NCBI RefSeq assembly: GCF_000003815.2
Contig: NC_049981.1
Location: 767,137-831,136 of the forward strand
From: Branchiostoma floridae
Lineage: Eukaryota > Chordata > Leptocardii > Amphioxiformes > Branchiostomatidae
Length of the DNA: 64,000 nucleotides
Reading direction: 5' to 3'
The notes beneath the pieces are model-generated. The model did no database searches. It was not told the origin of the DNA and saw only the letters and a program-made list of their open reading frames with translations. This document shows, piece after piece, positions 1 through 64,000 of the stretch. Within the stretch, counting starts at the first letter, position 1. The number at the start of each line of letters is the position of its first letter. The position numbers were made by a program, and so were the translations under genes.

Positions 1-920
1 GCTGCCCGACATGATGTGAGGCAAATAGATTCATCTTGGCACAAGTGATAGTGTGAGTGAGTTGAACCGTAAAGGCCTGGTGAAAGTGATATTCGCACTC
101 TTTGGCTTGATTGTGTACTACATCTGCCCATTACTTGTCAGGACAAATCGATACAAAGAATGTTCACTGGTGTGCATCATTGCACCTTTTATCACTGGCA
201 TCAGAATGTACATTTCAGGGCAGGACACATGACATGTCTTTACCCTTCATGACTTCTGGGGTATAGAAAATGAGATAATATATTGGGGAGGGGGGCATGT
301 TAGAGTTTTTAAATCTTTATTCATATCCAAACCTGATTGTATTATTTTGGTCCTAGACCCCATGGAACATTAATGTAACCTTTGTCAGAAGGCAATTGCA
401 CTATATCAGTACCATGGACAGCACCAGCCATTTCAGCACCAGGGACAGAGGCAGTCAAGGATGAGAGAAACTGGCACAGAGACATATAGACCATGACCAG
501 TCAACTTGAAGTTCTTTTTTAATGCTAGCAAAAAAAAATACTTTTATGATATGAAGGTTTTATGACAAAGCATCTACATAAATCTGTCCAGGTAGAGAAA
601 ACCGTTTTCCATCTCATTATGATGCAAGTATTACAGTTTGAGAGGTTGCTATCTGTAGGAAGATCTGGTCAGTGGTGACGTTGCCAAGGTTTTTGTATGC
701 TTTTCAATAAACTTTAGAACAGATGGTGCAACGTTTTGACAGTATAATGTTTCAAGTGCTCATGTCACCAAAAGTCACATTTCCTGATTGCATTCAGCCA
801 TAACAGTATAGTACAAAATGAACAACCTTTGTACAAAATATACACCCTTTTGATATAATTGAATATCAAATCTTGTAAACCATACTTCCCCTTCTTGATT
901 CATACCTTCAGGTATTCAAG
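1..920. other. intergenic, no gene recognised
   Basis: No open frame longer than a few dozen codons and no splice-flanked coding block was recognised on either strand. Confidence 0.5.
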
Positions 921-1144
921 TTAATTTCCACCTGTGACATCATAATGAACATGGAAGCTGGCTCAGAACCTGTCACTGCAACTTGCAAACATAATGGATA
1001 AAGTAAGTAGATACAACTTGAAATTGTATCTACTTGACAATGGTTTTGCCCTTTTTGATTCTCACAAGAATATTTTTGTGAGTAGCAGTACCAGGTTCTG
1101 AACCAGCTGTTGTTTTTACTGTGATGTCACAGTGGAAATCAACT
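921..1144. mobile_element. MITE-like inverted-repeat element
   Basis: The two ends are imperfect inverted repeats of about 50 bases. The left end carries TTTCCACCTGTGACATCA and GGCTCAGAACCTG; the right end carries their reverse complements. The element has no coding capacity. The ends have diverged, so it is not recent. The superfamily and target duplication could not be fixed. Confidence 0.6.
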
Positions 1145-1404
1145 TTATTACCTATAGTAGTAACATGCATTGGCATAATACCGGTCATAAGCCTTATACC
1201 GGTCGATTAAAAATAGTGGAACTTAAAGAGGTCTACACATGCAACAATAGTTATTTCTGAGGTATGCACACTTCAGACATCTAGGTGTCCAATACATAAT
1301 TTACAAAGCATCGATAACAATGCATTCGAAGACAACAAGGCCAAAAGTTTTCAGGTCATTTTCGGGGCAGGCGAGCTCGTCGTGGGACAAACACACTGTC
1401 ACGT

Positions 1405-1590
1405 TCATCGCCAGATTTGTAGATAATAATCACATGTGCTCACGGCACAAGACGAGCATGATTCAACAGCAATCTTGAATTTCTTTTGGTGACCTACAAC
1501 TCGTGTAAAAGTGTGAGGAACCGTTGCATAATAGCCCGGATCTACGGCTGAATGGGTCAAATTGAACGTACGCCGCCATTTTCCCGCCAT
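1405..1590 (-). CDS. possible first exon of an unidentified minus-strand gene
   Basis: The frame opens with ATGGCGGGAAAATGGCGGCG, a context typical of animal first exons, and runs 61 codons. A donor-like GTGAGC lies inside the frame about 38 bases before its end, so a spliced form would use roughly the first 48 codons. The rest of such a gene would lie at lower coordinates and outside the window. No family was recognised, and it may be chance or part of a repeat. Confidence 0.2.
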   Translation of the reverse strand: MAGKWRRTFNLTHSAVDPGYYATVPHTFTRVVGHQKKFKIAVESCSSCAVSTCDYYLQIWR

Positions 1591-2179
1591 TTTTAATGCT
1601 ACGGCCAGCAGTAAAGTTTTACGTCATAGCGGTTGTGACGGACCAAAATTAAATGAAAATTCTTGTCAGTATACGCCCATTTTCTCATGACTTTTTGTAT
1701 GCTCATGCAGATTTTTGTTTTGTGCAACTACTAACAGGAAAGAAAGGAACAACAGAGGATGAATAAAGGTACATAGCGGCAGTTAATTGTGCCTTGTTTC
1801 GTTCGACCGGTATAGTGCACCCCCTTCCAACCACGCGCCCGTTCTCCGTGCAATTCCGCGATTTGTTCCAATTACGATATTATGTTTTTAGCAGGACCAG
1901 AGAGACAAAATAATTTACACAGAAGAAGTGGCAAAGGTAAGCTGTAACAGCAACATGTAACTGGAGAAAATGATGCGTTGATCATTTGCCAAATTAGCAT
2001 TGCTTGAGAAATTGCAGTAAACCGACCGGTATTATGCCAATGGATGTTAGCAGGAATTACGAACTGGTGGAATAAATTGTAAGGTTTAAAAAAAAAAAAA
2101 AAAACACTGGTCTTAGTGGCAAGTATGCAGATGTTGACACACTGGCAGCACCAAATCCGTAGGTGTTTTTTGGTACCTT

Positions 2180-2310
2180 TAGATAGATTAGCCGTGAGGC
2201 TCGGTGGGCGCCACTCCACCGTCATGGGGGCAGGGGCATGGCGAGTATCGAACTCGGGACCTACTGATTCTGATTCCAACGCTCTAGCCGTTGTGCCACA
2301 CAGACACCCC
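2180..2310 (-). mobile_element. tRNA-derived SINE
   Basis: Read on the minus strand, the segment begins with a tRNA-like head. An A-box-like TGGCACAACGG is followed about 40 bases on by a B-box-like GAGTTCGATAC. The head lacks the pairing expected of a working tRNA and is followed by a non-tRNA body, so it is a SINE and not a tRNA gene. Confidence 0.6.
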
Positions 2311-2814
2311 TTGAATTTAAGATTCAATATCTAATATCAACATTAAAAAGGTATATATTTTGTATATTTTTTTTCATTGAATAACACTTATGATGCTTGC
2401 ATTTACTGTCATTAGTGACATAAGCTTGCATGTAAAAGTCTATTTTCTGTCCACACAAAACTTTGTCAGCATCCTGTTTGAACTGAAATGTTAGAACACC
2501 ATACATTGCACATGAGCCAATACATATTCCCAGATAACCATTGTTAGGGCTTAGGAAGATTGATATCTTGTTACTGACCTGATTTGATGGGAGATGAATG
2601 ATCAAACTTGCCTGGGAATGATCCCACAAATTGTGCATATTGGAAGAATGTGCTGACTCATGGCAATTATCCTGATGATATACAGTGCCAGTAAATAGGG
2701 ATGGGGGCATGGCCCTGCAAGCTGTGCCTCAACAGCCTGAAAATCACTTTGTTTGGGATGAGAAAGGCATGGTAGGCCCTTAACATCCTTCCTGCTGAAG
2801 TTATGTATTATCTA

Positions 2815-3200
2815 GGGGTGGGTACCGGTAGGATGTACTGATACAAAACCGTGTCTTATTGTTGCACTGGTCGGAACAAAACCAGACCTGAAAAAAATCA
2901 GTGGACCAGATTTTGAACCGATTGGATAATGAACAGATTATACCGGCAGGCGTTCCCGTGTTTTGGGGCTTACCGGTTCAAGAAAATAATGAGCAGATAA
3001 GTGGAAGAGAGTTCACAGTCATTTTTACCAAGTTTCTACAGTCGAACTTGTGTCTTTAGGGGCAATTAGTGTTAGTTACATGAAGATGGGATTTTAAAAC
3101 GGCAACAGAATTCGGATACTACATCAGATTCCTTTCTAGGGAAATGGACCATTGTTTTGAGTATTGCACATACACAAGTTTTTACATACTGAATAAGGGT
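2815..3200. mobile_element. TIR element, family with GGGTGGGTACCGGTA ends (right end lost)
   Basis: The left end, GGGGTGGGTACCGGTA, and the body (accggt-rich, then a segment reading catactgaat) match the elements at 40128-41420 and 57435-57849. The mirrored right end seen in those copies is absent here. It is non-coding. Confidence 0.65.
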
Positions 3201-5397
3201 ATCAAAGCCTTTTTAAAAATGTGTTGTCTGAAGTGTGCATACCTCAGAAATTACTGTTGCTACACAAGTAGATGACCTTAAATTCATTGCTCATTCATTT
3301 GGCGGTATTATGATTAGTGGAGGTATTGTATGGTAGTGGATTTTACTGACCCCTTGTATTGGCACTAAATTTGCATCCGTTAAGGGTGAGGCAGCAGGAG
3401 AGGGCTAATCTCCTCCGTATACGACATGATGTATGAGCGCGGAAGTGTCGCCTCTTCTTGGGTCACCTGCAGAAAAGGTTGAGATGTGACTTGGTGAATA
3501 ATTCATATTGATATGCATACATGTTTTTAACCTCAGCCTGCGGAATATAAAAGCTAGCCATGGTAAACTTGTGAATGTTCTTATCCTTGATATGTTGAAA
3601 AGGAGGAAAAAGGAATCATATTGCTTTTTCCACATTACTTGATAGATTTGAAGATGGCATAAATATTGGTATTCTCTGCATATGGGTGGTATGTAGGTCA
3701 AAGTGAAATATTGCCGTTAGTTTCAGCTGAAGCCTTAGGTCTCAGAAAGGTCAAGCTGTGTCAGGAGTTCACAGTAGATATCCAGGCAATGATCTATATT
3801 GTCGATTGAAGTTCCAGTATTGGGGGATCCAGAGGTTATTTGATACAAAGAAACAAATCCATTATATGGCCCTTGAATAGTATCATATGATATTCATATT
3901 ATTTGATATTCATGTTTGTTTATATATATATGTACATGTTGTTTGAGGATTATGTTCTAGAGATTTGGAAAAGAATGACTGCACCAACAATGGAGGGCCA
4001 GACAGTCATTTTATATTTTGTTGCTATCCATATTTTGGTTGATACTGTTTACAGAAGACTTGGAGATCAGATTATAATTGACAAATGTGAGTTGATACCA
4101 ACGTCAAGGCTTCTCAATGGAAGGTGGAATGCTGACAAATATATTGAATATGAAAATGATAACTTCCTTGCTTAAATTGGTGTAGATTTATAATTTAACA
4201 CGTTGTGGAAAGGCGGCTTTGCAATGCCTCACTATAAAATATTTAGCAGTGATGAGAAAGGAATACCCCAGTATATCCCTTACCTTAGGATGAGTGGAAT
4301 AGCCGAAAGCAGATTAAATTCCTCTGAAGCAAAAGCAATCAATGCAGACCGGTGTACATGTGCATGTTGGTGTGACAATATTGCTCAAACCTGCAGTCAT
4401 CTTAATGACTAGGGGTCAGCTTAGTTTTTATTGATGAGCCCTTTTGCTACAACGTGACGTAAGTTTATTGGGTATCGTATGGAGCTGCTGTCAGTCCAGG
4501 GCAGATTGGAAACAATGAAAAAGTATCCTGCCCTGACCCCATTTTAGAAGACATTCCCAAAGCCATTGCAATTTTGAAGATTACAAAAATTGGCGGCAGT
4601 CAAGGAACCCATGCAGTTTTGTCAAATGAGACTCACAAAATCCGATAACTTTAATGGGTAACTCAGACCAAAATCTTTCAAGAACTGCACACTTTTATCT
4701 ACCAGGACAAGAGTGGCCTGTAACACATGGTGACCATGGTGCATGTTCAGATTTCAGAATGAGTTGTAAAAAAAGTCTTCTTATGCAGGAAATGCCCCTT
4801 TATTGTCTCTTATTTATTCAGTGTATTCTAACGAGCAGCATAACAACATTATTAGCAATGGCAAACCTCAACTACTTGTTGTCTGTAGTGATTTCATGCA
4901 ATGTTTTTTTTCTTCAAATGAATTGGACACAATCCTATGCCTGTCCTGGTACACTGAAGCCAGTACTTTTTGGATGTTCTCAGTCAATGTAGTGTAGCTT
5001 CCTGATTATAACCCATGGGCAGCTCTAGGCAGCTGGTATTTATGTAAGATTTTAACTTAGGCATGTCGATTTCATTATATGGATGACATCCGTGCTGGCA
5101 TTTTTGACAAAGTGTATTATATATACAATCATGTGTTGCTTATGCCGTAAATTGCCAAAAAAAATTGAAAAATGGCTACTAATTCCGCTCGCTCTTTTTG
5201 GCGTTCCAGGATTATATCATCCATATGATCAAATCAACATATAGCCAGTGTAGTGGACTGCAGCTGTCAATTTCCAAACCTTGTGGGTATTACATTTATT
5301 TGAAAACTTGTCAAAACTTGTTGGTCTTCCTTTTGCTATTTACTGGTCATTATCTTACACTTAGACATTGTTGTTTCCATAAATATAATTTATGTGA

Positions 5398-5403
<6 letters not shown>
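3201..5403. other. intergenic, no gene recognised
   Basis: The AT-rich sequence holds several 60-110 codon open frames, but none has recognisable motifs or plausible splice context. The frame at 3903-4175 (plus) looks like translated AT-rich DNA. Confidence 0.4.

Positions 5404-5474
<71 letters not shown>
5404..5474. repeat. (GA)n microsatellite
   Basis: About 35 uninterrupted GA dinucleotides. The plus-strand open frame through it is a translated repeat. Confidence 0.95.
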
Positions 5475-5478
<4 letters not shown>

Positions 5479-6898
5479 GCATGCATGGGGAAGTTATCAG
5501 ACCTGGATGAAAATGTCCCCTCTGAGGAAGCTTTCAGATTCTCCTGAATGATAGATACAGCCTCTGATTGAACTGAGACCCCAGAGATAAGCGGGGCATT
5601 ACTAATGTATAGGTGTAACTTACCAATAAGCTGGCACGAAAGATTAGCTTCCTGGGATTAGGGTAAGATTATCCTCATCCCATGATAAATTGTAGTTGAT
5701 AACATGCACAGTTAACAGGACCCAGATGTTACATGTATTTTGAAGTTGACATTCTTCTCACAAAGCAAATTAGGTGAGCCAATAAATATTGCTAATATAT
5801 CAAACTTGAATCTGTGTATTTGTAATTATGTATTTTCCTCTATCATTTATTTGCTTTTGTTTAATATTTTCTGTATCAAAGATGATGCATTAGTTTCATA
5901 GGCGGATTACCATGTTTTACTTTGCAGGTTTTCAATTTAAAGTTGTTCTGACTCTTTTCAAATTTTCTACTTTATTCATAGTCACAACATGCTTTCAATG
6001 TACTTTCACAGGTCATCACCCAGCTGAACAGTTCTTATATATATGACCCTTTTAAAATAGCAAGCCAGAGATAACTTTGTAAGACCTTCACATTTTCAAG
6101 GGTGTAACAGATCTTTATATACGATCACATATTTTTTAGTTATGAAGTTATAAAAGATCAAGACGGATGGACCAGGGAGGCAGGATGAATGTTGCTTGAA
6201 AATGTTGATGCAATTTTTAGTGACAGCTTACACTTTGTCTAATGCCCTTCTTCAGTCCTTCCGTGTTTTCTCTCGTCTACCATATTTTGTTTAATGCACT
6301 TTCTTCCTGGTGCAAGTTTCAGACAGCGCCTGATACACTGCTTGTCAACAAAAAATGACTATGTATGGTTTGCAATTCTGTCCATGGGCACTTCTTGCTG
6401 AAACAGTTGACAAGAAACTGTTTTGGTTAGAACTCACCCGAGATGCTGAATGATTCAGAGCAGGGTTCCTGACTGGAGGCCAGGGGATTGTTCCTGTCTG
6501 ATGTTAACAGTGAAGTTGTCCAGACGTGTGGTGATTGCAGAGGAAGGAAGAAGTCAATCAGATAATGGTGCTATTTATCTTTCCCCCATAATTGCCTACC
6601 TTGCTTTCTAACTCTCCCAGGCCACACGTGTAGGAAGAGTCTAGACGGTGCATAGCCATTATTTGCCAACATTCGGTGATGGCGGCCCATTTGTGCAAAT
6701 AGCACTTGAATCAAAGTTGACCGCTGAAGCTCAATTGTGCTGATGTTAGGGTGGATGATTGTAGGCATCACACTTTTACGATTGTGTTTATTTTACTGCT
6801 CACCATCCCTATGTGTTGCTAATGTACATAATTATTCTCACTTCTTTGTCAAACCACAATATGTATAATATAAAACAGATAACATAGATTCCCATAAT
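5475..6898. other. intergenic, no gene recognised
   Basis: No coding exon or RNA gene was recognised. Confidence 0.4.
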
Positions 6899-7092
6899 TA
6901 TAATTCCACCAGGTACCATTATACCACCACCTCAAAAAAGGTTGTTATAGAGGCCTTCTCAAGATTGTCTTTAACACGTAATATCTGAATTATATTACAT
7001 TTAGGATATTTAACATTCGGTGTTCAATCTTGGGAAGACCTCTATACTAACATTTTTTTAGGTGGTGGTATTATTGCACCTGGTGGAATTAT
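6899..7092. mobile_element. MITE hairpin with ATAATTCCACCAGGT ends
   Basis: The left terminus ATAATTCCACCAGGT is followed by ATACCACCACCT. Both are mirrored at the right end as AGGTGGTGGTAT and ACCTGGTGGAATTAT. Inner arms (aggccttctcaagattg and caatcttgggaagacctc) extend the hairpin. The element is about 190 bp, non-coding, and its superfamily is not assigned. Confidence 0.75.
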
Positions 7093-8954
7093 GATAGTCG
7101 ATGTTACATCATGTATATTCTTCCTTATGAGCTGCAATAGAAGACAACATTATATTCAGCACCATGGACAGCGGTCAAAGCAGACACTGTATGTAGGAAT
7201 GGCCCGCAAATGAGCTAACATCAGTAGTCTTGTGAAGTCTTAGTGTCATGGCTAGCTTTTATATACATTCTGTAACCTTTTCAGCATGCCATATCCTGTT
7301 GGTGCTGTACATCAAGCAGAGTGCTAAAGCTTAAACTTTGAGTGTCCATTCAATACAGACACCCACGGAAGATTAGTAAATGTACCACTGGCCACCCACT
7401 CCTCCCACACCAATTTTCTTCTGTATAGCCCAGGCCATTGTAATGGTGATTTTGTCTAACAAGGTTTTAGAGAAGATCAATACACACGAAGACATGAAAC
7501 TTAACATCGTCGCTCAAATTCCAGTTTATTTTACATGTTACCCAGTGGTCTGGTAATGTCGTATTTCTAGACAATATGCCTGTATGTACTATACCTATGA
7601 TACAGCTCTCTGAGCTAGTTCAAATACATGTATATCACAATAATACACGTATATCACAATTATATATTTAGATTTTACATGTCGGTGTAACCAAAACACC
7701 TTATCCTTAGCGTATTTACAGTGTGCTTGAGAAACACACTAAACTTACATTTACTTTGAGAAGCTAGATCTTGTAGATTATTTTAAAGCATGTCCCACCC
7801 ACTTTTATCTCTTCTACAAAATGCATATTTCCATAAAAGTAAGCAAAACCTTTCTGGTAATTTTATTATTGAAAGTTTCATTTTTGTCTATAGTGTAGAC
7901 CATAGAAAGTTACAAAGTAGTGGGTTACTTTCTTCCTGAAATTTTGTAATGTATACATGTCAGGTCTAGCCTATTGGTGCAGTATGTTTTATCACTTTTT
8001 TAAATTTTCTTAAGGTTTCCAAAAAAGTCTTATCACACATGTATGTTTTAATACTATGATTAACATAGTCTGAAATCCTTTATCGGCTGAGTTGTCCAGT
8101 AACCATGTATTGTTTGACTTTGACTTGACTTTATTGACGATGCATATGAGACAAGTCATTACAAGGGTCTACCTAGGCAGCTTTCGGCTGGTAGCGACAG
8201 AACCTACAAAAATGCAGACGAACATATTTGATATCCCGTAAGTCAAAATCACAGCATAACAAATCTGATGTTCTTCAGTAACATGACTATTATGAAAATT
8301 ATCAACTATTCTGCAGAATTTATTTCTTGAAACACATCTAATTTTAATTTGTTGTCAACATGTATTTATATCACTAATGAAGTAGTTGTTACAGATAGAA
8401 CTTAATGCCACATAAGTTACCGAAGGTATACATGTAGTTGTATTTCTGATTATAACTTTAACGTTACATCCTAATAAACGTCTTGATGAAATATGTACCA
8501 CAGCTATATCTAACAATGAAAATATCAATCTTATTTCAGGTAAGCACATGCCTCATGCACTTAATGAGTCAAACAGAATAGTGTTTTGCAAATAATGGAT
8601 CTTCCTCTTATAAATAGTATCTTATCTTTCAATTTCATTCACATGATGAGATGCACATTGACATCAGAAGGTAATAGTGACAGGTAACAAATGAACTTTT
8701 GTAACATCATTAGTCATGAATCTTGCTTTGCAGAGGTGGATTAACTTAGTCTAGTCCTAGTCATCTTTTATCTTATAGCTACAGCAACAAGGAGCTATCG
8801 TATCATTGATTTCTGGCCCTGTGAGATTTCATCCAGTTTTTTCCTTATCATTTTGGTGCAGATGCAATAATGATATGTTTTACACATCAGTAAATCCAAC
8901 CCAACCGTTCCTGATCCATGCATGGGTTGGGGAGTCGCAGGCCCGCAAAAGCAG
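7093..8954. other. intergenic and probable 3' flank of the potassium channel gene
   Basis: The minus-strand 3' untranslated region of the neighbouring channel gene should fall in the upper part. A LINE-tail-like segment lies at about 8105-8220 (ctttattgacgatgcatatg). No gene was recognised. Confidence 0.35.
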
Positions 8955-10703
8955 TTATCTGAACACATGCACAGTTTCAATGTTGCCCTCGTCACTTTGA
9001 TCATCAGAAAGCTTTTCAATTTCCTCCATCTCTTGCTCCACATAGGAGACAGCACATCGTTGGCGATGATGGTCGATCATGGTTCGGTAGTATTGTACAT
9101 TTTCTCTTCGAGTATAAGGCGGAGGCTTGGGTTGAGGTGGGAAGGTGGCACGCCAACATGGCACATTATTGTAGCTGCACTCCAGGTTGATAAAACCTCT
9201 CTCGGAGCACAGGTCGTCGTTACAACAACAGAGAAGCCAGCGTAGGCACTTGAATCTCCTCTCTTGCTCCTCACTTGAGATAGATGCACTAGTACCTTTT
9301 GCAGCCTTATATCCTGATCTCCTAGTACAGCATGCACCACTCAGACAACAACAAAATATGTGCCTGCATTCACACTCTCTGGTCTCATCATCATCACTAA
9401 GTGGGATCTCAATGGGTAAGCGATGATGCGGCCTCCTTGGTTTAAGCATTTTGACCTTAGCCTGCTGATGCTTCTTCAGACTCTTTGATAGCTTGTGGCT
9501 ACGATAGATAGCATTAAAGTTTGATACTACTACAGTAGTAGGTAAAGTTATAAGGAGAACACCACTTAAGGCGCATACACCAGCTATTACCTTTCCTTGA
9601 ATTGTGTTGGGTACCATGTCACCATACCCAAGTGTCGTCATGGTTACAATGCTGTACCAGAATGATCTGGGCACACTGGTGAATACAGAGTCAGGTTCGT
9701 CTCTCTCTGCATAGTACATCATTGTTGAAGATACAACAACTCCCATGAAAAGGGCAAATAAGAGAAAGGTCAGCTCACCATAACAGCGTCTCAATGTATG
9801 GAGCAAAATTCTCAGGCCCCGGGAGTACCACTGGCACTTGAATATTCTGAAGACACGGAAAACGCGTAAAGTCATGAGAGACTTTCCCGTTCCTATCTGA
9901 ATCACAAAGAGTCCAATGTAATACGGTACCATCGCTAGCACGTCCACAACGCTCATTAAGCTCGTTACAAACTGACAACGATTTGGTGCTGAAAATAGAC
10001 GCAGCGTATACTCCAGAGTGAAGATGACAATGCAGGCGCTTTCTATGGCTGTGAAGGTCAAGGCATACTTCTCTCCAAGCGGCAACTGATCTCTTGAACT
10101 CCCATACACAGTTTCCAGCACACTGCTGAATATGGAGGTTACGATGCAGATCCCCACCACGTAGTAGATGGCAGGCCCAAGTAAAGTGAGTTGAGGACGA
10201 TCAAACATCAACCATATTTTCTCCCGGAAAGTTTTTGGTTTTGGGACTGCTGGTAGGACCTTTTCCTGGAACCTGTTTTCCAGCTCGTGCATTTCATGTT
10301 CATAGTCCTCAAAGCAACATTGTTCCAGAAGGTCAGGAAGGATGCCCCAGAAGGCCAGCTCCTCGTTAAAGGAAGTGACACAAATGGCCCTGTTGTAGTG
10401 TAATTTCCCAGTCTGGTAAAACTGCAGAACGATCCGGAATACTTCAGGATCACGATCAAAGAAATACTCATTGTTTTTCTCATCCAGGTAGTTCTCTTTC
10501 TTGTCTCCTCCAAGTAGCGTGCTGGGAAACTTGTTAAGATGGCTTTGCCACGTTATAAACTTCTGCCCACTGACGTTAAAGATCACCTTCTTTTCCCCGG
10601 CATGACTGACAAACTTTGGCCTCTCTGGTCGGGAGAATATCAGTCCCAGGTTAACCGAGGACTTGCGTCGACTTGATGACCACGAGGCAGCAGTAGCAGC
10701 CAT
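8955..10703 (-). CDS. Kv4/Shal-like voltage-gated potassium channel, single exon
   Basis: The uninterrupted 582-residue frame starts at ATG 10703. An N-terminal T1 tetramerisation domain spans about residues 36-135 and keeps the zinc motif H-x5-C-x20-CC typical of Shab/Shaw/Shal channels. Six membrane segments follow. S2 has the charge-transfer motif FTLEY, S3 has SVVD, S4 reads LRVFRVFRIFK with four basic residues, and the pore reads TTLGYGDMVP, the Kv4 form. In S6 the usual PVP gate motif reads PTT. The start MAATAASW resembles the Kv4 N-terminus, but the hydrophobic KChIP-binding stretch is replaced by Ser/Arg. The C-terminal tail has two cysteine clusters (around residues 430-450 and 480-490). 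It should sit in the plasma membrane as one of four subunits. Vertebrate Kv4 genes have introns in this region, so the lack of introns suggests a retrocopy or lineage-specific intron loss. The channel identity is sure; orthology to Kv4 and conductance are inferred. Confidence 0.95.
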   Translation of the reverse strand: MAATAASWSSSRRKSSVNLGLIFSRPERPKFVSHAGEKKVIFNVSGQKFITWQSHLNKFPSTLLGGDKKENYLDEKNNEYFFDRDPEVFRIVLQFYQTGKLHYNRAICVTSFNEELAFWGILPDLLEQCCFEDYEHEMHELENRFQEKVLPAVPKPKTFREKIWLMFDRPQLTLLGPAIYYVVGICIVTSIFSSVLETVYGSSRDQLPLGEKYALTFTAIESACIVIFTLEYTLRLFSAPNRCQFVTSLMSVVDVLAMVPYYIGLFVIQIGTGKSLMTLRVFRVFRIFKCQWYSRGLRILLHTLRRCYGELTFLLFALFMGVVVSSTMMYYAERDEPDSVFTSVPRSFWYSIVTMTTLGYGDMVPNTIQGKVIAGVCALSGVLLITLPTTVVVSNFNAIYRSHKLSKSLKKHQQAKVKMLKPRRPHHRLPIEIPLSDDDETRECECRHIFCCCLSGACCTRRSGYKAAKGTSASISSEEQERRFKCLRWLLCCCNDDLCSERGFINLECSYNNVPCWRATFPPQPKPPPYTRRENVQYYRTMIDHHRQRCAVSYVEQEMEEIEKLSDDQSDEGNIETVHVFR

Positions 10704-12575
10704 CTTGGAAGTGCATAGTATTCTGACACTATGTCACTTGTGACCGGAATACCAATATTGGATGTTATGTATGAAATCCCTCCTTGCAGTGGTGATTTTC
10801 TTCTGTAAAACTGTGAATTTCATATTCTGTCATGATTGAGCCAGAATCCGTTGTGTTCAAGATGTCTGTGCTCTCAGATGTTCAGAGACCCAGACAAGGT
10901 CGAGGTTAAAGAGTTCCCAGCACACTCAGCCCTTCAGGTGTACACAGATCCTGCATAAACCATGAGAGGGACAAGTCACGGGTGGACACAGCTTTGTGTA
11001 GTAAAAAGCCAATGCTTGCTACTGGGTCACTTCTGCTTCAAGCAGTCTGGTCAATAAGTCTGCCCCCTGCACATGTTCTCAATTTCCTTTCATGTACAAA
11101 TTAAAGTGGTCCATACTTCCAGGGCCTTTTGCATGATATACACATGAAGAGCTACGAGTTAGGTTAAAAGAAAGTCAAAAGTTCACACGACTGTTGCAAC
11201 AAGCTGAGTCTTTTGTCTTGCTGTCAGCTCTGCGACATAGTTCTGCTAGCTTCCGCCCGAGATGTATTTATGAGAACCTGGCAGTGACGCCCCATCCGTC
11301 TTGTGCTAGTACCCGACTGATTGAGCTGTTGTGGAACTTCTTGGTTCTCCCAGATGTCTGATTCCTTGATGAAATTAACTTCAACTGCAATAGCAGAAAG
11401 ATACTTGGCTGCCTGCCTGTCCACCGGGCTCTTGACTAATGAACTGGAAGTTCAGGTTCAACACATCTGGTGTGGGCCAGCAGCACAAAGCAATGTCCTT
11501 CATAGCCTGGTGAGTCCAGCCAGTTAGATGATAAGGTGCTAGTCATACATCCCTTCTGGGTTCAGCATCCTGAAACATGTAAGGTATTCCATACATTAAA
11601 AAAAAGGGTGAAAATGCACAGAATTTCCTGCTTTCTTGAATTGGATAATACAAATATACTACCTTGCGTGTTGCATTATATAGATGCAGAAAGTTTACAT
11701 TTGAGCAGTCCCATGGTTTTTGATATGTAGATTGTCAAATAGCATTGTGGTTTGCTGGGCATACATCTTATTTCTAACGTGCGTCATTCAACTTACATGC
11801 ACAATGACCTATTCTTACCCCTGGTACATCTAGACTACAAAAACATTCTCCTCTGAATTATTACTGCTTCCTGGTACCATTTTTTGCTTGACACCTTTTT
11901 GTCTGCTTTATCCCTTGAAATATTGAAGTATTTGGCCTATATACTACACAGCAAATGGTATGTGCAAGCTATTGGTTAAGCCTGTTGCTAGATCCTATGA
12001 GCATATGTTATTACCTCCATGAAAAGTCATGGAGGTTATGTTTATGCAGCATTTGTCTCTCTAGACCAGACATTAGCCCAAAACATGTACATACATATTC
12101 AGCAATTGAGTATGGCCTGCAGGCCTGGCCCACAGGATGAAATTGCAACTGAAGTCTTCCTCTTTCATCTATCAGAGTTATCTACTTTACAATAATTCAC
12201 CCAACGATAATTTTCTTTGCTTCGAAAGAAATATTTCAAATGCGATGTTCACCAGAATGTAGCAAGAAATCGATGTTAACGACATCTTCCTCAGCTTGTG
12301 ATTAGAACAAATGCTGGAGACTGTACGTGGCACCTGCACCACACGAGGCCACAAAAGCTTGAAGGGAGCAAAGATCAAAACCGTATATTGCAAGTGAGGT
12401 ATCAGCTAATGTGTATTTTGATTATTGTATGCAGAAATATTATTTGCACAACCAAGACCATGACATTCCATCACATCACATTTTTATGTGCAGGGACAGG
12501 GGTAACATTTAGACCTTTGGTGTCAACAAATGTCTGCCTTTTTTAAGAGCTGAAGTTTTTTTCAAGAACATTATG
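10704..12575. other. 5' flank of the channel gene and 3' region of NF1, largely unassigned
   Basis: No TATA box was identified for the channel. A short hairpin at about 12008-12035 (acctccatgaaaagtcatggaggt) resembles a repeat motif common in marine invertebrates. Remaining 3' exons of NF1 are expected here or in the adjacent gap, but I could not recognise conserved ones. Confidence 0.3.
11224..11430 (-). CDS. possible terminal exon (unassigned; candidate NF1 C-terminus)
   Basis: This hydrophilic minus-strand frame is rich in Ser, Arg, Gln and Glu and ends at a TGA. An acceptor-like ttcattag lies just upstream. Its place downstream of the NF1 exons on the same strand makes it a candidate last exon, since NF1 ends in a poorly conserved polar tail. 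No residue-level match to known NF1 ends was seen, and it may be non-coding. Confidence 0.2.
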   Translation of the reverse strand, partial: SPVDRQAAKYLSAIAVEVNFIKESDIWENQEVPQQLNQSGTSTRRMGRHCQVLINTSRAEASRTMSQS

Positions 12576-12675
12576 NNNNNNNNNNNNNNNNNNNNNNNNN
12601 NNNNNNNNNNNNNNNNNNNNNNNNNNNNNNNNNNNNNNNNNNNNNNNNNNNNNNNNNNNNNNNNNNNNNNNNNNN
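12576..12675. other. assembly gap (100 N)
   Basis: Exactly 100 N. It interrupts an NF1 coding exon on its right side. Confidence 1.
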
Positions 12676-15600
12676 AGCCACCAAAGCCAAAAGCTGCAAA
12701 ATACATGACAGTAAGTTATAATATAAATACATAAAATAATAACAAGCCTTTTCCACATAAGATATCAGTGTAATCCACTTAACATCTTAAATGGATATTG
12801 TAAGTTTGCCTAAGTTTATGGCAATCCAAAGTGATGATGAAAGTTTGTGTTTGACACAATGGAAGTTAGAGCAAGTGTTTGCAGGAGTGAGGTAACTATG
12901 AAAACTGCACTTTCATAAAACCCTGCCCATAACTTAGACAAGACGTACTTTGTAGGTAGGAGGGCCCGTGTTGGCTGGCATCTTCGTGTGAGATGACGTT
13001 CTGTACAATACTCTGTACAGCATTGAGGATGACTTGGTCTTGGCACAGGGACAGCATCGTGTTGATTTTGGCATCAAGCAGACTATGTCTGTGGGGGGAC
13101 AGAAAATGTTGGTTGAGTGTTAGTTCTGCATAGAGAGAAGGGAAGGCAGAGGGAACAAAACTTGCACACCATGGTCAAATGTCAAAAAACATAGCAACAT
13201 ACATACAGTCAAACCTGGTCTACCGACCACCTGTGCATAACGACCCACTGTCCACTACGACCGCCGAAAAGCGGTCCCTTGAATTTTCCCATAGACGTAA
13301 GCATTAACATTTCTGTATATGACGACCACTGTCCAACGGGACCACGACCACCACTAAAGGCGACCGCACGTTACCTAAACACTGACAAAACGACCACGGC
13401 ATGTGATTTTGTCACGCTACTTTAATGTTCACGGCGAAAAATGAGCGTAATTACCACAAATTATTTACCGCTATGCCCCCTCCCATTCTCATTACTTCTG
13501 GATCGGCACTTCACTCTACAAAGTTTCGGTGGCTTCGTGATGAGAATCTCAGGCTAAAATGCCATTATATCCAGGGAGCAGACATGAAAGCGTTTAGTTC
13601 TACCAGGCTTTTCGAAGATAAACAAAAAAAAAACGCATTTTCTGGCATAATAAAACATCTGACTCGCTGTTCTTCCCGAGAAATACGTATTTTGCACAGC
13701 GCGGTTCTGAATCGCGGCGTCTGCAGGTCGGAAATACGCTCCTCTGATTGGTTGAAACCACCAAAACAACAACAATTGCATGTATAATGACGGGGAAACC
13801 CCGGCGATCTCGCGCTCTGATTGGTTGGAGCGGTGCATCATGGGAACTTTGCTGCCAGCTCGACGCCATCTTGTTTCAAAGACTTACGTTTTAAAACGCA
13901 AAAGAACGCTATTTTCCACGATTACGTAGCACCATCCTAGTTGAAAATGCATAATCCAAAGAACTTTTCGTGGAAACATGTGTTAATATGTGAATTTATG
14001 GTGTCTCTAGCGTAATTTTGGGTTTCGATGCAGCCGTAAAGTGTGCTGAGAGTTAGCGTGGGTTTCCAAAAATATATACCCCGAAAATAATGTCGCATTT
14101 TTCACGTCACACAAAAACAAAACTCCCGCAAAGAAGAAGTCTGCAACATTTTCTGATCATAGCGATTACGTTTTGGGTAGAAATGTTCGTCGATGTGCAC
14201 GATGTGCCGGCGTGCAGCTGCGTGATACCTCAGTTACAGAATATTTGTTGTCACATTAGGGCCGCGGTATGAGAAAAAATTATGCCGGCACGGCACGCTG
14301 CAAAAAGCCGGACGAATTACCAGCGTTTTTCTTTTTCAAATTATTCTTATAATATATCTATTATAAATATCATTACAAATATAATACTTTTTAATACGAA
14401 GAATAACATAAGTATACGTAATTTTAGCATTATATAACATCTTGTTATCTTGTAAATAATAAGAAGGACAAATGCGTTTCATGCATAAATTATCGATGTT
14501 CTGACTTGTCAGTTTCTTTACTGCCGCCACGTTGTTTTCTATATAAAGACCACCTATGTATGAAGACCACTTTTGCTGGGTCCCTTGAGTGGTCTTCTTA
14601 TACAGGTTTGACTGTATATACAAAATTTGCTATCAAAGTCAGCCAAGAAAAATACACTTACACAATAGGAAACACCTTGGGAAATACCACACTGGCTTCC
14701 GCTAGGTATTCATACAGGATTCGCTCCTCTGATTCATCATTGGTGTATTTCACCAACGTTGCCTGGAAATGGATGCGCTTTTGTTAGTTTGTCCGAAAAC
14801 ATATCATGTGTTAATAGAAATTGCAATCTAAAGGAAGAATTTGATAGAATCTAAGCTTTAAGCAATGTTGTACAGAATGGAGTACTTACTAGGACAGTTA
14901 GCAGCAGTGCTTGTGTCTGCTGGTCTGTTAGCACCTCTTCATCCAACAGCAGGTTGTTTTCTGACAGCGAGGGTTTCCTGCTGCCTCCCCTGGCGGCCAC
15001 TTCTGCTTGTTCTGCCACGCGTCTCACCTTCGGTGGCGAGCTCTGCTCCACGTCGCCACCGCTTGCCTCGTGTTTCGGAGACCCGCCCCCGCTGGCTTCT
15101 GCCAGCCGCGGGGACTTCTGCCCGACAAGTTCGAAGCTTTTTTGTCTCTTTGTGGCCAGGCCGGCGTCTGTGCTTAGCGACTTGTGAGCTTTGGTGTGGG
15201 ACGGCAGTGGTGGGGTGTGGTGGCCTATGTGAATGTCCAAGCTCTTCTGACTCTTCGGTGTCCCCCGATCTCGACTACTTCTCTTGGCAGAGTCCTTCTG
15301 TCCGGACGCGGAATGGGTGGGGCTTGTTTCCATGACGATAGGCTCCTGGGAGGTTGCCTCGGCAAGGAGTTGGCTACTCCGGTGTTTCAAGACGCAGCGG
15401 CTCCGCACTTCGTCAGAAACTGAGATCAAGGCGGCGAGGTACGGAACACTCTCCTTACTGACTTCAAACTTGTCACTGTAATATGGTGAAATGTAGGTTG
15501 ATGATCATAGGAAAACACTGTCACAGGCATTATGTGTATGTGGATAAATCTATGTCGGTATCATTTAAGCCTAAGGATAACTCCAGCAAGGTTAAATATT

Positions 15601-15976
15601 AGTAGTTCACAATACTAATCAATGATGCTCTACTCCTGTAAATGTCAGCATGAATAGACATATCTACAACAAAAAGCTTCCTACACTCAACTAGTAGTAG
15701 AGTGTAGTAAGCTTTTTGCTAGTACATGTTTATCTCCACAGCTTGTTCCAAAGAAGCTCACCAGTTTTTGTACTTGCTGATGAGCTGTAACATCAGCATG
15801 AGAAGTCGGATGGTGCGGGAAAACGTGGCGGGGTTGGGATGGCGGAAGCCCTTCAGAAGGTGACCGACCACGGCAAAGTTGAAGTTGGACTTGAAGCTGA
15901 GGCCCACCGAGTGGTCCATCTGCTTGAAGTGCCACTCCATGGGTTCCCTGGTCTCCATCAGGACCTGTTCAGGGCT
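12676..15976 (-). CDS. NF1: neurofibromin C-terminal exons (partial gene)
   Basis: Five minus-strand exons match the neurofibromin C-terminus in order: 15976-15762, 15475-14890, 14762-14662, 13088-12949, and 12693 running into the gap at 12675. Phases fit throughout (0/2, 2/0, 0/2, 2/1, 1/-). Landmarks are [18 protein letters not shown], a codon split to give [56 protein letters not shown] and FGFGG; each closely parallels the vertebrate protein from memory. The 14890-15475 exon carries the Ser/Lys-rich linker with PPKVRRVAE. Neurofibromin is a cytoplasmic Ras GTPase-activating protein, but the GAP domain is far upstream and is absent here. Higher coordinates hold DHPS on the same strand, so the 5' four-fifths is missing. 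Either the 16771-16870 gap hides a misjoin, or this is a gene fragment, or DHPS is nested in an NF1 intron. Confidence 0.93.
13206..14614. mobile_element. DNA transposon with CAGTCAAACCTG ends, TA target duplication
   Basis: The ends CAGTCAAACCTG and CAGGTTTGACTG are flanked by TA on both sides, as expected for Tc1/mariner-type insertion. Subterminal regions hold many gaccac motifs near both ends, possible transposase-binding repeats. The 1.4 kb element sits in an NF1 intron, between the exons at 12949-13088 and 14662-14762. No transposase frame was recognised. A 485 bp relative lies at 51593-52077. Confidence 0.8.
15669..15718. repeat. short near-perfect hairpin
   Basis: The arms aaaaagcttcctacactc and gagtgtagtaagcttttt flank a short loop with ctagtag. 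It lies in the NF1 intron, about 45 bases beyond a donor. Confidence 0.8.
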
Positions 15977-16325
15977 CTGTAAGGAGGGAAGACACATGGC
16001 AATCAGAGACAGCAGACTTCACACCCTTACCCATACTACTCCATGGGTTCTCTGGTCTCCATCAACACCTGTTCAGGGCTCTGTAAGGAGGGAAGACAGC
16101 AGACTTCACACCCTTACCCATACTACTCCATGGGTTCTCTGGTCTCCATCAACACCTGCTCAGGGCTCTAAAGGGAGGGGAGACATAAGGCAATCAGAGA
16201 CAGCAGACTTCACACCCTTACCCATACTACTCCATGGGTTCCCTGGTCTCCATCAGCACCTGTTCAGGGCTCTATAGGGAGGGGAGACACATGGCAATCA
16301 GAGACGGCAGACTTCACCCCCTTAC
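15936..16325. repeat. minisatellite duplicating an NF1 acceptor junction
   Basis: The motif tccatgggtt recurs at 15936, 16040, 16127 and 16231 (spacings 104, 87, 104). The first copy covers the 5' end of the NF1 exon at 15762-15976, its acceptor and adjacent intron. The other three repeat that junction upstream, each with an AG before the copied exon start (16080, 16167, 16271). In the second copy the duplicated coding part runs 14 codons ([14 protein letters not shown]) before an in-frame stop. Confidence 0.9.
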
Positions 16326-16770
16326 CCATACTACTTTATGACCACTCCCGTCTTTAACAAACATGATGAGCACAGTATTGAAGATGTACTATGGCAATCC
16401 AGTATTTGCATATATTGGGAACCACAGAAACACAAACATACATGCACAGAAACAAGCAACAAAATACTCCTTTTCCTTTGGGGTTAGGTAACTATCATAT
16501 TCGGGTAGCTCAGAAATCACCTATACTTCAAACAACTCTAAGAAATTTAAAACACTGGAATAAGATGTTTATGCAGTGCACCATACATATCAAATAGACA
16601 AATTTCTTACCTAAACCAATGAAGGCTTAATATGTGAGACTTAAAAAAAAATATCAAGTAGCTTTCTGATGTCCAGTATCTGATAACAGAGTTGTCATTG
16701 TGATCAATTCAGGAACAAAAATTTCATGTAGGTCTTTGTTTCTAGATTTGAACTGTAGTCTCGACAAATC
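16326..16770. other. short intergenic or intronic stretch, no gene recognised
   Basis: No NF1-like exon was found here. The preceding NF1 exon should end with a sequence equivalent to the vertebrate SLRIFNDK and is not visible. Confidence 0.4.
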
Positions 16771-16870
16771 NNNNNNNNNNNNNNNNNNNNNNNNNNNNNN
16801 NNNNNNNNNNNNNNNNNNNNNNNNNNNNNNNNNNNNNNNNNNNNNNNNNNNNNNNNNNNNNNNNNNNNNN
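16771..16870. other. assembly gap (100 N) between NF1 and DHPS
   Basis: Exactly 100 N. It separates the NF1 exons from DHPS and is the natural place for a misjoin. Confidence 1.
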
Positions 16871-17040
16871 CAAAACAAATGCCGAATGGAAACAAAAAAA
16901 GGATGCAAGAAATGTTGGTAAAATATCAGACTACAGGAATTCCTAGCTTGACACAAATTGAGTCACAGAACATGGTGTATCAAGCCAGCTACAGGTCTTG
17001 TGTGTGGCAGGTATGCTGATGGTGATCAAAGGAAGCAGGC

Positions 17041-17075
17041 TGTCGCGTTATTCCTCCTTCTTAGCGTTCCTGTCC
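17041..17075 (-). CDS. possible alternative last exon of DHPS
   Basis: An acceptor (tttctag) precedes a phase-2 frame reading DRNAKKEE and then a stop. Spliced to a weak donor inside the DHPS terminal exon (after TTCAA, near 17897), it would give a Lys/Glu-rich end like that of vertebrate DHPS. The unspliced end at 17870 is equally possible. Confidence 0.2.
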
Positions 17076-17869
17076 CTAGAAACATAAAAAAAAGGATCTT
17101 AAGTCCAACCTAAGTACTTCAACTTCCCTTGCATTTCTTTCCATTTTACATGCGAACTGTAAGGGAGTCGGTTTTGATAGGATGTCTTTGAAATCGTCTC
17201 TCAAAATTAAAAGCCGTTCAAATGTAAAATTCTCCCAAACAGCATGGATTTTGTACTTAGTCGTTTATGCTAATCTTTAGGGAGTAGACATTGTTGTTGC
17301 ATTCCAGGTGTGCTTCTATCCCATGGAGTGCATCTGGGATAGGTCAACTGTCATGAATTTTTAAAGAGGTTTTTTTTTAAACAGTCGAAAATTAATGAGA
17401 GCGCGGACGTCACCCATCATCCATATAAGCAAATAATTGTAGCCTCAACATCATCAGATGTACCGTTAATTCGCCGATGTTACAAACTCGTCTTGTTATG
17501 TGCTGTTAACGTTTGATATCTTATGAATAACGCCCGAAAGATATTCACGATAAGTGCCTATATATAAGCATAGGAAATGCATGGGTAGTGTCTTCATCGG
17601 TCAACTGAATTATACAGCGAATTACCGTAATTAGCCACAAGTGAAATTGCGCAAAGCTTTTGTTGATTTTGAATGCATTGATACATAATCTATTGCAAAA
17701 TAACACTCCCTTCTGAATTTTAGGACCCCGTTTAAAATATGTAACACATATACGCTAGCCTGTGGTCGGATTAAGGTTAACTAGCAGTATTTCAATGTAT
17801 AAACTTTATCAGCGATCTACCTCATATTTCAAGTTCTTAACACTATGATGGTTATCGCCTACAATAATG

Positions 17870-20800
17870 TTACAGAATAGTGCTAACGTTAGAGTCCGAC
17901 TTGAAGTCCTTTGCAAAGGTCTGCGACACGAGCAGGGGGAACACAAGAGTAGCATCGGCAAAAATCTGCAATTCAAACAAAACAAATAGAGTTAATGTAC
18001 CATGCATACACAATTCACTAACAATACCAGCATTTAAATGCCAATTACGAATCGAACTGCCTAAAAGCTCCAGGAGAAACAAACTCACCAACCCGTAGTG
18101 CTCAGAAGCAAATGGGGCACTGACACAATTTGGAAATTATGTTAATCTAAGTTGTAGCAAAGTTTCTTCGACTCAAATATATGATAAGTGTTTCACAAAC
18201 TAACACACACACACACATATAGACACAGACAGACAAACACACACACACACACACACATAGACACACACACTCGGAGGCACATCAATACGCATACCCATGG
18301 CCACACAGCTACACACAAACCAAAACATAAACTTTGAACGAAGGTAATCAAAGACAGGCCTCTATAACCATTAAACACAGGCCATTAAACACAGGCCTTA
18401 ATACCCCTCACCTTGACAGGGGTGGCGCTGCTCTTGATTTTTCCCCAGGACACGGCCTCGTCAGGACGGGCTCCCCCGTCAGAACCGTCAAACTCCTGGG
18501 CCGTGTTGATGAACACTCCGTAGTCTGCACCACCCTTCTGTGGAGGGGACAAAGGACAGAGAAAAACACATATCAGCGATGCAAATCAGTGTGTGTGTGA
18601 GTGTATGTGTGTGCATGTTTCTGTCTGTGTGTGTGTACGTTACAATATGCGTGTGTGTGTGTGGCAGTGTGTGTCTGTGTGTATCTTTATCTGTATCCTT
18701 CCCTCTGTGTCTTTCATTTAAGAACTTACCTGTACGGCCTACGTCACATTTCCAAACTGCGGCCCGGCCGGGCAGCTTTCAGACACGAAAACTATGATAT
18801 AAAAGACAAAAAACTACACAAGACGTGAAGAGAATAGTCGTGGGCGTCATTTGTGTATATTTCAACTGATACATTTCGATTTTTTGTTTCAATATAGATC
18901 CAGGCAGGGCCCCGGTGTGAAAATGTGACGTTAGTCTAAAATCAACGAAACTTTGGTGGTTAAAAATACATTTGGTTGTGTAGATAGTTTGGATCTCAAA
19001 TGTACCTATCTGCCAAGCAGATGAAACTAATCACGAACTTACCATAAAGTTGGCGTTGTGGATGTGATGCTTAGGCAAGCCGCCACCCAGGATGATCATC
19101 CCGCTGTGCTTACTGTGAGCTGCTATACTGTTCATCATCTTGATATCTGTATTTCATAAAACCATAAATGTAGAGAACTTGAGGTGGAAAAGTGGCGAGT
19201 CATACCAAAGACATTTAAAATGGTACATATTATTTCTTTATTTATCACTTAACAAGAGTATGGTAGTTAAACAAATACAATTGCCAGTTGACTACTACAA
19301 TATGCTATAGAGTTCTGGAAAAGCCGGGTGATCCAACAAAGATGGGTGCATGGATTCTAATTCCACTTCTGACACAATATATATATATATGTGTGTTGCA
19401 TGGTGTTGAGGAATCATGGGGACTCAAAGATAGTAAATTGTGCTAAACCTGGTATTCCGGGAAAATATCACTTTATATATTGAGTGTGATAATTCATTGA
19501 CTGCTACACGTCGGTGGAAGACGAAGTATTAGTACTCACGCAAATCATATCTAATATGCACTGTTACATAGATGATTTCAAATATGCTTCCAATCACCAT
19601 TCGGCGCGGAAAATACCAAGGTCCGATTCACACAAGGAATGTTGTTAGACGTGCGACAACATCGTACGACGTCTTTTACTTAATTCCTGCGAGTAAATCC
19701 ACTCACAGTGTCGGACGACAGTCAAGCATTTACATGTAACCCATCAGGGTTCGAAATACTTTTTCTGCATACCTGAACTGGTGCAGGTAACATTCTAAAT
19801 TACCTGCACCAGACAAATTTTGCCTGCAGCAGCACCACTCTAAATTTAGGAAATACTAAAATTATAGGATTATGCTAAAATTGTTCAGGAACCATTGTTA
19901 CTTTTTCTTTTATGCTTTATAGGTGGTAAAACTCAATGCAGCTAATAGCAATCCATATACACTTGCACCATAGGTCGTTTATGTATAAAACCCAGGTAGT
20001 ATTTCGAGCCCTGGCCATATTACGTCTACCCAGGGGGTAAGAGTATGACGGGGCGGGAAAATGAGTTTTATTTTAACATGTTTGATTGAGTTACCTTCCA
20101 CGATGTCCAGAACCAAGCCCGGGTTCCTGTAGGCATGCAGAAACAACAGGTCCCCGATGGAACCATCCGTAATGGCCGGACTAAACACTGGAATCTCGTT
20201 CTAACAAAAGAAGGAAAAGAAAGAAATAGAAAAAAAAAGTAAGTACAGTAGAAGCCAATTACTTGCACAATAGATTAACGCACACTTCTATTTAATGCAT
20301 GACGTGCCAAAATCCCAAACCGGTGCAGTCCAGCTGGATAACTTTGCATTATTGCACCAGCTAGATAACTGCACGAAATACACTGTCAAATAGGTTTTGT
20401 AATTCAACGGCTTCTGCTGTATCTGAACCATGCTATTACACAAAGAAACAATCAGGCTATAACTTTCCTGTAAATGAAAACAATATGAATGATTAAGTCT
20501 ATATAGCGTTTTTTTTTATTTCACTTGAAAACCATATTCAAAAGATGACCGCATTTCTGTTAACCGTTGTATAAGGCCATTCTCCATTCTGATGTGTATT
20601 ACACCCCCTGGGGAAACTGACCGTTGAATTTGTCATGAAATCTAACTGGTCAGAGAGGTAGTACAAATGACTAAGCTCACAGATTATATTTTACCAAATG
20701 ATAGTCTCAATTTTTGGTCTTTTACGTTATTCACATACCAAATCAACATGGCCTTATCTGAAAACATGATTGGTTAATAAAATGATACTTTACCTTGTAG

Positions 20801-23713
20801 CACCAGTAGTATATGGACTCTTCGTTGTCGATTTCTTTTCCAAGACGGGCGATCAATTTAGATGGTGTCCACAGAGTCCCCTGTAATGAATAACCACAAT
20901 AAGTTCAATATGATATAAGTTGAGCGTTGGTGTGTTCTTAAAGCCATTCTTCATCAGAGTGCAGTAGCCAACAAAATTAATGATATTGCACACAAAATCG
21001 GACTTTTTACCTAGAAATGAAAGATGCTAGGGAAAGACACACCTGGAGGCAACTCTCTATCTTCATGGCTACCTTGTCCCCCCAACGACCTGGAGGTCAA
21101 GGGACTAGCCTGCCTGCCTGCCTGAAAGATGCTATCTACGCCAGACATGTTCAACCACCCCTCAACAGAGACGGGGGGCGCCATAGATTTTCTGTAACTC
21201 AGTTTACCAAATCACTTGTTTTAACGTGACGCCACATTATCGATGGATGTAAAAAGGTCCGTTGTAGTACCAAAGAAAGTCACCAGAAGGATCATAGACC
21301 TACGTATACAGTGGAAGCCGCTTGACTGCACACCCTATTTGCCAGGTATATTTCTTGCAATTATCCGAATGGTGCAACAAAGCAAAGTTATTAAGCTGAA
21401 CCGCACCAACATGGGATTTGGGGATTCCGTGCAATTAACAGAGGTGTACGATTATCCGGTGTGCAATCAACTGACTTCTACTGTATTCCAAATACAGTGT
21501 GTATCTTCACAGTTGCATCTGACAACACGGACACACACAGACACAACCATATGCGAGCACACACACAGACAGACACACAAACACGCAGACACACACACAA
21601 ACACAAACCATACGTAGAGAAGGTATAAGTTGTTACTATGTGTGCCAAGTTGAATATATGTTCATACATGTTGTTTTTGTTCNNNNNNNNNNNNNNNNNN
21701 NNNNNNNNNNNNNNNNNNNNNNNNNNNNNNNNNNNNNNNNNNNNNNNNNNNNNNNNNNNNNNNNNNNNNNNNNNNNNNNNNNATTATCATCCTCACTTTA
21801 GACACATGAATAGCACTGACAAGATTATATTCCTCGTGCGTTTTAACAAACCGACAATAGCTAAACCCATACAGTCCTACATTTTCACGATTACCAAGAA
21901 GCGAGAAGAAGCCGAACTTCTATGTTAGACTAGATTTGTGATACATTTATATGTACATATGTTTTCACTTGTTGTGACCTGTACTTAGCTTGGTTGGGCA
22001 AAAATGTACAATAAAGGTCCTCATTCATTCATTCATTCATTCATTCATTCATTCATTCAACATATTTTGCTAGTCTGTGCAATTTTGTAGCATGCCAATG
22101 TATCTAATAGACTCTACTCTACAAGTGAAAAGTAGTAAGACGCACAGCTGGATCTTATGTTACAGACCCACCATACACATACTACAATTGAATGTGTATT
22201 TCAATAGTTTTGTACATACCTTTTGGCCGGAGGTCCTTTCCCTTCAAGGAGAAGTCTCCCAGATACGTCGGTGCGAAACACTTGATGAAGTCTTCCTCAA
22301 TCCCACCTGCTGTCGTCACGATGCAGTCAATCTGAAACAGAAGGACGTTTATTTGAAGACGTTTATACACAAGTACGTAGACAGGGTGTCATATTCTTAT
22401 CTTAGAAAAACCAGGGACATAACTGTTACATCATTCATTCCGAATATGACATGTGTCCAAAAAGTACAATTTAAGCAGTTTCTATACGGCATAACAGTAC
22501 GACATGAGCCGAATTTTCAAAATGGTGGTAAGTTTACATCAAGCTAGGGACTGACCATTTGAAACTAGAGGTCTTAACAGGTCTAAAAACGTTTAGACGT
22601 CCTCACCATCCTATGCTGAGCCAAGAACCTGATGGTCTCACGGATGCCAGATGACACCATGTTGGAGGTGTAGCCCAGGAAGATGGTGCAGTCTGACCGG
22701 GGCCGGTAGATGGGGTCCAGCTTCTCTTCCTCCGGGCTGAGGTTGACGGGCTTGGACCTGTGCTCCCTCTGTAACCATGGTAACAACAGTCCTTAAATAC
22801 CATCCAAAATAAGTATGTGAAATGGTAGACCATTTCTTGCTATCAGATCTAAATTTTAGTTTAGTCAATGATAGCCTGGTAAATAGCTTTTCGACCAAAA
22901 AAGTAGCCATTTTCATTTCAAATAGCAAACCTGTAAAACTGATGTCACTATTTCCCATCATACACCACTCACAAAATGGTTGCGCCCATAGAATCCTATA
23001 AATACAGATTTCGCTATTAATAACAGACCTGTAATAAATAATTAGATATTGGTTTTAATGATTCAACTCACCATCTTGTTGATCTGCTCAATGGCCATTC
23101 CAAAGTTGCTGGCTTGAAACCCTGTGGTCAAGAAATGCTTGACCACTTCGTCAAGTTTAACGCCTTTGTTGAAGTCAAATCCTTTGATCTGAATCGTAGA
23201 AAACGAATAAGGACAGACACTTATTCAATAATGGGTTGAATTCAACAGTTACCAAAAGTCGTTCATTGCGGATGTAAGTCTGCCAAAGTTTTGAACGCGC
23301 CGATTGATCTATTCTACTGGAGTCATTTTTAGGAAGTTTTTTCTGTCATCATCAACATGGCAGACACAATGTCAGTGCTCCTTGTAATGACTTTTAACGT
23401 TTATTTCTTTTCACTTCTTTTCTTTATAAGTCAATACTTAGAAGAGTTATTTTTTCCAGATATCGGAATGGTTGAAGATATCTCAGCAACGTTCAAGTTC
23501 GGCACGTAGTGTTAGACGATGGAAAAATACGCTCCCCCCATGTCAAAATAAATGGAACGTTCCAAGAATCACCTAGCAACTATTACAATGGGGTTAAATG
23601 ATTAAAGGGTACATGGGGTTAATGCTAACTAAACTCACCTTGATGGCGTCATCAGGCATGTCCATGCTCTTCACCCACACGTGCTGCTCGGCTTTAGTCG
23701 CTGCGTCCGCCAT
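17870..23713 (-). CDS. DHPS: deoxyhypusine synthase
   Basis: Nine coding exons are visible: 23713-23639 (start [10 protein letters not shown]), 23188-23072, 22768-22607, 22331-22220, 20880-20794, 20200-20095, 19146-19043, 18537-18412, and 17965 to the stop at 17870. The enzyme transfers the aminobutyl group of spermidine to one lysine of eIF5A, using NAD, as a cytosolic tetramer. Hallmarks are [69 protein letters not shown], and EAVSWGKIK with the catalytic lysine. One exon of about 35-40 residues, expected to carry RIGNLLVPN and FEDW, is missing between 20881 and 22219 where the 21683-21782 gap lies; the flanking phases (1 and 0) confirm an absent exon. With it the protein would be about 370 residues, the normal size. 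All visible donors are GT. Confidence 0.95.
18199..18270. repeat. CA-rich low-complexity repeat
   Basis: Mostly (AC)n with aga interruptions, in a DHPS intron. A GT-rich counterpart follows at about 18587-18690 across the next exon. Confidence 0.85.
18728..18938. mobile_element. MITE of a GC-palindrome family (GGCCCGGCCGGG)
   Basis: The left end (ggcctacgtcacatttccaaac, then GGCCCGGCCGGGCAGCTTTC and acacgaaaactatgat) and the right end (ggccccggtgtgaaaatgtgacgttag) are imperfect mirrors. Relatives lie at about 25888-26080, 58118-58300 and 58310-58512. It is non-coding and lies in a DHPS intron. Confidence 0.65.
20246..20419. mobile_element. MITE with CAGTAGAAGCC ends, TA target duplication
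   Basis: The ends CAGTAGAAGCC and GGCTTCTGCTG are flanked by TA. The 174 bp element is pogo/Tigger-like by its TA target and CAGT start. A sister copy lies at 21309-21483. It is in a DHPS intron. Confidence 0.7.
21309..21483. mobile_element. MITE with CAGTGGAAGCC ends, TA target duplication
   Basis: At 175 bp with TA flanks, it has the same family ends and near-identical length as 20246-20419. Internal gtgcaat/attgcac-type arms form a hairpin. It lies in the DHPS intron that should also hold the missing exon. Confidence 0.7.
21683..21782. other. assembly gap (100 N) inside DHPS
   Basis: Exactly 100 N. LINE coding sequence begins immediately to the right, so the repeat probably caused the break. 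Confidence 1.
21783..22061 (+). mobile_element. LINE 3' end with (CATT)n tail
   Basis: From 21783 a 47-codon frame ([16 protein letters not shown], then [10 protein letters not shown], stop) resembles the C-terminus of the LINE at 54970-56247 ([20 protein letters not shown]). A short 3' region with aataaag and a nine-copy ATTC tail follow. The 5' side is lost in the assembly gap. It is a non-LTR retrotransposon; the clade is not assigned. Confidence 0.85.
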
Positions 23714-25578
23714 CTTGGAACACTTAATAATTTGCCAAACAAGAAGGAAAAACAATGTCAATAAAAAGATATGAACTAAAATTATGTATAAAACAAAGCT
23801 GGTTAGATCAGTGACAGTTGATCACACCTGCACTGTCAAAGTCAAAAGCGGGCTGTTCTGTTCGTTTGTAGCACCCTTGCCGAGTAACCAGTAAGTGTTA
23901 TCTTTGGTGTAGCAAACAATATATCGTCAATGTTAACGTCTCTTTGAAGAAAATAAGTTTTCGTGACAATATACAATGTACTACTGATAATATAGTACGT
24001 ATCTAATTTGAATATTCCCACGACACACCCACATCTGGTGATCGTCTCGAGACAGAAATACATGTAACATACCTGCTATTCCTTTACACATATAGGATTT
24101 GCTACTAAAGTAGAATAGTCAACTTTACGTCTCAACATAAAAAGACAGTAAGCGTCATTTGTAACCTGAAAAGCGTTTTGGTTTTCGTACTAAATTTATA
24201 TTGTACATGTCTAGCTGGTCATACAAGTTATTGTGCCCTATCTAATGTAGGTCAAAACCTGATCATTTTCGTTTTGTGCTTCTATCAAACTTAGTTCTAT
24301 AAACCACAAGCGTATAAAATGATAACTATGTCATAGTCGATCCAGGAAGTTATCTAATATTGATTTCGGACCTTACTGGATTTTTAAACTGGCTTGTGTG
24401 CCAGTAACGTCAAAAAGTTGAGTTATTAACAGTTGCTTTCTCCTCTTTTTGTCATAGGAACCCATTGTTAAGAGGCTGTATATTGAATCACTGGCGGATA
24501 CCCTGAATGGTTTAGATGGTGCACAGAATTGTATGAATAGTGAGGCTGGGATTCTAGAAAAATGCTCACATTGTCTTTGAGTGACAAGGAACCTTGCGGA
24601 TGGTAAGTCGTTCTTCCAGAGTCTGCACTATACTGGTTAAAGCCCATGAGTTTCACGCCGTGAAACTGGCGTCCGCTGTGAGCCACGGAGGGCCAAGGAC
24701 AATTTTGCAGCTTGAGGGAGGGCCATTTTCAAATCTTTAACAATGTACGAAATGTATGAAAATACATTGTGAGACATTACCGCACCTCAGAGTCCATAAT
24801 TGCAGGCATGACAACATTGTCCCATTGTAACTGGTTTGGCAATTTTAGCTTACCCTACTAGTATAGTTAATTAGACAATTTAGTTACTTTGTTTTTCAAT
24901 AGACAAGTCTACTGGTGTAGACAAGTTACCGTGGATGCTTTGCATAAGTAATCGGCTCGTCTTGCAGGTTGAGATTTCTTGCAGACAATTAATTAAATGT
25001 AATAGACAAATATTTCATTGTTATTTGATAAACCCTTCAGTGCAACACAAAAAGTTTTCTTTATCTTTAACAATGTCGATTTGTTATGATGAAAAATAGG
25101 TGGTTTGATGAAATTTAAAGGTGTTAGTTATGAAATAAAAAAAAACTGTTTACCCATGCTTTTAAAGAAAACAAATGTATCCATCGTCCACAGAAGTTAA
25201 ATGTGGGCTAGCTCTGTGGGTTATACTAAACGTTTCTCTTGCCTTCAACGATCTAAAAACAATGTTGATATAGAGCATGTAATAATAGGATAAGCGACCG
25301 ATTCCTTCCATCCCAAAATTGCCATAGCGCAAGCAACACATTAGATATATTTTGAGATTTTGTATGCAGTCAATCCTGCACTTAAAATAGCACTCGTAAC
25401 TGTAAGCCCTTAGTACTTTCAAGTATGTCAAAATGATCAAACATAGGTATAGATGTAGACCAAATGGCAACACACCAACAACTTTACAAAGAATTTTAAA
25501 ACCTTCAGTTTTAAAACTTCAGTAGAAATCCTGGCAACAATGGAAAGGTGGACGACGCGATGTTTTAAAAGTTCTTAC
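23714..25578. other. 5' flank of DHPS and intergenic
   Basis: No TATA box or conserved exon was recognised. ATG 23713 sits in a ccaagATGGCGG context, a good animal start. Unstructured AT-rich DNA follows. Confidence 0.4.
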
Positions 25579-25683
25579 CTGGGAGTTTAGTTGTCTTCTT
25601 CTTCTAAACGCAGAAATCAAAAGAAATCGTTTGATGTGTGCATCTAGGTGTGTGTCGGTGGACACCTCGCAGGACTGGCCCAT
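25579..25683 (-). CDS. orphan 5' exon, 35 codons, unidentified
   Basis: ATG 25683 opens MGQSCEVSTDTHLDAHIKRF, followed by a basic RRRR run, and ends in frame at a strong donor (CAG then gtaaga). The phase-0 exit is compatible with a weak acceptor (ccaag) just before the DHPS start, so it could be an alternative N-terminus of DHPS. It could also start a separate gene. The Met-Gly-Gln-Ser-Cys start resembles an N-myristoylation and palmitoylation signal. No family was recognised. Confidence 0.35.
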
Positions 25684-25887
25684 TGTGACAATAGGGGTGG
25701 TTGGGCGTTACTGTGTTGTAGTGCAGTCCGGATTTGTCTTTAATAGAACTTGTCGATTTTCAAGTTTGAGAATGGAAGTTTAGACATAACAACAAATCTT
25801 TATAGTCCATACTTAACATTATATATTTACAATTGTAAGAGACATGTATTAGGACCTTTTATACACTACTAGTACCACGGTTGTACA

Positions 25888-26080
25888 ACGATCACATTTC
25901 CGAACCAGGGCCTAGTCGGGATGTTTATGGTAAAGAAAAAAAATCGAGAAATAAACACAATCATAGATTATACTCATGACTATTTGGATACGTTCTGTTT
26001 GTATCGTTTCCTTTTATATCATACACTAGGTAAAAAAAACTGCCCGGTCATGCCCCAATTTGAAAATGTGACCTCCAAAT
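25888..26080. mobile_element. diverged MITE of the GC-palindrome family
   Basis: The left part (gatcacatttccgaaccagggcctagtcggg) mirrors the right part (gcccggtcatgccccaatttgaaaatgtgac). It is related to 18728-18938. Confidence 0.5.
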
Positions 26081-27540
26081 TAACATAACATATTAACCTA
26101 CTTACAAACTGGAATCGCCTTATAATGCTTCGGCCTCAACTGCGCCGGCGCGGGCCCCCAAGCCACGAAATTGTCCCGGTGGACTGCCGGATACCACAAG
26201 GGTACCTTGTCATTGTTATTGAGTGGGCCGACTACTCTCCCTTCACAGCCATACAGGGGCTGAATTGTGAGGAGCTTACAATAGGCGCGGCTAAATCGCA
26301 AGGGTCTGGAGCGGTTGCCATTCCGGCATTCGGTGCTAACTCAGGTGACCTCAATACGACATCTATTGCCCCATGTGCGACTAAAGGACTGTAGATTTTG
26401 AACCACTCACACCGGAAAGGACCCCCCTCTTTCCGATACGTGCTGTGGGCTCTTTAATATACTCAAGGTGTTGCTCTTCTTAAACACGGGACTTCATTTT
26501 AACGTCCTATCCGAGAGACATGTACCTCTAGGTGAAAACTTGGCGGCATGTTTTTTGTCCATAACCACCCGTATCAAATTATAGACATTTTTCTTGAGCT
26601 CACGGTAAGCAATCTAGGAAGAAAAATTGCAATTTGAGTTAAGAATTATAGCAAGATTATCATAAACTAACTCTAACGTATCAGTTAATGATATGTATTT
26701 ACAATAAAGAGGACATCTACAAGACTTAGATTCGGTAAAGTGCATGCGTGTTAATGCACAGAAAAGGTCAAGTTTTTATTGTTCTGATTTATTAACCATC
26801 TTAGGGAGGTTAAATTGGCAAAAATAGGCTCTCAGCAGGACAAGGGTTAAGGAAAGGACGTAAAATAAACATGGCTTGATCATGCAACACCAATTTATTA
26901 TTCCAGCTGAAATTTTTTGTTCACAATTAAATTGTGGTTCGTACCTACATTATGTATTAGCACTAGCAAAGTGGAGCTCAGTTATATATCTTTAAAACTA
27001 TTTTGCGGGGTCATATTTCATTATTGCATAGTTTACCTTACAAATAGCTGAGAAATGTGTTTAATCACAAACTGTTAAACCTTGCAAAATCATTCTTGGT
27101 TATCTTAATTTTTTTTTCTTTATTACGCATCCCGAGTAGATAATTGATACGAATACATGTACATCTTCCATATTATTTTGAGTTTTTCAAACAGATTCAG
27201 CTATCCAGAGCATTCAATTGATACCCTTAATGATTATTAAAAGCTTCCATATATGGATTTCAAATGTTAAGTTGCGGTTTTCACACTCCGTATAACAGGC
27301 GTAATAGTGACTTCCCTGTATACCCCACGTGACATAAAGGTACACCTTCTAATATGTCTGTCACATCATTTAGTTTGCATATACAGTTATTATATTATAT
27401 AGATGCTGCACTTCTTTTCAACAGTCTACAATAACGGCGATTTTTTAAACACGAGCCACGATCTACAAATTAATTTCAATGAATCGGTACCGAATCAGAA
27501 ACAGACCTTGAATGTACATTGTGGGGCATTGGATAATGCA
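26081..27540. other. intergenic; possible repeat at 26100-26530
   Basis: Both strands are open for 60-90 codons at 26098-26394, but there is no protein family signal. The segment from about 26400 (ccactcacaccggaaagg to cctatccgagagac) has the look of a dispersed repeat. The rest is AT-rich and featureless. Confidence 0.3.
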
Positions 27541-28340
27541 TAGTTATATTTCAGCCATACCATAGGTATGGTGAAATATATTGTATTCGTAATGTTTCTT
27601 TCTCCTGTCAAATCTTCGGAACACGGTATCTCCGTTGTTCCTGAACCGATTGACTTGAAATTTGGCACAAGGGTAGAGTGGGCCAATACCCTCGGGCGTT
27701 TTTTTCATTTTTTACATATCTGCCTTTAAAATGATTTTATTGAGGTTTTTGTCAATTTTTATGTATATTTTGGGCTCCTGTACCCTGGTATTACAGCCGA
27801 ATGACATGAAATTTGGTACAAAGGTGCCCTGATCATATGCACACCCAGATTTAATAACACTTTTGGCATATGGTACAACAAAATGCTTAATTTTGCAATT
27901 TTTGGCCATTTTTTGACAAAAAAAGCACATTTTTGCCTCCTGTACCCTCGTTTTACAACCGAATGACCTGAAATTTGGTATAAAAGTGCCCTTCAATTAT
28001 GTGCACATGAAATCAATAACAGTTTTTCCATACAGTACAACATAATGCTCAATATTGCGATTTTATGGCCATTTTTTGACAAAAATTGGACATTTTTGGC
28101 TCCTGTTCCCTCGTTTTACAACCAAATGACCCGAAATTTGGTAAAGGGGTGCTCTAGATATTTATTCAAATGACCCATTTATAATTTTTGGCATGGAACA
28201 ATTTAAAATGATATATTTGGGAAATTTTTGGGTCATTTTCCAATGGCCTAAGGGGTCAACGACCTCAAGGCCTATTGTTGCATGAGGGAGATGGCTGAAA
28301 TATGCTGTATTTGCTCTCAAGCAAATGTCGGCCTTTCTAG
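27541..28340. repeat. dispersed element with palindromic start and internal periodic motif
   Basis: It opens with the palindrome ccataccataggtatgg inside tttca/tgaaa arms. The motif accgaatgacctgaaatttgg then recurs at about 27645, 27796, 27958 and 28131, at spacings of 151, 162 and 173 bases, each with a following aaaggtgccc-like block and ttttggccattttt spacers. A related copy starts near 63253. No coding potential or standard transposon ends were identified. Confidence 0.75.
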
Positions 28341-29140
28341 TTCAATACTTTTATTTATTGTTTTTGTCACCTATTGTTACGTGCCGTACAATCGTAATGG
28401 CCATCTATTTACATAGAAAATAATCTACGGTTTCTTCGACTTTTGGCCATTCTTGAAGTAATTAATTAGAATGTTTGATTCGTCCACAACTCCCCATTTA
28501 GATCTATAATGGTATATGATATCTATCAAATATTTTGTATCCAGATATATAATCTTCTTTATGGGTTCTCGCAAAATCAATAAATTAATACTTCTAAATG
28601 TAATAAGGTACAGCATCATCAATGCATTGATCCGTTACAGTTTCTTATTTCATTTCTGCTAATGAATAGTGGTCTATTTCACAGCGAGTCATCAAGCGGT
28701 TCCTACTTAACTGCTATGTATCATTCAAGGGTTCTCGTATACTTATTGTAGGCAAAAGGATCTACAACATTTCCAAATCATGACCGCTGAATAACATATA
28801 ACTACGAAGAGAAGAAAGCAAGTGTCAGAAGACATCTCATATTTACGACTATCAGAAGAACGACAACTACGAGCTAGATGCCACGAAATGGAAGAAGGAA
28901 AAAAAAATAGACAAGAACACATAAAACCACACTTTTCCATGTCGCCCTCCACAATGGAATCATACAAGAGACGAGAGAAAGTGAAAGTGAAATCGAACCA
29001 GTTGCACTCACAGAAAAGATATTATCCAACTGGTCATGACAGAAAAGACAGACGTGTCCAAGGGTGTGGTAAGTTCTCCTTGCTCTTTCCGACAAGCTAC
29101 AAACAAACTTGGTCAATGACATGTTTGTTTGTGTGTGTTG
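28341..29140. other. intergenic; weak plus-strand exon candidate at 28822-29067
   Basis: A highly charged plus-strand frame starting at ATG 28822 runs to a good donor (ggtaagttc) near 29068. Its Lys/Arg/Glu/Ser composition gives no family. I see no partner exon. Confidence 0.2.
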
Positions 29141-29190
29141 GGGGGGGGGGGGGGGTCGTGTGTGTGTGTGTGTGTGTGACTGTGTGTGTG
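29141..29190. repeat. G run followed by (TG)n
   Basis: About 15 G, then a GT-rich microsatellite. Confidence 0.9.
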
Positions 29191-29483
29191 ATTATATGAG
29201 TTTGTGTGCATTTGACTATCAACTTTGTGGTTCAGTTATTATCATTATACAGTGTTACTGTACATCCTTACAATTAGTGACATCATCTGTGTCTATATGT
29301 GCAGTCTTGTTGTTCTGATTGCGATGTTTAGTTTTTGTAAGTGACGCCATGATTCATCGTCGTGACTAAATCATGGACTACTTGTTTTGCTGTAGGGACG
29401 CGTACTAGTCCTGTAAGCTGTTGCATGCTGTTGTCCCTGTCGTCTCCGAGGATTGAAACTAAAAACCGGGTACCTTTGCATCT

Positions 29484-31908
29484 TCAATTGGGGCGCTCGC
29501 CGAACGACTGCTCCTCATCAGGGAAAGTTGTCGCGACAGAGCCAGGTTCAGCTGCCACTCCCCCCGTATCACCTGCGATGGTCTGCTGATCGTTGTCAGA
29601 TGCGGTAAGCTCGCTTTCCTCTTGACCATTAGTCAGACCAAGACATGCCATGTTCTCCTCTTCATCGACGAAATGTGCCTCCGGTATTTCTACAGCAGAT
29701 TCGCTTCTATCCATTTTACCTGCTGTTCCTTGCTGACTGCTGGCATCTCTGGTTCGTCCACTGTTCTGAGGAGGCTCTTCTCGACGAAGATTTGCCCTGG
29801 TCTCCTCCGCGTGCACAACGGCAAATGTTGTCATGGGTATTTCTTCAGCAGAGCCGTCTCCTCCTACCGTCCCCTCTGTCTTCCCTGCGGCGGCCGGCAG
29901 GTGGCTGGAAGTTGCGGTCTGCCCGCCGCCCTGATGTACTGCATTGATTTGAGGACGTGCTATGTTCTCGACATCAGCGAAAGTTGTCATGGGTATGTCT
30001 GTAGCCGATGTTACCTCAGTTTTCCCTCCGACGGTATGACGGTTCCTGGTAGTTGCGGTTGCTCCATTGTTCTGCTCAGGTTCGGCGCAACCAAAGCAAG
30101 CCCTGATGGCAGACATTCCTTTCTCCACCACCTTCCCCGTTGCTGTCATTATCAGTGTCAGCAGCAGGCCTTGGGAAGCATTCAGCACAACAAAAACGTA
30201 CTCGACAACCCTGCTGTTCACAAAAGGGTAGATGAAGCCAAGAAACCAAGTGAAGCCCATCAGAAAGCAGATACGCAAGTACACCCAAGCCTTGGTACTA
30301 TTTGAGCGTGACTTTGCAGCGTTGGCTATCGCAAATGACTTCCGTATGGCCAACAAGGCAAAAGTAATCAAGACCGCATTTGCCACAAGGGCACAGAGGA
30401 CAGGAACTCCAAAAGCCAGCAGATTGGCTGTGGGATTGCCGATCCAACAGTCCTCTCCGTAACCCACCCTGACAGAACTGCCGAACTCCACAATCACTGT
30501 GACAAGGACGAAAGGTACCGGCATCAACCAGGTATACAACAGGTACTGGTGCAGTTCGGCTCTTTCTAAAGTATCACCAAACGTAAGGAAGAGATCTATC
30601 GCCAGTGCGTTCGTGGATGTGAAGGCCGTCAGCAGGAAGTAGTGCAGAATGACCGCAAACGCTGCACAGCCCGATCCGACAGGGATCCACACGCGTGTCA
30701 CAAACAGAGATTCGGCCACCACCATGCTTATCGCCATCTGAACCTTCAGCTTTTCCGGGAGTTTTTCCCACTGGCCAGACCTGACAGTGTGGACCACGAA
30801 GGCAAACACGGCTACGGCAGACGCTATCACGAGACCCAGGGTTAACCAGCCCTGGTCAGCTCCCCAACTGTCGGCTACTTTCGTGTAGTTTTTGAAGTAC
30901 TGCAGTATACACTCCCCACAGATCAATGCTGTTGCGTTCAGTATGGCCACCTGCTCTGCTGGGCAGGACACGTTAGAACTCAACAAGTGGACACTACCAT
31001 TGGGAAGGACACGGAACTCTTCAGCCGTGAACGTCAAAGCGGGTTCGCTACAGTTTTGTAAGGGGCTAGTCATGTTTGCTGAGCCACCGCTTCTGTGGGC
31101 GGACGAAGAGATCCGACATGTGTCTGCAAACGGGTCGTATAAAGTGCCAGAGGGACACTGATTGGGACTGTTTTCATCACCCCCATAGGCATTAAAGTTG
31201 AACAAATTAGTCAAGGAGAATCTTGATGGACAGGGTGTATCAAACCCACAGAGCACATTCCGTCCATCGAAATCCAAAAACGAAGCACACAATAGATTTG
31301 TGGTTGCCGTAAGAGAGAGTCCTTCACAAAGAGCACAGTGTACATTTTTGTAAATCTTATGCCCACGGCCCATTGGATAACTATAGGATCTACAGGCAGC
31401 TAAGTCACAATTCTCATTGGAAACATCAGTCCAGAGACATCGCCTCACATACGAAGTGTCTGATGGGGTAAACGCTAGCGTGTTCTTTCCAAAGCAATAT
31501 TCGCTACCAATAATGTTGTTGTACTCTTGTGAACCGGAGGGAATGTGTGAAGACAAGTTCAGTAGTCCGGAACACTCAACTTGGGACTCCCAAACAGACA
31601 CATGTGTCAGAGAGACATTGTTACAAATTGCACAGAATATGTTTCTATAGGGGACTGCATTTGATCCAGTTTGAACTGAGGCATCTTCCACCGGCGTTCG
31701 GTAGACCAGGTCACTCGGGTTGAAGGGATTCACTTGTTTTAAACACTGATCCCTTGTGACGTCATTATTCCATTCGTCAGGGCAGTCAGCAACCATCCAA
31801 TAGGACTCTTTCCCTAAGGGGTCATTTTCACCCCCCTTCGAAAAGCCAGACACGCACTTCCATTTTAGATGATGATGGTCGGGAGGTGTTTGTGTGGAGC
31901 TGCTTCTA
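29484..31908 (-). CDS. terminal exon of the receptor: Cys-rich ectodomain, 7TM core, repeated cytoplasmic tail
   Basis: This single large exon encodes 807 residues and a stop. The first ~345 residues are an N-glycosylation-rich, cysteine-rich ectodomain with two similar blocks ([11 protein letters not shown] and [11 protein letters not shown]), so it holds a degenerate internal duplication. Seven membrane helices follow. Conserved extracellular cysteines are at the top of TM3 (GSGCAAF) and in loop 2 (EDCWIG). The cytoplasmic tail of about 200 residues contains four imperfect repeats of 47-55 residues, opening GKTE, GKTE, GKMD and GDTG. Three carry an IPMTTF-like motif ([28 protein letters not shown]) and the fourth keeps ATTFPDEE. 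The exon enters at phase 2, completing an Asp codon with the somatomedin B exon. Confidence 0.9.
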
Positions 31909-34900
31909 CTGTGGTGCATGTTAAAAAGGTACAATGAATCACAATTATTCTAACTTGAAAGTTCATCTGTGTTGGTAGAATTCATTCTGGATAAAGATAG
32001 AATTAAATTCCAAACACAAAAAAAGGACTTACTCAATTTTTGACTGTGCAACTCTGTCAAGTAATGGACTATCTACTTCTGTAACGTCATTTCTACGTAG
32101 ATCACACACTTGATCAGTGAGTAGTGGATCATTAGTTGCAGAAGTCCGTGGACGTTTAAGCCATCTCCATCTACATTAAATCTTTACAAACTTCTCTTAT
32201 CAGAGACGGCGGGTGCCATAGACTTCCTGCACGATTTAGTCAGGCTAAAAGAGATCTACTTACTCGAAGTCCTCGCAGCAGTCGCCGAAAAAGGTGCAGT
32301 CGTTGTCACAATAGCAGAATTTTCTTTCCTGTTCTTGGTTGATACAGGAATAGTCGCTGTTGCCCGAGGCCTGACCTGAGATGAACGTTGCCGACGTGTC
32401 TACATTGCAGTCCAGTAAGAAAGGATCTAAAAGAGATAATTGAGACGAGCAAATGAAAATGTTGCCGTTGCAGCAGATTCGTCCAAAGAAATCGTATTTC
32501 TTTTCCACCAAACATTATCTTTAGCATCGTGAAGTTTCTGCGATCACGATGTATTTCTACTCATCGTTAGGCCATACCGACTTGATTTTATGGATAACAT
32601 CCTCGCGTGCATTAAATTTCATTTCGTCTTTATACTATATTCCAAATGCGAGACCAGAAAAACTCATACATGACTGTTCTGTTATCAATGATATTTTGTT
32701 GTTCGGTATGTAGCCTCGTTGTACTACTAAGTATGTTCTATATGGCTCTTAGTTGCTACTGGTTGTGGTGCATTGTTCTCTGTCCGATTGTTAAGCAATA
32801 AAGTCCATTCATTCATTCTGTTCACAAAAAAAACTGTGGCCAATAATACCGATCGCTGTTCAATCAGAACTTTATAATTGCCATAGAATCTACCCTCTAG
32901 TGTATGGGACACATAGTCAGGGCATAGGGCCACAGCGCACCGGTTCTCCTCTTTAAACCAGAATGTCAATAACAAAATTAAGTCTCTTACAGTCTTACCA
33001 GAGATGAACATAAGACAAACCAAGCCTGGGAAAGAATTGACTGGATGTTTAGTCCTGTGATTTAGCAGCATTTTTGTTTTTTTTTTCCTCGCGCATAAAA
33101 TTAAAGTTTGTGTGGCCTTGAGTATCAAGTAATGAGCTTTGTTGATGCTATAGGCTTGTTCAATGCCTCTTACCAGCACATTCCATCACGTTGCAGTAGT
33201 CCCACCTCCATGTCGGGTCCGTGGTGTAGCACCAGGGCCGCTCCTTGTTGTCAGGGTTACGGCAGAAGTTCTCCTCCAGGCCTGCATCAGGATGAGCCTG
33301 TGGTGTGTGGGGATGGCTGTGGGGGGACTGGGAGTTCCATCTCTGACACACCCGGTCTCCTGCCCTGTACAGACATACGGTATATTAACGTGTAAAGAGC
33401 CTGTGGTGTGTGGGAATGGCTGTGGGGGAACTGGGAGTCCCATTTCTGACACACCCGGTCGTTTGCCCTGTACAGACATAAGATATATAAACGTGTAAAG
33501 AGCCTGTGGTGTGTGGGGATGGCTGTGGGGGGACTGAGAGTCCCATCTCTGACACACCCAGTCTCCTGCCCTGTACAGATATACGGTATATAAACGTGTA
33601 AAGAGCCTGCTGTGTGTGATGATGGCTGTGGGGGAACTGGGAATCCCATCTCTGACACACCCGGTCTCCTGCCCTGTACAGATATACGGTATATAAACGT
33701 GTAAAGAGCCTGTGGTGTGTGATGATGGCTGTGGGGGAACTGGGAGTCCCGTCTCTGACACACCTGGTCCCCTGCACTTTAGAGTGGAGCGCAGAGTAAC
33801 ACAAATGTGAAGTCACAACTGAGGTTCTATCTTGCTGTGGCCAACTAAAACAGTACTAGTCAGTAGTCCATGCAGGCCAGTACTTATATTCTCCGTTTCA
33901 GTGGTTGCTTCTTACGCTTGGTAACTTTTTGTTGTAGCCCATGCACTACCACGTGCACTTGTGATATATAGATGCTCCGGTGTTGATGCTCTGTAACCCC
34001 TAAACCGTCCAGGAAATCGTACCTGTTAACCCGTCCTGCGTAGCTCCTTCCTCTATCCATTGTGTAGAAGCAACGCGTCGGTGGGGCTGAAAATTTGAAA
34101 ACAGGGGTGTGACGGGGGTAAAATAAAACTTAGACTTTGAACAAATCTTAAACGTGGTATCCTTATATCAAACCCACAAACAAATTAGTAAAGAGAAGTA
34201 TAGCAGAATAGCTTCAAAAGGTGAAAATCACATTATCATAATGTATTTTGCAATATCATTGAAAGAAGATATGATGTATACTTGGCAGCATCGGAAACGT
34301 TAAACTCGAGTTTTGTCTGTTGATGTTCCTAGCTTTTATTCATCAACGTCGTTGAGTAGAAAAAAAACTAAAGTTGAAGTTACCGTCGCAGGCGAACACA
34401 TCATCGCAGTACATCCACCTGATGAGCGGGTTGTCTGTGTAGCACCACGGCCTGTCCTTCCCGTCCGGGTTCCGGCAGTAGTTCCGCTCCAGCCCTGCCG
34501 ATGGGTAGGCCTGGGGAGTGTGGTTATGGGTGTGGGGGTACTGAGATGTCCAGAACTGACAGGAGTTGTCCCGGTTTGCACGGCCCCTGTAGCTTGTCCC
34601 TTTGTCGCGTAGATAGTAACAGACTGCGAACATACAACGTTGCAATGTATGTACATCGTAAATGTTGTCAACTATCCATTTCGTGCAGAATAAAATCTGC
34701 AGGAAAGAGATAATAATCAAAGAAAAATGGATCTAGAATAAAATGGATACTATGCTGGGTCTCCTTGGTGTCGCATGACATCGTAATGCAACCAATTAAT
34801 GTACCCTTCCATAGTGCCTTATGAATGATTTAGTGCTATGTACACTTTAAATGGGTTGTGAGAGATGATTTCCGTGTGTGGAGAACTCACCACAGTTCTG

Positions 34901-37900
34901 CTCATCACTGTTGTCCCCACAGTCGTCTCTACCGTCACATCGGGCGGCCGGGTGGAACAGGGCTCCGTTGTCACAGGCAGAAGCGGCTGGGGAATAGAAG
35001 GGGAATCGTAAGGCCAAACAGAAAAGCCTACATTCCAACGGGGCAGCTTGTACATAAGGCCACAGCAAGTAAATTTTCGCACTCATTAATTTTCGCCTGA
35101 TTTCAGAATTAAAAAAAAAGATATTTTCCTCTGGTCGGTCGGAGTGACACTAGGGAGGTAGCCATGACTATACTCGTAGTTGTAGAACTCGTAGTTGCAG
35201 AACTGACTATACTCGTACTTGCAGTAAACAATGCAGTTTACTCACCACAGGACTCGTCACTCCCATCGCTACAATCTTTTATAGCATCACATACAGATGT
35301 CCAGTCGGCGTCATCTTTATCACATACAATGTGGCCGACAATACAGTCCTTTTTCAGATCCACACATTTTCCATCGCTACAGGACATCTCCCCTCCCCAC
35401 TCACCTGCAATTACCAATGGAAACATCTTAGCTACATTATTGAACTAGTTTAACTGTAATATCCAACACAAAAATTGGACTCACCCAAATTTTCGACTGA
35501 ACAGCACCAGTCTTTGTCAAAGAATGAACTTTCCACTGCTGTCGTGACGTCAGGTTTTGCACATAGAACACGTGATTCAGTGAGCAGTGGATCATAGGTT
35601 GCAGAAAGTTTATTTCAAGTCAAGATTTTAGCTACATATTGGAGCGACAATCATGATAAAAGGCAAGTGAGTACCTTTCGTACGCAAAATTCCTTTTTTA
35701 AGCTCCACTAAAGTGAGGATTTCAAGAAGAATTCTCGGTGAAGTAATGGTGAGATGGGGTTGGGTGAAATTGCTGTGACAAGAGTCGGAATAGTCTTAAA
35801 ATATAAAGAAATGAAAAGATAAAAGAGGAATTGACAAAAACATATACTAATATACAAATGAATATGTATTTGTCATCTGTGCCCATACTTACAGCAGTTC
35901 CGTTCGTCTGTACCATCTCCGCAGTCATCTATCCCATCACACACTTGTGTTTCGTTGACGGTGGCTCCGTTTGGACAGGTCTTTCCATCTGGATGAAAAA
36001 CAGCGTAAGAAAATCGGAAGAGTATCAACATATGTGTACACAGGCAAGTCTACGAAAACCTTATCTAACATGATTCAATGGTCAAAGCGGCTTCTGCATT
36101 GGATGCCCAGTGGTAAAAAAGTTCAGCAATACTAAGCGCTAAATGATTCTGTTCCAGTGCCGAGGCTCCCTCGGAAATTGTATTTTAGTGCTGAACCTTG
36201 TCCCAGCCCTCGTTTTTCAGTGCTGAACCCTTCTAACTCAGCTGTCGTTTTCCAGTGCTGAACCCCTCTCAGCTCTCGTTTTCCAGTGCTGAACCCCTCT
36301 CACTCAGCTCTCGTTTTTCAGTACTGAACCCCTCTCAGCTCCAGTTTTGCAGTGCTGAACCCCTCTCAGTTTCCCGTTTTACAGTGCTGAACCCTCACAC
36401 TCAGCAATCGTTTTTCAGTGCTGAACCTCTCTCAGCTCTCGATTTTCAGTGCTGAACCCCTCTCACCAAGCTCTCGTTATTCAGTACTAAAAACCCATCA
36501 CTCAGCTCTCGTTTTTCAGGCCTTAACCCCTCTAAGCACTGGTTTACCAGTGCTGAACTCATCTCAGCTTCTCGGTTACCAAAGTTGACGCCGCCTTTTC
36601 CAGTGGTGAGAACGCCTTTAATACCACTGGAGGCCTAGTTCTGACGACTATTCAGCACTTGAAATCATTTCACAGTTTTGCTATACACAGACCAATGTTA
36701 GTTGAATACAGCTGGTACACATATGCTGAAGCTATTCTACAACATTTATAGTACATAGTCAACTTGTAACAGAGTGCACTAGTGCTATTTATATAACTGA
36801 GTTCAAGATCCTATTCAAGATCCTTAAGTCTTGGAGACTTGATAACTTTCCTCTACCCATGTTCTTAATGGGAAAGAGTTAGCAGCAACTGTCACGATAC
36901 AGTAAATCCAGAAAAGGGTTGATCTGGGTATTTTTTTATCTGTCTTTCATCTTGTATTTGTATGTCCAAGACGCAATAAAGATGATTTTGATCATCTCTG
37001 TCATTAAGCTTTTATTGACTCATGATTGAAGATTTGCTGTCTTCTTCAAACCAACCCATCCCCTTGCCTTACCACAATCATTTTCATCGCTCCCGTCGTC
37101 ACAGTCCACTATCCCGTCACAAATCACCTCATGCACGTCACAGTCGCCGTCTGTGCAGACCGTCTTCTCAACTTCGGAGCAAGCTGTAAGAACATGTAAG
37201 AAACAGGGCCTGATATAATTCGAAAGCACCATTGTTGTTGCAGACACGAAGTGTTGTCAAATCGCAGCCACTTTTGAAAAAAAAAAACTTTCAGAACTGT
37301 GGCTAATCTGAAATGTTAAAACCTTGATTTTAGTTGATCCATTCTTGAATTTATTCCATTATTATTGGCTTACTTGCATTGTTTTCTGCTTATGATTTCT
37401 ACTTATTAAAGAAGCTATAATTATATAATATCGGCAGTATGTGCAGCCAGTAGGTACCCAAACGACCTTTGTTGTTAGTTGATGAAATATTGTGTTAAAC
37501 TTTCTTTCTTTCTTAGGAATCGGTAAAACACCAGTAAACAAAATGTTATCATGGGAAAATGTATAAAAAGATAGTGAAATCAAATGTGTAAGGTCGGATC
37601 TTTTTGTTTCCTTCTATTGCTGAATAGGTAGTACTGAGCACTTGCCTTGAAAAAGCTTGATCTCGATAATTTCACGTCTATTTTCACGAGGAAACTGAAG
37701 ACGCCACGACTGCCCGGTGGTGAGGAGTCCAGTTAGGTCAAATTCTCCCTGGTCCTGATCTTTAAGTTCACCTCGAATGTATGGCACAACGGTCCAACGG
37801 CGTCCAATCAGACACAAGACTGTGACACCTGGACGTTTGTCATCTTTGATTCCCGTCTCAGAATCGACTTCCCTCTCAAACCAAATACGGACCCTGGATA

Positions 37901-38074
37901 GTTTCATGGACTCCTGCAGATCAAACGTCAGCTGCCAGGTGGCCTCATCATCTCCGCGTCTCCAAGTCGTCTTGAAGTTGTTATCCAGGACGTAGCCGGA
38001 GACCCGTCGGACGCCGTCGTCGTCCAGCCATTCGTCCGGTGTCACCCATGTCGGGTCGGTCTCCACCCAACCAC
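29484..38074 (-). CDS. chimeric multidomain seven-transmembrane receptor (LDLa, kringle, somatomedin B, 7TM)
   Basis: Ten minus-strand exons join in phase: 38074-37646 (galactose-binding-like), 37183-37073, 35988-35893, 35404-35246 and 34986-34891 (one LDLa each), 34623-34384 (kringle), 34086-34023 plus 33364-33174 (second kringle), 32426-32264 (somatomedin B), and 31908-29484 (cysteine-rich region, 7TM and tail). The visible part encodes about 1323 residues. It should lie in the plasma membrane with the modules outside. The 7TM core has class B/adhesion marks: TM6 [10 protein letters not shown]7 NASQGLLL, and the CW pair in the second extracellular loop. No GPS/GAIN cleavage motif was seen before TM1, so it is closer to Methuselah-like or orphan 7tm_2 receptors than to classic adhesion GPCRs. 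The first exon's donor is a GC type (CAAG then gcaagt). The true start and signal peptide lie upstream and are not certain. The ligand is unknown. Confidence 0.88.
32264..32426 (-). CDS. somatomedin B-like exon of the receptor
   Basis: The exon encodes a cysteine pattern ending [18 protein letters not shown], the compact C-x-C, C, CC core of somatomedin B domains; the last cysteine comes from the next exon. Splice phases are 1 in and 2 out. Such domains often mediate protein binding in extracellular proteins. Confidence 0.88.
32427..33173. other. receptor intron with a LINE-tail remnant
   Basis: A short aataaagtcc-(attc)n tail at about 32795-32820 marks a truncated LINE 3' end. Nothing else was recognised. 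Confidence 0.5.
33174..34086 (-). CDS. second kringle of the receptor, split over two exons
   Basis: The exon at 34086-34023 supplies [17 protein letters not shown]. The exon at 33364-33174 supplies [28 protein letters not shown] and [10 protein letters not shown]. The six kringle cysteines are all present. The join is in phase 2. The intron between them carries the 103 bp junction repeat. Confidence 0.88.
33365..33790. repeat. 103 bp minisatellite duplicating the kringle exon junction
   Basis: The junction motif tgccctgtac recurs at 33361, 33464 and 33567, and again at 33670, a constant period of 103; a diverged fifth copy (tgcac) is at 33773. On the minus strand each unit holds an acceptor (tgtacag) followed by about 70 bases of the kringle exon start and then intron. 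As 103 is not a multiple of three, each copy shifts frame. The minus strand is open in all three frames, giving long spurious open frames. Confidence 0.95.
33791..34022. other. receptor intron remainder
   Basis: Nothing was recognised between the minisatellite and the first half of the second kringle. Confidence 0.5.
34384..34623 (-). CDS. first kringle exon of the receptor
   Basis: A complete kringle is held in one 80-codon exon entering and leaving at phase 1. Motifs are [42 protein letters not shown] and WMYCDD. All six cysteines are present. Kringles bind proteins or lysine-like ligands; specificity cannot be read here. Confidence 0.93.
34891..37183 (-). CDS. four LDLa exons of the receptor
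   Basis: Exons 37183-37073, 35988-35893, 35404-35246 and 34986-34891 each encode one LDL-receptor class A module and are phase 1 at both ends. The calcium-cage motif is clear: [47 protein letters not shown] and [16 protein letters not shown]. The third has an extended loop between its first and later cysteines. Symmetric phases explain easy shuffling. Confidence 0.92.
35405..35892. other. receptor intron, nothing recognised
   Basis: Part of it (35505-35610: caaagaatga, acatagaacacgtgattcag) resembles 32060-32140 in another intron of the same gene, so a small dispersed or duplicated segment is shared. Confidence 0.4.
36150..36600. repeat. minisatellite, ~31-35 bp unit (cagtgctgaacccctctcag)
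   Basis: About a dozen imperfect units read cagtgctgaaccc followed by ctctcagctctcgttttc. Some have a four-base insertion (ctcactcag), giving alternating 31 and 35 bp lengths. It lies in a receptor intron. Confidence 0.9.
36601..37072. other. receptor intron, LINE-tail-like remnant
   Basis: A segment ending near 36990 (acgcaataaagatgattttg) looks like an old retroelement 3' end with a polyadenylation signal. No host exon was seen. Confidence 0.35.
37184..37645. other. receptor intron, nothing recognised
   Basis: AT-rich and without repeats or exons that I could identify. Confidence 0.5.
37646..38074 (-). CDS. galactose-binding/discoidin-like exon of the receptor
   Basis: The 143-codon exon carries [28 protein letters not shown] and LSRVRIWF, the pattern of a discoidin-like jelly roll in which aromatic and basic residues lead into a strand ending RVRIWF. 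It ends [11 protein letters not shown] at a GC-AG intron donor. It is more diverged than the two discoidin domains of the plus-strand neighbour. The F5/8 type C assignment is by pattern only. Confidence 0.7.
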
Positions 38075-38221
38075 CTGACGGTTAACAGCATATCGTTAAT
38101 ATTTGTACAGAGGTACGATTACCTACCCACCTCTGCAAACATGAGAAGATGGGGGTGAAGAGAGTGCGTGCTGCGCGCGCGCGAGAGAGAGAGGGGGGGG
38201 GGGGGGGACTACGTACGTCAC

Positions 38222-38304
38222 CTACTGAATTGAATGTGCCGTAGCTATAGGACAAGGACGGTGCAGGTACTAGGTGGAGACACGACAGAGTGCTATCGGC
38301 CGCA
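38222..38304 (-). CDS. possible upstream exon of the receptor
   Basis: An acceptor (ttctcttccag) precedes a frame reading ADSTLSCLHLVPAPSLSYS that exits at phase 1 before gtgacg, matching the entry phase of the 37646-38074 exon. No start codon or signal peptide was found in frame. Confidence 0.35.
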
Positions 38305-39390
38305 CTGGAAGAGAAGAGGGCACTGAGGAGGAGGAAAATAAGAGAGGACTAAAATTTCGTTGATTTTGTTAGGAAAGGTGCAGAAAGCGGACGAAGGGGA
38401 AAGAGTGTGCCAGACGATGGATCAGCAATTCTGGCAGGTATGTCGTGCGGGGGCTTGTCGGGGTCCATGAACGACCGCGCCGACTATGTGCAAGTTGTAT
38501 CATTACGAAATACGCGTCGATAATTTCACGAAAGGCCAGGCCGTACCTTACGTGAGTAGTGTCGTGGCGGACAGAGAAGTCTGGAAGGAGAGGGTGGACT
38601 TGGTCCGGGCAAGCAGCCCGCGATGATGATGATGATGTCGTGGCGTACCCCGCTAGCCTTTATATACAACGGCAAGACCGACTACAATACTACAGGACAT
38701 TTTAGACTATCCGTACAATGCCATACACCAGACCGAACGGCCAACCCCAATATCGTTTAAGGCAGAAAGGCCAGGTCGTCCCTATACATGGGCAGTGGCA
38801 ACAGCAAGACCTACTACAATAATACTACAATAGTACAGACCATATTAGATCTCCCGTATAATACATAAAGACTTTACGGCGCGGTCGGGCATGGACCCCG
38901 ACAGGCCCTTGCATCCCTGAAATGCGTTTGATCGACGCGCATTTCGTGATAATGCGGCTAACACATGGACGGCGCGGTCGGGTATAGACCCCGACAGGGC
39001 CCGGCATCCCTGACTGCGCTTGCTGACAATTTCGTGACATTAACGAGGCGCATTAATTTCGTGATAATGCGGCTCACACATGGACTCATGGTGCCCGACA
39101 GAAACAAGAAACATGTTCCCAAATCCTTGTTATTTAATAGCCAATGTTTCAAAAGACATATAGAACAAATCCTGCACACAGCAGGCGATTGGACCGTATT
39201 AGCCAACCTCGACAGACAAGTGAACTTCCCAGACGAAAAAGCAGTAACAAAATCCTCTATTGTTGTATCAAACATGGTGTCCTATTGTGAGTACAGTATC
39301 ATAGAAATTCATCATGAATAGCTTGTTTCTTACCCGTCAGCGCAACCGAACCTGACAGACAGTGGCACAGACCCCACAGCAGTACAAGTG
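38305..39390. repeat. inverted and direct repeat block
   Basis: The phrase ggcgcggtcgggcatggacc with ccgacagg recurs at about 38878, 38971 and, inverted, at about 38450-38490 (gtcggggtccatgaacgacc). cgataatttcacgaaa near 38517 and tttcgtgataatgcggct near 38942 and 39057 are also inverted to each other. This looks like a rearranged DNA transposon. A TATA-like tatataaag on the minus strand near 38660 could be a promoter, but it sits next to repeat DNA. Confidence 0.5.
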
Positions 39391-39835
39391 ATGTTCTGGT
39401 GTGATACATGGTTCCCATTCTGCTGCAAAAAACTGCTGCAGGTACTACTTTTACCTCAACAGCTTCAGTTTCGTACCAGGCTCCTCGATGGTGCCTTAGT
39501 ATTGTTGAGTAAACCGTGTTCTGATGGCGAAAGTTTTCATTCGACGGCGGCTACATTCCAGGCTAGTTGACTGGCATTCCCTTTTACAGATCGAGTTATA
39601 ACGTTGTAACCAGCCGGTGTACATCAAATAGTTGTGACTATGTTTCTAGCTCGCTTGTCAAAAATTGGTAAAAATGCTATATGTGATCGGTTGGCCACCC
39701 AAATTGCAAAAAAATGTCAACATTATCACCACCCAAAACTGGACTAATCCAAAATTGTTCCTGTCTAAAAGTATAGACAACGCAAAAAATTGTCCATTGG
39801 AAGAATGGACCATTCCAAAACTATCGCATGCAAAT
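39391..39835. other. unassigned stretch
   Basis: No gene or repeat was recognised with confidence. Confidence 0.4.
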
Positions 39836-40127
39836 TGTCACCTGCGTGGTCTCGTTGGAATCTTGGATGAAGGTTTGTAGGTGTATCAAATACTTGTCTG
39901 ATTACTTACCTATAAAATGTCATATGACCACAAGGGTATGCTAGTAATGAAGGATACCCGATCCCGTATTGTCGCATTCGAAACATGTACACATAAAGCC
40001 AACACTCTTGATTACTTTGGCGTCGTGCAACTCCGTGTCAGACCCAGCCAAGGTATGCCATCTACAGAACCCCCTACCCCACCACCCCCAAAACGCGATC
40101 ATGGCGATCGCGGCTTGCTTCTGTCTA

Positions 40128-41420
40128 GGGCTGGGTACCGGTACGGTGTACCGGTACAAAACCGGTTTTTCTTATTGTACCGGTCCGGAAAAACCGGACC
40201 TGAAAAAATTTGGTAGACCGGATGTTGGACCTATTAGAACATCAACAGATTATATGATCAGGAATTCACCGGTCGAAAAAAACTAGCAAGAGCGAAGCAG
40301 GGTAGATATACGTTTATGAAGGTTAGACATCCAGGTAAGCAATATTCAAATACAATTCAATCTCTACAACTGGATAAAAAACGGATATTTACTTCCGGAC
40401 GTTTCGAGTGACATCCATCACTCTTCTTCAGCAAAAGCAGAATGAACTAGTCAGAAAAATTCAATACCAGTACAGCTAACTAGAAAAACTGACAAACCCC
40501 ACTCCACCCTCAGACAGAAGTTGGTCCATCCAAAGGACCGTGTACAGAAATGCACCAAATCTGACGTCATCTACAGACTTAAGTGTGAAGGTCCACAGTG
40601 CAACGACACCTACATTGGAGAAACCAGTCAACCACTGAAGGCTAGGTACAAACAACACTGCCGGGCTACAGCAAGTGGATACTCTTCTGCCATCTACCAC
40701 CACACTCAGCTACACCAAGGACATTCCTTCAGACTGGATACTACAGACATTCTTGACCGCGAACCACGGTGGTACGAACGGGGTGTCAAGGAGGCCATCT
40801 ACGAGCGGATCTACAACCCCACCTTGAACCGGAAGGGAGGACTGCGCGTAGAACTTTCCAGTACATGGGACCCCGCCTTGCACAACAAAGGACAATAGTT
40901 TTTTCCTATGGTATTGTCTGACCATAGGAACTATGCTAACATGATTTGCATTTGTGTAACCTTTTGCATATGATCCTAACGATTTAGTGGTTAAACCAGT
41001 TTTTCTAGTTAGCTGTACTGGTATTGAATTTTTCTAACTAGTTCATTCTGCTTTTGCTGAAGAAGAGTGATGGATGTCACTCGAAACGTCCGGAAGTAAA
41101 TATCCGTTTTTTATCCAGTTGTAGAGATTGAATTGTATTTGAATAAAACAGGGTAGATATAGTTTATAGTCATTTTTACAATGTTTTGCGGTCAATCGTA
41201 CAGAGGCAGTTAGTCTTGCAAGAATTTATAATGGCAGTGGGAGTAAAACAAACGACAAAACATGCTTTCTTGTTGCGAAATGGGTCATTGTTTTCAGTAT
41301 ATCGTCCATCCATATGGTTTCACATACTGAATCAGGTCCAGGTTCAGGTTTGGACCTGGACCTGATCTTTTGGACCTGAATCGTACCTGGGCCTGAATTT
41401 TCTTTACCGGTACCCACCCC
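40128..41420. mobile_element. TIR element (GGGTACCGGTA family) split by a Penelope-like insertion
   Basis: The ends are ggctgggtaccggta and taccggtacccacccc. Bodies on both sides match the copies at 2815 and 57435. The Penelope-like insert is flanked by a direct repeat cagggtagatata at 40298-40310 and 41149-41161. Confidence 0.85.
40311..41148 (+). mobile_element. Penelope-like element remnant with GIY-YIG endonuclease
   Basis: About 140 bases at each end are inverted repeats of each other; each contains cgaaacgtccggaagtaaat and tgatggatgtcactcg. Between them lies a 125-codon frame (40521-40898) whose middle reads VIYRLKCEGPQC, TYIGETSQPLKARYKQH and REPRWYERGVKEAIY, the C-terminal GIY-YIG domain of Penelope-like retroelements. 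The reverse transcriptase is absent, so the copy is 5'-truncated. Inverted terminal repeats of this kind are known for the family. Confidence 0.88.
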
Positions 41421-41720
41421 TTCTGCTGTCTGTATGCCTGGTATCTTCAACAAAACGCCTCTTTTTGACTATTGGTAACAGAGGCCTGGAGTATCCTCCG
41501 TTTGAGTTTGGAGATGAATTGTTCAGGTGTGGAAGAAGTGGGACCAGAGTGCGTCTTACCACAGGGTGCTGATGTGACATTGGGGATAGTACAGATAGTA
41601 CCAAAGCTATCAAAAGCAAATATTCGTCTGCGTGGCCGCGTTAGATTCTGGGATGAATGCATGCAGGTGTATCAAATACCTGTCTGGTTCCCTTCCTATA
41701 AAACGTCCACAGGTAATTAA

Positions 41721-42205
41721 GCTGGGGATAGTCGAAAACACTTCAAACTGTAAACAACTAAGATGACCTATAACCCCGACAACATGTTAAAGGTAACACA
41801 TCGTAACCGTACAAGAAAAGTGATATTTTTGACAAAGATTGAAACAAATACACACAAATAAAGTTCAATTAGCTTGGGGAAGCTTTCTAGACGAACTCTG
41901 TCTCTTTATCAACCCGGAGATCTCATCTTGACGATTGATGGATCTTTTTTTTTTACTTTCTTGTTGCGTTTTGGTGATCATTGAACACAAATGTTCATGT
42001 GAAACGAATATCATGATATGCTAAAGACTGAATCATCATTTATTTTATCATTATTTAATTTGGACAGCTTGTGAAATGTTGGCCAACAAATTTAGATATT
42101 CTAATTTCAGGGGGATATAAGTCTTTACCTTTTTGTCAAATTTTGACTCATTCGATTGAAAAGTGAGCCTGTTTTAAAATCCCTTGTACTATTTTTTGAC
42201 CTAGC
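41721..42205. other. AT-rich spacer, nothing recognised
   Basis: No exon or repeat was identified. Confidence 0.4.
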
Positions 42206-42550
42206 CTCGTAACCAAGGATACATTCTCCTGTTCTGTCATGTATTAAAACCTCCAAATTTTCGTTGTTTTGTATGGCACTCCAAACATGTGTACTGTACG
42301 TAGATCCCATACTGTTGATTACTATGGCGTCGCATACCCCCGTATCAGATACATGTAGACCCAGCCAGTGCATTCCACCTACGAACCCCCCTCCCCCGAA
42401 AAGTTTGCAATGGCAAATGGCTTGATTCTGCACCTGGTGTCCAGCCTCTCTTCAGACAGCCGAGTGTCCTCCGTTAGAGTTTGTAAAGGAATTGTACAGG
42501 TGTGGTTCTAAGTAGTGGGACCTGTGTCTTATCACATGTGGTATATGTGA
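42206..42550 (+). pseudogene. degenerate copy B of the LDLa gene 5' end
   Basis: It parallels 43230-43590: acatgtgtactgtacg, ttgattactatggcg, cacctacgaacccc, an ATG at about 42415, and cctctcttcagacagccgagtg, then gtttgtaaaggaattgtacagg. A shortened signal region and decayed first LDLa mark it as non-functional. Confidence 0.75.
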
Positions 42551-42690
42551 CGTGTCAGATAGACCCAGGCCATTCCATCTACACCCCTATCCCGCAGTCA
42601 ATCATAGTGACCGGCTTGCTTCTCTCTGTATGCCTGGTATCTTCGACTAAAAGCCTCTCTTCAGACTACTTTGTCATCATCTTTCGTCTT
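42551..42690 (+). pseudogene. degenerate copy C of the LDLa gene start
   Basis: It carries catctacacccctatccc, then gtgaccggcttgcttctc and gcctctcttcagac, as in the functional start. The initiator ATG is changed to ATA, so it could not start there. Confidence 0.65.
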
Positions 42691-42959
42691 GCCTATATAT
42701 GATGTGTTTATATAAAGATACTTAGCATTCATTCATTAATTCATTCATTTCCTTCTTTTATTCCTCTGCTCTGGGAGAGCATAAAAATTATTTCCAATTA
42801 TGTACAAATATCAAAATATAAAACGCAACATAATTACACCTCCTCTCGCTTCAAAAGTTTCTGGAACAACCGTCCTGCGTTTCTGTTACAATTCTGCACA
42901 CACATAGTTACACCTCGTCTTGTCATAAACGTTTCTAGAACAACAGTCCTGTGTTTCTG

Positions 42960-43091
42960 TTTCATTCATTCATTCATTCATTCATTCATTCATTCATTCA
43001 TTCATTCATTCATTCATTCATTCATTCATTCATTCATTCATTCATTCATTCATTCATTCATTCATTCATTCATTCATTCATTCATTCATTC
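42960..43091. repeat. (ATTC)n microsatellite, ~33 copies
   Basis: The array is a perfect tetranucleotide repeat of about 132 bases, roughly 350 bases upstream of the LDLa gene start. Shorter ATTC runs lie at 42729-42750. Confidence 0.97.
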
Positions 43092-43437
43092 TTATCACTG
43101 GAGGTATATGCGGTGACCTTGATGGCAACCAATCATAGCCGTGCAAGTCACGTGATGCATCATCCGCCTGCCGTACTAATAACTTCTGGAGATTGCCGAG
43201 AATATTAATCAATTCTTTGTTGTTTATAGGCAGGGCAGTATGCCTATTGTCCCGTATTGTCACGCATCCTCTGGAGCCTGATAGCAGGAGTACAAACCCC
43301 GCATCATCGTAAGTTAAGGCATTCCAAAGATGTACACGTACATACAACACTGTTGATTACTTTGGCGCCGCGCACTAGCCGTGGTAGACTCTGAGCAAGG
43401 CTAGCCACCTACACCCCCCTCCCACCCCAAGCCAGGC

Positions 43438-45019
43438 ATGGCGACCAGTTTGCTTCTGTTTCTGTTGCTGGGATCTGTCTACCACGCCTCTCTTCAGAGC
43501 GTTGAGTGTCCTCAGTTCGAGTTTGGAGATGAATTCTTCAGATGTGGAAGTAGTGGAGACTGTGTCCTCGCCCAGGACGTTTGTGACGGCGAAGATGATT
43601 GTGCAGAAGGTTTAGATGAAGGAGATTGCTGGAGCAAAGCGTGTCCACAGTGGGCGCCCCCGGACGACTTTTTCAGGTGTGAAAGTAGTGGAGCCTGTGT
43701 CCATCAGTTGTACACATGTGACGGTAACCACGACTGTCCTGACGGTTCAGATGAGACGGATTGCTCGGGCGGAGGGTGTCCCCACCCCGAAGATTTCAGG
43801 TGTGAAAGTAGCGGAACTTGTATCCATCCGGCAAACCAATGTGACGGCATTGATGACTGTGCAGACGGCTCAGATGAGGAAGACTGCTGGACCAAGGAGT
43901 GTCCCGATTCCGACAACTACTTCAGGTGTGAACGTAGTGGAGCATGTGTTTATCAATCGAATACATGTGACGGTAACCGTGACTGTCCTGACTGGTCAGA
44001 TGAGAAGAATTGCTCAGTCGGAGAGTGTCCCTTTGCCGAAGATTTCATGTGTGAGAATAGTGGAGCATGTATCGTCGAATGGAATAGGTGTGACGGTAAT
44101 CATAATTGTCCTGACGGTTCGGATGAAAGGGATTGCTGGAGTGTAGAGTGTCTCGAACCCAACAATTTCAGGTGTAAAAGTAGTGGAACTTGTATCCATC
44201 CAGCAAACCAATGTAACGGCGTTCATGACTGTGCAGACGGTTCAGACGAGGAAGGCTGCTGGAGCAAAGAGTGCACCCAATGGTTACCCTTTGCCGTTTA
44301 CTTCAGGTGTGAAAGTAGTGGAGCATGTGTCCCTGAATGGTTTACGTGTGACGGGCGCTACGATTGTCATGACGGTTCAGATGAGAAGGATTGCTGGAGT
44401 GAAGAGTGTCCCTTTCACGACTATTTCAGGTGTAAAAGTAGTGGAGCCTGTGTCCAACAGTCTGGACTATGTAATGGTTACGATGACTGCCCTGACAGTT
44501 CGGATGAAGACTGCTCGAGTGAAGAGTGTCCCGATCCCGATTTTTTCAAGTGTGAAAGTGGTGAAACCTGTGTCCATCCGTCAAAGCATTGTAACGGCAT
44601 CAATGATTGTATCGACGGTTCAGATGAGAATTGCTGGGACACAGAGTGTCCCTTTAAGGACGCTATAAGGTGTGAAAGTAACGGAGCCTGCCTCAGTCCA
44701 GAACAATTTTGTGATGGACACCGTGACTGCCGGGACGGTTTAGCATTAGATGATGAAGATTGCGAAGAGTGCCCATATCCTAACGATTTCATGTGTGAAT
44801 ACGGTGGAATGTGCATCCGTCCGGAGAAACACTGTGACGGTTTCGAGGACTGTTTTGACCACTCAGATGAGGAAGACTGCTGGGGCAAGGAGTGCCTTGT
44901 GTCCGAGAGTTTCAAGTGTACAGTTAGCGCAAAATGTATCCTTGACACGAAGCGCTGCGATGGGATTGTCAACTGTCACCGCTATGACGTCCGCGACGAC
45001 TCCGATGAGAGTAGCTGCG
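43438..45019 (+). CDS. first exon: signal peptide and 12 tandem LDLa modules
   Basis: A cleavable signal peptide of about 20 residues is followed by 12 LDLa modules of about 40 residues in one exon, which ends at phase 1 (TGC G then gtaagc). Most modules keep CDG-x-x-DC-x-DGSDE-x-x-C; modules 6, 8 and 9 have CNG, module 10 has an insertion ([10 protein letters not shown]), and module 12 is extended ([13 protein letters not shown]). Modules 3 and 6 are nearly identical even in codons, pointing to recent internal duplication. LDLa modules usually sit one per exon, as they do later in this gene. Confidence 0.95.
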
Positions 45020-48000
45020 GTAAGCTCACTTTTTCATAATTTCAATCATTCATGGAAAGTGGGCATTGTAATGTATGAAAATGATTTAACATGGGCATGA
45101 CGAAGAATACAAACTATTACTAGCAAAACTAGTTTTTAGATTTTTAGGTAGCTTTGCTAGTAATATAATATATAGATTATGAAAATTAGGACATCATGTA
45201 CATTTTTAGCAAATGCTACAACAGTCTTCGTTAGCCACACGGCAAACATCAAAATTACTTCACGGAGGATTGTGTACTATGGACTCTTGTTGCTTTATAT
45301 ACATGACTGACAGCTACATTTGTATATTGAAATGTCTTTATATCTATTCATATAGATAAATATTTGAGGGAAGGGGGATACATACATCGACAAGGCAGAT
45401 ATAGATATCTATTGATTAGTCAAATGCATGATAGATAGTGTACGGCTGTGCGGCATGCATAAAAAGCTGTACAAGCGATCCCTAACTAAATAATTCAAAT
45501 GTAAATACCTGGAACATTTTGGCGACAGCTATCAGCTTCTACTCAAAGAAATACATGTATATGTGGATTATGAGAATGTCTGTTACAGAAACGTAATATA
45601 TAGAGGTAAAGAAAGCGCCATTACTGAAAAGCACTAAATAGGTGTTTGGCCACAATGGCTTTGTTTTGTGGATGGCATCTACTGGAGACGTTGATCCCCA
45701 AAACAAATGCGCGAGGACTGAAAAATAAAAAATAAAAAAACACAAAATGCAAAAAAAATGCTGCTAAACCACAGGACTAAATATGCAGTACATTTGTTTC
45801 CAGACTTGGTTATACATACTATATAACCTCCTTGGTTTGGCCTATGCTTGCCCTAGTAGGACTGTACGAGACAAACGTTTCCATTTCAATAATGCTATTG
45901 ATGGGAATAATAGGCATTGTGGCCAAATGGCATGCATTAACCGTGGGAGTAAGGGAGCAAAAGGTCCTCTGGCAAGTATAAACTTCTGATTGACCAGAAA
46001 TGCTGTTGGGTCACATGTAGCCACAGTTTTTTCAAGAGAACAGGCGAAAAATCAATTCGCGCGGATATTATCCATAAAATTAAGTCAGTGCGGGTTTAAT
46101 AAGAAATACCTAGTGCTGAAACCGTTCTATGATATGATGAGGTTTCAGTTATAAGACCATTTGTTACTGAAACTTACTGCATGCGGGTTATGAAGATACC
46201 TGTCCAGAAAGAATTACACTTTTGGTGATAAGAAAGAACAGATGCCGATTGAAACTTGTTAAGAGAATGGCAATCATTCGCGACTTAGGAAAGGTTTTTA
46301 CTGAACACGTTGTCAGACCAGTACCCGACAGAACCGGTATGAAATTCCAAAGTCAAAGATAAAAATGTAGAATTATCCGTATGCTCTGGCAACGGCCATT
46401 TTTATTTTGTGTTTTTCATTTATTTCCATGAGGGAGGGGGTGAAGACGGAGAGGCTTATGTTGTAGTTGTGGCGTTTTTAACGGATAGGCGTATGATGTA
46501 ATTGTGGCGTTTTTAGCATTTTGATTTTTAATTTTTCATTATTATGTTTATGAAATGTAACACCTTTTTGATTTTTCATTATTATGTTTATGAAATGTAA
46601 CACCTGGGTAACACCAAGGGGGGGGGGGGGGGGGGGGGCTCAGTATCCGGCAGTCCACCGGGACAAATTTATGGCTTCGGAGCCCGGCCGGGGGTGCATT
46701 CCTGAAGGGCACCGGTGCCTTAGTCTTACGTAATAGGCAAGAAGTGTCTTTTTACCTTCCTATTATGCAATATGTGCATAAAGTAAAGAAAAGGATATTT
46801 GTTAACAATTATTACAAAAACAATTCAACAAATATCATTTTCTTTGCTTTTCCATGGGTGCTTTTTGGTGCATTTGTGTTTTTCTGATGCACAAGTAGTA
46901 TGGTATCATCAATCAATAGTATTCTCAGAAAAGCACCCATTGGAAAGTAAAGAAAATGATATTTGTCAACAATTATTACAAAAAAAATACAACAAACATC
47001 ATTTTCTTTACTTTTCCATGGGTGCTTTTTGATGCATTTGTGTTTTTCTGATGCACAAGTAGTATAATATCATCAATCAATAGTATTTTCAGAAAAACAT
47101 TGCTGTTTGGTGAAGTTTGGGCACAATGATATTACATGGCACAACTCCCTGGCTAGTGATATTAATGTCTGCACACATTGCATGATGGGAAGGTAAAAAG
47201 ACACTACTTGCGTAGTAGGAAACACGACAGTGGAGTGAAAAGGCGTTATATGTTGTACAGTGTGTACCAGTGTCGAGTTCCCGTGTACAAACAGATGTGT
47301 GGCACCATCTGGAGTGTGCGACGGAGTCCCTGACTGTGAAGACGCATCGGACGAGCTGCTGTGTCGTGAGTTTTATGCAAATCACAATTAACCCTTGTCC
47401 TGCTGGCTATTTAATTTTGTGGCCAATTTAACCTCCCAGAGCTGATGGCTTCATCAGATAACTAAAACTTGACCTGTTCTGTACTGCTGCAGATTTACTC
47501 CCCCATTCGATGGACTTTGCAGTGGTATGCAACTTTTACATGAGGAATACCCAAAACTCATAACAATACAGCTCAGCATGACAAGGGTTAAATAGGTCCA
47601 TCCCGAATATAAACGGGCTCAGCAGGAAAAAGGTTTTAACAATGTAGTGCTTAAATGGTATGATGTAGCGTGGTGCAAGTACATTTATATATAAGCCCCT
47701 ACATCAGCCAACTTTCAGTAGCTTCAAAATGTGACATTTTACTTATCGCATGCAATGCTCTGATGGCATTTGCAATGGTGTAAGTTACTTCTTAACAATT
47801 CGCCCATTGAGAAATAAGACATAGGACATGAATGCTTGTCTAATGATTAGATTGCCAAACTACATGACTGAAGTGATAATATAAAATGAACTTTTGATAA
47901 ACTGCACAAGAAGATTATGTTTTAGGTTAAATCTTTGACTGGCTTAGTATATATATATATTCTTTGTTATCAGAATAACTATATAATAATAATAATGCTG

Positions 48001-51000
48001 TGGATAGATCCCCATGATATTTTTGCAGATAAGGTGTTGATGAGACGAAGGTCTTGCTTGATAATGAGTCTCCAAGCGGATTTCTTGGGTACTGCAGGGA
48101 ACTGATGTCTGTTCTATTTACATTTCCTATAGAGTCCTGTGTGGATAGAGGACTGTGGCAGTGTGACAGCGGTGAATGCATCAACAACTCCTCGGTCTGT
48201 GATGGAGACAAGGACTGCTCTCCTGGCACAGACGAAGAGAACTGTCTCGGTAGGTTCTTTCGAAAAAAAAAACCTACTCTCCAAGCAGAGGTCAGGGTCC
48301 AACTGTTGTTTGACGTTTTTTTAGTCGTTTTCATCGGGCTTTCTATTTTGTACACTTTCTTGATGTCTCGCGGCCGCAAAAGCCCGATAAAAATGACTAA
48401 AAACGTCAAAAATCATCCGGAGTCTAACCTCTGCTTGGAGAGTAGGTTCTTTCATGTTTATACAAGTTACAGGTACTTCAAGTCAAAACATCATACAAAA
48501 GTTTTTATTTTTCTATGTTTACCATTCATTCTGTATGTTGCAATTAGCCCACGGGCAAGAACTTGCAAAATAAACTTTCATTACTATCATTTTGTTGTGT
48601 ACATATGACCTGTGTTCAACCCAGTGGGTATATATGTACAATAAAACTCATCATTCTTTTATTTATTGTTTACAGCACCCTGCAATCGTCTCCAGTTGGA
48701 GTGTGACGGTGGATGCCTGCCGAAATACCGCGCCTGTGACGGGCTGGAGGACTGTGCAAACGGGGAGGACGAGATGAACTGTACTGTTGGAGGTCAGAAC
48801 CGATCAACATGTCTTTATCATACACCACGGAAAATAGCTGGCACAATTGAAATTTCACCCACTCTAGCAATGTCAACCCAATGTTACATTCTGTAAAACA
48901 CAGACTGGGAAAATACCTAAGCTAGCAAGTTCTTAGCCTCCATTACAGTCTTGGAACGGGTTTGGTATTTTGGGGGGGGGGGGCGTTAGTTCGCGTTTAT
49001 CAACCTTGGTTAGGTTCTCTCATGCCGGCGGGAAATGGAGTTTGCTGAGGAAGGGAGTTTGCCGTGAAAGGTAGTTTTGCCCCGTTTGGAAACAGTACAG
49101 GCTTCGAAACAGGGCGAAAATACCTTACACTGCAAACTCTCTTTCCCGGCATTAGAGAACCTAGCCAATCGTTGAAAATCGCGAACCACCGCCCCCAATG
49201 AATATCAGTCCCGTTCGAAGACTGCAATGGAGGCTATCAAGTTCTCACTTTTGTGTCACCGATCTTTCTTCACTTGGAGCTAAAATCCGCATTGCAACGC
49301 ATCAACAACCCCCGTCTTTGCCCAATTGTTTTAGTTAGCAACAGTCATCAAAGGTGACGTTATATATCATAGATGATTGCATAGTAACTACCTATGAACC
49401 AACCTGTTTTCTTTACAATTGAAATTAAAGAAAGAAATTCCCCCGCACAGGTTGTGGTCCTAAGCAGTTCCCCTGCGCGGACGGTACCTGCCTGATGGAG
49501 TCTCAGCTGTGTGACAACCGGACGGACTGTAGTGAAGGGGAGGACGAGGAGGACTGTGGAGGTAGCTCTTTGTTCTCTGTGATGGCCTCTTCTCTCCGAA
49601 ATCCGAAAAGAGGAGGCCTGCCTCACCACATTCTATTAACCTATAAACATCAGCAGTATCAGCAGTATTCTCCAACCAGCACAGTGGCGCACCCTAGGTG
49701 GCCACTTACACAAACTACAACCCATACTGGCCAGAACTGACACCTATAAGTGATTAAATTTAGTGTTTTTTCTACAAACAGTTATACCAGAGTGGAACGC
49801 TCTGCCTGGCGTGGGAAATGTAGATGTAGATGTAGATGTAGATGTAGATGTAGATGTAGATGTAGATGCAGATGCAGATGTAGATGTAGATGTAGATGTA
49901 GATGTAGACTCATGTGTGACCCAAGGGCTTTGAAACGGAGATGTGTGCCGGGCTTACGCATCACAATGTGATGTATGGCAACTTTAGCTTTAGATGTAGA
50001 TGTAGCTAGATGATACGCCAAATAGCATTTTTTCCAGCATCGGGATATTACTTTTGGAAACGTCCAGACATTCCAGCTGCAGATAGCATCACAATCTTTC
50101 ATCAGTAACACAAAGGAGATCTTTTGTACTGAAGACAGCAATTCACAACCTTGCTGATAGCATTTTGCATTGAAATCTTTTTTAAGTGGGTAGGACATAC
50201 GTGAAATACATCATACTTTAGGAATGCATAAACGATTTCCATATTTGATCGCAGGAAAGTTTCTAAGTTTGAAAAGTCTCATTGTCGGATTCTTTCCTCA
50301 CAGATGTCCTACCTCCTGGATTTCCGCTTGGTTTGGCGAGTCGGTACATTTCCGATGTTTTCATCACTGCCAGTTCCGAGTACAAGCCGGAGTTCGCCGC
50401 CTCCCAGGCAAGGCACACGCCTCCGACTGCACCGGGGTACTGCTGGGTACCGAGTACAGTGGAGGACCAATGGATCCAGGTACACGATATCCTCATTATC
50501 TCCATGAAAAATAGAGTTACTGGTTTTGATGTGAATGATGTTTGGAGTATACCTTGAGATCCGCTGGATGGCTTGGGATGCGGTTGTTTAGCAGGTGGAT
50601 AGGTGCGGTGATTGTGGCAGGGATGGTCGGTTTTGAGCACCTGTTGATTGACATTGGTACTGCAGTAGTAGAAACCCGGGAAGGGGGGTTGTGTTGTTTG
50701 TCAGGTCCGCGCTTGAAACTTCTGTAACATCTGAACGAATTATCCTATGACCAAAAATATTTCAGAGAATGTTGTCAAATCTAAGAAATTTTCAAAAGAT
50801 CTGAATTTTAGGAAAAGTCGGGAAATTTGGTGGCATTTGCGTAAGCCATTCTGACGTTATGCGACATGAAAGTTGGTGCGAGCCTCAAAAGACCGCCCTC
50901 ACCGTTTGTATAGGGTTAAGCCGTGCCGTATTGCCCTAGCAGACTGAATGATATAATCGTTCATCTGTTGTATGTTTGACTGCAGGTTTACTTTGGTAAG

Positions 51001-54000
51001 ACGACTAACGTAACCGGTGTGGTCATCAGTGGAGGCGGCTCGAACTGGGACCTGGGTAGTTGGGTGACGTCATTCACTCTGGCCTTCAGCATGGACGGCG
51101 ATGTGTGGACACCGTATGGAGGCATCGGCAAAGATGTGCAGGTACGGGGGATTGTGTCGACAAGGATGTTAGAAAAAGGTCCAAGGTTTCGTGGCATAGC
51201 ATACGTTATATGCATTACCTCTGAACTAACAGTAGGAAATGGTATCCGTATAGCATCGCATCACTATTGTGGGCCATGTCCCATGAGTATAGTCCTCGGA
51301 TGCAGATATCTATATTTCTTCATAGGCGATTTTTTTTTTGTTTTCCTGGTGTATTCTTCTTCTTCTTCTTGACCGTATTACATCTGTAACACAAAAATCC
51401 ACAAGAAGAAACTGAATTTGTCTGGAGCAATTGCGTACATTCCATTCTATGCCAAAAAGTTCAAAGAACATGTTTCTTATCGCAGTAATTTAATGAATGA
51501 AAGAAGTTACATCAATCATGTTAATTTTCATTTTCTATATTTTTGGCCACGCCTCAGGGGCGAGACTGGTCGTGTAGTATTATGTGGGAGTACAGTCAAA
51601 CCTGCCCGAGCGACCACCTCTTCTCAGCGACCACCTGGCCATTTCGACCACTTTTTCTCGGTCCCGATTTATTTTCCCATTGACGTAAGCATTAAGCGAC
51701 CTTTTCTCAACGACCACCTGGCCAACGCGACCGCGACCAGCCCAAATTGGGACCCATAACGACCGCATCATTTTCAAAATTGAGGTTTTCATCGATTTTT
51801 GATGATAACTAGCATGATTTTGTGCCGAAATCGGCCAGATTTCGTCGGATTTTGGAGTTAAATTTACAGTTTACAGTGTGCCTGTTGTATTTGAGATTAA
51901 AGACCTCGCTTCTTTGCGTGCGTGCAGTGTGCTTGCTTTATGCCATTAAGCACAATGGAAACCATTTATACTTTCCATCGGGCATGTTTAGAGTCGATAC
52001 TCTTCTCAGCGACCACCTGTCCAAATCGACCGCTTTTTTCCGGTCCCCCGGGTGGTCGTCTTGGACAGGTTTGACTGTAGCTTGAGATAAAGGCCGGAAG
52101 TGTTCTGTATAATATAACCTTACCTGATTTTGTTCTGTATCTTATGTCTTAACCTGAACCTTCCTTCTCGCATCCTTGAGAAGGTTTTCCAAGGAAACCG
52201 AGACCGGTACAACAAGGTGAGTCGTCCACTCCAAGTCCCCGTGACGTCACGCTACATCCGTCTGTATCCAGCCGGCTACGAGGGCTGGGTTGCCATGGTG
52301 ATGGAGGTGTACGTCACAAACGGTTAGTTTGTTGAACCATTTCCAACCGGACCATAAGTGTTTCACTTAGAAAATGTAGGAAATTTTTCAATACCTTTCT
52401 ATTAGGGGTGATAAGGAACTTTTTGTTTGTAGCATTTTGCAACGGAAGTATATACCATACAAGTCCTCTTGAAAAATATGTGAAAAATATTATTGTATTT
52501 TGAAGATTTTGTGGATAATTGCATTATAAAGGCTAATACGATATTTTCGTTCGTCGATGAAGATTAGACATCCAAATAATAAGATATGCCAAAAAGCAGT
52601 TACTCAAGCAACTGGATATGATTTCGGAAACGGTCCGACGTTTCAGATAGCATCTTTCGTCAGTGACACTGAAGTGACCTGGGAGAAACTGGTCTTTTAT
52701 ACCCTAACTATGAATGAAGACAATTTTAGATGTCCAGTATGAACCATTGGAAGACAAGTCTATATTGTCTTACATAAACGATATTTTCGTTCATTTGTAG
52801 ACGAAAACGTTTGGCTGGCACAGGAGGAGCACGTCCCATTGGGAGTTGGTATTGATCCGGACAATCCCGAGGCCGCTCCGAAGATTCCCGACCTCTATAT
52901 GACCGCTTCATCGCGAGAGGGCGATTTCTTCCCATGGCTGGCGCGTCTGAACAACGGGAGGGGGCAGGGGTGGGGAACGGGCTGGTCTCCAGCGGTCCGG
53001 GATGACCTCGAACTATGGCTCCAGGTAATTCTTCTCCTAAACACAGTTCGGGTGTTTGAGTATCCACATGTATGAATGCCCAGTTAGCCTGACTAAAATC
53101 GCGCCCCAAGCGGCCGGTCCTACAATTGCCGCCGCCCTAAGAGGGGAGGGGGTAATTAACCCCAGCCAGCGAGAGATTGTGTAAACACAGGCTACTGGTC
53201 AGCTTGCTCTATAGGTTACTTCCTTTAGCATATGGTGAGTACCGCTGCATGTGTCGTGGCATGTATATATAAATGTAAACGAGACTGCGCGCGCGGTCTC
53301 AACCGAGACGGGGGTCGATACCGACTTCCAAGCACCTTTGACCCATTGCTGACGTCACACTTCCACTCTGGATATGTGACATAGGCTTTGCTATTAAAGC
53401 GCTTTATTTTGTGTACGGGTATAAAGTTCAAAATTGTAAAACAATGTTGACTACCGTCACAGATCAACTTACATTCGAAGTGGATGCGTGGTTATTATCA
53501 TGTGAAGGCGTCACTTGCTCTCAGACTACAATGTCTTCAATTTCAAACTACTATATCTTTTACTGAATCGATTCAATCATCTCTTTTCTTTTGATTTACT
53601 ACGTTCATTTCTGTATAATATCTGTAACAATATCTATTTAATATTTGTTATATTTGTGTCTGTTTGGTGGTACTAGTGAAAAGGTGACCATGTTAAGAAA
53701 TTTTCAGCATACCCACCAATGTTGTGGGAAAGAACAAGAAGTGAATAATTAGGTAAATAAATAAATACGCGTCGAGCGTGGCGTAACTGGTAGAGCGTTC
53801 GGCTCGGAATCTAAAATTTATATAGGTCCTGAGCTCGATACCCGCCGTGCCCCCGACGTTGTGCCCTTGGGAAAGGCACTTTACACGACCTTCTTCACTT
53901 CACCCAGGTGTAAAAATGGGTACCTGACTTCGGCCGGGGAGGTAAAATCTACCTTTACCTTCTGTCTGTACCGTGTATGTGGCACTGTTAATATAAGTTG

Positions 54001-57000
54001 CATAACTTGAGTGCAGGGCCACATTGTCCTCGCCTGTCCAAAAGCGAATAGGAAAAATTAAAGCGGCCATTACGAAAAATATTGTTTAGAAAAAGTATAC
54101 ATAAATACAAATTAATTGTGTGTTTTCTCCGTCTCACTCCAGATTAATCACGACAATGTGTACGAAGTTGTCGGTGTCATCACGCAGGGGGCTTACAACC
54201 TCGACCGCTGGGTGACGTCATACACGCTGGCGTTCTCTGTGAACGGTGAAACATGGACACCGTACAATTCAAGCACCGGGGACGTAAAGGTCAGTCAAAC
54301 TACAAACTTTGAAGACAAACAAGGCGGTGTAACGTTGGTTACGCAACAGCTAGTTAAGCCCCGGTCACAAAGCGCGTACGATTCCTTGCGACTCCTTCCG
54401 ATAAGCGCAGTGCGTCGTAAGTCGGGGGAGAATAGGAAGCAATGGTTTAAGTATATAAAGCCGTGGTCACAAAGCGCGTAGTGCATCGTACGATGAGGTC
54501 ATAAGAGCGTGCCTGCGTCAATCGCAGTGAATCATAGTAAATCGGGGAGCGTCGTATGGCGAAAAATAGAGCTGAAATGGATTTTGAACATGTTCAAAAT
54601 TTCGCTATCGTCGTAAGATTTTATTTGCCCACATAGCAGACTTCATTACGGCAATTTTTGCCTACTGATGAGGTTATAGATTTATGAATTGTTAGCATGT
54701 TGTGATGGTTTCAGTTTTCCCTGATATTGTGGATATTGACGAAAAGGGAAAATACATCAGTCGCAACTGCAACAGTCGCAACCAGAGAACAGCGCGCCCC
54801 GCACAGGTGATGCAGACAATTGTTTGATCGCTTCATGCACGCGAGTTTATGAATGAATGAAAGACCTTTATTGTACATTCATGCCTCGACGGGCTAGGTA
54901 CAGGTCACTGATAACAGACATGACTGATAACAGAATAACAAATATATGAAAAAAACAACAGGATACAATTTAACTAGTTGAAGGTACTAAGCTAACAGGA
55001 TGGTCGACATTTTCTCGCTTCTTTGTACAGGTGTAGATATAAGAACATATAATGTTTGATATACAGGGTTTGTCTAGGCGCATCAAAAATAGAAATTTAT
55101 CCGTTGCATTAAGATGTTCAAAATATGGGAACTTTTTTCTGATATATTCATAAAGCACAATCCGTTCATTATGGTACAATTTACAGTGTAAAATAAAATG
55201 CTGTTCATCTTCTACATGTTGTAGATCACAAAATTGGCAGACTCTATGCTGCAGAGGGGTGCGGTTGTGCCTTCCAGTTTCGATATGTAACTTGTGGCAA
55301 CTAATCCGGAGTTTAGTGACAGCCACTCTGTGCTGTATGTTTTTCACCATCAGATATTCTTCTTCTTTATAAATAGTCTTGAATAATCTATAGGTTCGTA
55401 ATTTGTTACCGAAAGATTTGTCCCGGTTGTCATTGTGTATTTCGGTTCTAAATGTTTGAATGTAAATATCCTTTAATCGTTGGCTGATGGCGTTGGTTAT
55501 AGGTGATAGGTTTCTTCCTAGAGATATTTGAGATCTCCATATGTAGGCAAAACCGCATTCCTCCAGTATCTTACGAACGCCGGACGCCCAGCACTTATTT
55601 CCATTATCATCTAGTTGTAATTGACAAGATAGGGCGTCGGCTTGTAGACTGTCAGCTGGCACGTTTTGACGGATTCTTAGAAAGTGTTTGATAGCGTTCA
55701 GGGAGGCTTCCAGTTGAATGGGGTACCTCCCTAATTCCGCTCTTGTGGCAAGGTTAGATGCTGGTCTGGGGACATTTAGTGCTTGTTTGCAGAATTTAAG
55801 GTGAACAGATTCAATGGGACAGGTTTTAGGGCTTTTAAATGCGCCCCATATTTCTGAGCCATAAAGTAGAATAGGTTTGACACATGCATCGAAAAGTTTG
55901 TTTATAACTGGTAATGAGGCGGTGGCTTTATCTAAAGATTGTTTTATTCCGAATAAAGCCTTCAGACCTTTGCCACTCAGGTATTTGTTGTTAGCTTTAA
56001 ACGTGCCAGCTGCACTCACAATAATACCAAGATAAGTATAACAAGTTACAATTTCTATTTCACGATTATCAAACAGGAGAGAACAGTTTTTAGGAAGACT
56101 GCCACCCTTTGTAAATACAATAATTTTTGTTTTCCTAGGATTTACTTTTAATTTCCAAAGTGCACAATAATTTTCCAGATTGTTCAAGGAATGCTGTAAT
56201 CCCTGTTTGGACTCGGAAAAAATTACCAAGTCGTCAGCATACAACAAGCATGGGTTATTAGATCAAATCTAAGCTCTCGTCGGTCTTGGGTCAGTTTACC
56301 ATAATCGTAATAACCATGGGGAGCAACCCGAACATAAAGGCAGGCTCTATGAGTCGGAAATATATATGATATAATGCTTATGATATGATTTTTGTATGAT
56401 GGCATCTTTTTGTTGATAGCACATCATGATACGATCTCCGAAAGAGCCTGACACGTAGAGCCGGCAAGCAGGCCGAGATAATCATACCAGTACTCACGCT
56501 TGATTTGAACTTTTCTTGTAATACTCTTGTTGTCATGGTCTCTTTCAATTCATTTTTACAGTTTAAGATATTATAGGAAGGTATTCAACAGCTAAGTCCA
56601 CATTTTGCTGGTTAAAGAAGCACAAAAACGGCCCGGCGGCTATTCAAACTGAGAGACACAAGTGAAAAATCGTACGACGCTGGAAAAATTTTGAACATCA
56701 TCCGATGCGTTGCGATGGATGATTTTGCTTACGATTTTGCTGCGATTTACTGCGCTTATCGTACGATATGCGGAATATACCATCGCAAGAAATCGTACGC
56801 GCTTTGTGACCGGGGCTTTAGCGCCTGCGCCTAAAGCCCATGAGAGAAAATTAAAAAAAAAACTATTGAAACTCCTTCCGTGGTTTGATTTTATGTAAAA
56901 TCTGGGTGATTTTGGAGTGGCTGTAGCAGCTAAAGTAGGAAACAACCCTATACTTGTTGAATCAATTATAAAAAATACCATCAAGGGGTATTTTTAGAAC

Positions 57001-59240
57001 ATATATATTTTTTTATTTGGGGGTCAAAACTCACCATAGAGTAGTGTTCATGCACAATGTGGCAATCAGGATTAACAGACTAGTGCTGAAAATCCCAATT
57101 CTAGAAAAATACCTTAGTATGAATAGTAAACTTACTGCTCACCTATACGGTCTGAATTCTTTTTGAATTTTTTTTTTGTTTCTTTTAGCTAGCAAACGAA
57201 GTTTAAAAAAATTGACCGTTACATATATGTAATAATTTGTTTTTGTTTTTTTAGATTTTCAAAGGAAACAGTGACAGCCATCGCTATGCTCGCAACATGT
57301 TGGACAAACCGGTTTTAGCGTCATACACACGGTTCTATCCGCGCAGCGTTCAGAATGCACTGAGGGTCGAGGTTCTTGTCAAAGACGGTAAGAAGGCCTA
57401 CATGTGTTTTTCTTGAATTTTTTCTTCATGTCTAGTGGTGGGAACCGGTACAGTATAACTTTACAAAACCGTTTTTATTTGTTCTTGGATCGGACCCAAA
57501 CAAAATGGACCTACAAAGTATCAGTAGACTGGATTTTGGAACGATTAGAATATGAACACATTATATCGGCAAGCTAGTGTCCATACGTTTGGGGGCTCAA
57601 GAGTTCATGGCATCTTTTTACAGTCAAACGCACAAAGGCAGTTAACGTTTTTAACATGAAGGTAGGATTTTAGAACGGAGTCGGATACTCCATCCACCAA
57701 TCAGAATCGCTTGCAGCGAAATAGACCATTGTTTTAAGTGTCGCATATTCATTAGTTTTTAGAGACGATCATGTTCAGTTGGGAACTGATCCTACGGATC
57801 TGAACCGGACCAGTACCTTGATTTTCTGTACCGTTTGATACCCACCCCTATCTATGAACATTTATTAGTGTTCCATTTTTGTCTACAATATCAACTAATT
57901 GGCACTGCAGTACAATAGAAAGTCGCTAAGGGGCAAATGTAATAATTTTTGGGTCTGATCAAGACATAGCCACGTACTGAGTACCAATCAGCATCCTTCC
58001 AGGCACTCTGGACTTTTTGTATTGACAGACACACAGACTCACGGATGCTGAAAAAAACATAAAAGTACCACCAAACAAAAGAGGTCCTAAATGTGGACAC
58101 TCAAGTTTGTATTAGGCCTATGACACATTTCCTACCCGGGGCCCGACCGGGCTGTTTGCGGACACGAGAAATTAAAGCTTATGCCAATGAATATGCGCAG
58201 GACATGCTGTTGAATTATTTCAGGTCCGTCTTGTGCTTTTGCTGCCATTGATAGCGTACTTTTCGCCCCCCCCCCTCCTTGTAGAAATGTGACGTTAGCC
58301 TAATTGGCGAAGGCTTAGGTCCCAACCGGGACCCGGCCGGGTAGCTTTCGGAAACGAAAAATATGATGAAAAAGGCAACAAAAGCGAAACGTAAAAAAAC
58401 AATCATTAGCATAATTTGTGTAAATTCCTTGATAAACACTTTTATTTTTCGTTTCCACCAACATCACGACCGGGGCGGGCCCGGTTTGAAAATCGGACCT
58501 AGGCCTTAGGGGTGCAACTTTCCGTTGTTCACTTTCAAAGGTTCCGGGTGTGCATCTGACGAGGCCTTCTGTAACGGGACGTGCCGAGCACGGGACACTT
58601 TCTGTCGGGCTTTTGACGGATGTGTACCGCAGCCCTATAACCATGGAGATTAGTAAATAAACTCATCATAAGAATTGACTTGCTTGCATACTACATCATA
58701 ATATTAAAGTTTTAGCCAATGTAAGGATGAATATAAAAGCATAAACAGCAATATGAAATTATGACCTAAAATCACAATGACAAATATTATGACAATTCTT
58801 AATCAAAATTCAAGCACTAGAATTTCAAGTATATTAAGGATTCTACTATTCTTCATTCAATTGCTTATGTGAAATATAAGCTCGTCGGGTTAAATGCTTT
58901 AACCTTACAGGTTTGTAATGTGTGGTTTCTGTTTGTATTAAACTCACAGGTTGTCTTTGTTGCAGCATAGTGTGTGAAGACGTGCTGCAGGCAGAGTGCG
59001 GTCGACTGGAATCGACCGCCAGGCTGGAAGATCTGGGATGTTTGGGTTCGTTGCTACACCTTCTACATGTATCTCTGTAGCTGCTCTGTACATATAAAGA
59101 GTAGGCTTATATGTAGTGTTAGAGTTGCATGACTCGTGATTTATCATTACAGTACATGCGTTGGGATATGCATCAACTTGTGGTATATCTTTCGACTGAT
59201 TACAGTCAAAAAGAAAGATCTGAGAGAAAGAGAGAGAGCT

Positions 59241-59271
<31 letters not shown>

Positions 59272-62200
59272 AGAATGGATGGATGGATAGAATATATCAG
59301 ATATATCTAGATACTCTAGTTTACGTAATGAATTATTCATATTTCTCGAATCAAGTACAACAGATTTCAAGAGACTCGATGCTACAAACAGATTTGCATA
59401 TATCTTTAGATGTTAGAACTCCAAAAAAGGCAAATATATCAATGACTGCTCTGCTATTAGAAAGAATACCGAAGCTAATTATTAGCCTACTCCGTTGCAA
59501 TACTATGTCAAAGAATTATGTTAGCCCTCATTGTTATGTTAACTAGGATGTTAAGCTTTATCCTATACCTCTATTTTGTACTTTGTGTAATAGTTGTTGC
59601 CATACATTGTATCATGTACAATTGTCGTGCAATAAAGTTATGTAAAGTTCTGTATCAGATATGTGCATTGAAAGATGCTAATACATGGATGGATGGGATT
59701 AATGGAAGGGTGGTCAAAAGATGACTAGATGTATTGATGTCAAAATGATGGATGGAAGGATGGAGAAAGAAAGATTGGTCTATGCTATAAGGGACACCAA
59801 AATGAAGGAATAAGGATATACATCTAATCATACCGATCAGAGTAAAAATGCATATGAAGGCATTATAAATATAGGCGGATATTAAACTCTGGAAGTTATC
59901 AGAATGAATAGAAATAACTGTTAATGATTGTGAATTATTTTCCTTACAGAAATTGACAGTCAGTTCATGTCGTGTTGGGATGGCGCCAGTTTTGGAGGAG
60001 GGACTGGGGTGTTCCACGAAGTCCAAGCTTGTGACGGTGTAGAAGACTGCTCTACAGGAAAGGACGAGGAAAATTGTGACGGTAAAGCCCCGTTTACAAA
60101 TCAAGAATTTAGCTCGGCCGAGGTGTCAGCGAGCTCTGAATTACGAGGAGGCATGACCCTGATGCCGACTAAGAAACTCTTGCTTTGTTCGTAGCCATCA
60201 GGGTCATACCTCCACGTAATTTAGAGCTCGCTGACAACTCGGCCGAGCTAAAATCTTGATTTGTAAACGGGGCTTAAGGACTCTCCGACACGTCATGATG
60301 AAAAACGGGTTTATACCCATGTCACATTATTTAAGATATACGGGCGTATCGATGGAAGATTGGCCATATTTCAGATCGACAAAAGGCTGCGCGTATTTTT
60401 CACCTGAAAACCGTCCCTGTCACATATACAAGCCATATTTTGTACCTTGTACACTTGTTGTGCAATAAAGATATTCTCATGAGCGAGACTCGGGCGATCG
60501 CCGCAGAATCGTTGTCCGATCAATTTTGGCTAAATGTGACAGGGGTATTAAGCTACTCTCCCAGCAGAGGTTCGGCTCAGGCTGTTTTTGACGTACTATT
60601 TGTGTTGTTTTCTTTATGGCTTGACAACAGCACTGAATAGAAATCCGGATAAAAACGCATAAAGCATGTAAAAAAACACACTACCGGAGCCGATCCTCTG
60701 TTATGAAATTATTTTTAAGGGTGCTTAAAGCTTGACATATTTTTCTTCTTTACGCGTATGAGGAGTAAATAAAGATCATTGTTACTTGGTCTGTCCATTG
60801 GCGCGGGCATTTTTGTTATTTTCCAGTCGCCTTTCGGCAGCTTAAATGTACCGTGAATAGTCATTAAAATTATTATATCAAAAACACATTAAAGTTGTAT
60901 CTAAAGTTGTCAATCGTTTGCTATTCTTAGCATCATTACGATTCATATACGTGTATGTTAAGATATTCAGTAGGTACTAGGTGCGTATAGATCCGTACTA
61001 CTTTTGCAGCTGTCACATTTGTGCTAAATTAGAACATGTAAGTACAGTTTTAAAGTGCAACAAGTTTCTTAATTAAGGCAATGATAAGAAATATAACTAA
61101 GCTAAGAAGATTTTGTGTTACAGATTGTGCGATGGAATGTCCGACGGGTTTAGGTGACCCCTGCATCCGAACCAGCTGGATATGTGATGAAATAGAGGAC
61201 TGTAAAGATGGGAAGGACGAACAAGGGTGTGTGCAAGGTACGTAGTGGACTGTCGTTTAACCATATTCAGCCGTGGGGGGAGGCTTTTAAAAGGCTCACG
61301 CCAACTTTCATGCCGCATAACGCTGGAAGAGCTTACGCTAAAGCCACTAAACTTTGTGCCTTTTCTTGAAATTTAGTTTGCAGCAATTTTACACAGTTTG
61401 GAAAGATTTTGATTTGTAGTGTTGCCAGGAATATTTGTTCTAGGAGTTTCAAACGCGGGCATCAAAAGCCCCCACCCCCCCCTCCCGTCCCAAAGTGATC
61501 CAAAAAGCTCGGTCAGAATAGGGTTAAAAGAAGACCTCTCTACTCTCATACCTCTTGTATGCAGACCTCTCTCCGCATACAATTCGACAACCCATTTCCT
61601 TTCTTCATCAGTGTAAAGGCAATTATGGCAAAATTAGACAAAATGTAGACAATTTTTGCGGTCTTAACAAGCGTTTATTTCTATTGCCTCTCATTGACTT
61701 GATATGTCCTCTTCTTCACAGGTGTTCCTAAGCACTGCTTTTTCACCTGCCGTAACAACGTCACCTGTCTGCCGTCACGTCAGCTGGGGGACGGGCATCA
61801 GGACTGTCCGTACGGGGAGGACGAAAGGTCCAGTGACGGTAAGGCTACGGTCCAAATTGGAAATAGGGACCCAGTAGAGCAGTTTTTGAGGCTTTTTTCT
61901 GGGGTAACCCATACGTTGCCCTTTGCGGCTCCCGATGTAAGGCACCGGATTGAATTTAAGTCGGACTTAAATGAACCCGGGACCCGGTAACAAATAGACT
62001 CCGCGACCTACACCAAGGGGTAACCCAAAGTATCAGGCAGTCCACTGGGACAAATTTGTGGCTTCAGGGCCCGGACGGGACAACATCCCTTACGGTTCAA
62101 ATAGGACCAAAGCCTGATAATCTTGCCGCATGAGCAATCCATCTCAGCTTTGCTTTTCATTAAAGTTCTCAAGAGGTTGAGATGTGGTTCACTGGTTTGT

Positions 62201-63208
62201 AGTGCAAGCCTTGTAACGAATTTAAGTAGTGCAAGTTATATATGTCTTTAAGCCTGCCGTAGTCTATGCACAAATCTCGTGGTAGTAACCTTGGGTTGGT
62301 ATTTGGCATGGCAGAGACACCCTAAACTTCACAATGATCAGATTATTTTCTTTGATGCCTACCTAATTACACAAATATAGTCCATATTCATATGCATTGT
62401 TATTATTGCTAAGTACATACCTGTTGCTGCAGTTGAAGATGCTATTGGGCGAAGATGGGGCTCATGTAGCTTCAACTGTTTGTCTGTCTACGGCAACGCG
62501 TCGTGCGTTCCTGACGCGTTCAGCTGCGACAGTGACGCGGACTGTTTGGGGGAGGATGACGAACAGGATTGTGAAGTCGCCGCACCTGTTGAAGACCTTG
62601 AAGGGAGAAAAGGTTGCCTGACGTTTCTCTGCGACCCGCCAGGTGACGCCCTGGAGCCATTATGTGTACCGCATCACTGGATCTGTGACGGGTACCCGAA
62701 CTGTGTGTCAGAGGAGGACGAGCAGGGGTGTGGCCACGCGGATGGCGTGTCTACTCAGACCAGCACACCTAGCGGCGGTCAGCTGCAAACTGCTGCTGAT
62801 GGTCACGAAGTGACCTGGAAGCCCTCAGGTGGTCAAGAACCACAGGACGAATCAACCACAGAGCTGTCAAATGATCAAGGACCATCCATAAAAGGACAAA
62901 GAGGTAAATACCAATGGAGCTCTAACGCATTCCCCTACATAGACAAGCATTTTATTTTCACGCAATGTTTACATAAATGTCATCAAGAGAATGCTATTCA
63001 ATTTTCTCCTCATTTTACGTATGATTTGGAGTTTACTTAACACTATCTTCGGTTCTTCTCATCTGAGCATTAAAATTAGTATTATGTATCTGAAGATATA
63101 CAATCTTTTTTTTTTCTAGTTGGAGGGTCCCAGGCGAGCCATAGGCTCCAGAGCCTGCAGGTGGCCATAGTTTGGATGATTGTCGCTGCTGGTCACCTCG
63201 TTTTCTAA
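43438..63208 (+). CDS. secreted, probably GPI-anchored LDLa/discoidin mosaic protein
   Basis: Exons: 43438-45019, 47261-47365, 48133-48249, 48676-48792, 49451-49561, 50304-50479, 50986-51141, 52184-52322, 52801-53024, 54143-54289, 57255-57387, (58541-58621, 58950-59045 doubtful), 59950-60081, 61124-61237, 61722-61838, 62433-62903, 63120-63208. All phases close and the total is 1368 codons with the doubtful pair, 1309 without. Order: signal peptide ([13 protein letters not shown]), 16 LDLa, two F5/8 type C domains, cysteine-rich exons, five more LDLa (two lacking cysteines), a Ser/Thr/Gly-rich stalk and a short hydrophobic C-terminus ([17 protein letters not shown]) with nothing after it, which fits a GPI-attachment signal. 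LDLa modules bind calcium and protein ligands; discoidin domains bind glycans, collagen or phospholipid. A cell-surface binding role is inferred. No catalytic domain is present and no named orthologue was recognised. Confidence 0.88.
45020..46617. other. first intron of the LDLa gene, no exon recognised
   Basis: The only repeat structure seen is a small inverted pair at 45118-45162 (tagcaaaactag, ctttgctag). No LDLa-like exon was found. Confidence 0.45.
46618..46639. repeat. poly-G run
   Basis: About 22 consecutive G. The following segment (cggcagtccaccgggacaaa) is shared with 62032-62060 (ggcagtccactgggacaaat). Confidence 0.9.
46730..47222. mobile_element. inverted-repeat element with internal 164 bp direct repeat
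   Basis: The outer arms (aagtgtctttttaccttcc and ggaaggtaaaaagacact) are inverted. Inside, cattttcttt(g/a)cttttccatggg recurs at 46836 and 47000, a 164 bp period, and each unit folds back on gaaaagcacccattgg-type arms. It ends about 40 bases before the acceptor of the LDLa exon at 47261. Confidence 0.75.
47261..49561 (+). CDS. four single-module LDLa exons (modules 13-16)
   Basis: Exons 47261-47365, 48133-48249, 48676-48792 and 49451-49561 each encode one LDLa and are phase 1 at both ends. Cores read [48 protein letters not shown] and [16 protein letters not shown]. The six cysteines are complete in each. The Gly/Ser of the calcium loop is often replaced by Glu, so affinity may vary. Confidence 0.92.
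47366..48132. other. intron, nothing recognised
   Basis: AT-rich, with no repeat or exon identified. Confidence 0.45.
48250..48453. mobile_element. MITE hairpin abutting a splice donor
   Basis: Arms of roughly 80 bases (cctactctccaagcagaggt, then gacgttttt and cgggctttct) are mirrored by aacctctgcttggagagtagg at the right. The 12-base string gtaggttctttc is both the donor of the preceding exon (48250) and the right boundary (48442). The loop contains gcggccgc. It is non-coding. Confidence 0.85.
49815..49912. repeat. hexanucleotide (GATGTA)n repeat
   Basis: About 16 copies, with two units reading gatgca. It gives a spurious Cys-Arg repeat frame on the plus strand. Confidence 0.97.
50025..50190. 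mobile_element. Penelope-type terminal repeat remnant
   Basis: The text ggaaacgtccagacattccagctgcagatagcat followed by tttcatcagtaacac has the layout of the Penelope-like terminal repeats at 40311-41148 and of 52550-52790. It is non-coding. Confidence 0.5.
50304..52322 (+). CDS. first discoidin (F5/8 type C) domain, three exons
   Basis: Exons 50304-50479, 50986-51141 and 52184-52322 join at phase 0 and enter and leave at phase 1, so the whole domain is a symmetric cassette. Motifs are [74 protein letters not shown] and AMVMEVYV. Both splice positions are the same as in the second domain, proving duplication of a three-exon block. Confidence 0.92.
51593..52077. mobile_element. non-autonomous DNA transposon with CAGTCAAACCTG ends, TA target duplication
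   Basis: The 485 bp element has identical 12-base ends in inverted orientation and TA on both sides. Repeated gcgaccac motifs lie under both ends. It is a short relative of 13206-14614 and sits in an intron of the first discoidin domain. Confidence 0.88.
52550..52790. mobile_element. Penelope-type terminal repeat remnant
   Basis: It contains actggatatgatttcgg, aaacggtccgacgtttcag and tctttcgtcagtgacactg, the same succession as the ends of the Penelope-like element at 40311. It ends just before the acceptor at 52801, and cgatattttcgttc occurs on both sides (52540s and 52778), a possible target repeat. Confidence 0.6.
52801..57387 (+). CDS. second discoidin (F5/8 type C) domain, three exons
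   Basis: Exons 52801-53024, 54143-54289 and 57255-57387 have the same phases as the first domain (1-0, 0-0, 0-1). Motifs are [72 protein letters not shown] and LRVEVLVKD. The last intron is 3 kb because a transposon containing a LINE sits in it. The canonical terminal cysteines of F5/8C are not conserved. Confidence 0.9.
53025..53765. other. intron, nothing recognised
   Basis: No exon was found. gcgcgcggtctc near 53290 is a short GC palindrome without clear meaning. Confidence 0.4.
53766..54055 (+). mobile_element. tRNA-derived SINE
   Basis: The head has an A box (TGGCGTAACTGGTAGAGCG) and a B box (GAGCTCGATACCC), followed by a conserved body (cccttgggaaaggcacttta, tcacttcacccaggtg, aaatgggtacctgacttc). 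The layout matches widespread deuterostome SINEs with a conserved central domain. It lies in an intron of the second discoidin domain. Confidence 0.85.
54357..56817. mobile_element. PIF/Harbinger-type non-autonomous transposon carrying a nested LINE
   Basis: Ends AGCCCCGGTCACAAAGCGCG and its mirror CGCGCTTTGTGACCGGGGCT are flanked by TTA on both sides (54354-54356, 56818-56820), the three-base TWA target typical of PIF/Harbinger. A second internal end-like copy begins near 54462 after taa. The LINE at 54851-56253 accounts for most of the 2461 bp. No Harbinger transposase was recognised. Confidence 0.88.
54851..56253 (-). mobile_element. 5'-truncated non-LTR retrotransposon (LINE) with partial reverse transcriptase
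   Basis: The minus-strand frame of 425 codons (56247-54970) begins at the catalytic LYADDL motif, with only the thumb and C-terminal part of the reverse transcriptase after it, then a zinc-knuckle-like CQFC-x7-H-x-x-x-x-x-HC motif and a CTKKRE tail. The 3' end carries an aataaagg-like signal and a short cattcattc tail. The frame is intact over its length, so the insertion is fairly young. Truncation falls just upstream of YADD. The clade is not assigned; it is the same family as 21783-22061. Confidence 0.92.
56821..57254. other. intron remainder, nothing recognised
   Basis: AT-rich; no repeat identified. Confidence 0.45.
57435..57849. mobile_element. TIR element of the GGGTACCGGTA family, full copy
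   Basis: The left end (ggtgggaaccggtacagta) and right end (tgtaccgtttgatacccacccc) are mirrored, and the body matches 2815-3200 and the arms of 40128-41420. About 415 bp, non-coding. Confidence 0.75.
58118..58512. mobile_element. two adjacent MITEs of the GC-palindrome family
   Basis: The first (about 58118-58300) runs from ggcctatgacacatttcc with ccggggcccgaccggg to gaaatgtgacgttagcc. The second (about 58310-58512) runs from ggcttaggtcccaaccggg with acccggccgggtagctttcg to cggacctaggcctta. The second stops about 30 bases before the acceptor of the doubtful exon at 58541. Confidence 0.65.
58541..59045 (+). CDS. two doubtful cysteine-rich exons of the LDLa/discoidin gene
   Basis: Exon 58541-58621 (acceptor tttcaaag, weak donor) gives [20 protein letters not shown]. 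Exon 58950-59045 (acceptor ctcacag, donor gttcgt) gives [17 protein letters not shown] and GCLG. Both are exact multiples of three at phase 1, which favours real exons. The second recalls the end of a Frizzled-type cysteine-rich domain (C-x3-C-E-x-V-L-x3-C), but there is no full domain. The donor of the first is poor; without it the frame soon stops. Confidence 0.4.
59046..59949. other. intron with GA-rich and GGAT-rich simple repeats
   Basis: (GA)n occupies about 59222-59272 and gatg/ggat-rich sequence lies near 59272-59290 and 59685-59770. A LINE-tail-like ataaagttatg is near 59630. Confidence 0.6.
59950..63208 (+). CDS. C-terminal LDLa modules, stalk and GPI-type signal
   Basis: Exons 59950-60081, 61124-61237 and 61722-61838 each encode one LDLa-like module; 62433-62903 encodes two modules and a Ser/Thr/Gly/Gln-rich stalk; 63120-63208 encodes the hydrophobic end and stop. 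The module at 59950 lacks two of six cysteines ([24 protein letters not shown]). That at 61722 lacks two ([19 protein letters not shown]). Complete cores are [32 protein letters not shown] and [16 protein letters not shown]. The last 17 residues are hydrophobic and end at the stop, with Gly/Ser/Ala residues upstream as possible GPI attachment sites. Confidence 0.88.
60086..60274. mobile_element. PIF/Harbinger-type MITE inserted in a splice donor
   Basis: A 189 bp near-perfect hairpin has ends AGCCCCGTTTACAAATCAAG and its mirror, flanked by TAA on both sides (60083-60085, 60275-60277). The left TAA belongs to the donor of the LDLa exon ending at 60081. The low divergence of its arms suggests a young insertion. 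Confidence 0.93.
60314..60547. mobile_element. PIF/Harbinger-type MITE, TTA target duplication
   Basis: Ends TACCCATGTCACATT and AATGTGACAGGGGTA are mirrored and flanked by TTA on both sides (60311-60313, 60548-60550). At 234 bp, it lies 40 bases from the preceding MITE and is a different family by its ends. Confidence 0.8.
60548..61123. other. intron, nothing recognised
   Basis: AT-rich with no exon or repeat identified. Confidence 0.45.
61842..62116. mobile_element. probable inverted-repeat element next to a splice donor
   Basis: The left end (ggctacggtccaaattggaa, aggga) is an imperfect mirror of the right end (cttacggttcaaataggaccaaagcc). The inner segment cggcagtccactggga-like (near 62035) is shared with 46640-46680. 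The left end starts within the donor context of the exon ending at 61838. The target duplication is unclear. Confidence 0.5.
62117..62432. other. intron, nothing recognised
   Basis: No exon or repeat was identified before the acceptor (gttgctgcag). Confidence 0.5.
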
Positions 63209-63235
63209 TCAGTATAAGGTCTAGGCTACTGGGAG

Positions 63236-64000
63236 CAAAGGATTTTTATTTTCACTCCGCGTACCGTAGGTACGCTTCGAGTGATTATTTTCACTCCGCG
63301 TACCGTAGGTACGCTTCGAGTGAAAATATTGTTTTCATGATGTTTCTTCTTTCTTTCTTTCTTTCTTTCTCCTGTCACGACCTTTAAAGTGATTCCTCTC
63401 CGTCGTTCTTAGACCGAATGATCTGAAATTTGGCACAAGTGTACATTGGACCAATACCCTCGGACGTTTTTTTCTGTTTTTTGATAGATTCATTTAAAAT
63501 GATTTTATGAATGTTTTTAGGTGATAATCTGACCAAACTTTATAATTGTGCCTCCCGTGACCAGGTATTAAGTCCTAGGGACCCGAAATTTGGTATGGTA
63601 GTGCATGAGATATTTGCTAAAAGGACCCCGTTATCATTTTTGGCTAAAAATCACTTCAAAATGATTTATAAGCCAAGTTGGCGGGTTTTTTCATCTGCGT
63701 TTTCGTCTTCACCGCCTCTGAGCGTCTCACCATATATGGTAAATGACGTAATTACCTTCCCGCCACCTGTAGGACCAGGTGGCGGCCGTGCACGTGGTCA
63801 TCCCTGCTTGCTCTAATAATTAATATTCATGAACACGCGTCGCAAACGTCGTCCGGCGAATGCGGGTGTTGTTCGAATATCTGCTGTTATCAAATTCATG
63901 AACGACGAATAATGACACGGTGTGAGGGCATTGTTCTCAGCGCTATTGTCACCAAATCAAAGTTTTTTGATAGATACCTTTACAATGATTTTATGGAATC
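63236..64000. repeat. second copy of the palindrome-started periodic element
   Basis: Two direct copies of a 40-base palindrome (ttttcactccgcgtaccgta and tacgcttcgagtgaaaa) open it. Then come ttctttctttctcctgtcac and accgaatgatctgaaatttgg, repeated about 160 bases later as cctagggacccgaaatttgg. The order matches 27541-28340. The element runs off the window end. Confidence 0.7.

Follow-up and report, generated by a model that had tools for sequence, protein, structure and literature searches.

This work suggested that the minus strand of the analysed window (the whole stretch of 64,000 nucleotides of Branchiostoma floridae contig NC_049981.1) most likely carries a genuine and intact gene, whose product is a membrane receptor with seven passes and an extended outer part made of shuffled protein-binding modules. 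When assigned by its domain content and its 7TM core, rather than by a tree, this one gene of the 7tm_2 superfamily quite probably fits the group of amphioxus receptors that combine kringle and somatomedin B (SMB) domains. Splice joining gave a model of 11 exons (39418..29484), in which all 10 junctions are phase-closed and nine introns have GT-AG ends, the remaining one being GC-AG with its donor at 37645. The spliced coding sequence is 4059 nt long with a single, terminal stop, and its product of 1352 residues contains, in order, a signal-like peptide, a galactose-binding-like domain, four LDLa, two kringles, SMB, a cysteine-rich ectodomain, the 7tm_2 core, and a tail (Table 1). The original prediction described ten minus-strand exons with closing phases, and all of these are present between 38074 and 29484 with in-frame joins, but it left out exon 1 (39418-39334), which supplies the start codon, encodes a signal-like peptide and ends in a matching phase. 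Judging from its residues, a signal-like peptide at the N-terminus is likely.

Table 1. Exons of the receptor gene model and the domains that they encode
Feature	Position	Strand	Content	Phase	Evidence
Exon 1	39334..39418	-	start codon and signal-like peptide (residues 1-28); donor GTAAGA	ends in phase 1	
Exon 2	37646..38074	-	galactose-binding-like (F5/8C-type); GC donor after	1-1	weak Pfam matches
Exon 3	37073..37183	-	LDLa 1, six Cys	1-1	Pfam E 3.1e-5
Exon 4	35893..35988	-	LDLa 2, short, four Cys	1-1	Pfam E 3.9e-7
Exon 5	35246..35404	-	LDLa 3, enlarged, eight Cys	1-1	Pfam E 6.6e-5, slightly under cut-off
Exon 6	34891..34986	-	LDLa 4, short, four Cys	1-1	Pfam E 2.3e-7
Exon 7	34384..34623	-	kringle 1	1-1	Pfam E 1.5e-22
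Exon 8	34023..34086	-	kringle 2, part one	1-2	kringle 2 once joined covers profile positions 3-79
Exon 9	33174..33364	-	kringle 2, part two	2-1	Pfam E 1.9e-22, exon alone
Exon 10	32264..32426	-	SMB	1-2	Pfam E 8e-5, exon alone
Exon 11, 5' part	30873..31908	-	Cys-rich membrane-proximal ectodomain, residues 546-890		
Exon 11, middle	30135..30872	-	7tm_2 core, approximately residues 891-1136		Pfam E 1.7e-16 and PDB relatives
Exon 11, end	29484..30134	-	cytoplasmic tail of approximately 216 aa and stop codon		

A domain search of the spliced protein, which had been proposed as a check on the original prediction, gave strong matches for Kringle and 7tm_2, moderate matches for LDLa and SMB, and a weak match for the galactose-binding domain. 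The two predicted kringles were recovered as two stretches of the Pfam Kringle family (9.4e-41). Each of the four exons predicted to encode LDLa matched the Pfam profile, three of them above the curated cut-off, and LDLa appeared in three stretches when the whole protein was searched. The single SMB was also found, with exon 10 alone reaching 23.3 bits against a cut-off of 23.1, and with 0.0057 and 17.4 bits, under the cut-off, in the whole-protein search. The galactose-binding-like domain stood only in part: exon 2 alone matched F5_F8_type_C_2 (0.023) and F5_F8_type_C (0.025), but both matches were under the cut-off. No row for this domain at E <= 1 was obtained in the whole-protein Pfam search, and the PDB search with this exon returned five rows (E 1.2-1.6), two of an F5/8C protein over the Pfam-matched stretch and three unrelated, which were too weak to count. 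Additional kringle exons in a 103-bp array were rejected, as all four decoy acceptors that were checked run into a stop. The opposite strand of the gene stretch gave no Pfam match at E <= 0.1 in any of its three frames. With tblastn, no paralogue of the receptor was seen elsewhere in the window; 20 of the 40 matching pieces were outside of the gene, and all of these covered only query residues 181-343, which correspond to the LDLa stretch with a slight flank. Among viral contigs, none of five pattern matches was confirmed as a relative.

A split between the kringle exons and the SMB/7TM exons is less likely, as far as the sequence indicates. In such a case, exons 1-9 would encode a secreted protein with galactose-binding, LDLa and kringle domains, and an SMB-7TM receptor would have a first exon of its own that ends at 32999; these two adjacent genes, or products of two promoters, would have been fused by the model, which we consider rather improbable. 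A second candidate signal-like first exon does end at 32999, between kringle 2 and the SMB exon, in the fitting phase 1, and therefore a separate SMB-7TM gene retains a small share of the probability. This site tops the window on two simple scores (2.43 and 5.32, versus 1.99 and 5.00 for exon 1): with thresholds of 1.98 and 4.99, two phase-1 sites were found on both strands of the window, one of them exon 1, and with a donor threshold of 5 only the site ending at 32999 passed, the exon 1 donor (4.999) narrowly failing. In addition, exon 9 read beyond its donor reaches a stop after a few codons, and SMB-7TM receptors are described without mention of kringles in the available portions of PMC3261222 and PMC4768249. 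However, the phases close over exons 9, 10 and 11, and the gene strand has no AATAAA or ATTAAA between exon 9 and exon 11; further upstream, six such words are located in introns of the model, one of them past kringle 1. Inspected by eye, the peptide ending at 32999 is also a poor signal, with about 15 mostly polar residues including two prolines, a hydrophobic run of about eight residues ending at the junction, and no good cleavage site. Furthermore, kringle and SMB domains in amphioxus 7TM receptors had already been published, according to the portion of PMC2246102 consulted.

The 7tm_2-type core of the single receptor gene was confirmed by Pfam over profile positions 37-249 of 250. Its seven helices were placed by eye; in a plain hydropathy plot the peaks merge, and seven are not cleanly resolved. 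When the core was used in a PDB search, all 22 sequences with E <= 0.01 were adhesion GPCRs, with ADGRL3 at the top (2.6e-15), and the first class B1 receptor appeared at E 0.5. A secretin-type (class B1) receptor was rejected, because of this late match and because no hormone receptor domain was detected at E <= 1. The absence of a GPS site noted in the original prediction held in the Pfam search of the spliced protein, which gave no GPS, GAIN or hormone-receptor row at E <= 1. It is very unlikely that the receptor is a typical self-cleaving adhesion GPCR with a GAIN/GPS region too divergent for a profile search. Adhesion GPCRs are the nearest to the 7TM core among solved structures, and a GPS is present in many amphioxus Adhesion GPCRs (PMC2246102, in part), both of which would agree with self-cleavage; however, neither GPS nor GAIN was found in the spliced protein, in the ectodomain alone at E <= 10 as far as the filters allow, or, as a hidden or missed intron domain, in the three unspliced minus-strand frames at E <= 0.1, and no GPS-like pattern was seen by eye ahead of TM1. 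This absence is that of a profile search with a single sequence, in which the HMMER filters discard most weak matches. Because no GPS/GAIN row was found, we did not file the gene as a canonical GPS-bearing adhesion GPCR.

The predicted cysteine-rich ectodomain was recovered as 345 residues before TM1 with 21 Cys, eight N-glycosylation sequons and two YxNxxCAxC motifs. The repeat within it is short; its score of 55 was matched by 1 of 1000 shuffles, where the motif had been spotted by eye and the split point picked before the test. In Pfam, the ectodomain alone gave CBM_14 as its sole row (0.8, under the cut-off), and none of its PDB matches was better than E 0.7, the two SATB1 sequences found at that value being regarded as chance. 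Methuselah_N was not found in the Pfam searches of the spliced protein or of the ectodomain. This domain is reported as confined to arthropods (PMC4768249, in part), and therefore its absence here is compatible with the wider Mth/Mthl family. The unnamed membrane-adjacent Cys-rich domain is the one feature that still holds some interest. It might serve as a coupling module and be the shared mark of a class of SMB receptors, present across animals, that have no GPS and do not cleave themselves; in lancelets, exons for LDLa, kringle and galactose-binding domains would then have been added by shuffling, in an order not previously depicted. We consider this extended proposal as a whole unlikely.

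The signal-like peptide would direct the N-terminus to the outside, where the galactose-binding-like domain, the four LDLa, the two kringles and the SMB could make a disulphide-rich adhesive ectodomain. From their families, these modules may bind extracellular proteins or glycans, and the suggestion that the receptor reads several types of extracellular ligands likewise follows from the module names and could apply here. The membrane-proximal Cys-rich domain, with no detectable GPS/GAIN, would link the outer modules to the 7TM core. Since no GPS/GAIN was detected, signalling probably occurs through ligand- or matrix-induced motion of an uncleaved ectodomain, and not through release of a GPS-tethered agonist. 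Phase 1-1 exons have been reported as the vehicle of exon shuffling in lancelets, where this process is very active (PMC4284660). The module set probably arose by such shuffling, as the observed exon phases suggest, and the gene illustrates phase 1-1 exon modules clearly.

The proposal that this receptor represents an undescribed class was not borne out. Nordstrom et al. (2008) reported an amphioxus expansion of Adhesion GPCRs in which ten genes have kringle and SMB domains, both termed unique to amphioxus among GPCRs, and also listed LDLa and discoidin for amphioxus Adhesion N-termini, whereas LDLa, CUB, I-set and TNFR domains were given as absent from mammalian Adhesion GPCRs (PMC2246102, in part). 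Since receptors of this kind were described in 2008 from the lancelet genome, the present one is most likely an added member of a known group; it opens no new receptor class, and the result is a gene model at exon resolution for a single member of a group known here only from that survey. The exact module order was not found in the passages of text consulted, the Figure 2 legend of PMC2246102 included. However, with all of LDLa, kringle, SMB and discoidin listed for amphioxus Adhesion N-termini, and with kringle plus SMB as the hallmark of the published expansion in the portion of that survey consulted, a truly undescribed class with this order is extremely unlikely.

Receptors of the 7tm_2 type with SMB have been described in lancelet, acorn worm, sea anemone and planarian (PMC4768249 and PMC3261222, both in part), and Methuselah-like receptors of sea cucumbers are listed in the available text of PMC7042368. 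De Mendoza et al. (2016) identified three Methuselah-like homologues with an SMB domain, each from a different animal, namely XP_002608881 (B. floridae), XP_006821924 (S. kowalevskii) and XP_001628572 (N. vectensis), which resemble the locus in having SMB, a 7tm_2 core and no arthropod Methuselah_N, but for which the excerpts of PMC4768249 do not mention the LDLa, kringle and galactose-binding domains present here. Similarly, NvX of Nematostella and PARF1 of Schmidtea are adhesion-like 7TM receptors whose N-termini contain SMB, but with a single SMB, or two in one planarian case, and with no mention of kringle or LDLa in the excerpts of PMC3261222. In choanoflagellates, kringle is among the extra domains of the Adhesion cluster, as at this locus, but it is listed together with GPS, and SMB was not found in the accessible text of PMC12716839. 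Vertebrate adhesion GPCRs share the 7TM core and a long modular N-terminus with the receptor but differ in the GPS/GAIN that was not detected here. The amphioxus kringle/SMB expansion (PMC2246102, in part) shares with the locus an adhesion-type 7tm_2 core, kringles, and an SMB that in this gene is barely over the cut-off for its exon alone, a likeness drawn at the level of domain names.

When the minus-strand splice sites were derived afresh from the genome sequence and the exons joined in silico, all ten exons of the original prediction, from 38074 to 29484, were found, and their phases closed on rejoining. What that model lacked was a start codon, which is supplied by an additional exon (exon 1) encoding a signal-like peptide of 28 residues and ending in phase 1 with a good donor, compatible with exon 2. 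In the resulting 11-exon model all ten junctions close, and the joined coding sequence (4059 nt, 1352 residues) has a single, terminal stop. Nine of the ten introns are GT-AG, the intron after exon 2 having a GC donor (37645). Six consecutive exons (galactose-binding, LDLa 1-4 and kringle 1) form a phase 1-1 run, and the kringle 2 exon pair, counted as a single unit, is likewise in phase 1 at both ends. Within the intron of kringle 2, a 103-bp array duplicates the acceptor and the start of the second exon at 33673, 33570, 33467 and, more divergently, 33771; these copies were rejected as usable exons because each of the four acceptors reads into a stop, and they appear to be non-functional partial duplicates of that exon.

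Features of the receptor gene and of the surrounding window (window-relative coordinates)
Feature	Coordinates	Strand	Remarks
Receptor gene	39418-29484	-	11-exon model
Exon 1	39418-39334	-	signal-like peptide
31-bp repeat	36183-36574		~12 copies; intron separating LDLa 1 from LDLa 2
103-bp repeat	33294-33775		4.7 copies, 90% match; intron before second exon of kringle 2
32999 site	32999-33072	-	phase-1 candidate first exon with a start codon, a good donor and a hydrophobic end; lies after kringle 2 and before SMB
Possible micro-exon	33025-32999	-	final 27 nt of the 32999 candidate
Cysteine-rich region	30873-31908	-	two YxNxxCAxC motifs
Cytoplasmic tail	29487-30134	-	degenerate threefold repeat (by eye), every copy after a G-K-T/M stretch
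LDLa-rich gene(s)	43405-63037	+	head to head with receptor
LDLa open frame	43405-45036	+	ten LDLa stretches
Channel-like open frame	8961-10733	-	591 residues; BTB_2 8.8e-25, Ion_trans 4.5e-38
Retroelement remnant	54976-56262	-	reverse-transcriptase piece (RVT_1 3.5e-10)
Retroelement remnant	40446-40895	+	weak GIY-YIG match (0.0024, under cut-off)

The first-exon scan scored hydrophobicity and donor, with donor weights set by hand. Between 38.09 and 42.0 kb, 2 of the 69 candidates listed passed thresholds of 1.8 (hydrophobicity) and 4 (donor), and both are the exon 1 donor paired with two start codons. Over both strands of the window, the same thresholds returned five phase-1, two phase-0 and one phase-2 sites, and thresholds of 1.98 and 4.99 returned two phase-1 sites and none in phase 0 or 2. 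Exon 1 scored 1.99 and 4.999 and the 32999 site 2.43 and 5.321; at a donor threshold of 5 the latter alone was counted, exon 1 falling short by 0.001. Exon 1 is a rare type of site at the position where one is needed, though it is not unique.

The 32999 site could instead be the first exon of a separate gene comprising the somatomedin B (SMB) and 7TM exons. Such a gene would have to encode a signal peptide of its own, because the 345 residues ahead of TM1 hold 21 cysteines and eight N-glycosylation sequons, and the site has the correct phase and the location expected of that exon. However, its peptide, judged by eye, is a poor signal, with a long, mostly polar start, two prolines and a short hydrophobic run finishing at the junction; the stretch from exon 9 to exon 11 contains neither AATAAA nor ATTAAA (six such words lie within introns further upstream); and kringle and SMB are coupled to a 7TM core in published receptors. 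A separate SMB-7TM gene is therefore the less likely reading, and the sequence more likely represents one gene comprising exons 1-11. By eye, the end of the 32999 candidate is also a possible phase 1-1 micro-exon, with good splice sites on both sides.

In Pfam searches, the three unspliced minus-strand frames matched solely kringle, LDLa, SMB and 7tm_2, and none of the three opposite-strand frames of the receptor stretch had a match. Both predicted kringles were recovered in the spliced protein (9.4e-41), where LDLa matched in three stretches (5.9e-10). The four predicted LDLa modules hold up exon by exon, all four matching and three being above the cut-off; LDLa 2 and LDLa 4 have four cysteines each and LDLa 3 has eight. 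The SMB stands for the lone exon, which barely passed (23.3 bits vs a cut-off of 23.1), but in the whole protein it fell under the cut-off (0.0057). For the galactose-binding-like domain, the exon matched two related F5/8C models (0.023 and 0.025, both under the cut-off), neither of which matched the whole protein in Pfam at E up to 1, and among five weak PDB rows was an F5/8C protein (E 1.2) on the same stretch; these matches are suggestive of an F5/8C-type identity, not proof of it.

The predicted 7tm_2-type core was borne out in the spliced protein (Pfam 1.7e-16, profile positions 37-249 of 250); as the alignment starts at position 37, the first helix was placed from hydropathy. Peaks in the hydropathy plot were merged, and the seven helices were assigned by eye, as was the pair of cysteines in TM3 and extracellular loop 2. 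At E <= 0.01 all 22 PDB matches of the core were adhesion GPCRs, ADGRL3 being the best (2.6e-15). A threshold of 10 gave 26 rows, the four extra ones being two dihydroxyacetone kinase rows (0.099), a bacterial effector (2.4) and, from class B1, a calcitonin gene-related peptide receptor (0.5). Judged by this core, the receptor belongs to the adhesion/secretin 7tm_2 superfamily. As originally noted, no GPS was detectable by Pfam in the spliced protein or the three unspliced minus-strand frames, and because a GPS/GAIN was not found the receptor was not filed as a canonical adhesion GPCR; it was not assigned to the Methuselah-like receptors either. The cysteine-rich region had no Pfam family above the cut-off; its internal repeat (local score 55) was matched by 1 of 1000 shuffles.

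Elsewhere in the window, the plus-strand LDLa open frame has a signal-like start (by eye). Further plus-strand LDLa lie near 48.2, 48.7, 49.5, 60.0, 61.2 and 62.5 kb, with F5/8C pieces near 51.0, 52.2 (0.0032, under the cut-off) and 54.1 kb, and the gene(s) may extend past the window edge. The channel-like open frame resembles a voltage-gated potassium channel gene that consists of one exon.

The model has a complete reading frame, a signal-like peptide, extracellular modules and a 7TM core, with no detectable GPS. The receptor would be located at the cell surface, where its modules may bind extracellular proteins or glycans and its uncleaved ectodomain may signal through G proteins. Plasminogen-type kringles bind lysine via an Asp-x-Asp pair; the equivalent stretches here are Asp-Gly-Lys and Asp-Asn-Lys, and these kringles would therefore not be expected to bind lysine in the classical way. 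Vitronectin uses its SMB to bind uPAR and PAI-1 (PMC6337849); the receptor's SMB may or may not retain these contacts.

The proposal of an undescribed receptor class was not upheld, because by its kringle and SMB the receptor fits the published amphioxus expansion of ten Adhesion-GPCR genes (Nordstrom et al. 2008, PMC2246102), in which its exact module order may or may not already be drawn. An animal gene that couples kringle and SMB to a 7TM core is most naturally read as coming from a lancelet. According to that paper amphioxus is without methuselah receptors; this is contradicted by de Mendoza et al. 2016 (PMC4768249), who assigned lancelet genes to the Mth/Mthl family and reported SMB in Mth/Mthl homologues of B. 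floridae, S. kowalevskii and N. vectensis. SMB is also described in planarian PARF1, and cited for cnidarian NvX, by Zamanian et al. 2011 (PMC3261222). Lancelet exon shuffling has been reported to be very active and to favour promiscuous domains and exons of phase 1-1 (Huang et al. 2014, PMC4284660), and lancelet proteases combine kringle and LDLa, according to a paper on the chordate plasminogen system (PMC6337849). Kringle has been listed in 2025 among the Adhesion-GPCR domains of choanoflagellates (PMC12716839), and on that account amphioxus is no longer alone in having kringle-bearing Adhesion receptors.
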